A stretch of DNA of 64,000 bases from Owenia fusiformis (taxonomy: Eukaryota > Annelida > Polychaeta > Sabellida > Oweniidae). The DNA lies in assembly GCA_903813345.2 (NCBI GenBank), contig CAIIXF020000008.1, positions 12,551,278 to 12,615,277 on the forward strand, written 5' to 3'. The position numbers and the translations under genes were made by a program. How positions within the stretch are numbered: position 1 is the stretch's first letter; the number at the start of each line of letters is the position of its first letter. Positions 1 through 64,000 of this stretch are shown here, piece after piece. The notes below the pieces were generated by a model, which was given only the letters and a program-made list of their open reading frames with translations, did not search any database and was not told the origin of the DNA.

Positions 1-1991
1 CATAAATGGAAATGAAGACACTGAGATACGTACAATACCAACATATATCAATAGGTGCCCATTCCATGCTCAAACTCTGCATATTCAATGTGGTACCATT
101 CTCTATATTATGTGATGTTTTATATACCAGCTTGGTGAATAGGATACAGTTCCCACTGAAGTCCATGGTGCACTGGCTGAGTGGTATTGCAACAATTAGC
201 CCAAGTGCAATTAGAATAGCATAAAATGCAACTTGGCTCCATCTTAATCCTGTTGTTTTGTTGATCTGAGGCATAGGCATTTTGCAACTACGTGTAGGTA
301 AGTGTCATTATTGATTATATATATTTATATTGTATGTGTTCACACTTCAATGTACTCTGTACTTAAGATAATATTGTGCTGTTCTAGTTACACATTTTAT
401 CTATCTTTTTCTTCATGAACAATGTTAACAAAATGATGGTATTGTATGACATCCTGATACTGGTATCTGAGTTGATTAATTTTTTTTTGAAGAAGATCAC
501 ATACTACATATAACATAAACAACATATATCTAAAGTGACCTTTTGGCCACACTTATTTTTAAACACTTTATCTACCTACATTCACCTTGCAAGCACTCCA
601 TATTCTACGAGTTAGCAAAGTTTGTATTGTCTATTGGTGCCTTGGTGTTTTATTTTAGTTTTTGGCAATTATTCGAGTTGCTTTATTTTCCATTTCAGTA
701 CATCTCTACGATGTTAAATGATACTATCATTATCCTAAGTGGTATTTCTCTATTGAGTCAGTCTTGAACCTTTTAACAATGGCCAGCCTCTATATTATAA
801 TACACCAATCTGATGTTTGTATTATTCTGCTAAATATATATTCCAAAAAATATTTATTGGAACTGAGATTCAGACCCGGGGATTCCGAGATGGTTTTAGC
901 CAACAGGCAACGCAGACATTGTTATATACATGTAACATGTACACAAAATGCACATTTTTACTGAAAATATTGTTTACTTGAAAATACCTTGCTAGGGATG
1001 TGTAATTATTAACTTTAGTATCATCGCGTTGTGTCATCTTTTAATGACGATCGTATTTGTGACAATAATTCCTCAATAAAGATATGCGAGGTCGACCAAT
1101 TGTATAGTTTCTAAATAGCTGAATAACGCTGACATAATAGATGTCACCCTTGTTTGTCTTTGATTTTCTTGGGCCACACCTCCATTCAGTTCAATGCTAG
1201 AAACTTGCAATAGTCACTTAATTTCATGATTTGTCAAAAAGTGTTGGTTGAATCTGTCTGAAACTCGAATGGCATACTATCGGATGATACTGTTATGTAC
1301 ATATTGTAATGAAACATGAAAATGTTGGTTGTCATACGAATAAGCCAAGGTTTTAATGAATCTTAGCATTGCACCAATGGAGATTTGGCCCAAGTTTTTT
1401 TTAAATGTCATGGAAAATGATTTAAATGACATAACTGTGTAAATCAAACTTATTATTGGAGAAAACTTGTCACTGAATTCAAATATGCTATCAAAAATAA
1501 AGAAAGGTAAGTCATTAGAGGTAAAAAGTGCAAATCTCTAAAAATCTCATGAAAAAACGAGATTTAGCGGGATTTAAAGCTATTTAGAAACTACTCTATA
1601 AGGCCAGGTTTTATTTGTGTGGCATTCCGAAAATCTGGTCTTCAATATTTTATTGGTAGGTGGAAAATGAACGGGTCTCTCTTGATAGGTGCTACATGTA
1701 CCAGAAAGAGCTCATAAAAGTGCATCCAGTTTACGTAGTCATCTGGAACTTCTCGTGAAGTTGCTTCATGGAGCCTAATTTCAATGTTCTAAAGACAAGT
1801 CATCAGAAATCATGCAGTAAAAATTCAACATTATGTAGGTGGCACGTTTTGTGTCACCCTGTATTGGATATCAATAAATTCAAACCTTTGCTGCTTAAAT
1901 AGTAGCAATTTCAAACAATAACATGGCAGTCTGGCCCAACCAAAACATATTCTGTATTGCTACTGAGATTGTCCCCTCTTTACCAATATTT
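1..1991. other. No gene seen
   Basis: AT-rich DNA with only short ORFs and no recognisable exon, RNA gene or TIR pair. A CTTATTATT-type tract and short T runs occur. Confidence 0.5.
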
Positions 1992-2252
1992 TCCAGGGGC
2001 GGATCTGGGAACCAAAAAGGGGGGGGGGGCAAATTTTAGGTCAGAAAAAAAACTTCCGCGCTTGCGAGTAAAAAAAATTGGGCCCCTAAACCCCAAAAGT
2101 GGGCCGAAATTTTGAAATTTTGAGGCCCATTTTTGGCCTGAAATTAAAAAATAAGGCCTTAAGGCCTTTTTTGGCCCAAAAATCTTTTTAGCTCCAATTT
2201 TTTTCTGGGCCCAACCAAGGGGGGTAGGACCAGCCCCCAGATCCGCCAGTGT
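1992..2252. mobile_element. Small TIR element with GGCGGATC ends
   Basis: Ends CCAGGGGCGGATCTGGG and its complement (CCCAGATCCGCCAGTG) enclose about 230 bp of G- and A-rich sequence. Such ends are common on non-autonomous hAT-like elements of marine animals (recalled, not searched). No ORF belongs to it. Confidence 0.6.
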
Positions 2253-5200
2253 TTTCTGTATTGCGACGGAGATGCTCAAGGGGGACAATCTCAATACCAA
2301 TACAGAATGGTACAGCACAAGAACTGAGATTTTAAGCTTGCATATAAAATCGAAACGGCAACCTAATGGAATATGTTTACGTTACGTGTAAAGTGCTCAG
2401 CTTAAAGCACTTTTGTTCATAGTACGTAAACGGGAACATAAAGGTTTAGATAAGATAAGTAATGGTTGCCATAGTAACGGGAAATCAGGTCACCCGGGGC
2501 AAATAAAAATAATTAGGAGAATGAGCTTAACTCACCATGTTTACATTCATAATAAACTCTCATGAATTATCAAACACATTAAAATGTTAATTTGAATATG
2601 TTGTTAAATACTTTTACTATAAAAGAAATTGAGCATGTGAACTGTGTGATATCATAGGGGAGGCTTACATGCTTCATAAATATGATACCAGACTTTGAGA
2701 ATCAAAGCTTAATGATCAGAAATGACTGAGTAAGATAATGCATAGATGCAGAGCTCATCAGAAAAATAAATTCCTACTGATAAAAAGTTCAGTTAAGTTC
2801 GAAAAATCCTTTGCTCATACTAAAGATGATCTAAAACAAATTTGTTGCAAAGATATCAACAAAAGTACATCCTATGTATGGTCTAAACACATTTAAGATG
2901 AACTAAAGGGGAACATCTACTTTCCTAGAAATATTTGACAAAACAGTTTTGGTGTCTAACATCACTTCTACAAAACATTCAAGAACACATATGATATTTA
3001 AAGATTTGATGTGTTTCATAGCTTATTTGATAACTTATTATGCATTTAAACATGGGGCTATTCTTGCACGATTTTTTATTTGCCCCGGGTGCCTTGATTT
3101 CCGGTTACTATGGCAACCATTTCTTAAATAATAGTTCTGTTATACCAAATTTTTTTTTTCATAAATTAATACAGCATTCTATACTACACATTCTAAATAT
3201 ATTGAAAAATAAAAAAATTAGAGAGATATTATGACCATCAAAATGTCTTAAATGTATTGCTTGATTTTACGCAGGTGTTTTAGTTGACATTTAATCAAAG
3301 TAATGCTTTATAGATCGTATAATTATTCCAGGAAAACCACTTATAGATTCCCCTCAAGTAAAGCCTGGAGTCTACTTTTTGACATTTTTCTTATTCTCAT
3401 TTGACTCCTCTCTATTTTAATTAATAAAAAATATGTCTACCATTTTGGCGCAAAATCTTTTTGTGTTCAGCATTAAGTAAATGATCTGTATTAAATATAA
3501 ATGAAGTGAATCCATGGCCAAATCGTAAAGCGACCACTGGGGAAGAAACGATGAGATGTGGTGTGAATTATAGGGGACGCTGTTGGACATAAAAGTAATT
3601 GTGCGCGTAATACACACTACCCTACCACGTGACCACGTTTAAAAGGGAAACAGGGTACAGCTAAGTTGCAAATGGAGGACGTGGGTTTAATTCCATATTT
3701 CTGAACGTAAAATACATTTTACATTTATTTCTAGTGTTCTACCAGACATAGAATTGATTCATCAAGCAGTGTGTAGAATATTGTTGGCAAAAAACCACTA
3801 TAGGCAAAGATAGATAATAGTCGGCGCAGTGAAGCAAAACTCAATGCAATACACGATACATTTCAGTAAATCTGTCAACGTACAGGGAGCATGTCAGTTT
3901 CCCTTCGAAAATGTTACATTGATATGTAACAAAACCCCAGTAAACTGTTATTTAAACTGCGTGTCATCGTGTTATATGTGGATACGTTTTCCAGTATGTT
4001 ATTCAACTGTACTTTTGTGAATTAATTGTTTTTCTAAAATCTTAAGATGCAAAAAAGTCGTCCCAGAAATGTATCTTTACTTTGCCGTAAGGCATAACAT
4101 ATTGTGAAACATTTTTTCCTCTTGTCACAAGGAGGATAATGTTTGTTTCGAGGTGTCTTGTGATGAGCGTTTCATGATTAAATGCAAAATCACTGGAGCA
4201 GATACCATCCAAAAACATCTGACATTCAACACGTCATATAAGACTACATCGATCTGGTATTAGTTTTTTTACAATAATAGAGAAATACGACGTCATATCA
4301 CCTCTACAGCAAATCGTGAAGAACAAAATGTCGTGGCATGATGGTATTTTGAACAAACTATTTTAAATGATCGGTTTTTGAGGACGTTAGTGAATTAGAC
4401 CATTCAAGGGGTTATATAGAAAGATTCTTTACATGTAGTTCACGCAATTTTAATTATTCTGAATAGCGGATAGTCATTAATCCTGATAGCCGATAGTCAT
4501 TTATCACTTACGTGTTTATATTTAATTTCGTTATTTTATTTCAATTTGATACCCTAGTAACACGTATTATCTAGCGTTCTTGTTAATTTAATGACTAAAA
4601 TGCATATACGACCTGAAAGCCCGTGTCTAAATCTACTAAATAATTTTACTTTATTTGGATTAAATAACAATTGATGACACCTCAAAGCATCAACAGGCGG
4701 CCTTTTTAGCATTATTTTCACTGTTTGCAACGTAAATATACATGAGATCGGGACATAGTATGTCTGTATAATCAGCTTACTGTCTCGCTCCCTGTACTAT
4801 TGAACAATTTACATTCCTTGTACCCTGTATTGATCAACTTTTGCAGCTGTGTACCGTGTACTATGACATATCAAATATTTTAAAATTTAAAACGATATTA
4901 TTTACATTCTTTCTTCAACTATCATATAACTTGGAACATGGACTTCACTATTGCACCACTGAAGTTCAGCGAATAGCAATATTGACTCACTCCGAGCACC
5001 AAACGTATTAACCTTTTCACTAAGCAGTCGATATACTCAAAAGCGACCTGATTGAAAGCCAAAAAATTCGCGCATGCGCTATCGAGGTAGGGTAGTGTGT
5101 AATATGACACTAATGAACAGAACTTTAATTTGGAAAATCTGCTTTCACTTTTATGTTGCTTAAACCTTCTGCTCATAGAAAAAAGTCATTACATTGGAGA

Positions 5201-6390
5201 AATTCTACCGTACGGCTTCAATTCTTAAAGATACATGCTTGAAAATTCTGAACCAAAAATAGATTTGTGACGTCACAATTTATGCAAATGAGCTAATTTG
5301 CATAATTTAATGTTGTAATTATATGGGATATTTATTTAGGTTTAATTTGTTACCAATATCATTTGTATAGACAAAATAATGACAAAGCTTCAAATGATTT
5401 AAGATTCTAAGGTAAGATGTATATAGATACGTAACCATGGCAACAGAATGCTACAATACAGAGCAACCAATGAGAGTGTGCAAGGGCATCCGGCAGAAAA
5501 TTGAACCTCAAAGTGTTACCTTTCAAAAAATTATGGATGCCATAATTTAACAGAGACCGATACGTTGGGTAAATGTTTTGAAACGATAGAGAGGCATTGG
5601 TATGAGATGTATGATTAATATATGAATGCACTCGCACATGTTTACATCACAACATTGTCCATACACGAAAAATATCGACAAATCATCCATAAATTCCAAC
5701 AGTTACATATATTTGGGAATATAAGCGATGGGTTATTACAGGTACCGTCATGGGACGTTCCTGGGAGTTCTTTACTTGCCCAAAACACTAGGAACGAAGG
5801 AGAATTCCAAAAAATACTCAAGAAAACTATCTCAATTTTTTTGTAAAGTCGCATTTAACTTTCAATTTCATAATAATTACAATATAAGTTGACCATGCAT
5901 GTTTAGGGTTTCATTGAAGCTATAGGTGTTCATTGAAACACCATCCAAACATTTATTGCATTGGCATTACAAAGTGTTCAGATATGAAATATAAACATAC
6001 CTTCACTCCAAGACCTCCATTTGCTGGGCTTTGTCCACGCATTTCATCATAGCTTCAAAAAATTGTCCACACTTATACCAGGGGGTGTATTAACTGATTT
6101 GAAGCAAAAACTAAGATGCAGGTGTGATGTAGGTTAAAAACTAATCTCGGGAATACTTGAAAGATTTCATGTTTTATTTCGTGTGTGTTTGATTTGGAAG
6201 ACTTTTAGCTTTCTGATTACGTTATTATTTAAAAGATATTTGAGCAATGCTACAATTTAGGACGGGTGGAGATTAATAAATATTCAAGTATTCATTGTAA
6301 TTTAAAAAATCAGAAATGCGAGTTGTCAACTCGAATGTGCCTTGAGCCCGAACTCCCATCCAATGTTTCGGAATAGAATATGAAAAAATA
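2253..6390. other. No gene seen
   Basis: Short ORFs only, without domain content or splice signals that chain. The sequence near 3240-3330 (GATTTTACGCAGGTGTTTTAG...) recurs at about 32222-32280 in the KNL1 intron, so it is partly dispersed repeat. Confidence 0.5.
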
Positions 6391-6540
6391 GCTCAGAAGA
6401 CAACAGAATCGTCGATTTAATTCCTCACTTAAGTTACGTAAACGGTTTGGGTTAAAAGTCCAGATCTTAACTGTTTTTCGAAAAACCGTTTATGTAACTT
6501 AAGTGAGGAATCAAATCGACGATTCTGTCGTCTTCTGAAC
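6391..6540. repeat. Palindromic foldback, ~60-bp arms
   Basis: CAGAAGACAACAGAATCGTC at the left is matched by its complement at the right, with both arms running through CTCACTTAAGTTACGTAAAC. The loop is ~30 bp. Probably a MITE. Confidence 0.85.
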
Positions 6541-7360
6541 TATTTGTTCGCATATATGTACTGTACATTTTCTTAAACATGATACTGATACACGTTTGTG
6601 TTAACAATGTCGTGGGAATTCTGCCAACAACGTGTGAAATAAGGAAAAAATAAAAATCGTACCTTCGATTTTCCGACATTTTGTTACCAAAACAAACCGT
6701 TTCGGTAACCAGCGTAATCGAGTGGATCACTAGTGTACTAGCTTTAATCTTACGGAGCATGTAGATGCACGTTTATAAAGTAAAATTGTGCGTTCCCGAT
6801 AAGTGTTTAAATCTGAAGGGGTTATTATGGTTTGGGAGTCACTGTTGTCATCTAGGCCTGCATTTAACATTTTTGCACAGAAAATCGAGGAAATTTCGGC
6901 TTCTTTTGATAAAAGGAAAGGCTCGGGAAGTTTTTACAAACTTGGATATGCACGCAGTTTGCAAATATTAGGCACGCTGTCTGGGAAATCCACGTGCATG
7001 TACAACTCAGTTTGGAAGAAAACATTCTAAATCAGTTTATGGCTTATTATCGTTTTACACACAAACTATTACTTAAACCAGATCCAGCAATCATATATTT
7101 CATCAGTTACAAACACAATGGCTAAGTAAACGGCAAATGACTGTAAACAGATATACATGTGACACAACACTGTACATTTTAACACAAAAGCTTCCAAGGA
7201 CCCTTATATTGAAATAGTTCTGGATCCTTCTAAGAGCCATGTCTTCCGCGCCTGCCATTTTGAAGTAGGCCATAATGTCAGTGTCAACCAGGTACGCAGC
7301 TTGAGCACCGCATACCACATTAGGTATCATCTACACATAAGAGGAGGGAAACCCCCAGAG

Positions 7361-7440
7361 TACTGGTGGTCCATTCGATTACGCTGGTTACAGAAACGAT
7401 CCGTTTCGGTAACCAGCGTAATCGAGCGGATCACCAGTGC
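7361..7440. repeat. Palindrome around CGATTACGCTGGTTAC
   Basis: An imperfect inverted repeat of about 36-bp arms meeting at ACGATCCGT. A single arm of the same sequence (CGTTTCGGTAACCAGCGTAA) also occurs at about 6697, so the 6690-7440 segment may be one element with this as its end. Confidence 0.75.
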
Positions 7441-8913
7441 AGAGCTTTCATTAATAGCGATGATAGACATGTAAAGTCTCTTGTACCAGCTTCGTTTGCG
7501 CAAATTCTCACCAGTTAGTTTTTGAATATAACTGTAAACACTTGTGATGATGACAATTGTGATGTTTTCATCGATGTAAGCATATTCCTTACATCTTTCT
7601 TTACCTTGATGTGAAATAACATTAACACACCAGAAACAAATATGATATTATTCGAAGCGTTATTAGAAAGTTTTGAATCCGCCATTTTTGTTTGTCGATT
7701 TGGACTAATTAGGACGGTGAGTCATCTCAATGCAGATTTACATTACAGACGTACGTCATCATTTGAACCCTGGGTTTTCTCTTAAGTCATAAGATCTTTA
7801 GTTTCATTTGTCACAAAATCTTTGTGTTCTAAGGCGGACCTGTTATTTTTTAGAGACATCCTATTTGATCTAGAAAAACTGTTTGCATCAATGTCTAGCA
7901 ATAAGTTTGCGTTTTTCAGATTTCCCTTGACAAATAATCTATTGCCAAACCTCGTTTGATCAGATCAGATCATTCTTAACTGTTCAATGGATGCACTGGC
8001 GTGTATACTATTTTCAGTTGTTGGGATCTTCGGTTTTGCTGTCACGTGTCGGCCCGGTGACCCAACTCCCGCACTAGGCAACATCTACCTTGGTAGCCTC
8101 TAACTTGGCCATACTGGTACCCTTCTTTATCTCGGTTGTAGGTCGGATAATATGAGTAGCGACCCCGTATCTGAAATTAAAACTGCGAGTATCTTGATTT
8201 GAAATTTTTCGTTGCGTCACTATCGGCTGACTTTAAACACTTATCATCATCTGAATCATTACCAAGAGTTTGTTTTACTTTATTATATTATATTCTACTG
8301 TTTTCCAACCGGCGTCGGACATGTCCGCCAAGATAAATAATCAAATCAATACCTTCTTGTTAATCTTCATGTGCCTGTTGTAGAAACCCACGTTGAACTT
8401 CGCCGTCTACATAAATGCTTTCTCCAAGGGATTCTGGGTTCTTTTCTTGGCGGCTTGAACTCTGAAATCGTGTTGTACATTACGGCCATTCTTTCTAAAT
8501 ATGAAACTGTCACCAGTCTTCGGTTCCTTCATTTTTTCCTTTATGTCTTTTGGACTTTGAAATTGTTCAGATGTAAGCTTGGACACGTTTTCTAACATGG
8601 CTGGATTGTCCGTTTTGTTTGCGTGTGCGACTATGCGTAACGTCTTAGCCCAGTGAAGAGTCTCTTGCAGCCAAAAGCAATGTATAAACCTAACAGTCTT
8701 ATTTACAAAGCAGCTATTCAGCATACAGTGATCGTGAAAATTCGTAAACTCAACCGAATATTAATGACATATAAAACACCGGGTATAAGTTGCTAAATGA
8801 CACATTTAATAGGCCTAGTTGTCTCATAAATATCAGGGAACGTTTTTGTCTCCATCCTAATGTATATAGTTTTAGCTGGTTACTTTATAGAGCCTCTTGA
8901 CGAACTATGTCCA
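7441..8913. other. No firm gene
   Basis: A 105-codon minus-strand ORF (8407-8724) encodes a basic peptide I cannot assign; it has no domain or neighbours and may be a transposon relic. The rest shows nothing. Confidence 0.45.
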
Positions 8914-9885
8914 TCACGCGCGCCTTTTGCAACAATTGGTAAATACTTTTTTCATAGCATTTCGAAACTCAGGATTGGAAAATGAATAGATAAATGGATT
9001 GATGCAACAGTTTGTGTATGTTGCGAATACACCAATCTCATATGAAAGTCCAGTAAATATTATGTCTACTAAACCGGTGGAGTAAAGAAGAGAATAAATC
9101 GCGGTCCATGACCAACAAAGGAAAAATCCAAATGAGACAAGAATAAGCGTACGTATCACTCTAATTCTGCTCCTTGCAATTTGTTTATCTCGTTTTGTAG
9201 ATCCTATTGGCATCTTTGCCTGGTTATGTATCATCATAACTATTCTGGTATAGCAAAAAAGAAAGATGCAAATAGGTATGAAGTATTCAATAACGAAAGC
9301 GTAAATACCAACCGCAGTTGATGCTATTTCACTCGGCCATTCTGCCGCCACTGAACATAACTTGCCAACCATTTTAGTACTCCCAATGAGGTAAAGTTCC
9401 TGTATGAAGCCAAGGATCCACATCGATATGATAACAATCAAGATATGTTTCTTTGAAATGTATCTCTTGTAAACCATTGGATAGATCAAAGCGAAGTATC
9501 TCTCAAGAGTTATCGCAACAAGGTTGAAGGTTGAAACAACCGTGCACGCCCAGGGGATGTACTCCGACAACCAAACTACACAGAAAACTGTCACAGTTGG
9601 TCCTGGTTCAGTAATCCATGGCCAATCCATACCATCAAGTATCTTACTAAGGAAGATAAACAATGATGCGAACATGTCGATCATACTTTGGTTGATGATT
9701 AACATATTGCTCAACTTTCTTCTGAGATGCCCAGACTTGAGGAATATGAATACGACAAGAAAGTTGCCAAGAAATCCTAAACTGCTAATCACGTAGTTTA
9801 TTATTTTTTCCCTGTAAGATACTATATAATTCACTTTGAATTCTGTAGTTTCATTAACACTTGTAATATTTCCAAATGTCTCCAT
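8914..9885 (-). CDS. Orphan class-A (rhodopsin-like) GPCR, single exon, 323 aa
   Basis: A seven-helix plasma-membrane receptor for an unknown ligand, expected to signal through G proteins. Seen: N-glycosylation sites near the N-terminus (NIT, NET), GN in TM1, an aspartate in TM2 (QSMIDMF), the TM3 disulfide cysteine (VFCVVW), ERY at the end of TM3, tryptophan in TM4, FIP plus CYTRI in TM5, and NPFIY in TM7. TM6 reads FFLCWSW, so the usual CWxP proline is tryptophan. The tail is short with CC-KRR. The first ATG fits the family; a TATA-like box lies about 56 bp upstream. It is paralogous to 19364-20560. Family is secure; subfamily is not recognised. Confidence 0.93.
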   Translation of the reverse strand: METFGNITSVNETTEFKVNYIVSYREKIINYVISSLGFLGNFLVVFIFLKSGHLRRKLSNMLIINQSMIDMFASLFIFLSKILDGMDWPWITEPGPTVTVFCVVWLSEYIPWACTVVSTFNLVAITLERYFALIYPMVYKRYISKKHILIVIISMWILGFIQELYLIGSTKMVGKLCSVAAEWPSEIASTAVGIYAFVIEYFIPICIFLFCYTRIVMMIHNQAKMPIGSTKRDKQIARSRIRVIRTLILVSFGFFLCWSWTAIYSLLYSTGLVDIIFTGLSYEIGVFATYTNCCINPFIYSFSNPEFRNAMKKVFTNCCKRRA

Positions 9886-9940
9886 CTTTTCACGTCCTGT
9901 GTTTGCTGTAGGTGTTTTCTCATTTTGCGAGTCAACGCTT

Positions 9941-9948
9941 ATTTATAG
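9941..9948 (-). promoter_or_regulatory. TATA-like box of the first GPCR gene
   Basis: On the minus strand the sequence is CTATAAATAAG, 56 bp upstream of the GPCR start codon. This would place a transcription start about 30 bp before the ATG. Position and motif only; no experimental support. Confidence 0.45.
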
Positions 9949-10156
9949 TTAGTGCACATAGACTATTGTTGCACACTCCCGTTTCACGGAAATATGAAAT
10001 GTGATATGATGATGACATGTATGGTATGACTATTCCCGCAATTTGACCATCCTATAGATGGCATTCTTCCGACATTCATTAAATATGTTCTAAAGCTGTT
10101 TTACTCGATTTAGATTATATGTATGCAACATTTACCGAATAAAGGCAACACTTAAC

Positions 10157-11443
10157 AGAGCCGTAGGGAGAGGGGGTTCGTAGGGCTCGTGCGAACCCCC
10201 CCCCCCCCCCAATCTTGCCTAAAAAAAATTCGAACCCACCCTTTCTGGCAATTATGCAAACCTCCAAACTTTGAGTAAAATTTTTGCAGTCTTTCAATAA
10301 TTTATCGTTTTTGATTACCCAAAGACAATTGAGTTATATGTCAAGATGGAAATATGTGAGATTTATAGTTTCATTTTGAGTAAAAAAGATTTAAAAAAAA
10401 CAGAAAAACAAAAAACTTCTAATCAATAATGGGCGATAATAGGTATGCTCTTTGCACTTTACGCCTGAAATACTGAAGTAATATCTTCAAAATGAATTAA
10501 AATGCACAAATAAAGCATACCTACCAAGTTGAAATTATCTGATTGTTGTACATAACATCGAAATGGTCTAATTTTTGATATAAATCTGCAGAGAATTTTG
10601 AACATGTGAATGTTTAGTGACACTGGGCCGTGATGCACCAAAATTGTGAACGCTAGAAAATTCTTACTTACAACGTTCTTATTTTTTCATGCTGTAGTTA
10701 GATCAGAGAGCAAGTATTAAGATCACTCACACAGAGTTGTTTACTGATTTTTGGCTCCTATTTATTTATAAAGCTCGTTGTACAAGCGATTGAAAATTGG
10801 GGGGAGGGGGTTCTGTGTCTGCTAATTTCTGTGAATTGTGGTATGTTGGGTCCAAATTTAAAAAAATCTGCCCAAATAAATGAACTTGGTCTTGGGATAT
10901 TTTACCTATTTTTTGCTTTTGCAATTGTTTGAGATTTGGTAAACTTGAGAAAATTTGGTAAAATTTTAAATTTTAGCGAATGGGCAAAAATTATGAAAAT
11001 TTGGCAACAATGAAACTTTGGCAAAATTTAACCATTATTGGCATTTAAGTAAAATTGGCAAAATTTAAGTAAAATTTTAGAAACTTGTCAAAAATGAATT
11101 AAATTAGACCAAAATTAAGAAAACTTTGCAAAATTTAAGCAAATTTGGCAAAATTGAGGTAAATTGGCAAACATACAGTAAATTTGGCAGAATTTCAGCA
11201 CATTTGGCAAAATTTCATCAAATTTGGCAAAATTTGAGCAAATTTGGCAAGATTTAAGCAAATTTGGTAAAATTGAAACAAATTTGACAAAATTTAAGCA
11301 AATTTGGCAAAATTTAAGCGAATTTGGCAAAATTTAAGCAAATTTGGCAAAACTTTAGCAAATTTGGCAAAATTTAAGCACATTTGGCAAATTTGGCAGA
11401 AAATATTAGAACCCCCCCCTGACAAATCCTGGCTACGGCACTT
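10157..11443. mobile_element. TIR element with an internal 20-bp minisatellite
   Basis: The left end AGCCGTAGGGAGAGGGGGTTCG and right end ...TCCTGGCTACGGCACT are inverted relatives, each with a C/G homopolymer just inside, typical of a non-autonomous DNA transposon seen in many invertebrates. No transposase is present. Confidence 0.6.
10930..11400. repeat. 20-bp minisatellite (AATTTGGCAAAATTTAAGCA)
   Basis: About twenty tandem copies, degenerate at the left and nearly perfect at 11200-11390. Open frames on both strands here are a by-product of the repeat. Confidence 0.9.
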
Positions 11444-12054
11444 GACTTTAAGATCGTGTACCACCAACACTTCAAAGAGTTCATTTTATTATGCTATCGG
11501 GGGTTCATTTTATTATGATATCTGGGACAAAAAGTCCACACGGGTCTGTTTTCGCGGCAAAACTGGCTTCATTTCCAGTTCATAAAATTTATGTTACATG
11601 TAACGTCAAACAACACTTGAGAGGAAATCAATTTGCTGCGAAATATGATTTTGTAAATAAAAATAAAACGCTGATCTCAAAAAACGGGTTTTTTAATCAG
11701 CATAGGGCTCAAACTTACAACGTCAAAAACGATCAGCGTCACATTTTTTCAAGTTTAGTCAAGCTCAAAATAAAATATTTTATACTTATTTAATCCAGAA
11801 AAAAATCGATACGTAACATTTTTTCAAGTCTCGAAAATCAGCCTTATTTTAATATTATTTCCAAAATAAACAAACCGAGTATTGTTTTGTAAATTTCGCC
11901 GTGACAATATAATAGAGTTAATCTTCTTTCAAATCAGACCTATATTAGAAGGTTAAATAAGGGCCCGGGTTGTTATTTCAATGTCCGTCAAAAACGTAAT
12001 TAATTATGTCAACACCAAGAAGCAGAGGTGACATATTGTGATATGGTCTCAATT

Positions 12055-12840
12055 TTTTAAAATCATCTACAAGTTCTCAGAAGTTCAAATCTGACTTAAA
12101 ACCTGAGATTTGACCTTCAATGACCTTCTCAGGGTCAAAAAATGTATTTTTTCACCTTGTTTCAAATTAACCAATTTTTTCAAAATCATCTCAGTTCTCA
12201 GAAGTTCAAATCTGACATAAGATTTGAGATTTCACCTTCAGTGACCTTCTCAGGGTAAAAAAAGGTCATCTAAAAATGTCATCTACAAATTCTCAGAAAT
12301 TCAAAACTGACTTAAAATTGAACTAATAATACTGTGAGAAACTAGCTGGTGACATTTTGTCATGTTAATGCCTTGTTTAGTCAGGTCTTAAACCCCCACC
12401 CCAATTTTTTTTGCAAAATTATTTTCAAGTTCCCAGAAGTTTGAACCTGACATACAATTTGAGATTTCACCTTCAGTGACCTTCTCAGGGTCAAAAAAGG
12501 TCATCTAAAAATGTCATCTACAAATTCTCAGAAATTCAAAACTGACTTAAAATTGAACTAATAATACTGTGAGAAACTAGCTGGTGACATTTTGTCACGT
12601 TAATGGCTTGTTAAGTTAGGTCTTAACCCCCCCCCACCCAATTTTTTTTCAAAATTATCTTCAAGTTCCCAGAAGTTCAAATCTGACATAAAATTTGAGA
12701 TTTCACTTTCAGTGACCTTAACAGGGTCAAAAATGGTCATCTAAAAATCATCTACGAGTTCAAAACTGACTTAAGATTGAACAAATAATATTGTGAGAAA
12801 CTAGCTGGTGAGATGTTAATGCCTTGTTTAGTTAGGTCTT
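12055..12840. repeat. ~235-bp tandem repeats (three units plus partials)
   Basis: The anchor GGTCATCTAAAAATG lies at about 12264, 12499 and 12735 (last one partly changed). Units contain GAGATTTCACCTTCAGTGAC and a C-rich run. The same family occurs reversed at about 33360-34240 in the KNL1 introns. Confidence 0.88.
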
Positions 12841-12923
12841 ACCGCCCCCCCCCCCCCCCTACCCCCTTCTAACGAAAGTCAAAATGTTGATCTGCATGCA
12901 GTGTTTGAGTAAAAGCCCAGCAT

Positions 12924-13225
12924 AAGAGGGTCGTATGAAAAGTTTGAGCCTAACTATGAAGTTCAACTGAAATGAATTTTTTAGCCTTTTATTTTTCAAC
13001 ATAGTCCCCTTGTGGTTCACACACTTCTCTCAGCGGTACTGCAGCGCTTGGACCTCTGTCATGTTTTGTAGGTTTTGTCTTGGTAGTCAAAAAAGTCAGT
13101 TACAGCGGATATGACGTCAGTGTCGCTGTTAAAAAGCTTCCCAGCTAAATGTTTTTTCATGTTTGGGAATAGATGGAACAGTATGGTGGAGCTAGATCAG
13201 GAGAACAAGTTCAAAGCCACAGTCA
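12924..13225 (-). pseudogene. Mariner transposase, degenerate 3' end
   Basis: On the minus strand FHLFPNMKKHLAGKLF follows a frameshifted SPDLAP segment (the last D of DD34D), then VQALQYR-stop-EKCVNHKGDYVEK, the usual mariner C-terminus with its tryptophan codon turned to TGA. The end CAAACTTTTCATACGACCC (about 12926-12944) is a mariner-like inverted terminal repeat. The 5' part is missing. Confidence 0.75.
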
Positions 13226-13904
13226 CGCACTGTTGTCATGGCAACCACTGACTTGTGGGGTGGAAATTTGTCCTAATAGAAGAAGACGCATTTTGTTAAT
13301 TTTCATGAATGTTTTTTCGTGATAACTTTCTGTAGCTCTAACGAATTTTTCACTTTTCAAAATTTTATTTTTTATTTTTGGAGTCCAGTACCGTTTTTTA
13401 GCACTTTAGACAGTTTTGACAGTAGGAAAGTGTTTCCCAGTCATAGTTGACAGCTTATATACTTATATTTATGTATAGAACACTTTAGGTATACTGGGAA
13501 TAGTGTAAACTACTCTTTTCTTGGAGATTTATTTGCTTTCGTTTGTGTGCATTTTCTCACCTCCTATTAGAGAACTCTGTTGACCTACATTCAATAACTC
13601 GTTTTTCCTTGCAATTTCGCCATAATTAGAGCCAATGATGATTGGTTTTTGTTATATTTATCTAGTTTATATCTTAATCTAGCTAGTTAATTACAAGATA
13701 TATGTTTGTACTGTGTTAAAAAACAGAGATCGTGATTGTTAGGTGAAGCTAATTTTTTTTGCAAAAGTTATGTCATCATTGCATCACAGTTATTAATTAT
13801 GCACTAGTGATGTCCTGTCTGGGATTCCAGTGACTGGCCAGGTATTGCATCAGCCGCTCGTGAGCTATGATTGGTTAGGCAGATAGTTTCGTGTGCAAAA
13901 CACA

Positions 13905-15766
13905 TGTTACATACATGTTGGGGTATAAATACAGTGGCTGACGTGACTCGGGGGCTTTCTGCGCATTGACTTTTGACGAACGGGACTATGTGGCTCAGAT
14001 ATACTGGATTTTTGGAACTACAAAACTTAGGCAGTTTTCTGGAACTATAAAACTTTGTCGTTTTTGCTAACTGCAAAACTTATATGATTATTGGAACTAT
14101 AAAACTATACTGGATTTTTGGAACTACAAAACTTAGGCAGTTTTCTGGAACTATAAAACTTTGTCGTTTTTGCTAACTGCAAAACTTAGGAAGTTTTCTG
14201 CTAACTGAAGTATGGCATGGGATGATTGACTTGCCTAATTGAACTTCATTAGCCCGAGGTAGTAACCATAGATGATTATAAGCCACTGGTGTTGAATTCT
14301 AGGTGAATTAAATGGCTTATTGAGGGAAGTTGTTGAACTACAAAACTTAGGAAGTTTTCTGGAACTACAAAACTTAGGAAGTTTTTCGCTGACTATTCGC
14401 CCGATAGTCCTAGATGATTATAGGCCACTGATGTTGGAGACTTTTGCTCATTGACTTTTGACGAACGGGACTTCCTGGCTGGTTTTATGGAATTTTTGGA
14501 ACTACAAAACTTAGTCGTTTTTGCTAACTGCAACACTTAGCTGATTTTTTGGATCTACAAAACTTAGAAGTTTTCTGCTATCTGAAGAACATAGTCGATC
14601 TGCTACATGGGATGTGTGACCATTGACTATTGACTTCTCTTAGCCTGATGAAGTAGCCATTGATGATTATAAGCCATTGATGTGACAACCTGGATGAATT
14701 TATTGGCTTATTAGAGGAATTTTTGGAACTACAAAACTTAGTCGTTTTTGCTAACTGCAAAACTTAGCTGATATTTTGGATCTACAAAACTTAGAAGTTT
14801 TCTGCTATCTGAAGAACATAGTCGATTTTCTACATGGGATGACTGACCATTGACTATTGACTATTGACTTCTCTTAGCCTGATGAAGTAGCCATTGATGA
14901 TTATAAGCCATTGATGTGACAACCTGGATGAATTTATTGGCTTATTAGAGGAATTTTTGGAACTACAAAACTTAGTCGTTTTTGCTAACTGCAAAACTTA
15001 GCTGATATTTTGGATTTACAAAACTTAGAAGTTTTCTGCTATCTGAAGAACATAGTCGATCTGCTACATGGGATGACTGACCATTGACTATTGACTATTG
15101 ACTTCTCTTAGCCTGATGAAGTAGCCATTGATGATTATAAGCCATTGATGTGACAACCTGGATGAATTTATTGGCTTATTAGAGGGATTTTTGGAACTAC
15201 AAAACTTAGTCGTTTTTGCTAACTGCAAAACTTAGCTGATTTTTTGGATCTACAAAACTTAGAAGTTTTCTGCTATCTGAAGAACATAGTCGATCTGCTA
15301 CATGGGATGACTGACCATTGACTATTGACTTCTCTTAGCCTGATGGAGTAGCCATTGATGATTATAAGCCATTGATGTGACAACCTGGATGAATTTATTG
15401 GCTTATTAGTGGAATTTTTGGAACTACAAAACTTAGTCGTTTTTGCTAACTGCAAAACTTAGCTGATTTTTTGGATCTACAAAACTTAGAAGTTTTCTGC
15501 TATCTGAAGAACATAGTCGATCTGCTACATGGGATGACTGACCATTGACTATTGACTTCTCTTAGCCTGATGAAGTAGCCATTGATGATTATAAGCCATT
15601 GATGTGACAACCTGGATGAATTTATTGGCTTATTAGTGGAATCTTTGGAACTACAAAACTTAGTCGTTTTTGCTAACTGCAAAACTTAGCTGATATATTG
15701 GATCTACAAAACTTAAAAGTTTTCTGCTATCTGAAGAACTTAGTCGATTTGCTGCGTGGGAATCTA
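13905..15766 (+). repeat. Satellite of 227/234-bp units
   Basis: The anchor GGAACTACAAAACTTAGTCG starts at 14498, 14725, 14959, 15193, 15420 and 15647, so the periods are 227, 234, 234, 227 and 227 bp. The 7-bp difference is an extra TGACTAT. Each unit has internal copies of ACTACAAAACTTAG. Degenerate copies precede at about 13995-14470. The small minus-strand ORFs in it are repeat shadows. Confidence 0.93.
13924..13931 (+). promoter_or_regulatory. TATA box-like site ahead of the satellite
   Basis: GGGGTATAAATACAG is a strong TATA-type match just upstream of the repeat array and on the same strand as the small ORF at 15855. It could start a transcript through the satellite. Motif only. Confidence 0.4.
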
Positions 15767-15854
15767 CAGGACTGGACAGCACTTCAAGAGGGTGAAGCTA
15801 TCCCCAGCATAGAGCTTATAAAGAAGTGGTGTCCAGCCTTCATAGACCTAATTC

Positions 15855-16058
15855 ATGGAATCGGATGTTCCTTTCTTCGCCTTGGTCCTAGTCAGTGTTT
15901 TATTCATAGTGACCTGTTTGATCACGATTATATGCATCCGTGTGTGTATGAGAACTGAAAGGGACTCTACTAACCAGGAACCTCAAGTAACCCTTGCACC
16001 TAGGCCAGCATTACAGTCATCATTGGGATTCAGTTTGGCCACTGTGAACTTTGAATAG
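15855..16058 (+). CDS. Candidate small single-pass membrane protein (67 aa)
   Basis: MESDVPFFALVLVSVLFIVT then CLITIICIRVCMRTE: a ~24-residue hydrophobic helix near the N-terminus followed by a basic, polar tail. It directly follows the satellite, and an AATAAA (TGAAATAAACC) lies about 115 bp after the stop. No family recognised. It could also be a chance ORF or an exon fragment. Confidence 0.35.
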   Translation: MESDVPFFALVLVSVLFIVTCLITIICIRVCMRTERDSTNQEPQVTLAPRPALQSSLGFSLATVNFE

Positions 16059-16261
16059 AATTCTACTTTGAACTATTATTGTACCAGAGAGTGGACGTAT
16101 ATAATTAACAACAACAAGTTTATTTGGACATCTCAAATTTATTGGTACATTATTAAGGATATAATATATGTGAAATAAACCTATATTGTTTGTCGTGTTG
16201 TAATTGTTGTAAAACACAAGTACATTTAACGTGTATCCAGAAATCCATAAGTAACCTAGCC

Positions 16262-16825
16262 ATCACACTACCACTAATCGGCTAGTTTGTTACATTTCCG
16301 TAAATGCCTAAGATTAGAATAATACTCAACATTGATAGTACTTTTTCCCTTTTCTAAATAATCCACGAACACATCACCCCTTGCATCCCAGAAAACTGAG
16401 GCCATCACCTTCCCAGCAGAGGACACCACCCTGGCATTTTGGGAGGTGGGGGGAAGTGTGTTTCTATTCCATCGATTGCCTCAGACTCAAATTGGTAGAC
16501 CTGGCATTCAGAAATCACTCCATAAAATCATCTGGGTCTGTTTCGAAAATCATTTCTGATCATGAGTCAAAAGGCGTGGAACCCACGAAGCTGAAACCTT
16601 TGTCATTCCAACTGTATTGGTCAGAATATGATGGACTCTCCTGAGAGATGCCAATAGTCTCAGCTATGTAACAAACAGTGCAAACGGTCAATGTTTTCTG
16701 TGGTGGCGACTGTTGATGGCTGTCCAGGCCTCGGGTCATATTGAATGCTCTCTCTACCCCTTTTGAATTCAGCATTCCCAAATTGTCCCCAGGTCCGTGC
16801 ACCTCGTTATACCAGATCAACGACT
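16262..16825 (-). pseudogene. Mariner transposase, internally deleted
   Basis: The minus strand has an N-terminal helix-turn-helix remnant (AETIGISQES) at about 16620-16700, then after a gap KVMASVFWDARGDVFVDYLE and NVEYYSNLRHLRKC at about 16415-16275; FWDARG carries the second catalytic Asp. The first Asp and the end are missing. A different copy from the one near 13 kb. Confidence 0.8.
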
Positions 16826-17340
16826 GTCGTCATAGAGGTGATAGAAGGTCGTATGTTTATATTGAATGCAGATGTAACCACATATTAGTTTCATCATTGA
16901 TCGTGGCTTTTAACAATAATTTGTATCTATTTAATAGCAAACATGTAATTTGCAACAACAACGATGAGGGTTGATCATAAATCATAAAAAAGTGAACTGT
17001 TGCATGCAACAGGCTACATTTCCCCTGAGACTAATATACTTTTATGTTAGTCTCAGATTTCCCTTATTACCTGCAGGAATCCCTTCATATTTTCACATAT
17101 TGTAGAGGAAGGTCTAGATTTTTTGTTGGTCCCATACATTTTTCGTAGGCTTGGGATTTGCAGAAATTGTAAGCCCTAACCAAATATCACTGAAAATCGA
17201 TAAAATGTGAACTTCAACATTTGCGATTCTAAAACCCCTCGACAATCTTCCTGTGGAAATCTTCTTAGCTGCAGAAAAACTTAATGTTTTCTAACTTGTT
17301 TTGGTTTTGAATCCCGCACATCATGGTGTAAAAATTAGCA

Positions 17341-17602
17341 TCCTGCTTCCACATCCTCCGATCACAGGGCTTCAAAATTCAGAATATATTCTTTCTTTTT
17401 ACCCCCTGCGATAAGCAGTTAGCCTTTCCCCGATTAAGAACTTGCAATCTGATTGGCTGTCACAACACTGCGACAGAAATCGTCATTGCGCATAATAAGA
17501 TCACGTGATTCAGTTTAATCGGGCGCTTCCAAATTGGTTATAGCAGGGGGAAGAAGGAGGTACGGATTCTGGATACCTGCTTAGGAGGATGTGCTTCCAT
17601 GA
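17341..17602. repeat. Foldback element with CATCCTCC ends
   Basis: The left arm (TCCTGCTTCCACATCCTCCG) and right arm (GGAGGATGTGCTTCCATG) are inverted, with further pairing around the CCCCCTGC / GCAGGGGG segments. The related foldback at 30306-30420 has the same CATCCTCCGA core. Confidence 0.7.
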
Positions 17603-18063
17603 ATTGCAAAGTTGTTATGATCCAAAGAAATGTTCTAAGTTTCCAAAGACGAAAAACTGAAAACACCTTCCAGTAAAATCGCAACATACCCCTATATGGT
17701 CTTAAAATGTCAATATCTCCATTAATCATGGATCAATTCTAATGAAATATGGCTAAAACACTAATTAGATTTCTTTTTGATTTTTGCAAGATATTAGTGT
17801 GCCATTTGTCTTATGGTGTGGTTTAAATTTATATCCCTCACAGTAAGCTTTTTAAGATCATCCAATGTGTTTCAACAATTTCCATAAATCACATTGGTAA
17901 GATTTTGCACAATATCTAATTTTAGCCATGTTTGTTTAAGTCTTGTAATTTCTTCAAAATTCAAGACTGAGAATAAATTATGGCATCAACAAAAATTCTT
18001 ATTTAAAGGCTAATGTTCTTAAACCATTAAAGGGTGATGTTATTAAAACATGGGTTATATATA

Positions 18064-18992
18064 CAGGGCGTATCAAAAAAACGCAACAAGCAGTTATCTG
18101 GTAAAATCACAAATATAGTGATGACTACATCAATTTCATTTGATTTACCATGAAGCCACATCCCCCCTCTTTGCAATGATATGTCATTCATTCACACGTG
18201 GTCGTGGTTGGGTGAGAAGTCCTTCCATTTGCACAGTGTGTCAAAATTTGCTCTGGACCAAGTTTCAGTGAATTGTTGTGACTTTTTCTTTTGGAGCTAT
18301 CTCAGGAGCATCTGTGCTCACCATTCCTCCACCAGATATTGCAAAATATGGAGAAAGAATTGCCAATGGGCTGCTTTTCTCCGTTTTAACCCACATATGA
18401 CTCAGGGCTGAACCATGCATGACATGGAGAGATGAACGCATCTTTACGTGCAAAGAACTGGTGGCACTTTGGAGGGGTATAGGATGTATTCTTGTTAGAG
18501 TATGAGTATGATCACTTTACTGTCTATGTCATATCTGCCACACATTCTACCAATTGTCCTTATGCCCCATGCACTAACTTTTGCAATGTTTAAAACTTGG
18601 GTCCGAGCTGAATTTTACCCCACTTTGCGAATTTAATGATTATTCGGCCAGCCATGACTCCCTGTGAATGAATGACATTCCATTGCAAAGAGGAGTAATT
18701 TGGCTTTTTGGTACATTGAATGAAATTGATGTAGTCATCATTGGTTTCATGTTTTCTTCCAATATTGCATCGGGCCCCGTACACTGACTTTCGCGATGTT
18801 TATAAATTGGTCCCAAACTAATTTTGGACCACTTTCGAATAATTACTCGCCTAACCATGACCCAATATCAACGAATGATATACCATTGGAAAGAGGAGAC
18901 ACGTGGCTTTATGGTACATGAAATCAATGCTGTTATCACTGGTTTTATGCTTTTCCGAGATAGCAATCAGTTGCGTTTTTTGATACGCATTG
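18064..18992. mobile_element. Non-autonomous TIR transposon, TA-flanked (929 bp)
   Basis: Ends CAGGGCGTATCAAAAAAACG and the complement of CAATGCGTATCAAAAAACGC, flanked by TA on both sides, fit a Tc1/mariner-type insertion. Inside, a ~170-230-bp segment (CATTCCATTGCAAAGAGGAG and relatives) is repeated about three times. No transposase ORF. Confidence 0.8.
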
Positions 18993-19363
18993 TATAAATA
19001 TACAATTCATTGATCAATTGATAAGGGAAAGTAACATATCACTCGTACCGTCACATTAGTCTGTTTTTAACGAAATGTCTAGTATTTTAGTTTTATTATA
19101 ACATTTTTGATATTTGTGTACTCCTCGTGCTATTGCAACAATAAGAATCCACTTGGGATAAATAAGGATACATTGCATTACAACTTTACTGGTCCCCACT
19201 TGGTTCATGGTTCCAACATGTCGGGCATCATACCATTTGGAATTGATTGTATAAATGATCGGCGCGCCCTCTTTCGAAATCTTATTTAAACCATGCATAC
19301 CAAATAAAAAAGGTGCACGTTTTCGGCCCACTCGAACGAATGATTTAAACAAAAAATCGTATT

Positions 19364-20560
19364 TCAATATTTATTCAGTATCACATTATTACATTCACTA
19401 CTGGCAATTTCGACATTCTTATATCCTTGCTGTTGTTTTTCAACGTGATAGTTTCCATGCTTCTTAAATATATCATAAAGTTCTAATGTCATTGCTTTGG
19501 AATCTCTTGCAGTATCTGACATTTCAGTGGCAGCACTGTTCTTGGACTCTTTTGAACATCTGCATGAACTAGCAAGTCTTAGTGTTGTGCTAAGAGAAAA
19601 TATACTTTTCATAGCATTTTGAAAGTCAGTGTGGACGAATGAATAGATGAATGGGTTGATGCAGCAGGAGATATAAACTGCAAAAGCACCGATTTGGTAT
19701 TGTAGTCCAGTAAATGTGTTGACTACACCAATGTAGTAAAGAAGTGCATATATCCAGTCCCATGTCCAGCAAAGAAAGAATCCCACTGAGACGATAATAA
19801 GTGTACGTATCACAATAATTCTGCTCCTTGTCATTTGTCTTTCTCGTTGTGTAGATCCCACTTGAATTTTTGCCTGCATATGTATCATGACAACTATTCT
19901 GGTATAGCAAAATAGAAAAATGCAAATAGGTATGAAGTATTCTATAACGAAAATATAAACGCCAAACACACGTTGAGATATTTTATTCGGCCATTTTGTC
20001 CACAGCGAGCAATTTCTGCCATTCATTGTCGAACTTGCGATTGCGTATGTTTCATGTGCGAATCCAATGAACCAAACCGATGGGATAAAAAGGCATATCC
20101 GTTTCTTTGAGATGTACCTTACATAAACCATTGGATAGATCAAAGCAATGTATCTCTCTATAGTTAGTGCAACAAGGTTGAAGGTTGATACGACCATGCA
20201 CGCCCAGGGGATGTACTCCGATAACCAAACTACACAAAAAACTGTCACAGTTGGTCCTGGTTCTGTAATCCATGGCCAATCCATACCATCAAGCATCTTA
20301 CTAAGGAATATAAACAATGATGCGAACATGTCGATCATACTTTGGTTGATGATCAGCATATTGCTGATTTTTCCTCTTAGTTTATCCGACTTTAGAAATA
20401 CATATACCACAAAAATGTTTCCAATGCATCCTAAACCACTTATAACGCAGTAAATAATTTTCTGGTTGAACGATGTGAAGTAATTTACTATAAATATTGT
20501 ATCTTCTATACTTGTAACATTTCCTAATGTCTCATTTAACGTTCCCCGAATATTCTTCAT
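19364..20560 (-). CDS. Orphan class-A (rhodopsin-like) GPCR, single exon, 398 aa
   Basis: Intact paralogue of the receptor at 8914-9885, with the same landmarks: GN in TM1, QSMID in TM2, VFCVVW before TM3, ERY, TM4 tryptophan, FIP/CYTRI in TM5, NPFIY in TM7. TM6 reads FFLCWTW, again without the CWxP proline. N-terminal NET and NVT are glycosylation candidates. Unlike its neighbour it has a cytoplasmic tail of about 80 residues with Cys, Ser and Lys clusters and a polar end (VILNKY), so desensitisation or trafficking may differ. Codons for TM2-TM3 are nearly identical in DNA to the neighbour, while other parts have diverged. Ligand unknown. Confidence 0.93.
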   Translation of the reverse strand: MKNIRGTLNETLGNVTSIEDTIFIVNYFTSFNQKIIYCVISGLGCIGNIFVVYVFLKSDKLRGKISNMLIINQSMIDMFASLFIFLSKMLDGMDWPWITEPGPTVTVFCVVWLSEYIPWACMVVSTFNLVALTIERYIALIYPMVYVRYISKKRICLFIPSVWFIGFAHETYAIASSTMNGRNCSLWTKWPNKISQRVFGVYIFVIEYFIPICIFLFCYTRIVVMIHMQAKIQVGSTQRERQMTRSRIIVIRTLIIVSVGFFLCWTWDWIYALLYYIGVVNTFTGLQYQIGAFAVYISCCINPFIYSFVHTDFQNAMKSIFSLSTTLRLASSCRCSKESKNSAATEMSDTARDSKAMTLELYDIFKKHGNYHVEKQQQGYKNVEIASSECNNVILNKY

Positions 20561-22794
20561 AATACTGCAGATAAGTAAGTAGTCAAACGCAGATAACCTG
20601 AAAGTGAATCCGATCTGTTAATACTTGAAAAACAATGCAGAACAATATGGCTCATCAAAAACACTAATGTCCCATGAATAAAATATGATGGTAGATCTAT
20701 TGTCGAAAATATAATGGTCAGGTTTTAATAACTGACCATGTTCACTCTATTGTGATGATATTGAGCTTATGGGACGTTCTAAACAATTAAGATAATTAAG
20801 TTGTTGTTCCAATAACTGATTTTCAAACTGCCAATCTAAATATTTAACTGGTACGTAGTTTATCTTTATTTGTTATCATTCGCATATGCTTTTTCTCAAA
20901 CGTATTATTAAATTGGTATTTTTGATGCTGGCACATAGTCAAATCCAACTCCAGGTCCAACAAATAATAACTTGCTAAACTTGTTACAGATCTGAGTTAA
21001 CGGAACGATTATTACAGAGTCTAATTATAGTTATGCAATAGTAAACTAGAAAAACAGAAACTCCAAGGAGTAGCAAATCTCACTGAACAAAAGATATCTT
21101 AATGATTAGTAGCCATCTTGAAATTTCCTACTTGAACAGAGCTGCTTTGTCCCTAGGTGTCAGCAAATAAAATTTGAACCAAATCCATCAATTGGTATTC
21201 ATTCAGGTTTGAAATTCGGTTGCCATCATGAAAAGTTCTTCTTGAGCAGATCTCCTTTGTCCCTGGTACCAGCATATGTTTGAATCAAATCCGTTAACTG
21301 GTATTTGAGTTATCAAAGATCACACTTTTAACGTCAAATGGTGACCATTTAGATAAATAGCCGGCATCTTGAAAATTTCTCTAAGCATCAGCATATAGTC
21401 TTTGAATCAAATTCATCCCCTGGAATTTGATTTATCAGATAACATTTTTATGAAAAATGGCGGACTTTTCGAAATCCAGTGGCCATCTTGAAAACGTCTT
21501 CTTTAACGGAGGTCCTTTGTCCCTTGGCATTAACGGATAAAATTTTAACCCAATCCGTCAATTGGCATTTGAGTTATTAAAGATTTTAATATAGCCACGC
21601 ATTGAGTCAAGGTTATAGTTGTTATTTATCTTTACATATACAATGCAATCAAAGAACCAATATTGTCCTAATTAACCTTAATATTATCCCTAATTTGTGG
21701 AAAACAACAGGATGTTTGGGAAAGGTGTGAATACTGGAATACAGCAGTTAATTGGTTTATCCTAAAAGAACTGAATTGTTTTATGTTTGGATTAAGAGAA
21801 AGGTGTGAATCAAGAAGAAAATGGATTTATCATTATTAGAAATTACCTCGATGTTTTTTATTTGGATTAAGAGAAAGGTGATAATCTGGGAGATAATTGG
21901 TTTATCCTTATTGTAAATTTACTGGATGTTTTCGATTTGGTTTATGAACAGGTCTTAACTGATTTATATCCCATGGGTCTGTTATCCATAGCTAAGATTC
22001 AATCAGTAAATGTTTTATAATCACAAAGACAACACAGACACAGATTTGCAGACAAGATTATAACACGAGAAAGAGAGAAATTCAACTTCGTAATATCCTA
22101 TCACTAAAATGCCTCCTAAAAGGCATACATATGACAAACCTGAATGCCCGTGATATTTTGAAGGATTATACATCATCTTGAATGAACACTCATGAAAAAT
22201 TCTTTTTACTTGTAGAGGATATCTACTCAAATATTGCTTATGCTAAAACTGCCAAGAAACAAACAGCAATGAGGGACTTTTCAAGCAAAAGTAAAGCAGT
22301 GCTATATCACCATAATATGGGATAAGTCATTTGATAAGCATAAGATTTCGTACAAGACTATCATATACTAATACAGTGTATTACAAAGTTTTTGCCAAAA
22401 TATAAGAGTTATTTTTAGTAAAATAATGAAATTTTTCAAAATGTAAATCAAACATAGCATATATAGGCTATAACCCTATTGTAGAATAACTCATCAACAA
22501 CATGTATTGTTTTCTGACTTTTTCTGTTCAATATAGAGGACTGGACAATGAAAATCCCCCCCCCCGACCAACAATATGCTCGAAATTTTGGTGTTTGGAT
22601 TAGACAGGTTTTACTGTACATGTGTACAATGTAAAAGGAGTGGTATGATATGGACAACTGAATTCAACAATGTTTTTCTCTTAAACAAATCATTGAAAAC
22701 ATTCTGTAAAAAACACGGTATTTTATGTATTTTATAACTGTTTTTGTTAACATTTTTTGTTTTTTTAGTGCAATTGCTTTTGCTCCTTTCTACC
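20561..22794. other. Intergenic DNA with diverged tandem repeats
   Basis: About 21108-21570 holds four diverged ~120-bp units built on CCATCTTGAAA...CTTTGTCCCT...GTATTTGAGTTATCAAAG. About 21740-21940 has two or three diverged TTGGATTAAGAGAAAGGTG units. A GGATTAGACAGGTTTTACTG end at about 22595-22615 matches the right TIR of the element at 34287-34888. No gene seen. Confidence 0.6.
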
Positions 22795-23122
22795 AATTCT
22801 TGAGAATGAAATAAAATGTCTTTCCGAACCTTGTTGGAACAAAATAGCATATACAACATGTTTTTAGACCTCTAAATATTATAGTTATACAAAAGGATTT
22901 TTGGTTGATTTTAAAAAAAAGTATTCAAAAAATTAAAATAGAATCCCCCTAAATAGATAAAAATCAAGTTTAACCTTTTATTTCATTAACAATATACTTT
23001 TTTAAAATCAACCAAAATTTCCTTTGTACAATTACAATATTGAGAGACCTAAACATGTTGTGTTTATATTGTTTTGTTCCAATGAGGTTCGGAAAGATGT
23101 TTCATTTCACTCTGGAAACATG
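22795..23122. repeat. Foldback element, ~120-bp diverged arms
   Basis: Left arm (about 22797-22915) and right arm (about 22997-23120) are inverted copies sharing CTTTCCGAACC and TTTTGGTTGATTTTAAAA, with an ~80-bp centre. The arms are roughly 80% alike by eye, so the element is old. Confidence 0.75.
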
Positions 23123-23760
23123 ATACCAAGAACAAACAAGTGTTTGATGTGTTTTCTAAAACAATATACTGTAGATGAAAGTATCTATATATTTTTCAAA
23201 TTATATTGTTACCATTCAAAAGATGACCATTAAATTGACGATGTAATTTTTAGAATTTTTGATGACTGGTTTAAGAGAAACGTCTGTTCAAAAAGTTCTC
23301 CATATCGATACCACTCCTTTCAAAACAAACAATGCAAGTTCCCATTAAGGTTGTTTACCCTTGGTATTTCAAAACCAAATGATGATAGAATGATTCGTGA
23401 ATGAATGCAAAAGTTTGAGGAAGACATACGTATTGTACAGGTATGACTTTTCTGAGATTGAGACCTGTCCTATTATCATAAATGGAGGCCCACATATTGG
23501 ACATCCTTTTCCCCATCTCTTGGTATATGGTTTAAATACTGTGATCCTTAATACTTTTAAGAATGATACAAAGTGTCCCACTTTTATGACACACCCTGTA
23601 CATTTATAAGCACCTTGCACTAATAAGGGATTTTCCCCCAACCTGGGAAAATGTAATAAAACGCTAGACTATTATATCAATAGGATTATTACTTTGTTTT
23701 TCAATATAAATTTCAATTCACATTTTGTTTTTAATAACATAAAAGCGAGATGCTGGTTAA

Positions 23761-25325
23761 TTGTTACACAACGAACATCAACATTATTACTGTGAAAATG
23801 AAGATGAAATTTTAACATTAATGCAGGGACTTGGTGATAAAGCACCTGGTTTTGACAATATAAAGCCCATGGTAATTAAACATGCTAGATTCAATATAGC
23901 TACTCCTTTTACACATATTGTTAACCTTTCACTGCAATCTGGTATTTTTCCAGATAAACTAAAGATTACAAAATTAATTGCACTTTTCAAAAAAGGAGAA
24001 AGATCACTTTTTAAGAACTATAGACCTATTTCTTTACTGAGTGTTTTTTCTAAACTTCTTGAAAAAGTAATGCATAAACGTTTTTCTACATTTCTTAAAA
24101 CTAATAATCTAATGCATGAAAGGCAATTTGGTTTTAAAGAAAAACATTCAACATATATGGCCATTCTTACTTTTTCTGAACAAATTCGTTTGCTTTAGAT
24201 AATAAAAAACATGTTTTAGGTTTATATTTAGACCTTTCCAAGGCATTTGATACCATTGACCATACAATTTTACTAAATAAACTAGAAATGCTAGGTTTTC
24301 GCGGTGTTGCTAATGATTGGTTTAGAAGTTATTTAAAAAACCGTCCTTTAAAAACTTTTATTGAGGATACATATTCAGATAAAAATGAAACTTTAACTTT
24401 TGGTGTCCCTCAAGGCTCTGTCTTGGGGCCAGTACTATTTACGCTATATATAAACGATCTTTTTAAGGTATCAGATATTTTCAAATTAGTTATTTTTGCT
24501 GATGATACTAATATATGCCTCGAAGATGATAACCTAGAAAACCTATTCAAAATTGCAAATAATGAAATGATTAAAATTTCTAATTGGTTCAAGAACAATA
24601 AACTTTCACTCAACATAGATAAAACTAATTATATGATCTTTACTAAATCAAAACCTAAACTCAATGATTCCAAATATCAGTTAATTATTGATAGAAATAC
24701 TATTGAACGAGTTGAAAAAACAAACTTTCTTGGAGTAATGATTGACAATAAATTAAATTGGAACGAACATATATCTTATATTATTTCGAAAATATCCAAA
24801 ACACTAGGTATACTTTACAAAATACGCTACAAATTAAATTTAACAGCTTTGCTAGATATATATTACTCACTTATATATTCTCACATTTCATATTGTAACA
24901 TCATATGGGGAAATGCCAACAAATTTTTATTAGACAAGGTTTATGCAATTCAAAAAAAATTTGTCAAATTATCTTTAAATTTAGATTTACTTCACCCAAG
25001 TTTACCACTATTCAAGCAATTACATATATTAACTATCTTTGATATTCATAAATTAGAAAAAGCAAAATTCATGTTTAATATAGTTAAAGAACCAGCACAT
25101 TTTCCTTCCCATTTATTTAAACAGTATTTCAATTTCAGACACACTCGTACCACGAGACAAATCCATCACATTATCCCATGCAAATTTAAATCAAACTTAA
25201 CAAAAAAATCAGTTCAATACTCTGGAACAATAATATGGAACAAACTACCAACATCCCTTCAATCTCTACCATCATTTTACTCCTTTAAATACAATTACAA
25301 AAAAATATTAATAAATAGTTACTGA
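23761..25325 (+). pseudogene. LINE A reverse transcriptase, frameshifted
   Basis: Two overlapping parts in different frames (23761-24198 and about 24194-25325) together cover RT fingers, palm and thumb and a C-terminal region ending near KYNYKKILINSY. One base is missing relative to the related LINE B frame. Confidence 0.88.
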
Positions 25326-25432
25326 GCCATGAGCATGTATTGTTATTCTTCCACAATTGTATTATGTTTGTATTTTTCACTTTTGAATTGTTTATGTGCA
25401 GGCATTTTTGTATATTGTCGTATTTAAGAAAT

Positions 25433-25597
25433 ATAGACCAAAGAGCAGGGTTTCTAGTTTCGAATAACACCCCGCTGGTCTCGGCACAAACGTTTTCTGT
25501 ACCCTGAACGACCGAAGGGAGTGAGGGGTTCGAAAGCTTTTGTGCCGAGACCAGCGGGGTGTTATTCGAAACTAGTAACCCTGCTCTGAAGTCTATA
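25433..25597. repeat. Near-perfect palindrome in the 3'UTR of LINE A
   Basis: Arms of about 60 bp sharing TTCGAATAACACCCCGCTGG and its complement, with a short loop, end in TAGAC / GTCTA. GC-rich relative to its surroundings. Looks like a foldback MITE inserted into the LINE. Confidence 0.85.
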
Positions 25598-26333
25598 TTA
25601 CGATTCGAACATGAAAACTCACCAAATTGTTTCGAATATTCATCATGATCCGCCATTTCTACGATCCACCGTTATGACGTCACACATTACACGTATTAAC
25701 TGGGTTATTGATCTCGAATATAACCCAGCTGAAGCATTGACTTTGTTTACAGTTTATAGAAGGCGTGAATACAGTCATGTTCGAATTTATAACATGAACT
25801 GGCATGATATCTATAATTGTATTTCTTGCTTTATTCAATTCATATAAATTGTAATTTATTTTTATATTGTACAACTTTTGATTTTAGCACTGATATGCCC
25901 TTTTATGGGTATCAAGTGCCAACCCTGTTAATGTAATACTAAATGAATATGATAGTAAAATAAATAAAAAAATAAAATAAAAAAAAGGTTCAATGACAGA
26001 CTTGAGATAAAAATCTGCAAAAATGTGTACAAGAACAGACTATCTTTGAAATAGCAAATAGTTCCTGGATATTACACAGTTTAACAGTGATATATTTTGC
26101 TGCATGATCATTTTTCTTTCTGTGTAATACCTGTCCAGATATCTCTAGATATTACTAGATGTTACAATAGCTCACCATTTGAGATAAAATAGAAATGTCC
26201 ACTGTATACATATAATAGAAAATATATATTTAAATAAAATATTCATATATACAAAAAAAGTATCACTAGATATTAAAATTGTCCATTAATAATATTATTA
26301 ATTTTCAGGGTTCCATGTTTCCCATATTTATCC

Positions 26334-26427
26334 TCATAGCAGCATGTTGTCAATGCTATTTACCAGTCTCTGCAAATAATCTGGTCCTTTCTTGATCTTG
26401 TTCAATGTAGAATCTATATCACACTGA
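26334..26427 (-). CDS. KNL1: KNL1 last coding exon
   Basis: 94 bp, acceptor TGTTTCCAG, encoding [20 protein letters not shown] and ending DNMLL-TGA. The final amphipathic helix fits the end of the family. I saw no clean AATAAA on this strand between the stop and the LINE tail at about 25986, so the poly(A) site is open. Confidence 0.87.
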
Positions 26428-29400
26428 CTGGAAACACAGAGATAATGATTATTATCATAACAGAAAGGAGGTACGACAAGAAACAATAACTTTTTACGAT
26501 TTTTAATACATTACCATTGCCTTCTACATTCTATACAAATGGCAAAGCTTTTAAAGGTAATAAGGAAATTGCTAATGGATTCAATTCATTTTTCTCTAAT
26601 GTTGGTAAAGATACTGCAGCAAGTATAGGGCCCTCAAACAGTACTCCCCGGGAGTTTTTAAGTAAAATGCCAGAAGTAGCTAGTTCTATCTTCCTTCAAC
26701 CTGTAAATAATGAAGAAATCTTAAAAATAATTTCTTCATTGACAGATTCTGCTGCCGGCTCAGATAATATCAAGCCAAAAGTAATTAAATTAAACAGTCA
26801 TCTGATAAACTCACCACTTGCTTATATTATCAATCTGTCATTTATGCAGGGTATATTTCCAGATGATTTAAAATTTGCAAAAGTCATTCCTATTCATAAA
26901 AAAGATCGCAATGACATATTTACACATTACCGACCTGTATCTCTTCTGTCTGTATTCTCTAAAATTTATGAAAAATGTATGTCTCACAGGTTGCTTGATT
27001 TCTTAGAGAAACAAAACATCTTATACGAACATCAGTATGGTTTTAAGAAAGATCACTCAACATTCATGGCTGTTTTAAAATTTGTTGAATCAGTACGCCT
27101 TGCCTTAGAAGATCACAAATATTCCATAGGATTAATGTGTGACCTGTCTAAAGCTTTTGATTCATTAAATCACAATATATTGATGCAAAAATTAAATTAT
27201 TATGGTATTCGGGGAACTGCCTCCGATTGGTTTCAAAGTTATCTTTCAAAAAGATCCCAGGTGGTACAATTTGAAGGGGAAACATCTGATATTGTTGAAT
27301 TATCATGTGGTGTTCCACAAGGAACAATTCTAGGGCCTCTTTTGTTTATTATTTATATAAATGACCTTTACAGATCTTCAGAGGCTGCAGAAATGTTTCT
27401 ATATGCAGACGATACAAATATACTATTTTCTGGTAACAATCTTGATGACCTCAATACCACAGTAAATGAGGAACTTTCTGTAATTAATGAATGGTTTAAG
27501 TGCAACAAACTCGCATTAAATCCAACAAAAACAAATTATATCTTATTCAGGTCTCCAAAAAAAGTAATTGAACATGAAAAAATAAAAATCTACATGAATA
27601 ACTCACTTTTAGATAGAACTATAGTTGGAAACTTTCTTGGCGTACTTATCGATGAAACATTATCGTGGAAACCTCATATTAAACACATTGAAACAAAAAT
27701 TTCAAAAACATTAGGTGTACTTCATAAGGTAAAATTCAATTTAGATGGTAAAGCTTTGAAAACAATATATTATTCACTTATTTATTCATACTTGAACTAT
27801 AACTGCATAATTTGGGGGACTGTCCCTCCATCTTATTTGACCAAGTTACACAGACTACAGAAACAATTTATTCGAATTTTTGATATAAACTGCCAACCTA
27901 GAGATCACACACTCCCACATTTCAAAAGAGCCAATATCCTGAATGTATTTCAAATAGTGTACATGAATATTGCAGTTTATGTTTTTAAATGCACTAAAGG
28001 TGTAAACAAACCCTGTAAGAGGCAATTCAAATATTATTTCACTCCTAGTAATGAAATTCATGATCATTCCACAAGACAAGAATATAAACTTCGACCAGCA
28101 AAGTATAGAACTGATATTGGAAAATTCTCGATATGTAAACAAGGCACTGATATATGGAATGATGTACCTGGAGATTTACTTCGAATCAATTCTGTATCAC
28201 ACTTTAAGACAAAACTGAAGCAATATTTAATAAATCATAAACCATTGGTCTAAATGGAAGAACAAGGAAATAACAATAACAAATCAGTAAATTCAATAGT
28301 GCATCTTTCCTTCAACATTATCATATCAAAGCAAAAGTTATGATTAAATGCATAACTAAACATTCAGTGTTGAAGATGACCACAAAATTAACATATATCA
28401 ATAAACATGACCTTAAACTGACCCATACTATTCAGTTTATCCTGAGACACATTTCTGGCACTCGATCAACTATTCTTTTTCTAAAGGCATCGTACATGTG
28501 GTTGTGGAGGGGAGGGAGACTGAGGTGGCGATGGGGTTCAGTGGTGTGTAGACATTTTGTAATTTTTTTTCATTATTTTACGTTGTAATATGGATAATAC
28601 TCCCATTAGGGGGTCTTCCATCTTATTTGATGTATATGATTTTATTATAAACTGAAATAAAACACAATAACAATAAATAGTTACATTAGTACATATTCAG
28701 TGAAATAAGACTTTATGGCTAAATTGTCGTAACCAGATAGTGTTAATGAATGATAGAGTTTTCCCCATGAAATATCTTCATCTCCCACGAGACCCTCGAT
28801 GAGAAATAGATATAATCATTAAACTTATATTATATACTTGTATATGTACCTTGTATTTCCTATGGAGTTGTTGAATGTCCAACTACACCCTTGAGTTACA
28901 TCAAATTTGATATAGAACTTACAATGTGAGGATACACTCGAGAAGTACACACACACGCTGAAATATAAACAAGTTGGTTTACTGAATTGTAGGTTTTACC
29001 AAAGTCCTACAGAAGTGGGGCAAAAAGGGCCACTTTTTGGGGAAAGTGACGCTGATGGAATCTGGCACCTAAATGAAATAAAATGAATGGCAAGCGAGGT
29101 CGGTGCCATGATGATACCATGTCAGAATAATATCAGGTGATATAAACTTTAAAACAATAAAATAAACTTGGTGGTCCGTCTTGCCCCAAGGCCCTTCTTA
29201 CCCAGCTGTCCTCTACATAAAGGTTGTGAATTGAAGAAAACTGTTTTTTGTATGGTGTCCAATATAGTGGCATTAGGATATCCTCTTTATCTTTAAATTA
29301 ATCAAATCCCTGTATTACACACTACAGTATGACCTTAAATTAATAAATCAACAAATCATACTTTAACTTACCTATAATCCTGAAGGTGTACACTATGTGA

Positions 29401-32400
29401 AATTTCTACTGCTCTCAGCTGGTCCCCCAACTGTCTATGTCTGCATACTATTCTAGACATATGTTGTAATAGCTATAAACCAAAACACAAGTTTAAGACT
29501 CCAGAGAGAATCCCATTGTTTAATGTACAGTGGCAATTTTGCCAAATATCGCCGTTCCCATGAATGGTAATTGCAATTTTTTTCAAAATAAACTGATGAT
29601 TATCTGCTAATCATGCAATATTGAGGACTACTCAAGGTGACACTACTCTTTGGTTGGGTGAAGTTTTAGTTAATTTTTATTTAGTTTTACTGCTGATTTT
29701 GACACATTTCGACAAAAGTCTCTCTGATGGGTTTTGTTTGTTGCATAAGACGAATATATATTGTATATATATTGTGTATGTAGATTGGAGCCCCAGAAAT
29801 CTCTCTTCAATGTGGTAAGAAACTTGACAATGTTAACATTGTATCTTCATTGACTCTCTACAAGGATCAATAAGAATGACCTAAAATCACGGATCTATTG
29901 CAATTAACTCAGGCTTATCATATCAAGATTTTGATTTTGAATTTTGAGAAACAATGCCACAAGAATTATAATTTATATTTCAGATTATACCTAACATAGT
30001 AAACTATATTTGAAAAATTATTTCTTTTAGAATATTTTGTACCCCATTATTGGGTACATTATATTGTATATTACCTGAGGTAGATTTCCTGTATGGTTGT
30101 ATAACTGAGATATGTCAATGGTGCTAAGGTCCCTCAGTACCAGTCTGTTCACTAGTTTAGCATAGTTGGCTGAACTAAATTCTAAATAAAGTAAACACAA
30201 GAATATAATTCATTAGATATGGTGAACATTTTGAAGACACAATGCTTTTAGGATCATTCGCACCTAGTGTTATTTAGTGTTATGCATAAAAAAGTAGTCA
30301 TTCTTCGCCACAAACATCCTCCGAACACAGGCCTCCAGAACTCGTACCTCCTTCTTCCAAAAAGGAGGAAGGAACGTAGTGGATGATGTCTGGAACCCTG
30401 CGTTCGGAGGATGCGCCACAAAGAACATGTTCTTTTTTCATTTTCATGTCAGATGCATTCGTAATAAAGTATATGTAGACTCAAAAAATGAGAAATATAG
30501 CCTTTTACATGTAGACAGATGCAAATCAAATTCATTAAGTCATCCAACTAAACACAAAATAAACATGTCCGAAATCATTGTCAATCAATTATCAAAGTGT
30601 CAAGTGTTAGCATGCATGTAATTTTAAAATTAGGGAATAAATGTTTTTTAAATAAAAAATAAATAATTGAGAAGATCCAATTCTTACCATTCAATTTGGA
30701 TGTGATCTTCAAATCTAGTATCTCCCTGGATTTATTCATTAAACATTTCCCCAGTGTCAACTCTACATGTATGGATCTGTGAAGAAGGCCTAGTTTCATG
30801 AAGTAGCTGGTTGATTCTAAAAGTTCCCATTCAACAATGCTGAAAAAGAAGAAAATATGAAATAAGACAATAACATGACTAAATGTAACAAGGTGGTCAC
30901 AAATGAAAAAGTGTAGCAATTGTTACAAACACTAAAAACTGACACCAGTTTAAAACTGCACAAGTTGTCAATGTCCAGACTGCATTCCTCAGCAGGTATG
31001 GACTGGATGACACGGATGATCTAGACCAGGGTTCTCACTAAGCTTTTAGACTCCGGAGATTCTTCGGAGTCTGATGTCTCTAGACCCTCTTGCTCCAGAG
31101 TCTAAAGTGTTTTTTCTGGAGTCTAATTTTACATTTTTGTCACTTTAATTTTTGGTTAAACTCTTGAGAAAATACATAAAACTGGATACAAACAAGGGAT
31201 AGGAGATTCAGAAACCTTTTAGAAATGTATATTGTGATTAAAACAGGTAGATAATATTAGTAGTATTTTGAAAAAGTTTTTAATAGGATATGTCTGATTT
31301 CACAAAGGGGAGGAGTCGTCGCAAGACCGTGAAAAATCCAGGGTCTAAAAATTTCCTGGTGAGAACCCTGTAGACTAATCTCTTAACTTTATCTTTGGCC
31401 TAGAAGTCATGTAGGCACATTTTAGATGACATATGCAGGTTTACCTACAGCACAAAAGTGGCCACTGGAGCATTTTGTTTGAAGTGCTGGTACATTGGGA
31501 CTATCAGGCCAGTGGTCATGAAATACACTAGTCTCATAGGAAATTGAACTAGACAACAGCAACGCCAAAAAATTGTAAAATAATGAGTAAAGGCCGCCAT
31601 TTTTCAAGATGGCTGCCATGTGCTTCTTTAATATATACATTTCTAGCTTTATCAATGTCCTATATAATCTTTTACATCTAAAACATATTGCTATTACAGT
31701 TTAACATATTGCACCTAAATTACTGTAAAATCGGCACTAAAATGGCCACCATTTTTAAATGAGTGGCCATTTTGAAAATCACCTTTCGAGCAGAACTTCT
31801 ACTCCCATAGGGTATATGTATACAAATATGAACAAGATCGGGCCAACGGTATTTGAGTCATTGCCCAGACGGACAAACGGCGTTTCCCATGTCCCTCCGA
31901 ACTTCGTTTGATGGGGTAATGATGTACAATGTGCCAAATATCAGGAAGTAATTACCTAAAATGACTAAAATATGAGGAAAATAATGGCAGGGTTTCCGAA
32001 GATTTTTACCACCCTCTACATGTATGTGGGCTGTTTATGTGCCAAGTTCAGAAGGTCGAGTCAAGTCAAGGTTTTTTAAATAGGATCTTATTACAACTAA
32101 GTGCTCTGTTGACATCTGGCCATATCAATATGACAGTTATTGTCTATTAAACTTCATAGTATAGCACTAATGTGATGTTTTCTGGGGTATTTTAATGACA
32201 AAGTAATGACTAAAATGTCTTGTTTGATTTCACGCAGGTGTTATAGCTGACATTTAATCAGAGTAATGCTTTATTAGTATATTACCAATTATACTATAAA
32301 AAAAGAATGACAAAAGTAATTTAAGTCGATGGAAAACTAAAAAGATGGCTGATTTGCCACAAACTAACATGAAATTTTCTGATTCTTTTCTTTTTAGAGA

Positions 32401-35400
32401 TTTGAGTAATATTGACAGAGTGTGAATCATTTAAAAAAATTTTGAAAAATACCAAAGAACAAAATGTAGAACCAGCTGACAAAACTAAGAGCAATGATTA
32501 AATTCAAGAAATGAATCCAGGTATGAATGGATAAATGAAAAGACCTGCAGTAGATATCATGTTACCATTGAACCTACAGGCAACAAGCGTTAGTTTTACT
32601 CGGAAAAGTTCCCAAGTATTATCTCTTCAGGATGGTCTGAAACTCTCAAAACAGGGGAGTTTCAGATTGATATAATTTCTCAGATTGATATTGATTGCTC
32701 TAATTATTTGATTAAATACATTAATGACTTAATTACTCCATTTCCAACAATGTTCTGTGTTCCTAGTTTAAGCTTGATATTATATTGTTTGAATGCTAAC
32801 TTTATACATGAGATAAACGTTGCATAAAAATAAAAATAACAACTGGCCTCACCTTTGATAAGTATCCACCATTTCTTTAAGGTGAGACACATGTGCACTG
32901 TCATGTTTAGCTTTGTTAAGCTTCTCCACTTTTATCCTAAGCCTTTCAGTCTCATCAGCCAGAATTTCCCTTCTCTTCTTAAGTGTGTCAATTTCGCTAC
33001 ATGAGAATACAATATTTTAGTTTTTTGGAGTTATTATTTCTTGAAAAAGTGACATCAGAGGTGGACATCCCCATTGGTCATTGTGTGTCATTCTTATACA
33101 TATAGCCCACATTGCCCCCCCCCCCCCCTTCCTGTATGTACAGGTTTCACAATCAATTTTGTGTATGGCCTCCGAGTCGCCTAACTTAATAATATCAACC
33201 TATCAAAGGCTTTAACTATCTCGGGACAAGCTAAACAAGCTCTTCACACCCCCTCAAGAATATTTTCATAAGTATGGTATGATGTTTCAATTACAAAGAC
33301 AAAATATAAGTATAAGAAATTGACACGACAAGATGTCACCACCTAGTTGCTCACAATATCATGAGTTCAAATTTTAAGTCAGCTTTGAACTTCTGAGATT
33401 TTGTAGCTGATCTTGAAAAATAAGTCAATTTGAAGCAAATTAAAAAACAAGGCATTAAGATGACAAAATGTCAGTCACCACCTAAGTCAGATTTGAATTT
33501 CTGAGAACTTGTAGATGATTTTGAAAAAAAAATTGGTCAATTTGAAGCAAGACGAAGAACGACCTTTTTGACCTTGAGAATGTCATTGAAGGTCAAATCT
33601 TTTTTGACCTTGAGATGTCATTGAATTTGACAAATCTATGGTCAGATTTGAACTGTTGAGAACTTGTAGATGATTTTGAAAAAAAATTGGTCAATTTGAA
33701 AAAATACCTTTTTTGACCTTGAGAGGATCATTGAAGGTCAAATCTTGAATCTAAAGTCAGATTTGAACTTCTGATAACTTGTAAATGATTTTGAAAAGAA
33801 ATTGGTCAATTTGAAGCAAGTTGAAAAAAGACTTTTTGACCTTTTTTGACCTTGAAAAGGTCATTGAAGGTCAAATCTTGAATATAAAGTCAGATTTGAA
33901 CCTCTGAAAATATGTAGATGATTTTGAAAAAAATTGAAGTCAGTCTAACAGTATTTGTTAAGTTATTGGAAGTTGTAAGAATTTGTTACAGATGCCGATC
34001 GCCAATCACCAACCGCCGTCAAAAAAATGGAGACCATAACAATATGTCACCACTTTTTGGTGGTGACTAAAACCCTTTTTGACCATTTTTGGAAAAATTG
34101 AAGTCAGTCTAATCAGTGTTTGTTAAGTTATTGGAATTTGTAAGAATTTGTTACACACACTGACCTCAGGATGCAAACTGCCATCACAAAAAAGTTGGAG
34201 ACCATAACAATATGTCACCACTACATTGGTGTTGACATAATAAAAAGTGTTCTTCTTCAAAAATATTCAGTATGCACATATGTGTGCAGTAAAACCTGAA
34301 TATCCAAACACCTAGCTAATCTGAACACCTCCAATCTGAACACTATTTTCCAGCGCCATTTTTTCCTCCCACTAACTCTCATGTAAAAAAAACTTGAAAT
34401 CTGAACACCTTCAAAATTCGATGAACCAGTGATTGGATTTTCAGGTGGGTGCAAGCCTATTTTCAAAATCTCAGGTGGGTGCTGCCCCCTCTTGTTTTAA
34501 TGCTGTTTTAATCACTATGAACACTCATATTTGAAAGATAAACCTGTCTAATCAGAACACTTTTAACAAAATATCACATATTTGTTACAAAATTGCTCAA
34601 ATATTTTCAAGTTAAAACTGATTGGTTATTATATCAAAACTTTTGAAAACACAACATTGACATTATCAATCATAATGGGTCTTTCTAGCATGGCCAAATT
34701 CATTTGAATCAGATTTTGGAATGCCATAAAGCTATGTGGTCAATAGAAATCTTAATATTCATTGAGAAAGCAATTGTATTTCTTCATAATCCAAAATCTT
34801 CCAGATGCAAAAACCTCGAAATCCGAACAACCCCTAATCAGAATGCTTTTTAGCCCCCAATGGCATTAAGATTAGACAGGTTTTACTGAACATACCTTTT
34901 TTGTTTTGCATGTTGCTCATCAGTGGCTGTCAGCTCTGAAAATAAATTTCATTTGATTATTCACATGTTTCTAGTTATGCCAGGGAGTTGATACCATAAC
35001 CATACCATAACCATAACCCATATGTCAATTAAAAGTCGGGTAAATATGTCATAAAACCATAATGTACTGTACAAAGTCAATGTTATTTTTATGTTCATCA
35101 AACCTGTTAGTGGAGAGGTTAAGCTAACGATGTTTTTCACAACGTAACCGTAAACGCAAAGTACAAAAATTAACAAAGGAATGTATCGAGCGCTCATAGT
35201 TTTATGCGCGCTTAGTCTACTTTAGATACTCTTTCAGCTTCAGAGTTTCGGGTTTAGAACGGGAGATTTGAATATTTGACGTTGGGTCAACGGGAACCAT
35301 TTTACTCGTGTCTATTGAAGACTATGCTGTCAATTTTGATTTCGATGCACAGTTGAATTCTTGCTGAACACGATGATGTATGTCATGCATGATTTAGCGC

Positions 35401-38400
35401 CAAAAATCTTACGAAACGAGCTCGTTTAAAATATGTATTAGAAAACCAGCTATAAAACCGCATCAATGACATACTATAGAATCATTACACGCTATGGTGT
35501 AGTCTAAACAAACACTGGATTTGAACGGCTATTTATATGAGAAGGCTACATGAATTTGTATATGGTCGAGTGATACGTACAGGTTCAGTTTCGATTATAT
35601 ATGCAAAGCTTAACCTCTCCATTAATAAGGAATGAACCACAGGAACCTAAACTATGGAAAGATAGATGGCAATTCTGTTCATACATCAAAATACCTCCCT
35701 ATGAAGAGATATTATAGAAGTATTGATAAGTTCATTTTAAGCAGCAATCTTGTAAAACTTATTTAATTCATAAAACTTACTTCGTTTAAGTTGTTTTATT
35801 TCCCTGTTATTGTTAAGGAGTAATTCTCTCTCTTGAGTATTTGGAAGGGGGTTAGACTCCAGTTCTTGCAGCTTCTTATCTAACTCAGCATTGACTGGAA
35901 ATACAAAGAAATGCAAAATGTGTTAAAATAAGGTAGTTGTATACCCAAGGGCCAAAATATGACTTTACAATGGAAAGCTTGAAAGCTGGCTTTTATTATT
36001 GCTACAACTTTATAATTTTTGTATGTTTTTATCTAATATACTGTTAATTATGTAACTAAGTATAAAAACACATTAAAAATACTATATCTAGTAGAGGGTA
36101 TAATTAATTAAAATCTGTCAAAATTATATATATAAATATAAAGTAAAAAAAATTCAAAATTGTGATATCATGAGATTTACATGTCTTGAAAAAAAGCTGA
36201 GCACTTATCAAATTATTGCTCTCCTGTGCTATAGCATGGAGCCATACATTGTCATGTAAACAACTTAGCTAATTGATTCTTCCTAAGGGATGTTGTCCAA
36301 ATATAAAGTTGTGAAAAAAGTGAGTTAATTGTGTTATGGTTTGACCCCCTCCCCTAATCTAAGAAAATTTACGTAGATTGTCTTCCACTTGAATATTAAA
36401 ATATGATAAAAATCCACACTATTGGCTATGGAAACCATCATTTAGCCCCTCCCCTAATGAAATAAACTTGGTTATTCCACAAATATTGACACTATCTCTT
36501 ACTTAAGGATTTAAGTTTGTAAGGTACAACACAAGGAATGTGAATTTAAATTTATACCATATTGTTGCAACCCCCTTTGTGGTGGTTACAATCTACTGAA
36601 CTGACTCAAAATTCAGAATTCAGCATAAGTGTATGTACTAACCCATCTACATAATGCACGAAGGCAAAGCCTGAGTGCATTATCAGAATGGGTTAGTACA
36701 GACACATAATGCATCACAGGGAAAGTTAATAGGTGAATTGGTGTATATCTTGTTTTCATAGTTCAAGTCGTAGCATAAGGCAGTACAGTACAGGGTTAAT
36801 AATTAATTAGAACTATGTATGTCTTTATTGAATAAATGTTATGGTTTATATATGTCTTGTCCCTTGAGTCATAACCATTATAAGGCTAAGGTCGATAGAA
36901 ATAATTTTTAATAAAGATGGCATGGTAATCGATCTGTGTTTATTGAAAAAGATAATACTGGATTCTTTTGGTGCTGCCATCTTTATACTGGCCCAGAACC
37001 TACGGTCATAACAATTAGATATATATAATATGGATACTACATTGGGAATTTGTATAGGTTTGAATTATGTGACGCTTAATTTGGCATACAACACTCAGTG
37101 GTATTGTAACTGTACTATTCAAGTTCAGCAGAGTTCACTTCTATATATTCACCAGCTATAGTGCAAGCACAGTATAATCAATTGTATATACATGTATATA
37201 CCAAATAGCTGAATAATCATTGCCTCTTTCAACTGAAACATAGTGAAAACCTTAGTGTTGAGCTAGAATCAAAGTACACAAGACTGCATTACATAAATCA
37301 AGCCTTGTACATTTATCATGGATTACTTTCCAGACAATATCATAGTAGTTAAGACAGTGAATGATACTTCCAAGGAGAAAGTTTATATAACAGGACACCC
37401 TGCAACAGTGCATAAAATAATTGCCGAGTTCCCTAAAGGGGATTGCTCCTCTTGTAAGAAACATGGAGACCGTGAGCCTGATGAGGAAGCTGTATTCCGT
37501 GGTGTTCGAGTTCAAGTATATCTTTGCCAAAAAGGGAAAAACTGTGCAAGAGATGTTAAAATGCTACGGGAGTATGGCCTGCCCTCTATTTTACATCAGT
37601 TTGGTTATCGTCTTGGGGGAATGAATACTGGACCTCCACCTTACCAATATGAAATCACTGAGAAGTGGCAGAGAATGTAAAGGTTTGTATGTACTTGCTT
37701 GTTTAACTCTGTCCCTTTCTTCTCCCCTTCAAAACTGAATCAACTGGTTTAGCTGGAAAGTAACATTTTGGTAAAAAAATTGCTATACTATTTTTTTCAT
37801 GGCCTGAGTTCGTCGCTAACATGCTAAATATAAGAGTTAGCTGACTTTTGGGAGTCTGACTTACCTTCTAAAGGTTAGAACCCAAATCTTAATGAAACCA
37901 TATCACCTTTGTTCCGTCAACCATGGAGCATTTGCCACAACATCCAAGAGGTAAATCATGGACCGTGAAAATGAATGATTTCCTTGTAAGTTCCGGAAGT
38001 TTCAATATGAAAAATTACCGAACATATGTGAAAACCGAATATTTGTTCATTGTTTTCACGATTTACAGGTTCGTTTGTTCTTCAATGTTTTGGTCTAAAT
38101 TATAAAGCATCACCAACAGGTCTTACTCTATTAATCGACTAATACAGCAGACGGCTCATATTTCTACGTAGCATTTCGTTCAGACCAATAGTGGGAGTGT
38201 AGATCACGCAGTTACGTTCGTTGCGTACTTCACTTGACATTGGTAATTTTAAATATTGGCTACTTCACTTAGCTTGGCGGATGTAGAACATTGCTTAATA
38301 TTCTTTTAATTTTAACACCAGACATGCTTGGTTGACACGTCAACAAAGTAAAGTTCAAGGGTCCATGCGTTATTTCGTGATAACTACAACGCCTTCCTGA

Positions 38401-41400
38401 AAGTCAACATTGATGAAAAATGAAAAAGTCGGAAAAGCATTTACACTAATTTCTATCAAATGCTGTGTTTATGCATCATCATCGACGCAACAAATGTGAT
38501 ATGGTTTCATTAAGATTCGGGTTCTAACCTTTAGAAGGTAAGTCAGACTCCCAAACGTCAGCTAACTCTTATATTTAGCATGTTAGCGACGAACTCAGGC
38601 CATGAAAAAAATAGTACCTGCACATGTTATTTTCTGGTACAAAATTAAGTATGAAGTCATGTGTGTATTTCCTTGATTTTTTCAGCAAAGTATCATTACA
38701 CTGTTTACTTTCAGAATATCTGGAAACAGGTCAATGGTAGCTCCTGTGTTGTCTGGAAACTTTGAAAGAAAATTTGGAAAAATAGAAAGTGTGAAATATC
38801 AGAATTTCCTGGAGTTTCCATTGAACCCCTACCAGATATTCTAAAAGAAGACAATGTAATGATACTTTCCTGAAAAGAGCAAGGAAATTGACACATGCCT
38901 TCATACTTTATTTTGTATCAGAAAATAACATGTGCAGGTATAGCAATTTTTTACCAAAATGTTACGTTCCAGCTGTACCTTAAATCTAATTTCAAAAATT
39001 TCTCATATTTATTTTAGAAACTTCATACACTTATTATCATAGTATTAAGGATTGTTTTCTGCAATTTACAACAGTGGAAGTCAAAAACTCCCCAAATGAG
39101 GCATGTTTCCCTACTTGTGCACATGTAGGTCAGGTTACTTTCAAGTGTGCTAGTTTAGCGGCTTATTATTAAAATATTTTAAATTGAATGTTTATTCAGC
39201 TCTCCTTCATTGATTTTCCCTCAATTAAGCACCTCCATATAATATACATTTCTTGTGTTCTACTACCCAAGAACTGAATGCTGCTTTGTAGTAATAAATG
39301 TAATTAAGTATATATACTGTACAGTTATTGTATATAATACATTTATTATATATGTATTATAGACCAAAGTTCATACCCAAAATCCAGCATGATTTTGTCA
39401 CTTTCTGTTTTGCTATTTCCTGTTAAGTACAATGGCACCTAGGTGATCAGGAGCCAAAGTTATCAATGTGAATCCCTTGAAATAGCTACAGACCACGTGA
39501 GACCTGGTTTTGTTATATCTGTATATTGCAATACAATATTACAATTATCACATTAACAAGCTTTGGAACAAATTGTAAGGGCTGCTCACACACATTATAC
39601 TTATATAATCTTATTATATAATTTATTAGATTATTATGCAATCAAGTCAGGCTACTCTACATTTAGACTAATCATTTAAACTGTATGATAAAGACTAGGC
39701 TAGACTGACTCTACTGTACTATTCAAGTTCAGCAGAGTTCATTTTTGTATATCCATTCACTAGCTATAGTGCAAGCACAGTGTAATACAATCAATAATAC
39801 ACTTTATTTCACATACTTATAATACACATACTTATATATACCAAATGGCTGAATAATCATTGCCTCTTTCAACTGAAACATAGTGAAAACCTAAGTGTTG
39901 AGCTAGACAGAATAAAGTACACAAGACTGCATTACATAAATCAAGCCTTGTACATTTATCATGGATTACTTTCCAGACAACATTATAGTAGTTCAGTCAA
40001 TAATGGCAAATGGAAATGCCAAGGAAAAAGTTTATTTAACAGGACACCCTGCAACAGTACATAAAATAATCAGGGAGTTCCCCCAAGGAGATTGCTCCTC
40101 CTGTCAGAAAAAAGGAGGCAGCCAACCAGACGAGGAACCTGTATTCCGTGGTGTAAAAGTTCGTGTACATCTTTGTCATAAAGGGAACTGTGCAAGGGAT
40201 GCTAAAATGCTACTGGAATATGGCCTGCCCTCTATTTTACATCAGTTTGGTTATCGTCTTGGGGGAATAAATACTGGACCTCCACCATACCAATATGGGT
40301 ACACTGAGAAATGGCAGAGATTGTAAAGGTTTGTGTACTTGTTCGTTTAACTCTGTCCCTTCTCCCCTTCAAAACTGAACTGACCAATCAACTTCAACAT
40401 CACATGTTTTAAGTAGTTCATAGGCTTTATCAAACTGACCCTGCTCCCTCATCTCTTCAAATATATATATACTAACCTATTAACTTAAACTCTACATGTA
40501 TTAAGTACTTCATAGGCTCAATGAAAGCTTGTATTTATCAGTACAGGTGAAATAGGCATATACTGTGCAGATATATGAAGAGGTTTAGATTCACATTAAT
40601 TGCTATTTCAAATAAAAGATTAAATTGGTCCATAAATAATCTAAGGAATAGAAAGAAAACAGTAAGTACAAAATATCAAACAGATATATTCTATATCAAC
40701 ATAAAATAAACAGAAATATTAGATTCAAATGGATTACTTTCCAGACAATATTATCACAGTAGAGGCATTAATACACAGTTATGAAGTCTGTCTAATAGGA
40801 CACCCTGCCACTGTGCATAAAATAATCCAGGAGTTTTCCCGTGGAGATTGCTCCTCTTGCAAGAAACATGGAGAAAAGCGACCAAAGGAAGAAGCTATTT
40901 ATCGTGGTGTTAGAGTCCGAGTGGAGCTCTGTCACAAAGTGGAAAAGCATTGTCCAAGAGAATATAAATGGCTAATTTTCTAGGTGCTCCCATCTATAAT
41001 GTACCAGTTTGGTTATCGTTTGGGTGCTGGGATCAATAATGTACCCGGTGCCATGGGATATATCCAAACATGGCAGAGATTAAAAACATTTCAATAAGCA
41101 TAAAATGTTATTGTACTCTTCTACTGCTGATTGTAAATGTACAATCATCTAATCATTACTAATTCCAAAGTCCTAGGTCTGTCAGTAATACGATTTTTGT
41201 ACTATGGATGATCAATACAGAATTAACTTGGGTCATATTCACAGGGACTGCAAGTACAGGAATGTAATATTAGATCTTCAAATACAGCTGAGTTATAGGC
41301 ATGCAGATTCTGTAAAGGCTACATGTTATAGGCCTTAAATTGATTTAGAACCTTTTGAAGGTAGGATTAGATTAACTGAAAACTATTATATTCACAAATG

Positions 41401-44400
41401 TAGACATATCATATATGCTATCAAGATAAACCAAAGGCAATATAAACTATCATAACATATAACATTGTATATATATAAATACATGGAGAACCCTGAGCAA
41501 CATACTTTCAAGACAATATTATTGTACTTCAGTCAATGATGCTGACCTATACTGGCCATTACTAGAGTGCTGCTAACTCGATAAAAGGCTGGCGCTGGCT
41601 AGAATTGTCTATGGTTCTAGCCAGGATAAAGATACCAGTTCTTCAACTTGACAATGGGAAGAACTGCTCTACCTTAGTGACTAATATGTCATGATATGAC
41701 ATCTAAAGAGTCAATATAAAGATATATATATATAACAGGTCAACCTGCAACAGTGCATAAAATAATTGCGGAGTTCCCCCTAGGAGATTACTCCTGTTCT
41801 CAGAAATGGAGACTTTATAAAAAGTTTTACTACTTTTTATCTATGCTCTCATAAAATGCCATAGTAAGGTATGTAGATATGTAGTATTCTAACATGATAT
41901 GTGATGTCACAATAACGAGAACAATTGATTTATTGGTCTATATTGGAGTATGTATAACCTGTAAAGGATCCGTACCTATTAGTGTACCTATAAGAACTTA
42001 GAAAATTATTGAAAAGGGTAAAGTGGAATTCCAGAATTATTTTTATGCAATTTGAATCTTTATTAAGTATATTTTCAACAAATCACAAAAATAGTGTGGA
42101 AAAAATGGTAAGAAGGTGTTTTTACAGTGATTCTTAACACATGTCATGTTGACTCTTCAAATGAGTAATTTTGACATATTTTCACAGAACCTTGATTAAA
42201 ATCTTGAGTTTTGTAGATAGACTTAATTTCACTTTTCAATATAAGAATTACAATGTGTCCTAATCTACTAAGCTTCATTTCATGTACCATTCATGCATAA
42301 ATAGTTAGTAATCCTATTGTATTGAAAGACACCCTATTGTGTTTTTGTTGTTAACAGTGAATGACCTTCTCCATTCATTGACAGATTGAGGTACTTCCAC
42401 AAACCAGACCCCCTCTGAATTTACCTTTATTGTTTAGTATTGACACTATTTTATAATTCGAACATGAAATAAGAGAGGGTCCTAAGTGTGGAAGATATAC
42501 AATATGAAAGTATAGCAAATATTTTAGTTTCAAAAGGGAGGCCATATTGAAATTGCCAATATAGTCAAGATTCCATTCTGCCTTGAATGTATTGCTTAAG
42601 GTAGGTGCAACATAAAACCTTCTATAAAAATAGAAAATCTTATTTGGAAAGATATTCTGGACTGAACCTTCCAACAAACTCTATCATTTACAATAACTAT
42701 TGTGTCAATGTATCACGCCACAGAGACATCCAACCCGGGTTCCCATAGATAATTCTGAGCACCATGTTCAAACCTCTAAACAGATATGTATTCAATTTTC
42801 AATGATAACAAGATCAACGAAAACGTGTCATTTGCAATACAGCAATTAAATCACAGGTAACTTAAAATATGTTTTTCAAAAATCTGTTCATTGGGTATAC
42901 TATTAGAACATGTGATATGTAAGCAATGAGCCTGATAATCGAAAAAAAATATTTCAACTAGTCATTAGTTCGAATGAATATTGCTTGTTAAGTGTTCATA
43001 TGAAATAAACTAATACTATTATGTCATCATTGTTTCAATTTCTTTGACAATGAAAAAATAATGCAATGGAAAGTCGCAACTAGATTTAGGTTTTGTATTT
43101 TCAACTGTTGCTCTTTGTGTTCTACTTTATCTTTAATGATGTTTTGACATAGTATCTAGGTTGAATACCTAGGTTAAAGCTACAGTATACACAATAAGGG
43201 TGATCATGGTACTATTGTTCAGAACACATTTAACAAGGTTCATTTTATCATATGATATATTATTTTTAGGGGTTATTTAATAATTTGTGTGTTTCAGTAT
43301 GTTGCCCTCTGTGTCCCACCTTAATGATATATTAATATACCCTCTAGGTTGAATGCCTACTGTTAAACAACTGAGGTGATCATGGTACTATTGTTGAGAA
43401 CATATTTATTAAGGTTCATTTTTTCAAAAGATATATTAGTTTTAGTTTTTTTATGATATGTGTTTTCAATATGTTGCTCTTTGTGTTCTACCTTAACGAT
43501 GTTCTGATATATCGATTAAGGATTGGTCAACATACTTAAAATGATCATGAATGAAGACTAACATACCCTTAAAATGATATTTAGAATGATTTGCATAGTC
43601 AAACTTAAATGCACTGAATGACCTTAGTTTTAATCCAAATGACCTAATTTCATTTTCGATGTGTTCATAATTGATAGAAGTAACTATTTTCATATTATCT
43701 TCAATGAAACCTTTGGGGGCACCTTCAGGTACATTAGGTAACGGATCCTTTCAATATAGACCAAAAAATGTAATGGTTATCACAATTGCATACTCACCCC
43801 CTCTGAACCAATTTAGTCACAATATAGGATGGAGTCAAATATGATATAGTAATGTGACGTCAGTTTCATTATTGATATTTTGCAAACTATTTAGCTAGGA
43901 GGAAATCCGGTAAATAGAATGTCCAAAACATTAGAATTTTTCAGATTGAAAATATTCAAATCGGAAGAAACTTAGGTTTTATCATGTTAGAATCGTAACA
44001 AAGACCTCGATTCTATGATTTATGGCAAATATATGACCTCAAATTTTATTCTGCCCATTGCCAAAGACCTCAATTGCTACGCGATTTCGGTCTTAACAAT
44101 GAACAGAATCAAATTTTCGGTCATATATTGCGCCATAAATCATAGAATCTCGGTCTTTATTACTTAAGTAATGAGTACTATTTCCACGTTTTATGTTTTA
44201 TGTGGATGTTTAGCATTTACACACTACTGTGAATAACATATAGTTCAATACCCTGCGTGCAGAGTCTAGTATAAACTACCCTCTGCCCAGTATAGACTAT
44301 ATTACAGTTTAGCAGCCCTACCTCAAAGATTGGTGCCTGTGAGAGCCCGGGTAATAAATCATTCCAAATCTACCACGCTGACCCTTCCTCAACCACTAAG

Positions 44401-47400
44401 CGAAGTGGAACGAACGCATGCTAAATACGTGCTCATTAATTATGCGGAGATGCCATAGGAAATGACCATATAGAAAGTCATCCATATTTCGACAAATTCT
44501 GATTGGCTCGGTGAGATCAGAGATTTATTGTAAACTGAAAGAGTGAAGACGAAGCTCTCTTTTAAGGAGTGAAGTCGAACCAGAACAACGGCAACGCCAA
44601 AGCGTAGCGAATCCCATCGAACAGAGATAGCTGGCATTTTTACAAACGAATAGCAAATATCATAAAACAACACACCAGAAAGGCCACCATTTTCAAAATG
44701 GTTGCTCACTTGCCAAGGTGTCATCAGAAGAAATAATATGCTTTTAAGTAGCCACCTCTAAAATTTTTGAAAAATCACACACATACTTGTAAATAACTTT
44801 TCGAGTTCTAGTAAAATACGTTAAAATGGGGGCCATTTTTCAATTTTTTTTTCAAAATGGCCGCCTTCTCACAAAAATGTCATAGGACAGTGTGCCATGC
44901 TTATAGTATTCACATACCAAATATGAACAAAATCGCTCCACTACTTTTCGAGTTATAGTAAAATACGTTAAAATGGCGGCCATTTTGAAAAATGGCCGCC
45001 TTCTACCAAAAGTGTCTTTAGACAGTGTGCAATGCTTATAGTTTTCACATACCAAATATGAACAAAATCGCTCCACTATTTTTTGAGTTACAGCAAAAAT
45101 CGTAAAATGACGAGTAAAGGCCGCCATTTTTCAAGATGGCTGCCATGGGCTTCTTTAATATCTACATTTGTAGCATTATTAATGTCCTTTATAATTTTTT
45201 ACATTTTAAAACATATTGCTATTACAGTTTTACATATTGCACCTAAATTACTGTAAAATCGGCACTAAAATGGCCGCCATTTGGAAATGAGCGGCCATTT
45301 TGAAAATTGGCTTTCAAGCAGAACTTCTACCCCCATAGGGTATATGTGTACAAAATATGAACAAAATCGGGCCAACGGTATTTGAGTTATTGCCCGGACG
45401 GACGGACGGAGGCGTTCCCTATATCCCTCCGAACTTCGTTCGATGGGATAATGAATGCAAAGGGTGATAGTTCAAAAATATTTTGTTAAATTTTGTTGAT
45501 ATGACATTTCTCAAATTATTTTCCAATTTTCTGGAAGTACGGAGCTAAAACATGCCTCCTATACTTCACTCAGATGGCCGTCAGTTCTGACCTTGCTAAC
45601 CTCCTTCCACCCGAACCACATTCTCGAATCGAGTTACCACATCGCAAAACCACACAGTTTTGTGAACTGGTGGTTCACGACTAAAGAACTGATATCTGTG
45701 TTGTGAGAATGTGGTTCGGGTGGACGGATTGAGGACAGAGAGGAAGTCTAGGAGGCCTGAAAAAGGTAACATTAAACTATAAGAACATCTACAAGATTTC
45801 AATTGATATAGTTTAGCATATAACCTTTATTCAAAATATTGTTTACTCAGTATTATCAGTAAAACACAACCTATAAGTAGGTTAACATCAAATAAAAAGC
45901 AGGGCGATACATATAGGTCAGTATTAATCTAAGCGGTGACAAGACTATTCCAGTTTGAAGTGGATTTATGTACAAAAAGTAAAGAATATTGATATATATA
46001 TATACATTAAATATCAACATAAACTAAGCATATACTAGAGAGTTTAGTATAACTCTATCTAAAATGGATTACTTTCCAGACAACATTATTGTAGTTCAGT
46101 CAATGCTGTCCAGTGCAACTTCCAAGGAGAAAGTTTATATAATGGGGCACCCTGCAACAGTGCATAAAATTATTGGGGAGTTCCCCCAAGGAGATTGCTC
46201 CTCTTGTAAGAAACATGGAGACTGCGAACCTGATGAGGAAGCTGTATTCCGTGGTGTTAGAGTTCGAGTACATCTTTGTCTTAAGGGGAAAAATTGTGCA
46301 AGAGATGTTAAAATGCTACTGGAGTATGGTCTGCCCTCTATCTTACATCAGTTTGGTTATCGGCTAGGAGGGATAAATACTGGCCCTCCACAACAATATG
46401 GATACACTGAAAAGTGGCAGAGATTGTAAAGGTTTGCTTGTTAACATCAAACTCTGTCCCCCCTAACATCATCTCTTCAAATGTGTACTAACCTATTGAC
46501 TTCAACTCTACATGTATCAAGTATTTCATAAGCTCAATTAAAAGTGGAGAGGAGACTATAAGACTACTACTTTTTATTCTTGTCCTCATAAAATTCCATA
46601 TTATAAAAACAGCTACAGGATTTTAGTTGAAGGTTTTAGCTGATTCAAATAATAAGGAGTTTAAGCTTGCATATAAAATTGAAATGCTAACCTATATCGC
46701 CCATACAAATGTATCGCTTAAATATTTTCTGTTCACATTTAGGTTGTGAAAAACATTGCAAGCTTTAAGTCCCTATTGTTTAGCCAGTACTTATCAGTTC
46801 AAGTAGAACATGAAATGTACAAATATGAGTGGTATATTATCTATCACAGGGGTTTCATTAGCAGTAGGCAACAGGCTATTTTCATCAGTTGTTTTCACAA
46901 AATCACTTGTTGTTTTTAGGGACTTTTTCAACTTTTCCATGTTCCATTACTTTTGCTTGTTGTTTTCATTTAATTAGCCTGTTGTGAGAAATTCTAGTGA
47001 CACCCTTTATCATTGGGATAGCTCTTTCGAATAAAAGCAAAACTTTAAATCAGTCTCTAAATAACCTAAGGAATGAGAAGAGAACTGTTTAATAATAAAA
47101 ACTATTGCAGTAATATTCATTCTCTGAGCAGAATCCTGTTTCCCTAAGGCATCTTTATCCATATTTCATGCTGATCTCAACTTATCATTTATGTATTTTT
47201 GACTAAAATAAGCACAACTAAAAAGATAAGATGGTCTTACTTCATTCAGAGATTCTGTATAAAACAGGCACAACATCCCCAATTTACAATCCATATAAAT
47301 CAATTAATGCAATTTTTTCATTTTGAGTTACTGGTATGAAATATGTGAGGCCAATGACCTAACTGAGAGTAAAAAGCAAATGTCCAAGGTACATATTGGC

Positions 47401-50400
47401 ACTGAATTCAATAGGAGTCCAACATCTACTTTTTGAAATAATCACTTGATTTGTGACACAACCCCCATAATAACATTTTCAGGTTATTTTGATAACTGAT
47501 TGAGGTTATCTACTGATTGAGGTTATCTACTGTTATCTTATATGAGGAGACAATTGAAGATTGTCAGGCTGTGGAATTTAACACAGCAGTGAATTGGTTT
47601 ACTCATACAAGGGTGATTTAGTGACACAAGTGTGATTTAAAGACTGCACATATTAACAAAGTGGTAAAGTGGAAGACCGATACTGGTAAGAAAACCATTT
47701 ATAAAGACATGGGCTTTCAATCTATTGAATGCCCATGATAAAGATAACTGCACTCACTAAATGTTCTGCATTAAGACCATTACAGTATTTACATCCAAAA
47801 ATCAGTGAACTCTCAATATACAAGAAAAATATAGTTGACAAATAATTTTAAGTTGCACTACTCATGTTTCAAAGGAATCTACCAATCCAAAGTTAACTAC
47901 TTTGGATAAAGTCACTACTCAAGAAAAATTACTTGCAAAGAAACATTAGAGAAACTGAATCCCATTTGATTATTATTACAGGCATAATGATAGGCTTATT
48001 CAACAGGAAGCAACCCATTAAAGTCAAACATGATGAACTTGAGATACGTCCGTTTGAACCAAAGAAGGACAATTGGGTAGAAGTGAGAAATATGGCTTTT
48101 GCTTCGTACAAAGAGCTTATTACAGAAGTTATAAATGACTTCATGTTTCATCCAATACTTAGCAGTATACTAGCCATATTAGCTGGGGTGTTATACCAAA
48201 TGAAAGGCTCCTTGTGGAACCCCTTCATTTTCCTGGTGGTGTTATATCCTACATTGTATTTCTTCTTAGTCTGGAAGATTCCCATTCTGGAGATGTCTAA
48301 GCAGGTAGATTATGACAAATTTGTAGAATATTGGATTCAACCAAACCATCCTTTATGGCTGTTATTCCACAAAGGGAAACTGATTGGCAGTGCTGGTTTG
48401 AAGGAACTTGATGTTAACACAAGAGGTGAACTCGTGCGTGTATATATAGCACCAGAATATAGGCACAATGGACTTGGTGAGATTCTGGTTTACACTGTTA
48501 TAGATTATTGCGAAAAGCACAAATATGACGAATTGACACTTGCAACGAGCGTACTTCAAACTGCTGCAATGAAGCTTTATGAAAAGATTGGATTCAAACA
48601 ATATAAACCATATACTGCATATTACCTCAAACCTATATTGAGTGTTGAAGAAAATATGTACAACATGACATTTCCAAGGAAATAAATAATTAAAACTACA
48701 TTGAACTTTTAGCATGAGAATTGTCACTTTATTCAATTCAATGACTGTGAAGTTTCCAGCAATCTAAACTGCAAACTCCCTTAAAAGTCTTTCTTGTTAC
48801 AATATTTAAAATTAACCCATTGTGCCCCTGTAGACTAAAATTATAAAATATTGTTTCCCTATAAAACCTATTAAATATGTTTGCCAATAAAACCTATTAA
48901 TATACGTTTTTTCCAAAAATGGTAGCCATTTATCTAGTTCAGCATCATCTCGGAAGATCAGTATCTCAGATACTGTAATTTAGTCTGCACCAATTTTTGA
49001 AAAAAAATTCTCTGCAATTTTCATCTTGTGCCTTTTCCATGTGTTCCTTTCACAATAATACTAAGTGAAAATCTTAACAAAACTGGATAAAATTTCAATT
49101 TTAATCTTTTTCGGAAGCTCTACAGAGTCAAAACAATCTGATACCAGGAGAGGTGAAATTGCTTATGGAAGGCAAGTTGCGAAGTGAGTACTACAATTGA
49201 TGATGGTCAATTCGCCAAATTAAACAGCAGCCAAAATTTGGCCTAATCCACCAAATTAAATAGGCCCAAATTAAAGCAATTTACAGTGGATAGACATTTA
49301 TTTGGCAAAGTACTCTGTACTCTTAGCTACTGCTATATACCAGAGGTCAATTTAAACTGTACAGAATACACTTTCAATACACCTCATATTTCGTATAGGC
49401 TAAAAGCACTGGTAATATGCTACTTAGATCTTCACTATGCTGCATTGGCTTTCATATGAAATGCAGACTATACAGCTAGAGTATACTCGTATAAGAACCG
49501 ACTTAGATATGAGCCATTTAAGCATTTAGACTGAATGAAAGCTTTTGATTTTTATACATACAGACATATGAGATCAAGATAAATCAGTCAGACAATAAAC
49601 TATCATTACATTTAAATATAATGGAGAATCCAGCCACATACTTTCCAGATAATATTATAGTAGTAGAGGCATTAAAGCCCAATGTAGGTGGGGATGAGAG
49701 AGTATATCTAATAGGACACCCTGCAACAGTACATAAAATAATCAAGGAGCTGCCTTATGGAGACTGCTCATCGTGTAAAAAACATGGGGATCAGGAACCA
49801 GAAGAAGAATCTATTTTCCGTGGGGTGAAAATCCAAGTACATTTATGTAAAAAAAAGAAAAACTGTGCTAGGGATATAAAAATGATATTGGCATATGTGC
49901 TGCCATCTATATTATATCAGTTTGGATATCGGCTAGGGGGAACCACGACATTGTACCCCTCGAATGCTGGATTCACAGAAAAGTGGCAGAGATCATCATA
50001 AATGATTATGCATGTATGATGTGTCCTTGGTTAACATCTAACTTCTTTTTGATTGAGCATCTGCGGCTATTGATTTATTGAATCTATCTTCAGCGATACT
50101 GCTCTAATATGTGTTACTCTTTCGCCAGATATCACTTGTCCTTACACTACAGCAGTGCAAAATGCTGTTCAGAAAATATGTAGCATATTATCCAGGTGTG
50201 AGTAGGTAGTTATTTAACCACCAGGTGGCTAATTCGAGGTAGATAACATTGAAGGGTATTAGAAAGTGTGACTAAACTTGAATGTTCATCAGTTTTAGTG
50301 GTTCAATTTTCATATTACCCTTATGTATTTGATAGTAGTTATACAAATTAAAATATGTCTAGTAAAATAAATATTATCTGTCCAATATACGAAAAGATAT

Positions 50401-53400
50401 ATCATTTTTGTGATTTTATAACATGGGGTCTATGGGATCTTAATGGGGAATCTCAGTAAAACACCTTTGTAAAATCAAATGGCATATATCCAATAAACAG
50501 TATTCATAAATGGTATTCACTCTTCATAAAGCAACCAAATGGAAACATTTTGTTAGGGCATATCAAAAGCAATGACATTGAAGTAGAAGCAACTTAAGGG
50601 GTTTTATCTAAAACAGTAATATTCAAGTAGAAAATGTTGAATGACCTTTATTGAATAAGGGGCCTGTTGTTATCTTTTTTAATATTGTATACCATTAATT
50701 AATAATACAATGCACAGGTTGCACTGTATTGAGCCCTTAACACAGCATGTTTAGTCAAACATGAAATGCAGCATGCATATAAGGCTTTATAAGCAAAACA
50801 TTTTCTATATATTTTCAGGTCAATTGGCTCGTGAGCAACAGTTGGACAACAAGGGGTTTATTAATACAACAAGTGCATCATACACAAGACTTGGGGAAGA
50901 CAACGCATGTGATGGCGGGGCTATATTTCGACTATCACCAAGTTCAGAAGGATGCACCCAGAATGCAACAAGATACAGTGATCTGGTGATTGATATCACA
51001 CATTGAAGAGCAAAATGGCCACCATGTAATTTACCCAGCATGCCCGAAGCCTTCTTAGATCTTGACACTAGTCTGCTCTTGCATTTGTGAAGATTTCAAG
51101 TTGAATGGATAAGTAGATTTCCTGGAATTTTAATGACAAGATTTATGTGGTGCTCACTCATCCACCCAAAGTGGGATAAAAAAGGCTGAAGTGTGATTAT
51201 ATCTCCATCCTGTAGAATGAACAAAATATCTAGGGTTTGAGGGACAGATACATTGTGTTCCAAATGGCCATTCCTCCACAGTGAGTCCCTCAGCCCAATT
51301 ATTAACCTCATGCTCTATAGTCTATACAATACTCAAGCCAAGAAAAGTTGATTAAAATTTTGGAATGGTGCTGCTATCAAATAAAGGTGATATTTCCAAA
51401 AAGTGGATGGTGCTTATTAAAATTGAGTAAAGTAACTTGTACAATAGTTCTATGTAAGTTCATCTCTCTGGTTAATATATCAGAAACAAGTCAAATTCTT
51501 TACTTCAGAGAATATTTTTAATTTATTGAGACTTTCGACTAATATCCCTTAGTCTTTTTCAAAATATAACAGCATGTATACATTTATGTGACGTCATAAA
51601 CAGACAATGGAAAAATTTAATTATGTAACAAATGACCTAGTAACCTAAAAAATAACAACAACAAAAAACATAGATACGAAAAAACGAATGACCTAATAAT
51701 AACCTTAAGATAAATATATCATCGTTATGGTAACAATTAAACTCAAATATTACTATTGCATACTTTGCTATACCATTCTTAATTTACAATATTTTATGAT
51801 ACAAATTGTCCAACTGATACCCATTATCTCTGTTCATTTTAGGTTGCATTGTTTTAATATGAATTGCTTCCTTAACCCTACGTTTAAGATCATGACTCTC
51901 ATTATCAATGATTTTTACATTGTTTCAGTTTTTTCCGCAGAAGCAAGACCTCCAGTCGACAGTAATGTGGGTCTACGATGTTCTCTGATTCTAGTAACTA
52001 GTTCCCGCTTTGTTTCACCTACATAAGTGGCAATACAGTCTTTACAATCAATTTTGTAAATTACACCGGACTTATTTTGATCATTAGTTTTTGTCCTTTT
52101 TAGTTTTTTGCAGAATACTATCAAGAAACAGTTGGTGCATTTAAAGGACAAAACTAATGATCAAAATAAGTCCGGTGTAATTTACAAAATTGATTGTAAA
52201 GACTGTATTGCCACTTATGTAGGTGAAACAAAGCGGGAACTAGTTACTAGAATCAGAGAACATCGTAGACCCACATTACTGTCGACTGGAGGTCTTGCTT
52301 CTGCGGTTATTGAACATTCCATGGAATATGATCATAATATAAACTGGAACAATGTAAAAATCATTGATAATGAGAGTCATGATCTTAAACGTAGGGTTAA
52401 GGAAGCAATTCATATTAAAACAATGCAACCTAAAATGAGCAGAGATAATGGGTATCAGTTGGACAATTTGTATCATAAAATATTGTAAATTAAGAATGGT
52501 ATAGCAAAGTATGCAATAGTAATATTTGAGTTTAATTGTTACCATAACGATGATATATTTATCTTAAGGTTATTATTAGGTCATTCGTTTTTTCGTATCT
52601 ATGTTTTTTGTTGTTGTTATTTTTTAGGTTACTAGGTCATTTGTTACATAATTAAATTTTTCCATTGTCTGTTTATGACGTCACATAAATGTATACATGC
52701 TGTTATATTTTGAAAAAGACTAAGGGATATTAGTCGAAAGTCTCAATAAATTAAAAATATTCTCTGAAGTAAAGAATTTGACATGTTTCTAACTTGTACA
52801 ATGTTGCAGTCCTGCCTCATATAGAACACTGATATACATTTCATACAGTAAAACCTATATCTAGTGAACATCTTTGGAACCATAAAACCGTTCACTGTAG
52901 GTGTTCATTTAAGATTTTTCTAATACATAAGTCAATGAAGCATTGTTCATTAGGGAATCATCCGTTGGTCACTAAAGAGAATAGTACCAGAGAATTTTAC
53001 TGTACATATAATCATATGTCATATTATGTATATATATGTATTGTAATGCACCCTACACTGCACCCCAATCAGATTCACATTGAATCAACATGGAAAAATA
53101 TGGATCCATGTGAATTTGGATCTACACAAATACATTAAGGAGGATGCACATGCCTTTATATACAGATTCCACATTACAGTACATTGGTTTCACAAGGATT
53201 CCATGTGTATCCTGTGTTTTTATTATATAAAATCATAATACAAACATACCTGTATCTAAACTGCTTCTTGCATTGGTGACTTTGTTCTGTATATCCCTGA
53301 CCTGTAGCACACATGTGGAAAGCTCTGTGTATTCATCTTCCAGGTGGTCTTCAATAGAATTGATCATAGACACCTTCCAATTTCTAAATTTCTTGCTCAC

Positions 53401-56400
53401 CATCTTCCTCAGCAAAGATAAACGATTGGTCAACTTATCAGACAATGTCTGCAACTGAAATGAAACAATATTAACTTTTTATTGCTAATTTCTCTACTAA
53501 TGAACTGTATTTTTGAATTAAATTTCCCTTTAAGATCCAAATACTGCGATTCGATAAATCCAACTCTGGGTAATTGGTATCTACAATTTTTCTGTTTCTT
53601 GAATAAATAATACGCAATGCCTCCAAGTAGATCAATGCTATATTTTACCTGTTCTGTCGAGGCTGATTTAACATGTGCAAACATTGGAGGGTTACACTTT
53701 GACAGCTCAGCAACCATCTGCTCATTAGCATTCTGGATACTGAAAATACAAAAACCATGCTACAGAGTGAGATCATATATAGGACCATCATAGGATCTGT
53801 TATGTTGGGTCAGTTTTCCCTAAGGAAATACTATACTCCCAGTAATTTTCGCGTGCTACTATATTTCGCGCTTTTCGCGAGTTTTGGAAGATTCACAAAA
53901 TATAATAGCTGCAAAATTCAAAAAGTTCTAATTCGCGAAATATAATAGTCGCAAAATGCCTAAGAATTCATTTCACTCAATGTTGATGATAGCTTCGTCC
54001 AGTATTGGGCGATAAAAGGTTGGGAGGTTACTGTATTTTTACATTCGGATTCTAAAGATCATCATTAAATGAACATTCTCATAAAATTGCTCAAGATGAA
54101 GGGTAATCACGGCTGATAATGAAATGGAAAGCGTGGAAACCCACTATAACTCTAAAAACATACATAAAGTAATCGCCAACCTAAATAAAAGAACCAAGAC
54201 ACATTTTGAGAACTCAACTACCGCGAAAATTAGTAGCCGCAAAATTTCAAGAAAATTAGCGAAATATAATATCCACGAAATTTCAAAATTGCAATAGTGC
54301 GAAAATATAATATTGTCAAATATGAGTGTGAGTACAGTATTTGCATTTCCCTCTGGATAAATCCTGTATCTAATCCCAGTGCATAATTAGAGGTTATGTC
54401 ACTATCGTTGCATATATGCCCGAGGGTTTCAGTGATATATAGCCCGACCTTGGGAGGGACATTGATCACTGAGAACCCAGGGCATATGTCACGTGCAACT
54501 ATAGTGACATAAACGATTTATAACATACCTATGATGATCAAGTCTGGTCAGAGAGTACCGTTTTCTTGACTAGCAATGGTTCGGAAATGATGATTTATTC
54601 CCATGTTTATATCTTACGAATGTATGAGTCAATTTGACCTAGGCCTAATGTATGACGTAGTCCCAGCCCTTGACCAATCAGAAAGTTAGCGGGCACGGGC
54701 TTTTTAAAAGTTATATTGGCCCGCTGTCTTGTGAACAGTTTACACTATACATCATCATAGGTATGTTATAATCCTTTTTATTCCACATTTAGTGATGTTA
54801 TAGGTAAATCACACTTACAGTTTTGCCTTCTCTTCCAATTCTTTACAGTATGTGGAATAGATCTCTTGTTGTGGCTTCACTATAGACATTATATTTAGGC
54901 AATCTGACATAGTCTCTGGAACAGCTCCCTGATGAAATAAAAATGAACTCATTATATTTAGGCAATCTGACATAGTCTCTGGAACAGCTCCCTGTTGAAG
55001 TAAAATTGAACTCATTATATTTAGGCAATCTGACATAGTCTCTGGAACAGCTCCCTGTTGAAGTAAAATGAACTCATTATATTTAGGCCCTGATGAAATA
55101 AAAATGAACTCATTATATTTAGGCAATCTGACATAGTCTCTGGAACAGCTCCCTGTTGAAGTAAAATTGAACTCATTATATTTAGGCAATCTGACATAGT
55201 CTCTGGAACAGCTCCCTGTTGAGGTAAAATTGAACTAATTATATTTAGGCAATCTGACATAGTCTCTGGAACAGCTCCCTGTTGAAGTAAAATTGAACTC
55301 ATTATATTTAGGCAATCTGACATAGTCTCTGGAACAGCTCCCTGTTGAAGTAAAATTGAACTCATTATATTTAGGCAATCTGACATAGTCTCTGGAACAG
55401 CTCCCTGTTGAAGTAAAATTGAACTCATTATATTTAGGCAATCTGACATAGTCTCTGGAACAGCTCCCTGTTGAAGTAAAATTGAACTCATTATATTTAG
55501 GCAATTTGACATAGTCTCTGGAACAGCTCCCTGTTGAAGTAAATATGAACCAATTATAGTACAATGTTTGACCTTTTTAATGCCATACATAATTGTAATA
55601 CACATGTACTATATTTATTTGTAATAAAATCTCAAATGAAATGAAAATAAGGCATTGACATGCAAAATGTCACCACCTGCCATTTGTTACAGATGCCAAA
55701 CACTGACTGCCAAATCCTGTCCACAAAAAAAGTTGGAGACTATAACATGTCACCTCTTGTGGTGGTGACATAATAAAATATTTAAGTGTCACAGGGTTTA
55801 CAGAATACCATAATTGTTTAATAGTCAAATTGCAAAAAGACGCCAGCTGATGAGGGCTTATGAGACACTAAAGCATTGTTAAAATTATTTTGTGCCATTT
55901 TCACTCTAAGTTAACACATTTGACTTAGACTCAAAGGGGTAGATAGTTAGTATCAGACCTCCCAGAATTATGCAGGCAAAAAATTGAAATTATGCAACAT
56001 GTTTTGAGTACAGGTTCAATCTGTATAACATGAGTGTGCAGTTATGCTATATAGTATGCATGCTGGGGCTGCTGGCCTTCATTATACTCACTTGTATAGG
56101 TGTGATACTATATCTACTGGCTTGCTGATCAGGGATATCTAGCTGCACATTCAATGTTGACAGGAACTCCTCCACACTAAGGTTCATGTCCATGTTGAAC
56201 ACATTATCAGACTGAAAGTAACAATGTATCATCATTGCATGTGTAGCTCAGTGGAATAGCATGTACCATGTTGATTAATAGGGCAAATAGGCAATATTAC
56301 TTCGTTGCATTATATTAAAAAATCCAGGGTTTTTGACTGAGTGGACTTATGACAACAACCCAGGCTGTAATGTCTATTTGTCTCTAGGAATTAGTGCAAA

Positions 56401-59400
56401 CATTCTTGTGTTCTCTCACCTTTTTGGCTAACTCTAATAACACGTAACTTTGATTCACAACAAAAACAAATATCAGCCTTTGTTCAGATTTCCTTACAAC
56501 AGAATTTATGTTCGATTTCAAACAAAACTTTCAAATTATTTTTCAAAATACCTGGTGAGTGAATTCAATACCCTGCTATAAATGTACTTATACAAGGGTT
56601 GATAAATAACCTACTTTGTCTGCCTCAGTTGGTGATAGCTGTGCCAGTTTATCATGGGTGGAACCAATCTCCTTGGAGCCAGTATTCTCTGTAGATTCTA
56701 TTGTTTGAGCATCTTCTGTTGTCATAGTAACAGCACCAACTGGTTCAGAGCTGAATCAGAATTACAGTCTCTAAATATATGATACAATAGAATACAATAC
56801 AATAAAATATAATACCATATCAGCCACAACAATGCTTTTAATAATAATTTCAAACAAAACATTAACATGCAAAAGTCACCACCTGGACACCGACCACCAA
56901 ATGCTGACAGCCATACACCAACTGCCAAACACCAACACCATCCACAAAAAAGTTTGAGACTATAACAATATGTCACCACTTGTGGTGGTAAAGACATAAC
57001 ACAGTCATAAATATCAAACTTTGAAGTTGAACAGGTAAGCAGTTTTTCTGGAATTTTTATGACAAGAATTGATTCATGTAGCGCCCACCTGCAGACCCAC
57101 CCATCAGCACAAGATGACGACAATAAAGCACTTTTTCAGATTGTGATAAAAGATAAAGAATATGTCACCACTTTTTGGTGGTGACATAATATATTACTCT
57201 GTTACTTACACATCAGCTTTATTTGACAGGTCCCTAACTGACATATCCCCGTGTAAAATGTCCTCACTTTGTGACAGGTCCCCTCTTAGTGACGTATCTG
57301 TCAAATTGTCTTTTTCATTTAGTCTGTCATTGACCTCCTTTAGCAAGTACTGGGTGTCTAGTCTAGACCTACAATTATAATTTCATGAAAAGATTAGTTA
57401 ATATTAACATTGTGGAAAGAGTTTCAAAACAATTGTTGATACGTGTTCAACTTTAAATAGTCATAGCTAAAATAAATTAGACATAGATGTAGATAATTTC
57501 TAGTAGACTGAAATATAAACACTAAGTAGTCTAAATGTGAGGAAGTTAAATTCGATTTTTATGATGTCACATTGTCTTAGTGACGTCATTAAACCTTGTA
57601 ATACACAGAAATAAACATTGTCAAACATTGAAATCACTTAACCAACTAAATAAATGATGTCGAATGATGCATTTTTAGTAATAAAACAAAAATAAAATTA
57701 GATTACCCAAAACAAAAAAAACTTGATCTTTAATATAATATGAATGCCACTTACTTATTTGAAACATTATGATCTGTGTCTTCCCCAATCTGTTTTAGTA
57801 AATACTGGGTGTCAATCCTTGACCTAAAAATAAAAATAACATTTCAAGAAAGAGTAACAGAGTGATTCAATTCATTCACAGAATCTTCTGCATAACCTGA
57901 TAACTGATCCTACAAATGGCAATGAGCTCACAAAGTTGAACAAAACTTTTGTGCAATATGTGAACAAAAATTTGTAAATACTTGATATTATATACAAAAA
58001 GTATTATTCCATGATTGCACAAATATCACGAGAGGATAAGATATCAAAGGACGATTCTCGGTTTGGAGAACGAAGTTCATCAATCTAAATGAGCATTATC
58101 CCTGCTTCGGACAAATTTGATTTTTTTACATAACATAGATTTGAGTGTCTTCTTTTGAATAGTCATAATTTAATTTGGGTAATATTTCTAGATTTTTCGC
58201 CAAAAAAATATTAGCGCAGCACACTGATGAACTTCTTTCCTCAAATCGAGACTTGTATTTTATTGAATCGGTCTAATTGAGCGTTATCCCTGCTTCAGAC
58301 CAAGTTGTTATTTTTACATCTTGTAGATTTAAATGTCTTCTTTTGAATATTCATAATTTAATATGGGTAATATTTCTATATTTTTCATGAAAAAAATTAT
58401 TAGCCCAGGAGACTGTTCTCCAAACCGAGAATCGTCCTTTTAGCAAAAAATCCCCAAGCCATCAAATATCACTCCTTAAAAAGTGATATCCGATATTATT
58501 CCATAGTTAGCATGATATTCATAGGATAACATGTGAAAATAAAAACGGTATTTTTTGTAATCCGTTGTAAAATATGATATTTTTGACAAATTTTCACTTA
58601 ACCATAGCATACAGTTTTTTAGCCATGACATACAGCGCCGTATGCAATGGTTTATGGATTTTTGCTACTTCAGACTCAAAACGAGGCTAAGTGTCAACAT
58701 CGCCGGATTGTTTGGAAAATTCGAATTAAATCACTTAATTTCATATCCTATGATTTATGCGTGATATGATTTTAATCCACTCATGGATATTGATATCTGC
58801 ACTCTCTCGCTACGCTGGCTCGTGCAGATATCATATCCATTCGTGGATAAAAAACAATTATCACTCATAAATCATAGGATATCCTCTATATATCAAAAGT
58901 GATATACAATGATTTCTACTTTTTTATTAATTCTGCAAAATGATAATTTCAAAATTTTCATTTTTATCTGATTGCTCAATGTTCACTGGGAAATCATGAA
59001 GATATATCAATATCCACTGTAAATGATAATATCATCGTCTTAAGATTATTGATAACCATTACCAATGACTTGATACTTACTTGGAGAGTTCACCAGGAGC
59101 TTCAGCCATGAGAAGATGATGTGTGTCTAGGTTGCCACTGTTGGTAATGCTATGATCAAACTCTGGCATCTTTTCATCTAATATACCAGAAACACATGAT
59201 GAGACATGGAACGTGCTGCTCAGATGGCGTGATCTGTTCATTGCGGGAGCTCCTGTTTATTATAAGTAAATTTCCATTTGAATTAGGAAGATCAGTAATT
59301 GTGAAATCATGGACCAAACATCTTAGAGTAAAATGAACAAGGCATTAACATGCAAAATGTCACCACTTGCCATTTGCCATTTGTTACAGATGCTGACTGC

Positions 59401-62400
59401 CGAAAATCAGTGTGTTCAAAAGTTTTGGAATTTAGAAGTCAAGAGTTCAGAGAGTGTCTGCTACCAATAGCCTATAGGCATAACAGGTAGTTTAATTTAG
59501 GTCAACAGATTTAGGAATTAAGACTAAGGACTTCAGAACTCACAATGTTCAGTAATGCACAACATTTTACAATTATATTATTTCCTTGAAATCATATCAG
59601 CAATGCTCTCTATGTTCAACCATGTACACGATTACATAGATCAGACTCATATTACTTACCATCAACAGTTGCAGCATCAACAGCTGTCATTGGTTTCACA
59701 ACATCTAAACTCTTAAAAGCATCCTCTGCATAGTCAGGTAGTGCGTCATTATTTGCCAAGACAGAGTCCTCAAGTACTGTGGCAGGCTCAGCAGATTTGA
59801 TGGAACCAGCAGTGTTGATTTCATGCAGAGACTTGAAGGCATCTTCAGCATAGTCTTGAACAGACATGGCTATGGAGCTATCAGTATGATCTGAGGTGAT
59901 ACTACTGTGTTTTAATACTGAGACTCCAGGTGTATTCACAGAGAAAGTTGTGTCCCGATGCTCTACTGATTTGGAGCTTGTATTTTCAGTTGGTTTGCCC
60001 ATAAGTGATTGTTCAATATGGGTATTGTTTGCTTCAACATGGGTATTGTTTGCTTCAACATGGGCATTACTTCCTTTAACATAGGTGTTGTTTGCTTCAA
60101 TATGGGCATTACTTCCTTTAATGTAGGTGTTGTTTGCTTCAGTATGGCCAGTACTTCCTTTAATGTAGGTGTTATTAGCTTCAATATGGGCATTACTTGC
60201 TTCAATGTGGGCTTCACTTCCTCCAATGTGAGTGTTATTTGCTTCTATATGAGCATTGATATTAAGAGGAATAGCTTCAGTCATTTCCATGTCAAGACCA
60301 CCACTAGTCTTGTTGTGATTTTCTAGTTTTTCTGGAGAGGTTCCTGTAGGTGTCTCCAAGGAAGTTTGAATTTTCCCAGTGAATGCTTGGGTCATTTCCA
60401 TATCAAATCCACCAACATTTGTCCTATCAAATATCTGTGTCTTATCATTTGTGTGTGTTGTGTTAGTTGTTGGTTTCACTCCATGTGATTGTATGTTTGC
60501 AGTAACAGCTTGGGTCATTTCCATATCAAATCCACCAACAGTTGTCCTATCAAATATCTGTGTCTTATCATTTGTGTGTGTTGTGTTAGTTGTTGGTTTC
60601 ACTCCATGTGATTGTATGTTTGCAGTAACAGCTTGGGTCATTTCCATATCAAACCCTCCTAAAGAAGTTTTGTCTAAACCATTACATTCATCATTTGCCT
60701 CATGCTTCTCTGTTGGTTTGGTGATATCCATATCAAAGTCATCTACACTAGTTTTCTCAAATTCCGAGGTTTTATCAATTTTCTTGGGAATCTCTAGATC
60801 TGTCTGGATGTTTCCAGTGACAGCTTGGGTCATTTCCATATCGAATCCACCAACAGTTGTCCTGTCAAATATCTGTGTTTTATCATCTGTCTGGATGTTT
60901 CCAGTAAAGGCCTGAGTCATTTCCATGTCCATACCTCCAACAGAAGTTCTGTTTAGTCTCCTGTTTCTGGCTTTAGACTTGGGTATCTGGAGGTCAACTT
61001 GAATGTTCCCTGTTATAGCTTGGGTGAAGTCCATGTCAAATCCACCATCTGAGGTTCTGTTAAAAATTGTTGTTTTGTCAGGTAGTTCTGTTGGAGTGTC
61101 ATCCATGGTATTCAGAGCTGTTGGTTTATCCTTATCAGCCTCAGTGAGTTCACTTGTTGTTTTTATGAATGCAGGAATAGCCTCAGTCATCTCCATGTCT
61201 CCTCCTAGTGCTGATTTATCAAATATGGCTGTCTTATCAGGAGTATCTGGTATAGCAGTAGTGTTAGGCTTGGTAGCTTGCCATCCTTTAACATTTGATT
61301 CAGTTGGCTTACTGTTGAGAAGGTCACCAACACATGCAGTAAACTCCATTTGGTCATCTTCGGTAAATAATTTAGTTGCATCGAACCTTGACTTTTTAGC
61401 AGTATCTATACCCCCAACACAGGTGGTAAAGTCCATGGTATCAGTTTTTCCTCCTAAGGAAGCTCTCGCTCTATTTAATGTCTTTTTCAAGCGTTCAACA
61501 GGATTCAACTCCTTGTTTGGGTCATTTACAGCTATACCTCCTACACACGTTGTGAAATCCATTGCTTCTGTATGATCGTTATCAAAATTACATGCAATCG
61601 ATGAGCGTCTTTTCTTCGCCTTAGCCAGCAGTTTTTGGACAGGTCCTAATTTTTCCTCAGTTAGGGTTGGTTCATCTGGTGCATTGGTGGCAACTTCAGC
61701 AGGTGGAGCTTTAAATTGAATGGTGTGGTCAATGGGGTCTATGTTACCTACATGGATGGCTTGGGAGACAGGTAGCGTTTGATCTTCACTACTAAAGCTA
61801 CCCTGCTTGAAGCTTATTACATTATCATCCATAGATTCATTGAGGCTGGATTCAAGCACAGGCTGTGGAGATACAGCATCAACAGCTGTGACTTGATTGG
61901 GTATTTCTTCAGGTTGTGATTCAGAAACAACATTGTCTGGCTCAGGATTAACATGAATGGTCTGATCTTGGTTGGGTTTCACAGATATAGCCTGTGAGAT
62001 TGGAACTGTGAAGTCCATTTGGGCAGTATCATCAAACACATTATCTGTTGTTATATCTGGAACATTCAGAGTGGTCTGAGTTATACTCCCAACACAAGTA
62101 AAGTCCATCATTGGACCATTTTCAAAAAGTTGTGTCTTCTGCGAATCATTCTGAGAAACTTTACCAATGAAATCATTTTGACAAGCAGTCATCTCCATAT
62201 CATTATCGCTAGAACTCGATCTTGTTTTCTGGACCTCGCCTAGATTGATTTTGGTTTGGAAGGTAGAGTTATTGGTGGACTTCATGAGATTGTTAAGAAA
62301 GGTCCCAGAATCAATTTGAGCTGAAGGGGGACCTACAGTTGTATCCATCAGTCCACCTTGACAAGTTGTGAATTCCATTTGATTTGTATCTTCTTCATTA

Positions 62401-63738
62401 AAAATCTGGGTAGTGTTAGGCTTAGCAGATTGTGTGGTTTTCAGTTTCTCGAGGATATCTCCACTGTTCACCTTTCTGATTGGTTTTTCTGTTTCATGTT
62501 GAAGACCACCATGGCATGCTGTGAAATCCATTTGATTCGTTTCATCTTGAGAAAAAATCTGTGTTTTCTCCTGGTCTGAGGTGGGATGTGAACTTTCACC
62601 TGTCAATTTTGAAAGGAGACTTTTTGAGTCCAGAACTGGCTTTGAAGTTTGACTGTTTGTCAATTTTGAAGAAGGCTTTAAACTTTCACCAGTTAATTTT
62701 GAAAGAAGGCTTTTGGAGTCCAGGACTGGTTTTGGACCTTGACTGTCTGTCAATTTAGAGAGCAAACTTTTTGAGTCCAGAACTGGCGTTGTTGTTTGAC
62801 TGTCTGTCAATTTTGAAGTGGGGTGTGAACTTTTACCTGTTAATTTTGAAAGCAGACTTTTTGAGTCCAGAACTGGTTTTGATGGTTGGGAATCAGTCAA
62901 TTTTGATAACAAGTTTTTAGAATCCAGGACTGGTGCAGTATTTTGTCTATCAGTCAATTTTGATAACAAACTTTTGGAATCAAGTTTAGATTCAGAGGCG
63001 GATGGATTAGACACACAAGTCTCCTGATTGTGCCATTGAGAGATCAGATCTCTATGTGTGGAGGTCATTTCCATATCCCCACCTGTGCCAAAAATCTGTG
63101 TGTGGTTGCTCATGAGTTCTTTTTGGTCACTCATGAAGTCTGCTCCACTTTGATAATTCATATCACTCTTCTGAGAATCAGATGATTCATGCTCTCGATT
63201 TTCTTCGATGCTAAAAGGCAAAAATTAATACTGATTATTATTTGACTGGGTTTAATTTTTCTAAGTAAGAAAGTGAAGTTCAGTTCATAAAATTAAAGTC
63301 TAAAAGTTCAAGAGAATCATAAATCAAAACATGGAGTATTCTTCTTGCTAAATGTGAGTTAGTTTTAGGAGGATCTCATTGAAAATCATACAATTGCACA
63401 GTTACAACAGACATTTAAAAAGTACATGATCCATATGTGCCCCCTTATGGAGCATAAAGTTATTCATATGTTTGATGAAACTGATCAAATGGTCCAACTA
63501 TTCTTTAGTAAAAATGATTAACAACAAATGATACGAAAATCAATTACTTAGAGGAAGATACAGCTAGTTTTTTCAAAAAAGAAGATGCATCCAATTTTGG
63601 CAAGGCACTCATATGGTCATTGTCAGCATCTTCATCCTGATTGGTTGATATGTTTCCATAGCAACTGGTCATATCCATTTGGACAGATTCGTTGTGAGTG
63701 ACATTTTGGAAATCTACGGGTGATGGCTCCCTATGCTC
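26334..63738 (-). CDS. KNL1: Kinetochore scaffold KNL1 (CASC5/Spc105/Spc7), 3' 18 coding exons; 5' end outside window
   Basis: Exons on the minus strand in order: 63738-63548, 63210-59660, 59252-59081, 57823-57755, 57368-57210, 56750-56615, 56211-56092, 54928-54819, 53739-53649, 53454-53250, 35894-35781, 34935-34896, 32996-32853, 30839-30688, 30181-30075, 29472-29372, 28957-28850, 26427-26334. Each junction has AG/GT and the phases match; total 5664 bp, 1887 codons plus TGA. Seen: 19 MELT-type motifs (M-D/E-M/F/I-T), a middle linker with repeated DTQYLLK, a charged helical stretch, then a globular C-terminus ending at TGA 26336-26334. Known for the family: KNL1 is in the KMN network at outer kinetochores; MPS1 phosphorylates MELTs to recruit Bub3-Bub1, and the C-terminal coiled coil and RWD domains dock on MIS12. 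The N-terminal PP1-binding part would lie beyond the right edge. Identification rests on MELT array plus domain order, without a search. Confidence 0.93.
26470..28680 (+). mobile_element. 5'-truncated non-LTR retrotransposon (LINE B) in the last KNL1 intron
   Basis: It holds an open reverse transcriptase of 578 codons and a 3'UTR ending in an A-rich tail near 28665-28680. It is antisense to KNL1. Its left end comes within about 50 bp of the acceptor of the last KNL1 exon. The endonuclease and ORF1 are missing. Confidence 0.85.
26517..28253 (+). pseudogene. LINE B reverse transcriptase domain, open but 5'-truncated (578 codons)
   Basis: Seen: [64 protein letters not shown], the catalytic YADDTN, and the thumb and C-terminal region to TNHKP-like end. 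The frame opens at TTG without ATG. The open frame suggests a younger insertion than LINE A, to which it is clearly related but not close. Confidence 0.88.
28850..28957 (-). CDS. KNL1: KNL1 exon 17, RWD region
   Basis: 108 bp, acceptor ATATTTCAG, donor GTACAT. It encodes two predicted strands ([20 protein letters not shown]). It is followed by a 2.4-kb intron largely filled by an antisense LINE. Confidence 0.87.
29372..29472 (-). CDS. KNL1: KNL1 exon 16, RWD region
   Basis: 101 bp, acceptor GGTTTATAG, donor GTAAGT. It encodes [20 protein letters not shown], a helix in the RWD region. Confidence 0.87.
30075..30181 (-). CDS. KNL1: KNL1 exon 15, RWD region
   Basis: 107 bp, acceptor TTTATTTAG, donor GTAATA. 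It encodes [18 protein letters not shown], ending NHTGNLPQ. Confidence 0.87.
30306..30420. repeat. Short foldback element with CATCCTCCGA ends, in a KNL1 intron
   Basis: CGCCACAAACATCCTCCGAA at the left pairs with TTCGGAGGATGCGCCACA at the right; the centre CTCCTTCTTCCAAAAAGGAGG pairs too. Same family as 17341-17602. Confidence 0.8.
30688..30839 (-). CDS. KNL1: KNL1 exon 14, RWD region
   Basis: 152 bp, acceptor TTTTTCAG, donor GTAAGA. It encodes [20 protein letters not shown] and IHVELTLG. The W and the alternating strand pattern fit the start of the tandem RWD fold that binds the MIS12 complex in KNL1 proteins. Confidence 0.88.
31027..31370. mobile_element. TIR element with CAGGGTTCTCACTA ends, in a KNL1 intron
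   Basis: CAGGGTTCTCAC and GTGAGAACCCTG delimit about 344 bp, flanked by TAGAC on both sides (possible 5-bp target duplication). The inside repeats 'GGAGTCTAAA'-like stretches. Non-autonomous. Confidence 0.65.
31578..31925. repeat. Dispersed repeat copy 1 (pairs with 45100-45455)
   Basis: About 340 bp, from AAAGGCCGCCATTTTTCAAG to CCCTCCGAACTTCGTT, is shared in the same orientation with 45100-45455 at high identity. It contains paired GGCCGCCATTTT / AAATGGCCGCC stretches. Confidence 0.85.
32853..32996 (-). CDS. KNL1: KNL1 exon 13, coiled coil
   Basis: 144 bp, acceptor CTCATGTAG, donor GTGAGG. It encodes [18 protein letters not shown] and on to [10 protein letters not shown], a charged heptad-like helix. 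Confidence 0.87.
33360..34240. repeat. Diverged ~130-bp tandem repeats in a KNL1 intron
   Basis: At least five units built on GTAGATGATTTTGAAAAAAA and TCATTGAAGGTCAAATCTT, then a GTCACCACTTTTTGGTGGTG hairpin. It is the reverse-orientation relative of the 12055-12840 array. Confidence 0.8.
34287..34888. mobile_element. TIR element with CAGTAAAACCTG ends, in a KNL1 intron
   Basis: CAGTAAAACCTGAATATCCA at the left and TAGACAGGTTTTACTG at the right enclose 602 bp with repeated 'ATCTGAACACC'. Ends of this kind occur on pogo/Tigger-like elements (recalled). Other single ends lie at about 22595 and 52847. Confidence 0.65.
34896..34935 (-). CDS. KNL1: KNL1 exon 12, 40-bp microexon
   Basis: 40 bp encoding [12 protein letters not shown]. 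Acceptor TATTTTCAG, donor GTATGT, phases 1 and 2. It is too short to recognise alone, but it is needed to join exons 11 and 13 in frame. Confidence 0.8.
35781..35894 (-). CDS. KNL1: KNL1 exon 11, coiled coil
   Basis: 114 bp, acceptor TATTTCCAG, donor GTAAGT. It encodes [13 protein letters not shown] then [19 protein letters not shown], strongly helical. The phase matches exon 10 across the giant intron. Confidence 0.85.
36634..36700. repeat. Small palindrome in KNL1 intron 10-11 region boundary
   Basis: TGTACTAACCCATCTACATA pairs with the reverse complement ending GGGTTAGTACA; ~28-bp arms with a short loop. Confidence 0.8.
37111..37317 (+). promoter_or_regulatory. Upstream block shared by Cys-family copies A and B
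   Basis: Sequence from CTGTACTATTCAAGTTCAGC through CATTGCCTCTTTCAACTGAA to the start codon recurs at 39714-39960 before copy B, apart from small indels. It is part of the duplicated segment and probably holds the promoter and 5'UTR. Confidence 0.55.
37318..37680 (+). CDS. Nested small Cys-motif protein, family copy A (120 aa)
   Basis: I do not recognise the family. Seen: N-terminal [11 protein letters not shown], a conserved [10 protein letters not shown] block (residues 26-35), C43-x2-C46, FRGVRV, C70-x5-C76 followed by ARD, then [15 protein letters not shown] and a C-terminal EKWQRM. There is no signal peptide or membrane segment, so it is probably soluble and intracellular. The two Cys pairs could bind zinc (inference). 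It lies antisense in the large KNL1 intron. The stop overlaps a GTAAAG, so a spliced extension cannot be excluded. About 200 bp of upstream DNA is shared with copy B. Confidence 0.8.
   Translation: MDYFPDNIIVVKTVNDTSKEKVYITGHPATVHKIIAEFPKGDCSSCKKHGDREPDEEAVFRGVRVQVYLCQKGKNCARDVKMLREYGLPSILHQFGYRLGGMNTGPPPYQYEITEKWQRM
37751..38974. mobile_element. Foldback transposon after copy A, with a second MITE inside its right arm
   Basis: Left arm 37751-37917 starts AGCTGGAAAGTAACATTTTG. The right arm (about 38487-38974) is its reverse complement but is interrupted at 38617-38938. The ~570-bp centre has no convincing ORF. It lies about 70 bp after the stop of copy A and is absent after copy B. Confidence 0.85.
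38617..38938. mobile_element. 322-bp MITE with TA target duplication, nested in the foldback
   Basis: Inverted ends starting CCTGCACATGTTATTTTCTG extend ~58 bp. TA occurs at 38615-38616 and 38939-38940. The uninterrupted left arm of the host foldback reads TAGTATAGCAA (as complement), which gives the empty site with a single TA. Likely Tc1/mariner- or pogo-type. Confidence 0.9.
39961..40326 (+). CDS. Nested small Cys-motif protein, family copy B (121 aa)
   Basis: Intact copy with all family blocks: [31 protein letters not shown], a C-x4-C (one residue shorter than copy A), [21 protein letters not shown]. Upstream DNA from about 39714 and the first ~60 bp after the stop match copy A closely, so A and B arose by duplication of genomic DNA including the putative promoter, not by retroposition. 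Function unknown. Confidence 0.8.
   Translation: MDYFPDNIIVVQSIMANGNAKEKVYLTGHPATVHKIIREFPQGDCSSCQKKGGSQPDEEPVFRGVKVRVHLCHKGNCARDAKMLLEYGLPSILHQFGYRLGGINTGPPPYQYGYTEKWQRL
40729..41097 (+). pseudogene. Nested small Cys-motif family copy C, broken by one in-frame TAG
   Basis: It begins [11 protein letters not shown] and keeps [20 protein letters not shown] and C-x6-C. A TAG at 40981-40983 stops it after 84 residues. The same frame then continues through [16 protein letters not shown] to a family-like WQRL end and TAA at 41095-41097, so the frame is otherwise whole. The nonsense change looks recent, or the short protein is tolerated. Confidence 0.8.
41483..41835 (+). pseudogene. Nested small Cys-motif family copy D, fragment with insertion
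   Basis: 41483-41541 matches the start of the family genes (ATGGAGAA... as in copy F, then the TTCAGTCAATG stretch). About 175-190 bp of unrelated DNA follows, and matching resumes at about 41733-41815 over the [10 protein letters not shown]-to-CSSC part, with the first Cys codon changed to Tyr. The 3' half is lost. Confidence 0.75.
41840..43990. other. KNL1 intron DNA, no gene seen
   Basis: AT-rich, with only short ORFs. Two or three diverged copies of a ~230-bp segment (TTGCTCTTTGTGTTCTAC...GGTTGAATGCCTA...GATCATGGTACTATTGTT) lie at about 43100-43510. Confidence 0.5.
43996..44162. repeat. Palindromic element in the large KNL1 intron
   Basis: Arms of ~60 bp share GATTCTATGATTTATGGC and its complement; both ends are AAAGACC. 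The centre is ~45 bp. Confidence 0.85.
44690..45130. repeat. ~125-bp tandem repeats with GGCCGCC/GGCGGCC pairs
   Basis: Three or so units with CATACCAAATATGAACAAAATCG and TAAAATGGCGGCCATTTT. Inverted CCATTTT motifs within each unit can form hairpins. The dispersed repeat copy 2 follows directly. Confidence 0.8.
45100..45455. repeat. Dispersed repeat copy 2 (pairs with 31578-31925)
   Basis: Same ~340-bp unit as copy 1, in the same orientation, ending CCCTCCGAACTTCGTTCGAT. Confidence 0.85.
45603..45731. repeat. Foldback MITE, CCACCCGAACCACATTCTC ends
   Basis: CCACCCGAACCACATTCTC at the left and GAGAATGTGGTTCGGGTGG at the right are perfect inverted repeats around ~85 bp. Confidence 0.85.
46064..46429 (+). 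CDS. Nested small Cys-motif protein, family copy E (121 aa)
   Basis: Intact copy: [42 protein letters not shown]-x5-[19 protein letters not shown], a proline-rich turn and EKWQRL. Homology to copy B continues past the stop, including a shared stretch around ACTCTACATGTAT, which indicates a common 3'UTR. Function unknown. Confidence 0.8.
   Translation: MDYFPDNIIVVQSMLSSATSKEKVYIMGHPATVHKIIGEFPQGDCSSCKKHGDCEPDEEAVFRGVRVRVHLCLKGKNCARDVKMLLEYGLPSILHQFGYRLGGINTGPPQQYGYTEKWQRL
46500..47900. other. KNL1 intron DNA between nested genes
   Basis: No ORF of note. The first ~60 bp continue the homology of copy E to copy B. The upstream exon or promoter of the NAT8-like gene should lie here, but no clear signal was found. 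Confidence 0.45.
47987..48685 (+). CDS. NAT8-like membrane-anchored GNAT N-acetyltransferase (232 aa)
   Basis: Predicted to transfer acetyl from acetyl-CoA to an amine; NAT8 relatives act at the ER on cysteine conjugates or lysines, but the substrate here is unknown. Seen: [11 protein letters not shown] start typical of the family, a hydrophobic hairpin (about residues 54-97), then the GNAT core with acetyl-CoA motif RHNGLG (159-164) and a C-terminal [11 protein letters not shown]. Length is close to the usual ~227 aa. I chose ATG 47987 because it follows TTATTATTACAG, a likely 3' splice site, so an upstream 5'UTR exon is expected. It lies inside the large KNL1 intron on the opposite strand, between Cys-motif copies E and F. 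Confidence 0.9.
   Translation: MIGLFNRKQPIKVKHDELEIRPFEPKKDNWVEVRNMAFASYKELITEVINDFMFHPILSSILAILAGVLYQMKGSLWNPFIFLVVLYPTLYFFLVWKIPILEMSKQVDYDKFVEYWIQPNHPLWLLFHKGKLIGSAGLKELDVNTRGELVRVYIAPEYRHNGLGEILVYTVIDYCEKHKYDELTLATSVLQTAAMKLYEKIGFKQYKPYTAYYLKPILSVEENMYNMTFPRK
49621..50001 (+). CDS. Nested small Cys-motif protein, family copy F (126 aa, most divergent)
   Basis: Starts [11 protein letters not shown], four residues longer than the others. [25 protein letters not shown]-x5-C-ARD and [14 protein letters not shown] are kept, while the linkers and C-terminus (EKWQRSS) differ. Conservation of the same blocks over this divergence argues for selection on the protein. Confidence 0.8.
   Translation: MENPATYFPDNIIVVEALKPNVGGDERVYLIGHPATVHKIIKELPYGDCSSCKKHGDQEPEEESIFRGVKIQVHLCKKKKNCARDIKMILAYVLPSILYQFGYRLGGTTTLYPSNAGFTEKWQRSS
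50819..51006 (+). CDS. Possible 3' exon of an unidentified plus-strand gene
   Basis: A good acceptor (ATATATTTTCAG, AG at 50817-50818) precedes 62 open codons ([20 protein letters not shown]... ending LVIDITH) and a TGA. Joining in phase 1 is required. I could not find a matching donor: the GTAAAG at the stops of copies A, B and E would join in another phase and stop at once. Not recognised; it may be transposon-derived. Confidence 0.25.
51446..52789. mobile_element. Inverted double copy of a Penelope-like element 3' part (GIY-YIG domain)
   Basis: Two copies face each other as a near-perfect inverted repeat (about 51482-52105 and 52145-52789) around a ~40-bp centre. The right arm reads a GIY-YIG endonuclease piece on the plus strand: GVIYKI, CKDC, TYVGET, R...REH. 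The left arm has the same with ~45 bp replaced near 51930. 13-bp direct repeats TAACTTGTACAAT at 51433-51445 and 52790-52802 look like a target-site duplication. Reverse transcriptase is absent. Confidence 0.8.
52108..52488 (+). pseudogene. GIY-YIG endonuclease fragment of a Penelope-like element
   Basis: Open for 126 codons, it contains the paired GVIY...TYVGET signature, a C-x2-C inside it and conserved R...R..EH residues, followed by [13 protein letters not shown], typical of the Penelope-like element endonuclease region. The RT domain that normally precedes it is missing, so it is a truncated copy. Confidence 0.8.
53250..53454 (-). CDS. KNL1: KNL1 exon 10, helical region
   Basis: 205 bp, acceptor CATTTCAG, donor GTATGT. 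The charged helical sequence includes [20 protein letters not shown]. It ends in phase 1 before the 17.3-kb intron with the nested genes. Confidence 0.87.
53649..53739 (-). CDS. KNL1: KNL1 exon 9
   Basis: 91 bp, acceptor GTATTTTCAG, donor GTAAAA. It encodes [14 protein letters not shown] then [12 protein letters not shown]; the NPP(V/M)F-type stretch is a feature of the family's helical region. Confidence 0.87.
53830..54320. mobile_element. Possible MITE rich in TTTTCGCG, in a KNL1 intron
   Basis: AGTAATTTTCGCG...ATTTCGCG at the left and CGCGAAAATTAGTAG...GCGAAATATAAT at the right are inverted relatives. Boundaries are not clear. Confidence 0.4.
54393..54512. repeat. Palindrome with GTTATGTCACTAT ends
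   Basis: GTTATGTCACTATCGTTGCA and the complement of TGCAACTATAGTGACATAA enclose a centre in which GATATATAGCC/CTGAGAACCC segments also partly pair. Confidence 0.75.
54518..54771. mobile_element. Short TIR element in front of KNL1 exon 8 donor
   Basis: 21-bp inverted ends TTATAACATACCTATGATGA / complement enclose 254 bp. It lies ~50 bp downstream of the exon 8 donor on the KNL1 strand. Confidence 0.7.
54819..54928 (-). CDS. KNL1: KNL1 exon 8, preceded by amplified copies of its own acceptor
   Basis: 110 bp beginning [14 protein letters not shown] and ending KELEEKAK plus two bases before GTAAGT. The proximal acceptor (ATTTCATCAG) joins in phase 0 to exon 7. The two preceding 63-bp units also carry acceptors in the same frame, so isoforms with 21 or 42 extra residues are possible. 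It starts the coiled-coil part. Confidence 0.85.
54898..55560 (-). repeat. 63-bp tandem array repeating the KNL1 exon 8 splice acceptor
   Basis: The GGC of GGCAATCTGACATAG recurs at 54898, 54961, 55024, (55086, truncated), 55122, 55185, 55248, 55311, 55374, 55437 and 55500. On the KNL1 strand each full unit reads pyrimidine-rich TTTTACTTCAACAG followed by GGAGCTGTTCCAGAG, i.e. acceptor plus exon 8 start. Only the 54898 unit continues into the rest of exon 8. One base is missing near 55077 and ~27 bp near 55089, which break the frame for distal units. Confidence 0.95.
56092..56211 (-). CDS. KNL1: KNL1 exon 7, start of the conserved C-terminal region
   Basis: 120 bp, phase 0 at both ends, acceptor TACTTTCAG and donor GTGAGT. 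It contains [16 protein letters not shown], resembling the 'xxEFLxxxxVxFLD' stretch that opens the Spc7/KNL1 C-terminal region in other animals. The next intron carries the 63-bp splice-acceptor array. Confidence 0.88.
56615..56750 (-). CDS. KNL1: KNL1 exon 6
   Basis: 136 bp, acceptor CTGATTCAG and donor GTAGGT. It encodes a linker rich in T, E and S that ends SPTEADK. The end is phase 0, matching the next exon. Confidence 0.85.
57210..57368 (-). CDS. KNL1: KNL1 exon 5 (DTQYLLK exon, longer)
   Basis: 159 bp between ATTGTAG and GTAAGT. It begins [18 protein letters not shown], a close relative of exon 4, then an acidic serine-rich stretch. Phase 2 at both ends, as for exon 4. Confidence 0.85.
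57755..57823 (-). CDS. KNL1: KNL1 exon 4 (DTQYLLK exon)
   Basis: 69 bp between TTTTTAG and GTAAGT. It encodes [19 protein letters not shown]. Start and end phases equal those of exon 5, so either exon could be skipped without a frameshift. It appears to be a duplicated exon. Confidence 0.85.
58046..58440. mobile_element. MITE with 28-bp TIRs and an internal duplication, in a KNL1 intron
   Basis: AAAGGACGATTCTCGGTTTG and its complement are the ends. A ~120-bp segment starting TCTAAATGAGCATTATCCCT is repeated once inside (about 58084 and 58272), with some divergence. Confidence 0.85.
58742..58882. repeat. Palindrome with CCTATGATTTATG ends
   Basis: CATATCCTATGATTTATGCG pairs with the complement of ACTCATAAATCATAGGATAT; inner GGATATTGATATCTGCAC/GTGCAGATATCATATCC pairs as well. 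Confidence 0.85.
59081..59252 (-). CDS. KNL1: KNL1 exon 3
   Basis: 172 bp with acceptor ATAAACAG and donor GTAAGT. It completes the glycine codon left open by the large exon and ends with AA of a lysine codon. The end ([17 protein letters not shown]) aligns with the SRxDTQYLLK motif of the next two exons. Confidence 0.85.
59660..63210 (-). CDS. KNL1: KNL1 giant MELT-array exon (3551 bp)
   Basis: The acceptor is GCCTTTTAG before 63210 and the donor GTAAGT follows 59660; the exon is open throughout (1183 whole codons). By eye it has 18 MELT-type motifs, many preceded by a TQIF segment about ten residues upstream (TΩ-like) and a GG(F/M)D lead-in. The first third has a SLLSKLT tandem repeat (62570-62985), the last third a HIEANNT repeat (about 60005-60250), and the end carries two [10 protein letters not shown] copies. 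A single huge exon for the MELT array is also known in vertebrate KNL1. The protein here is probably disordered and serves as the Bub3-Bub1 landing platform. Confidence 0.93.
60005..60250 (-). repeat. HIEANNT protein repeat in KNL1
   Basis: About ten short repeats based on HIEANNT / YIKGSN lie near the 3' end of the large exon, after the last MELT. They are low-complexity and probably a coding minisatellite. They contain no MELT motif. Confidence 0.8.
60421..60666 (-). repeat. Near-identical 123-bp duplication of a MELT unit in KNL1
   Basis: Two adjacent 123-bp (41-codon) copies are almost identical at the nucleotide level. Each includes [20 protein letters not shown] and a TTNTTHTN linker. 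A related unit at about 60840-60905 lacks the linker. This is a recent in-frame expansion of MELT number. Confidence 0.9.
62570..62985 (-). repeat. SLLSKLT tandem protein repeat in KNL1
   Basis: About six copies of a roughly 20-residue unit, with core [11 protein letters not shown] and linkers such as DSQ..KPV or GESSHPTS, lie between the first and second MELT motifs of the big exon. The core is conserved in DNA as well as protein, so it is a young coding minisatellite. The function of the motif is not known to me. Confidence 0.85.
63548..63738 (-). CDS. KNL1: KNL1 exon 1 of those in the window (MELT repeat)
   Basis: Acceptor ends at 63739 (TATTCAG) and the donor is GTAATT at 63547. The 191-bp exon starts in phase 0 and leaves two bases. 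It has one MELT motif (QMDMTSCYG) and an [10 protein letters not shown] stretch resembling the SLLSKLT repeats of the next exon. Further upstream exons must exist outside the window. Confidence 0.85.
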
Positions 63739-64000
63739 CTGAATATATATAAATACTTATAATAAATTAAGAATAGGAAAATTATATAACAATAGCTTGC
63801 AAAAAATTCAATAAATTACAAATTGGAAAATATTCTATTAGAATCGGAAAATATTTGATTATTTATGGATATTTTTCAACTGAAAAGTTAAAATCACAAA
63901 TATTTGATTTAGAATAGACTTTTCCTAATACTGAATAGTTAAAATGGAATTTGCCTCAAATTGATGAGAGCATACATGAAGAGATGAAAGCAAAAAACTT

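Follow-up and report, generated by a model that had tools for sequence, protein, structure and literature searches.

The window, a 64,000-nucleotide stretch of DNA from Owenia fusiformis, contains a cluster of small genes inside one intron of KNL1 and antisense to it. This arrangement, with the cluster opposite to KNL1 in a single intron, had been proposed in the initial annotation and was borne out. A minus-strand open frame of 1190 aa at 59655-63224 matches the Pfam model MELT_2 (E 1e-14), and the host intron has a GT at 53249 and an AG ending at 35895, with compatible phase (1). The two flanking exons, assigned by eye, had no specific Pfam match. A search of the genome with Knl1_RWD_C gave no match, but its control was equally silent. 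The features are as follows.

35895..53249, minus strand: KNL1 host intron, GT...AG, 17,355 nt, with the cluster inside it, antisense; flanking exons assigned by eye
37318..37680, plus strand: copy A, intact CDS (120 aa and a stop codon; ORF, alignment, dN/dS)
39961..40326, plus strand: copy B, intact CDS (121 aa), used as the first sequence in structure model 1
40729..41092, plus strand: copy C, with one in-frame nonsense codon, TAG at 40981-40983; all four Cys retained
41483..41806, plus strand: copy E, decayed, with an N-terminal piece from 41483 and a central piece at 41729-41806
46064..46429, plus strand: copy D, intact CDS, 121 aa
49621..50001, plus strand: copy F, intact CDS (126 aa), used as the first sequence in structure model 2

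All six copies that had been annotated in the intron were recovered at their positions by ORF calls and alignments, and all lie on the plus strand: four intact single-exon ORFs of 120-126 aa, one copy with a nonsense codon and one decayed copy. The last, annotated as a fragment, is indeed present at 41729-41806 but is longer than had been claimed, having an extra N-terminal piece from 41483; other DNA lies between the two pieces, and the first Cys pair is altered. Copy F is the most diverged of the intact copies in this cluster. Repeats and retroelement-like ORFs occur near the cluster.

The family had been described as lying inside the KNL1 intron. This holds for the six copies but not for the family as a whole, since three additional intact copies had been overlooked on C11, a contig from a different chromosome. 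They share 41-45% identity with copy B, are antisense and probably sit in an intron. Across 498 Mb, the search turned up nine family loci, which fall at two places. The four cysteines are invariant in all seven intact copies in the alignment, with spacings CxxC and Cx4-5C. The motif blocks listed in the initial annotation are correct for the window copies. The C11 copies retain both Cys pairs and the greater part of the LPSIL...GYRLG block but lack another block of ten residues.

Selection on a fold had been suggested, and a comparison of substitution rates among the copies supports it: dN/dS within clusters is 0.18-0.33, not near 1. When six of the 21 pairs were bootstrapped, the 95% interval topped out below 1 in all six (for the A-F pair, five of the 500 replicates had an infinite dS and were left out). 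Most change falls at third codon positions in every one of the 21 pairs. Gaps were assessed in plain nucleotide alignments; in codon alignments they are multiples of three by construction, so they provide no evidence. They were absent or multiples of three in eight of nine within-cluster pairs and in 16 of 21 pairs overall, the five others being four between-cluster pairs and B-F. In diverged pairs, homology is nearly confined to the CDS: between copy A and copies D and F, it begins at the start codon of A, or at most 6 nt from it, and ends about 10 nt or less from the stop. The intact copies are true protein genes, not transposon debris. A case for ORFs without function or of transposon origin, whether retained by chance or recently amplified, could be made from the two broken copies among the six in the window, and from the repeats and retroelement-like ORFs in the vicinity. 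However, because of the dN/dS values and their bootstrapped intervals, this reading is largely refuted for the intact copies. A transposon-encoded protein would be expected in dispersed copies undergoing neutral decay, whereas the family has just nine loci at two places and is under purifying selection, and the conserved unit of diverged pairs is approximately the CDS alone. We regard this reading as extremely improbable.

At the level of sequence, the family is unrecognised, as had been claimed: searches of Pfam, NCBIfam and the PDB gave no significant match. The best Pfam match was weak (E 0.13) and involved one member only, and neither phmmer nor profile searches of the PDB found a significant relative. 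A deacylase model, the best NCBIfam match (E 0.046, single member), and NusG, a PDB profile match at E 1.4, were dismissed as chance. Degenerate patterns gave 75 matches in viral contigs and 22 in prokaryotic contigs, of which none was confirmed, in searches whose power for distant relatives is low; a viral structure library yielded no match at E 0.001 or better. No paper containing the motif string was found in the open-licence literature. What did not stand was the broader sense of the claim, since the predicted fold appears to be one already known from the C-terminal domain of KCTD proteins and from GFRP.

This fold was obtained from two AlphaFold runs that used window sequences only, with different first sequences but with one shared, shallow alignment of five rows. 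Model 1 (copy B first) had a pLDDT of 69.6 and a pTM of 0.63, and model 2 (copy F first) 73.6 and 0.69; the order of elements was identical in both. With VIA-align, the best match was the H1 domain of KCTD8, at Z 9.8 for model 1 (2.7 A, 87 residues aligned) and 9.5 for model 2 (2.9 A, 87); models without a clear match typically have a best Z of 7-8 according to the VIA-align notes, so that 9.8 is higher, but not far higher. There followed KCTD1 (Z 8.6-8.8 with model 1, 8.4-8.8 with model 2), KCTD12 (8.0-8.8 and 7.9-8.6), KCTD16 (8.3 with each model) and the trypanosome protein Q4D6Q6 (7.7-8.1 and 8.4-8.5). Lower scores went to a mitoribosome-assembly protein of trypanosomes (6.0-6.3 and 6.4-6.7) and to GFRP (5.6-6.2 and 5.4-6.0; rmsd 3.8-3.9 A, 78-82 aligned), and the rows after these matches begin at Z 4.6 and 4.3, respectively. 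The predicted models thus have the KCTD tail-domain (CTD) fold, at Z 7.9-9.8 to KCTD1, 8, 12 and 16, values comparable in size to those between true members of different clades. The top Foldseek match was KCTD1 for both models, with E 4.9e-4 for model 1 and 1.4e-3 for model 2, for which no match passed E 0.001; TM-scores to KCTD1 were only 0.41-0.51 by query length.

In the predicted order of strands, the two Cys pairs share one end of the domain, at the base of a single hairpin, and form a putative metal site, as had been suggested. The loops that carry them (43-53 and 76-78) have pLDDT below 50 in model 1. If the models are wrong, the protein might instead be a small zinc-ribbon-like one of unrelated fold, with its entire domain organised by the two Cys pairs. 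The CxxC and Cx4-5C spacing of the intact copies would suit this, as would weak one-member matches to HypA (E 0.13) and zinc-ribbon (E 0.14) models, and the model confidence is moderate, with Foldseek TM-scores near 0.4-0.5. However, the zinc-ribbon matches involve single members and fall far under curated cut-offs, and the topology is the same in both models, with the whole domain (78-96 residues) matched above the following rows. We consider a zinc-ribbon-like protein unlikely.

Kinship with the KCTD proteins, as the models might suggest, is not confirmed by sequence profiles. When the family profile was compared by hhalign with six KCTD tails, P was 0.16, and 46 of 200 column-shuffled controls scored as high, a count that includes one control printing 139.2, probably a parsing slip. 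The four H1 domains alone gave P 0.29, and the two KCTD1-type tails alone, picked post hoc, P 0.013. With PF23110 and PF20871, none of the seven proteins had a listed match at E up to 10, although HMMER filters drop most matches above 0.1. A Pfam search found no BTB_2 domain (PF02214) in the family proteins, and the homology of diverged copies sets in at the ATG or close to it, so that there is no BTB/POZ domain N-terminal to the tail as in the KCTD family. Among the 42 BTB_2 matches listed for the genome, none is within 10 Mb of either cluster: the sole match on C8, the contig bearing the window, lies at a distance of about 10.9 Mb, and C11 has none. One genome locus each was listed for PF23110 and PF20871, neither at a family cluster, and both open frames also bear BTB_2. 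PF06399 (GFRP) matched none of the seven family proteins, and its match in the genome lies on C8 in two pieces, about 24 Mb from the cluster.

On balance, we favour the view that the family is a BTB-less, ring-forming, protein-binding module resembling KCTD tails and GFRP, with an added four-Cys, probably zinc, staple. By analogy, subunits would assemble into a closed ring, of five as in KCTD1, KCTD12 and GFRP, or of four as in Q4D6Q6, whose outer face would bind a partner protein. The Cys pairs, just before strand 3 and just after strand 4, would most likely hold a zinc ion, stapling the base of the hairpin, and the tandem duplicates would vary the partner or the composition of mixed rings. 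Ring, zinc and partner binding are all features that we infer.

Two other functions would fit the same fold. The domain could be a decoy and natural dominant negative: it would enter or cap the tail ring formed by KCTD1/15 or KCTD8/12/16 of the same animal, or compete for their partners, such as G-beta-gamma. The predicted fold is the same as that of the KCTD tails, and the two BTB_2-bearing PF23110 and PF20871 frames could be its partners, but identity to KCTD tails is only 9-16% over aligned residues, and we give this idea little weight. A metabolic regulator, with a ring that would bind and tune GTP cyclohydrolase I or another enzyme, has a precedent in GFRP, itself a free-standing domain of a similar fold, matched at Z 5.4-6.2. 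However, the match to KCTD tails is stronger by about 2-4 Z units, PF06399 is absent from all seven proteins, and the genome has its own, separate GFRP match; such a role seems very improbable. Returning to the ring-forming module, a bolder version is conceivable, although we hold it to be doubtful: an animal family, so far undescribed, of zinc-stapled KCTD-tail rings without BTB, tandem-expanded and antisense in introns of unrelated hosts at both loci, diversifying partner specificity or modulating KCTD/G-protein signalling of the animal itself. In the titles and abstract openings of the open-licence literature, no description of a BTB-less, stand-alone or expanded KCTD/GFRP-like family was found. 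The family would exemplify a signalling-adaptor tail without its BTB head. It also shows that a likely fold can be assigned to a nested, intron-borne tandem family without a Pfam match, using only five local copies.

Compared with known systems, the family is closest in predicted fold to the KCTD8/12/16 H1 (PF23110) and KCTD1/15 CTD (PF20871) domains, the element order being alike over 82-90 residues (Z 7.9-9.8). Unlike these tails, it has no BTB domain and no HMM match, it has four conserved Cys in two pairs, and it consists of stand-alone single-exon genes in tandem clusters. The trypanosome proteins Q4D6Q6/Q586B2 are likewise small and stand-alone, with a topology like that predicted here (Z 7.7-8.5), and Q4D6Q6 is a tetramer (PMC10899635). 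They are, however, kinetoplastid, identity is 12-13% over aligned residues, and the likeness is structural, with no bearing on their role in infection. GFRP, a pentamer (PMC7618933), is also a small stand-alone protein, of a fold similar to that predicted for the family, but it is a weaker structural match (Z 5.4-6.2), with no HMM match and about 84 residues. According to the KCTD1 structure paper, KCTD tails and GFRP have fold and ring in common with virtually no sequence similarity, and its authors raise a common ancestor as a possibility (PMC7618933). If a stand-alone animal family shares the KCTD-tail/GFRP fold and carries a clear structural addition, it would offer a further branch on which to test that idea.

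The window cluster (37318-50001, plus strand) contains four intact copies, one nonsense copy and one decayed copy of a gene encoding a protein of 120-126 residues. MELT repeats are a feature of KNL1, and the minus-strand host gene has a 1190-aa open frame (59655-63224) containing them (Pfam PF15402, E 1e-14). The 17,355-nt host intron begins with a GT donor at 53249 and ends at 35895 with an AG acceptor, and the phases of the two sites are compatible; the exons on both sides were chosen by eye, and a Pfam scan found no specific match in either. The number of copies, their strand, their motifs and the size of the intron, as given in the initial annotation, were all borne out. Between copies D and F, the same intron carries one further ORF antisense to KNL1, presumably NAT8-like:

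47987-48685, plus strand, GNAT acetyltransferase, intact single-exon ORF (PF00583, E 2e-19)

Other features of the window were noted in passing. Between copies A and B, at 37786-38940, two adjacent inverted repeats look like foldback elements (arms of 146 nt, 94% complementary, and 130 nt, 85% complementary). A tandem repeat at 54815-55608 is open in several frames, its unit translating to roughly [21 protein letters not shown]; it probably lies inside another KNL1 intron. GIY-YIG-like fragments on both strands (52081-52488, plus; 51787-52160, minus), recognized by eye, are perhaps Penelope-type remnants. Reverse-transcriptase-like stretches at 23761-25325 and 26490-28253 (plus) are probably LINE-type, judging from their ORFs. 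Two related GPCR-like single-exon ORFs, also found by eye (8914-9942 and 19364-20617, minus; 342 and 417 aa between stops), have coordinates below those of the observed KNL1 exons.

Copy B, used as query against the genome assembly (G000; 498,259,871 bases in 525 contigs, with twelve contigs of 32-62 Mb among 16 sampled), gave ten matches. Six are in the window (all four intact copies, the nonsense one and, from the decayed copy, its central piece), three are on contig C11, and the tenth is at chance level (E 2.33). A search with one of the C11 copies returned the same set minus the decayed piece, plus a different chance match (E 8). The family therefore comprises seven intact genes, located at two sites.

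The C11 cluster consists of three intact ORFs (22062081-22064107, minus strand; identities to copy B of 41, 43 and 45%). It is antisense to plus-strand exons on either side, at 22058555 and 22069490, which have a Cys pattern in common and which we infer to be parts of one gene. All nine exons of this pattern have a GT after it at the same place, an AG before it at -26, -29 or -35, and a single phase. The cluster thus probably occupies an intron of ~11 kb. A Pfam scan that covered the first of the two flanking exons, at 22058555, and a further exon at 22073067 placed the EB module (PF01683) over cut-off in both. The plus-strand series of EB-module-like exons around the cluster extends over C11:22058555-22075841 (loci L033, L001 and L034), and includes a long open-frame tandem repeat (L034:3313-4452).

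Selection on a fold, suggested in the initial annotation, was supported by dN/dS (NG86), which within clusters was 0.18-0.33 and not near 1. Window pairs gave 0.33 (A-B), 0.20 (A-D), 0.18 (B-D), 0.19 (A-F), 0.23 (B-F) and 0.20 (D-F), and C11 pairs 0.30, 0.27 and 0.22; between clusters, dS was saturated in 10 of the 12 pairs. The 95% bootstrap interval ended below 1 in all six pairs resampled, out of 21. The third codon position was the most changed in 21/21 pairs, and in plain nucleotide alignments gaps were absent or multiples of three in 8 of the 9 within-cluster pairs (16/21 overall). Judged by these sequences, the copies are genes, not debris.

The limits of homology were mapped by running blastn on the copies together with flanking DNA of 1.2 kb. 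A and B, which are recent duplicates, are also homologous over ~200 nt 5' of the CDS and 60 nt 3' of it, and B and D over the CDS plus ~110 nt downstream; for A-D, A-F and D-F homology is limited to the CDS, to within ~10 nt. Among C11 copies it runs from 3-9 nt 5' of the ATG to 3-12 nt beyond the stop. Since homology ends near ATG and stop, each copy is most likely a complete single-exon CDS. None of the intact window copies has an AG immediately 5' of the ATG; in the C11 copies this position is occupied by AAG, which could be either a splice acceptor or part of the start context.

No significant match to a family model or solved structure was found in Pfam, NCBIfam or PDB. By sequence, therefore, the family is unrecognized, as first reported; that description does not extend to its predicted fold, which is already known, being of KCTD-tail type. 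AlphaFold models of copies B and F (models 1 and 2), built from five window sequences only, agree on the element order beta-beta-alpha-(short helix)-beta-beta-alpha-beta-beta. The first Foldseek match for both was human KCTD1 (E 4.9e-4 and 1.4e-3), with TM-scores by query length of only 0.41-0.51. In VIA-align, where Z 7-8 is often reached by models without a clear match, the H1 domain of KCTD8 gave Z 9.8 and 9.5 (models 1 and 2), KCTD1, KCTD12 and KCTD16 7.9-8.8, trypanosome Q4D6Q6 7.7-8.5, a trypanosome mitoribosome-assembly protein 6.0-6.7 and GFRP 5.4-6.2, below which values drop to 4.6 and 4.3. For comparison, a published DALI matrix gives 10.1 for KCTD1-KCTD8 and 9.6 for KCTD1-KCTD12, and its authors describe a domain common to most KCTD tails though general sequence similarity is absent (PMC8699099). 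GFRP and the KCTD1 tail have a common fold and both assemble as pentamers, with hardly any resemblance in sequence (PMC7618933). The models of copies B and F make a KCTD-tail-type fold probable for the family.

Four Cys, at 44, 47, 71 and 76 (copy B numbering without the first Met), are among the 35 columns invariant in the seven intact copies; the chance of four given residues all falling within 35 of 120 columns is 0.006, although Cys tends to be conserved anyway. In the predicted strand order, one pair comes before strand 3 and the other after strand 4, which puts the two together at the base of a single hairpin; the loops that carry them are of low confidence in model 1. No signal-peptide-like N-terminus was visible by eye in the family proteins. 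Because of the shared hairpin base and the lack of a visible secretion signal, we favor a metal site over disulfides; zinc would be a reasonably likely ligand, and ring formation is similarly somewhat probable on the modeled fold. The protein is best read as a putative ring-forming protein-binding module, whose tandem copies would vary the choice of partner or build mixed rings.

Kinship with KCTD and GFRP was sought by sequence. The seven-copy profile gave P 0.16 against six KCTD tails (46 of 200 column-shuffled controls scored as high), 0.29 against four H1 domains, and 0.013 against two KCTD1-type tails, a subset singled out after the result was seen. As a yardstick, the genome's own KCTD1-type protein matched the KCTD8/12/16 H1 model with E of only 0.022. 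PF23110, PF20871 and PF06399 matched none of the seven family proteins; their genome loci (one, one and a two-piece match) are elsewhere, on C2, C3 and C8:36.6 Mb, respectively. None of the 42 BTB_2 genome matches listed is near either cluster. Lacking sequence evidence and a nearby BTB_2, the family fails the KCTD definition and is not classed as KCTD. The literature searched contained no family that is BTB-less, has four Cys and is arranged in tandem, antisense within what are probably introns, at each of its two loci. Compared with KCTD proteins, the family differs in having neither a BTB_2 match nearby nor a match to the KCTD tail models, whereas it resembles them in the predicted fold of the tail.
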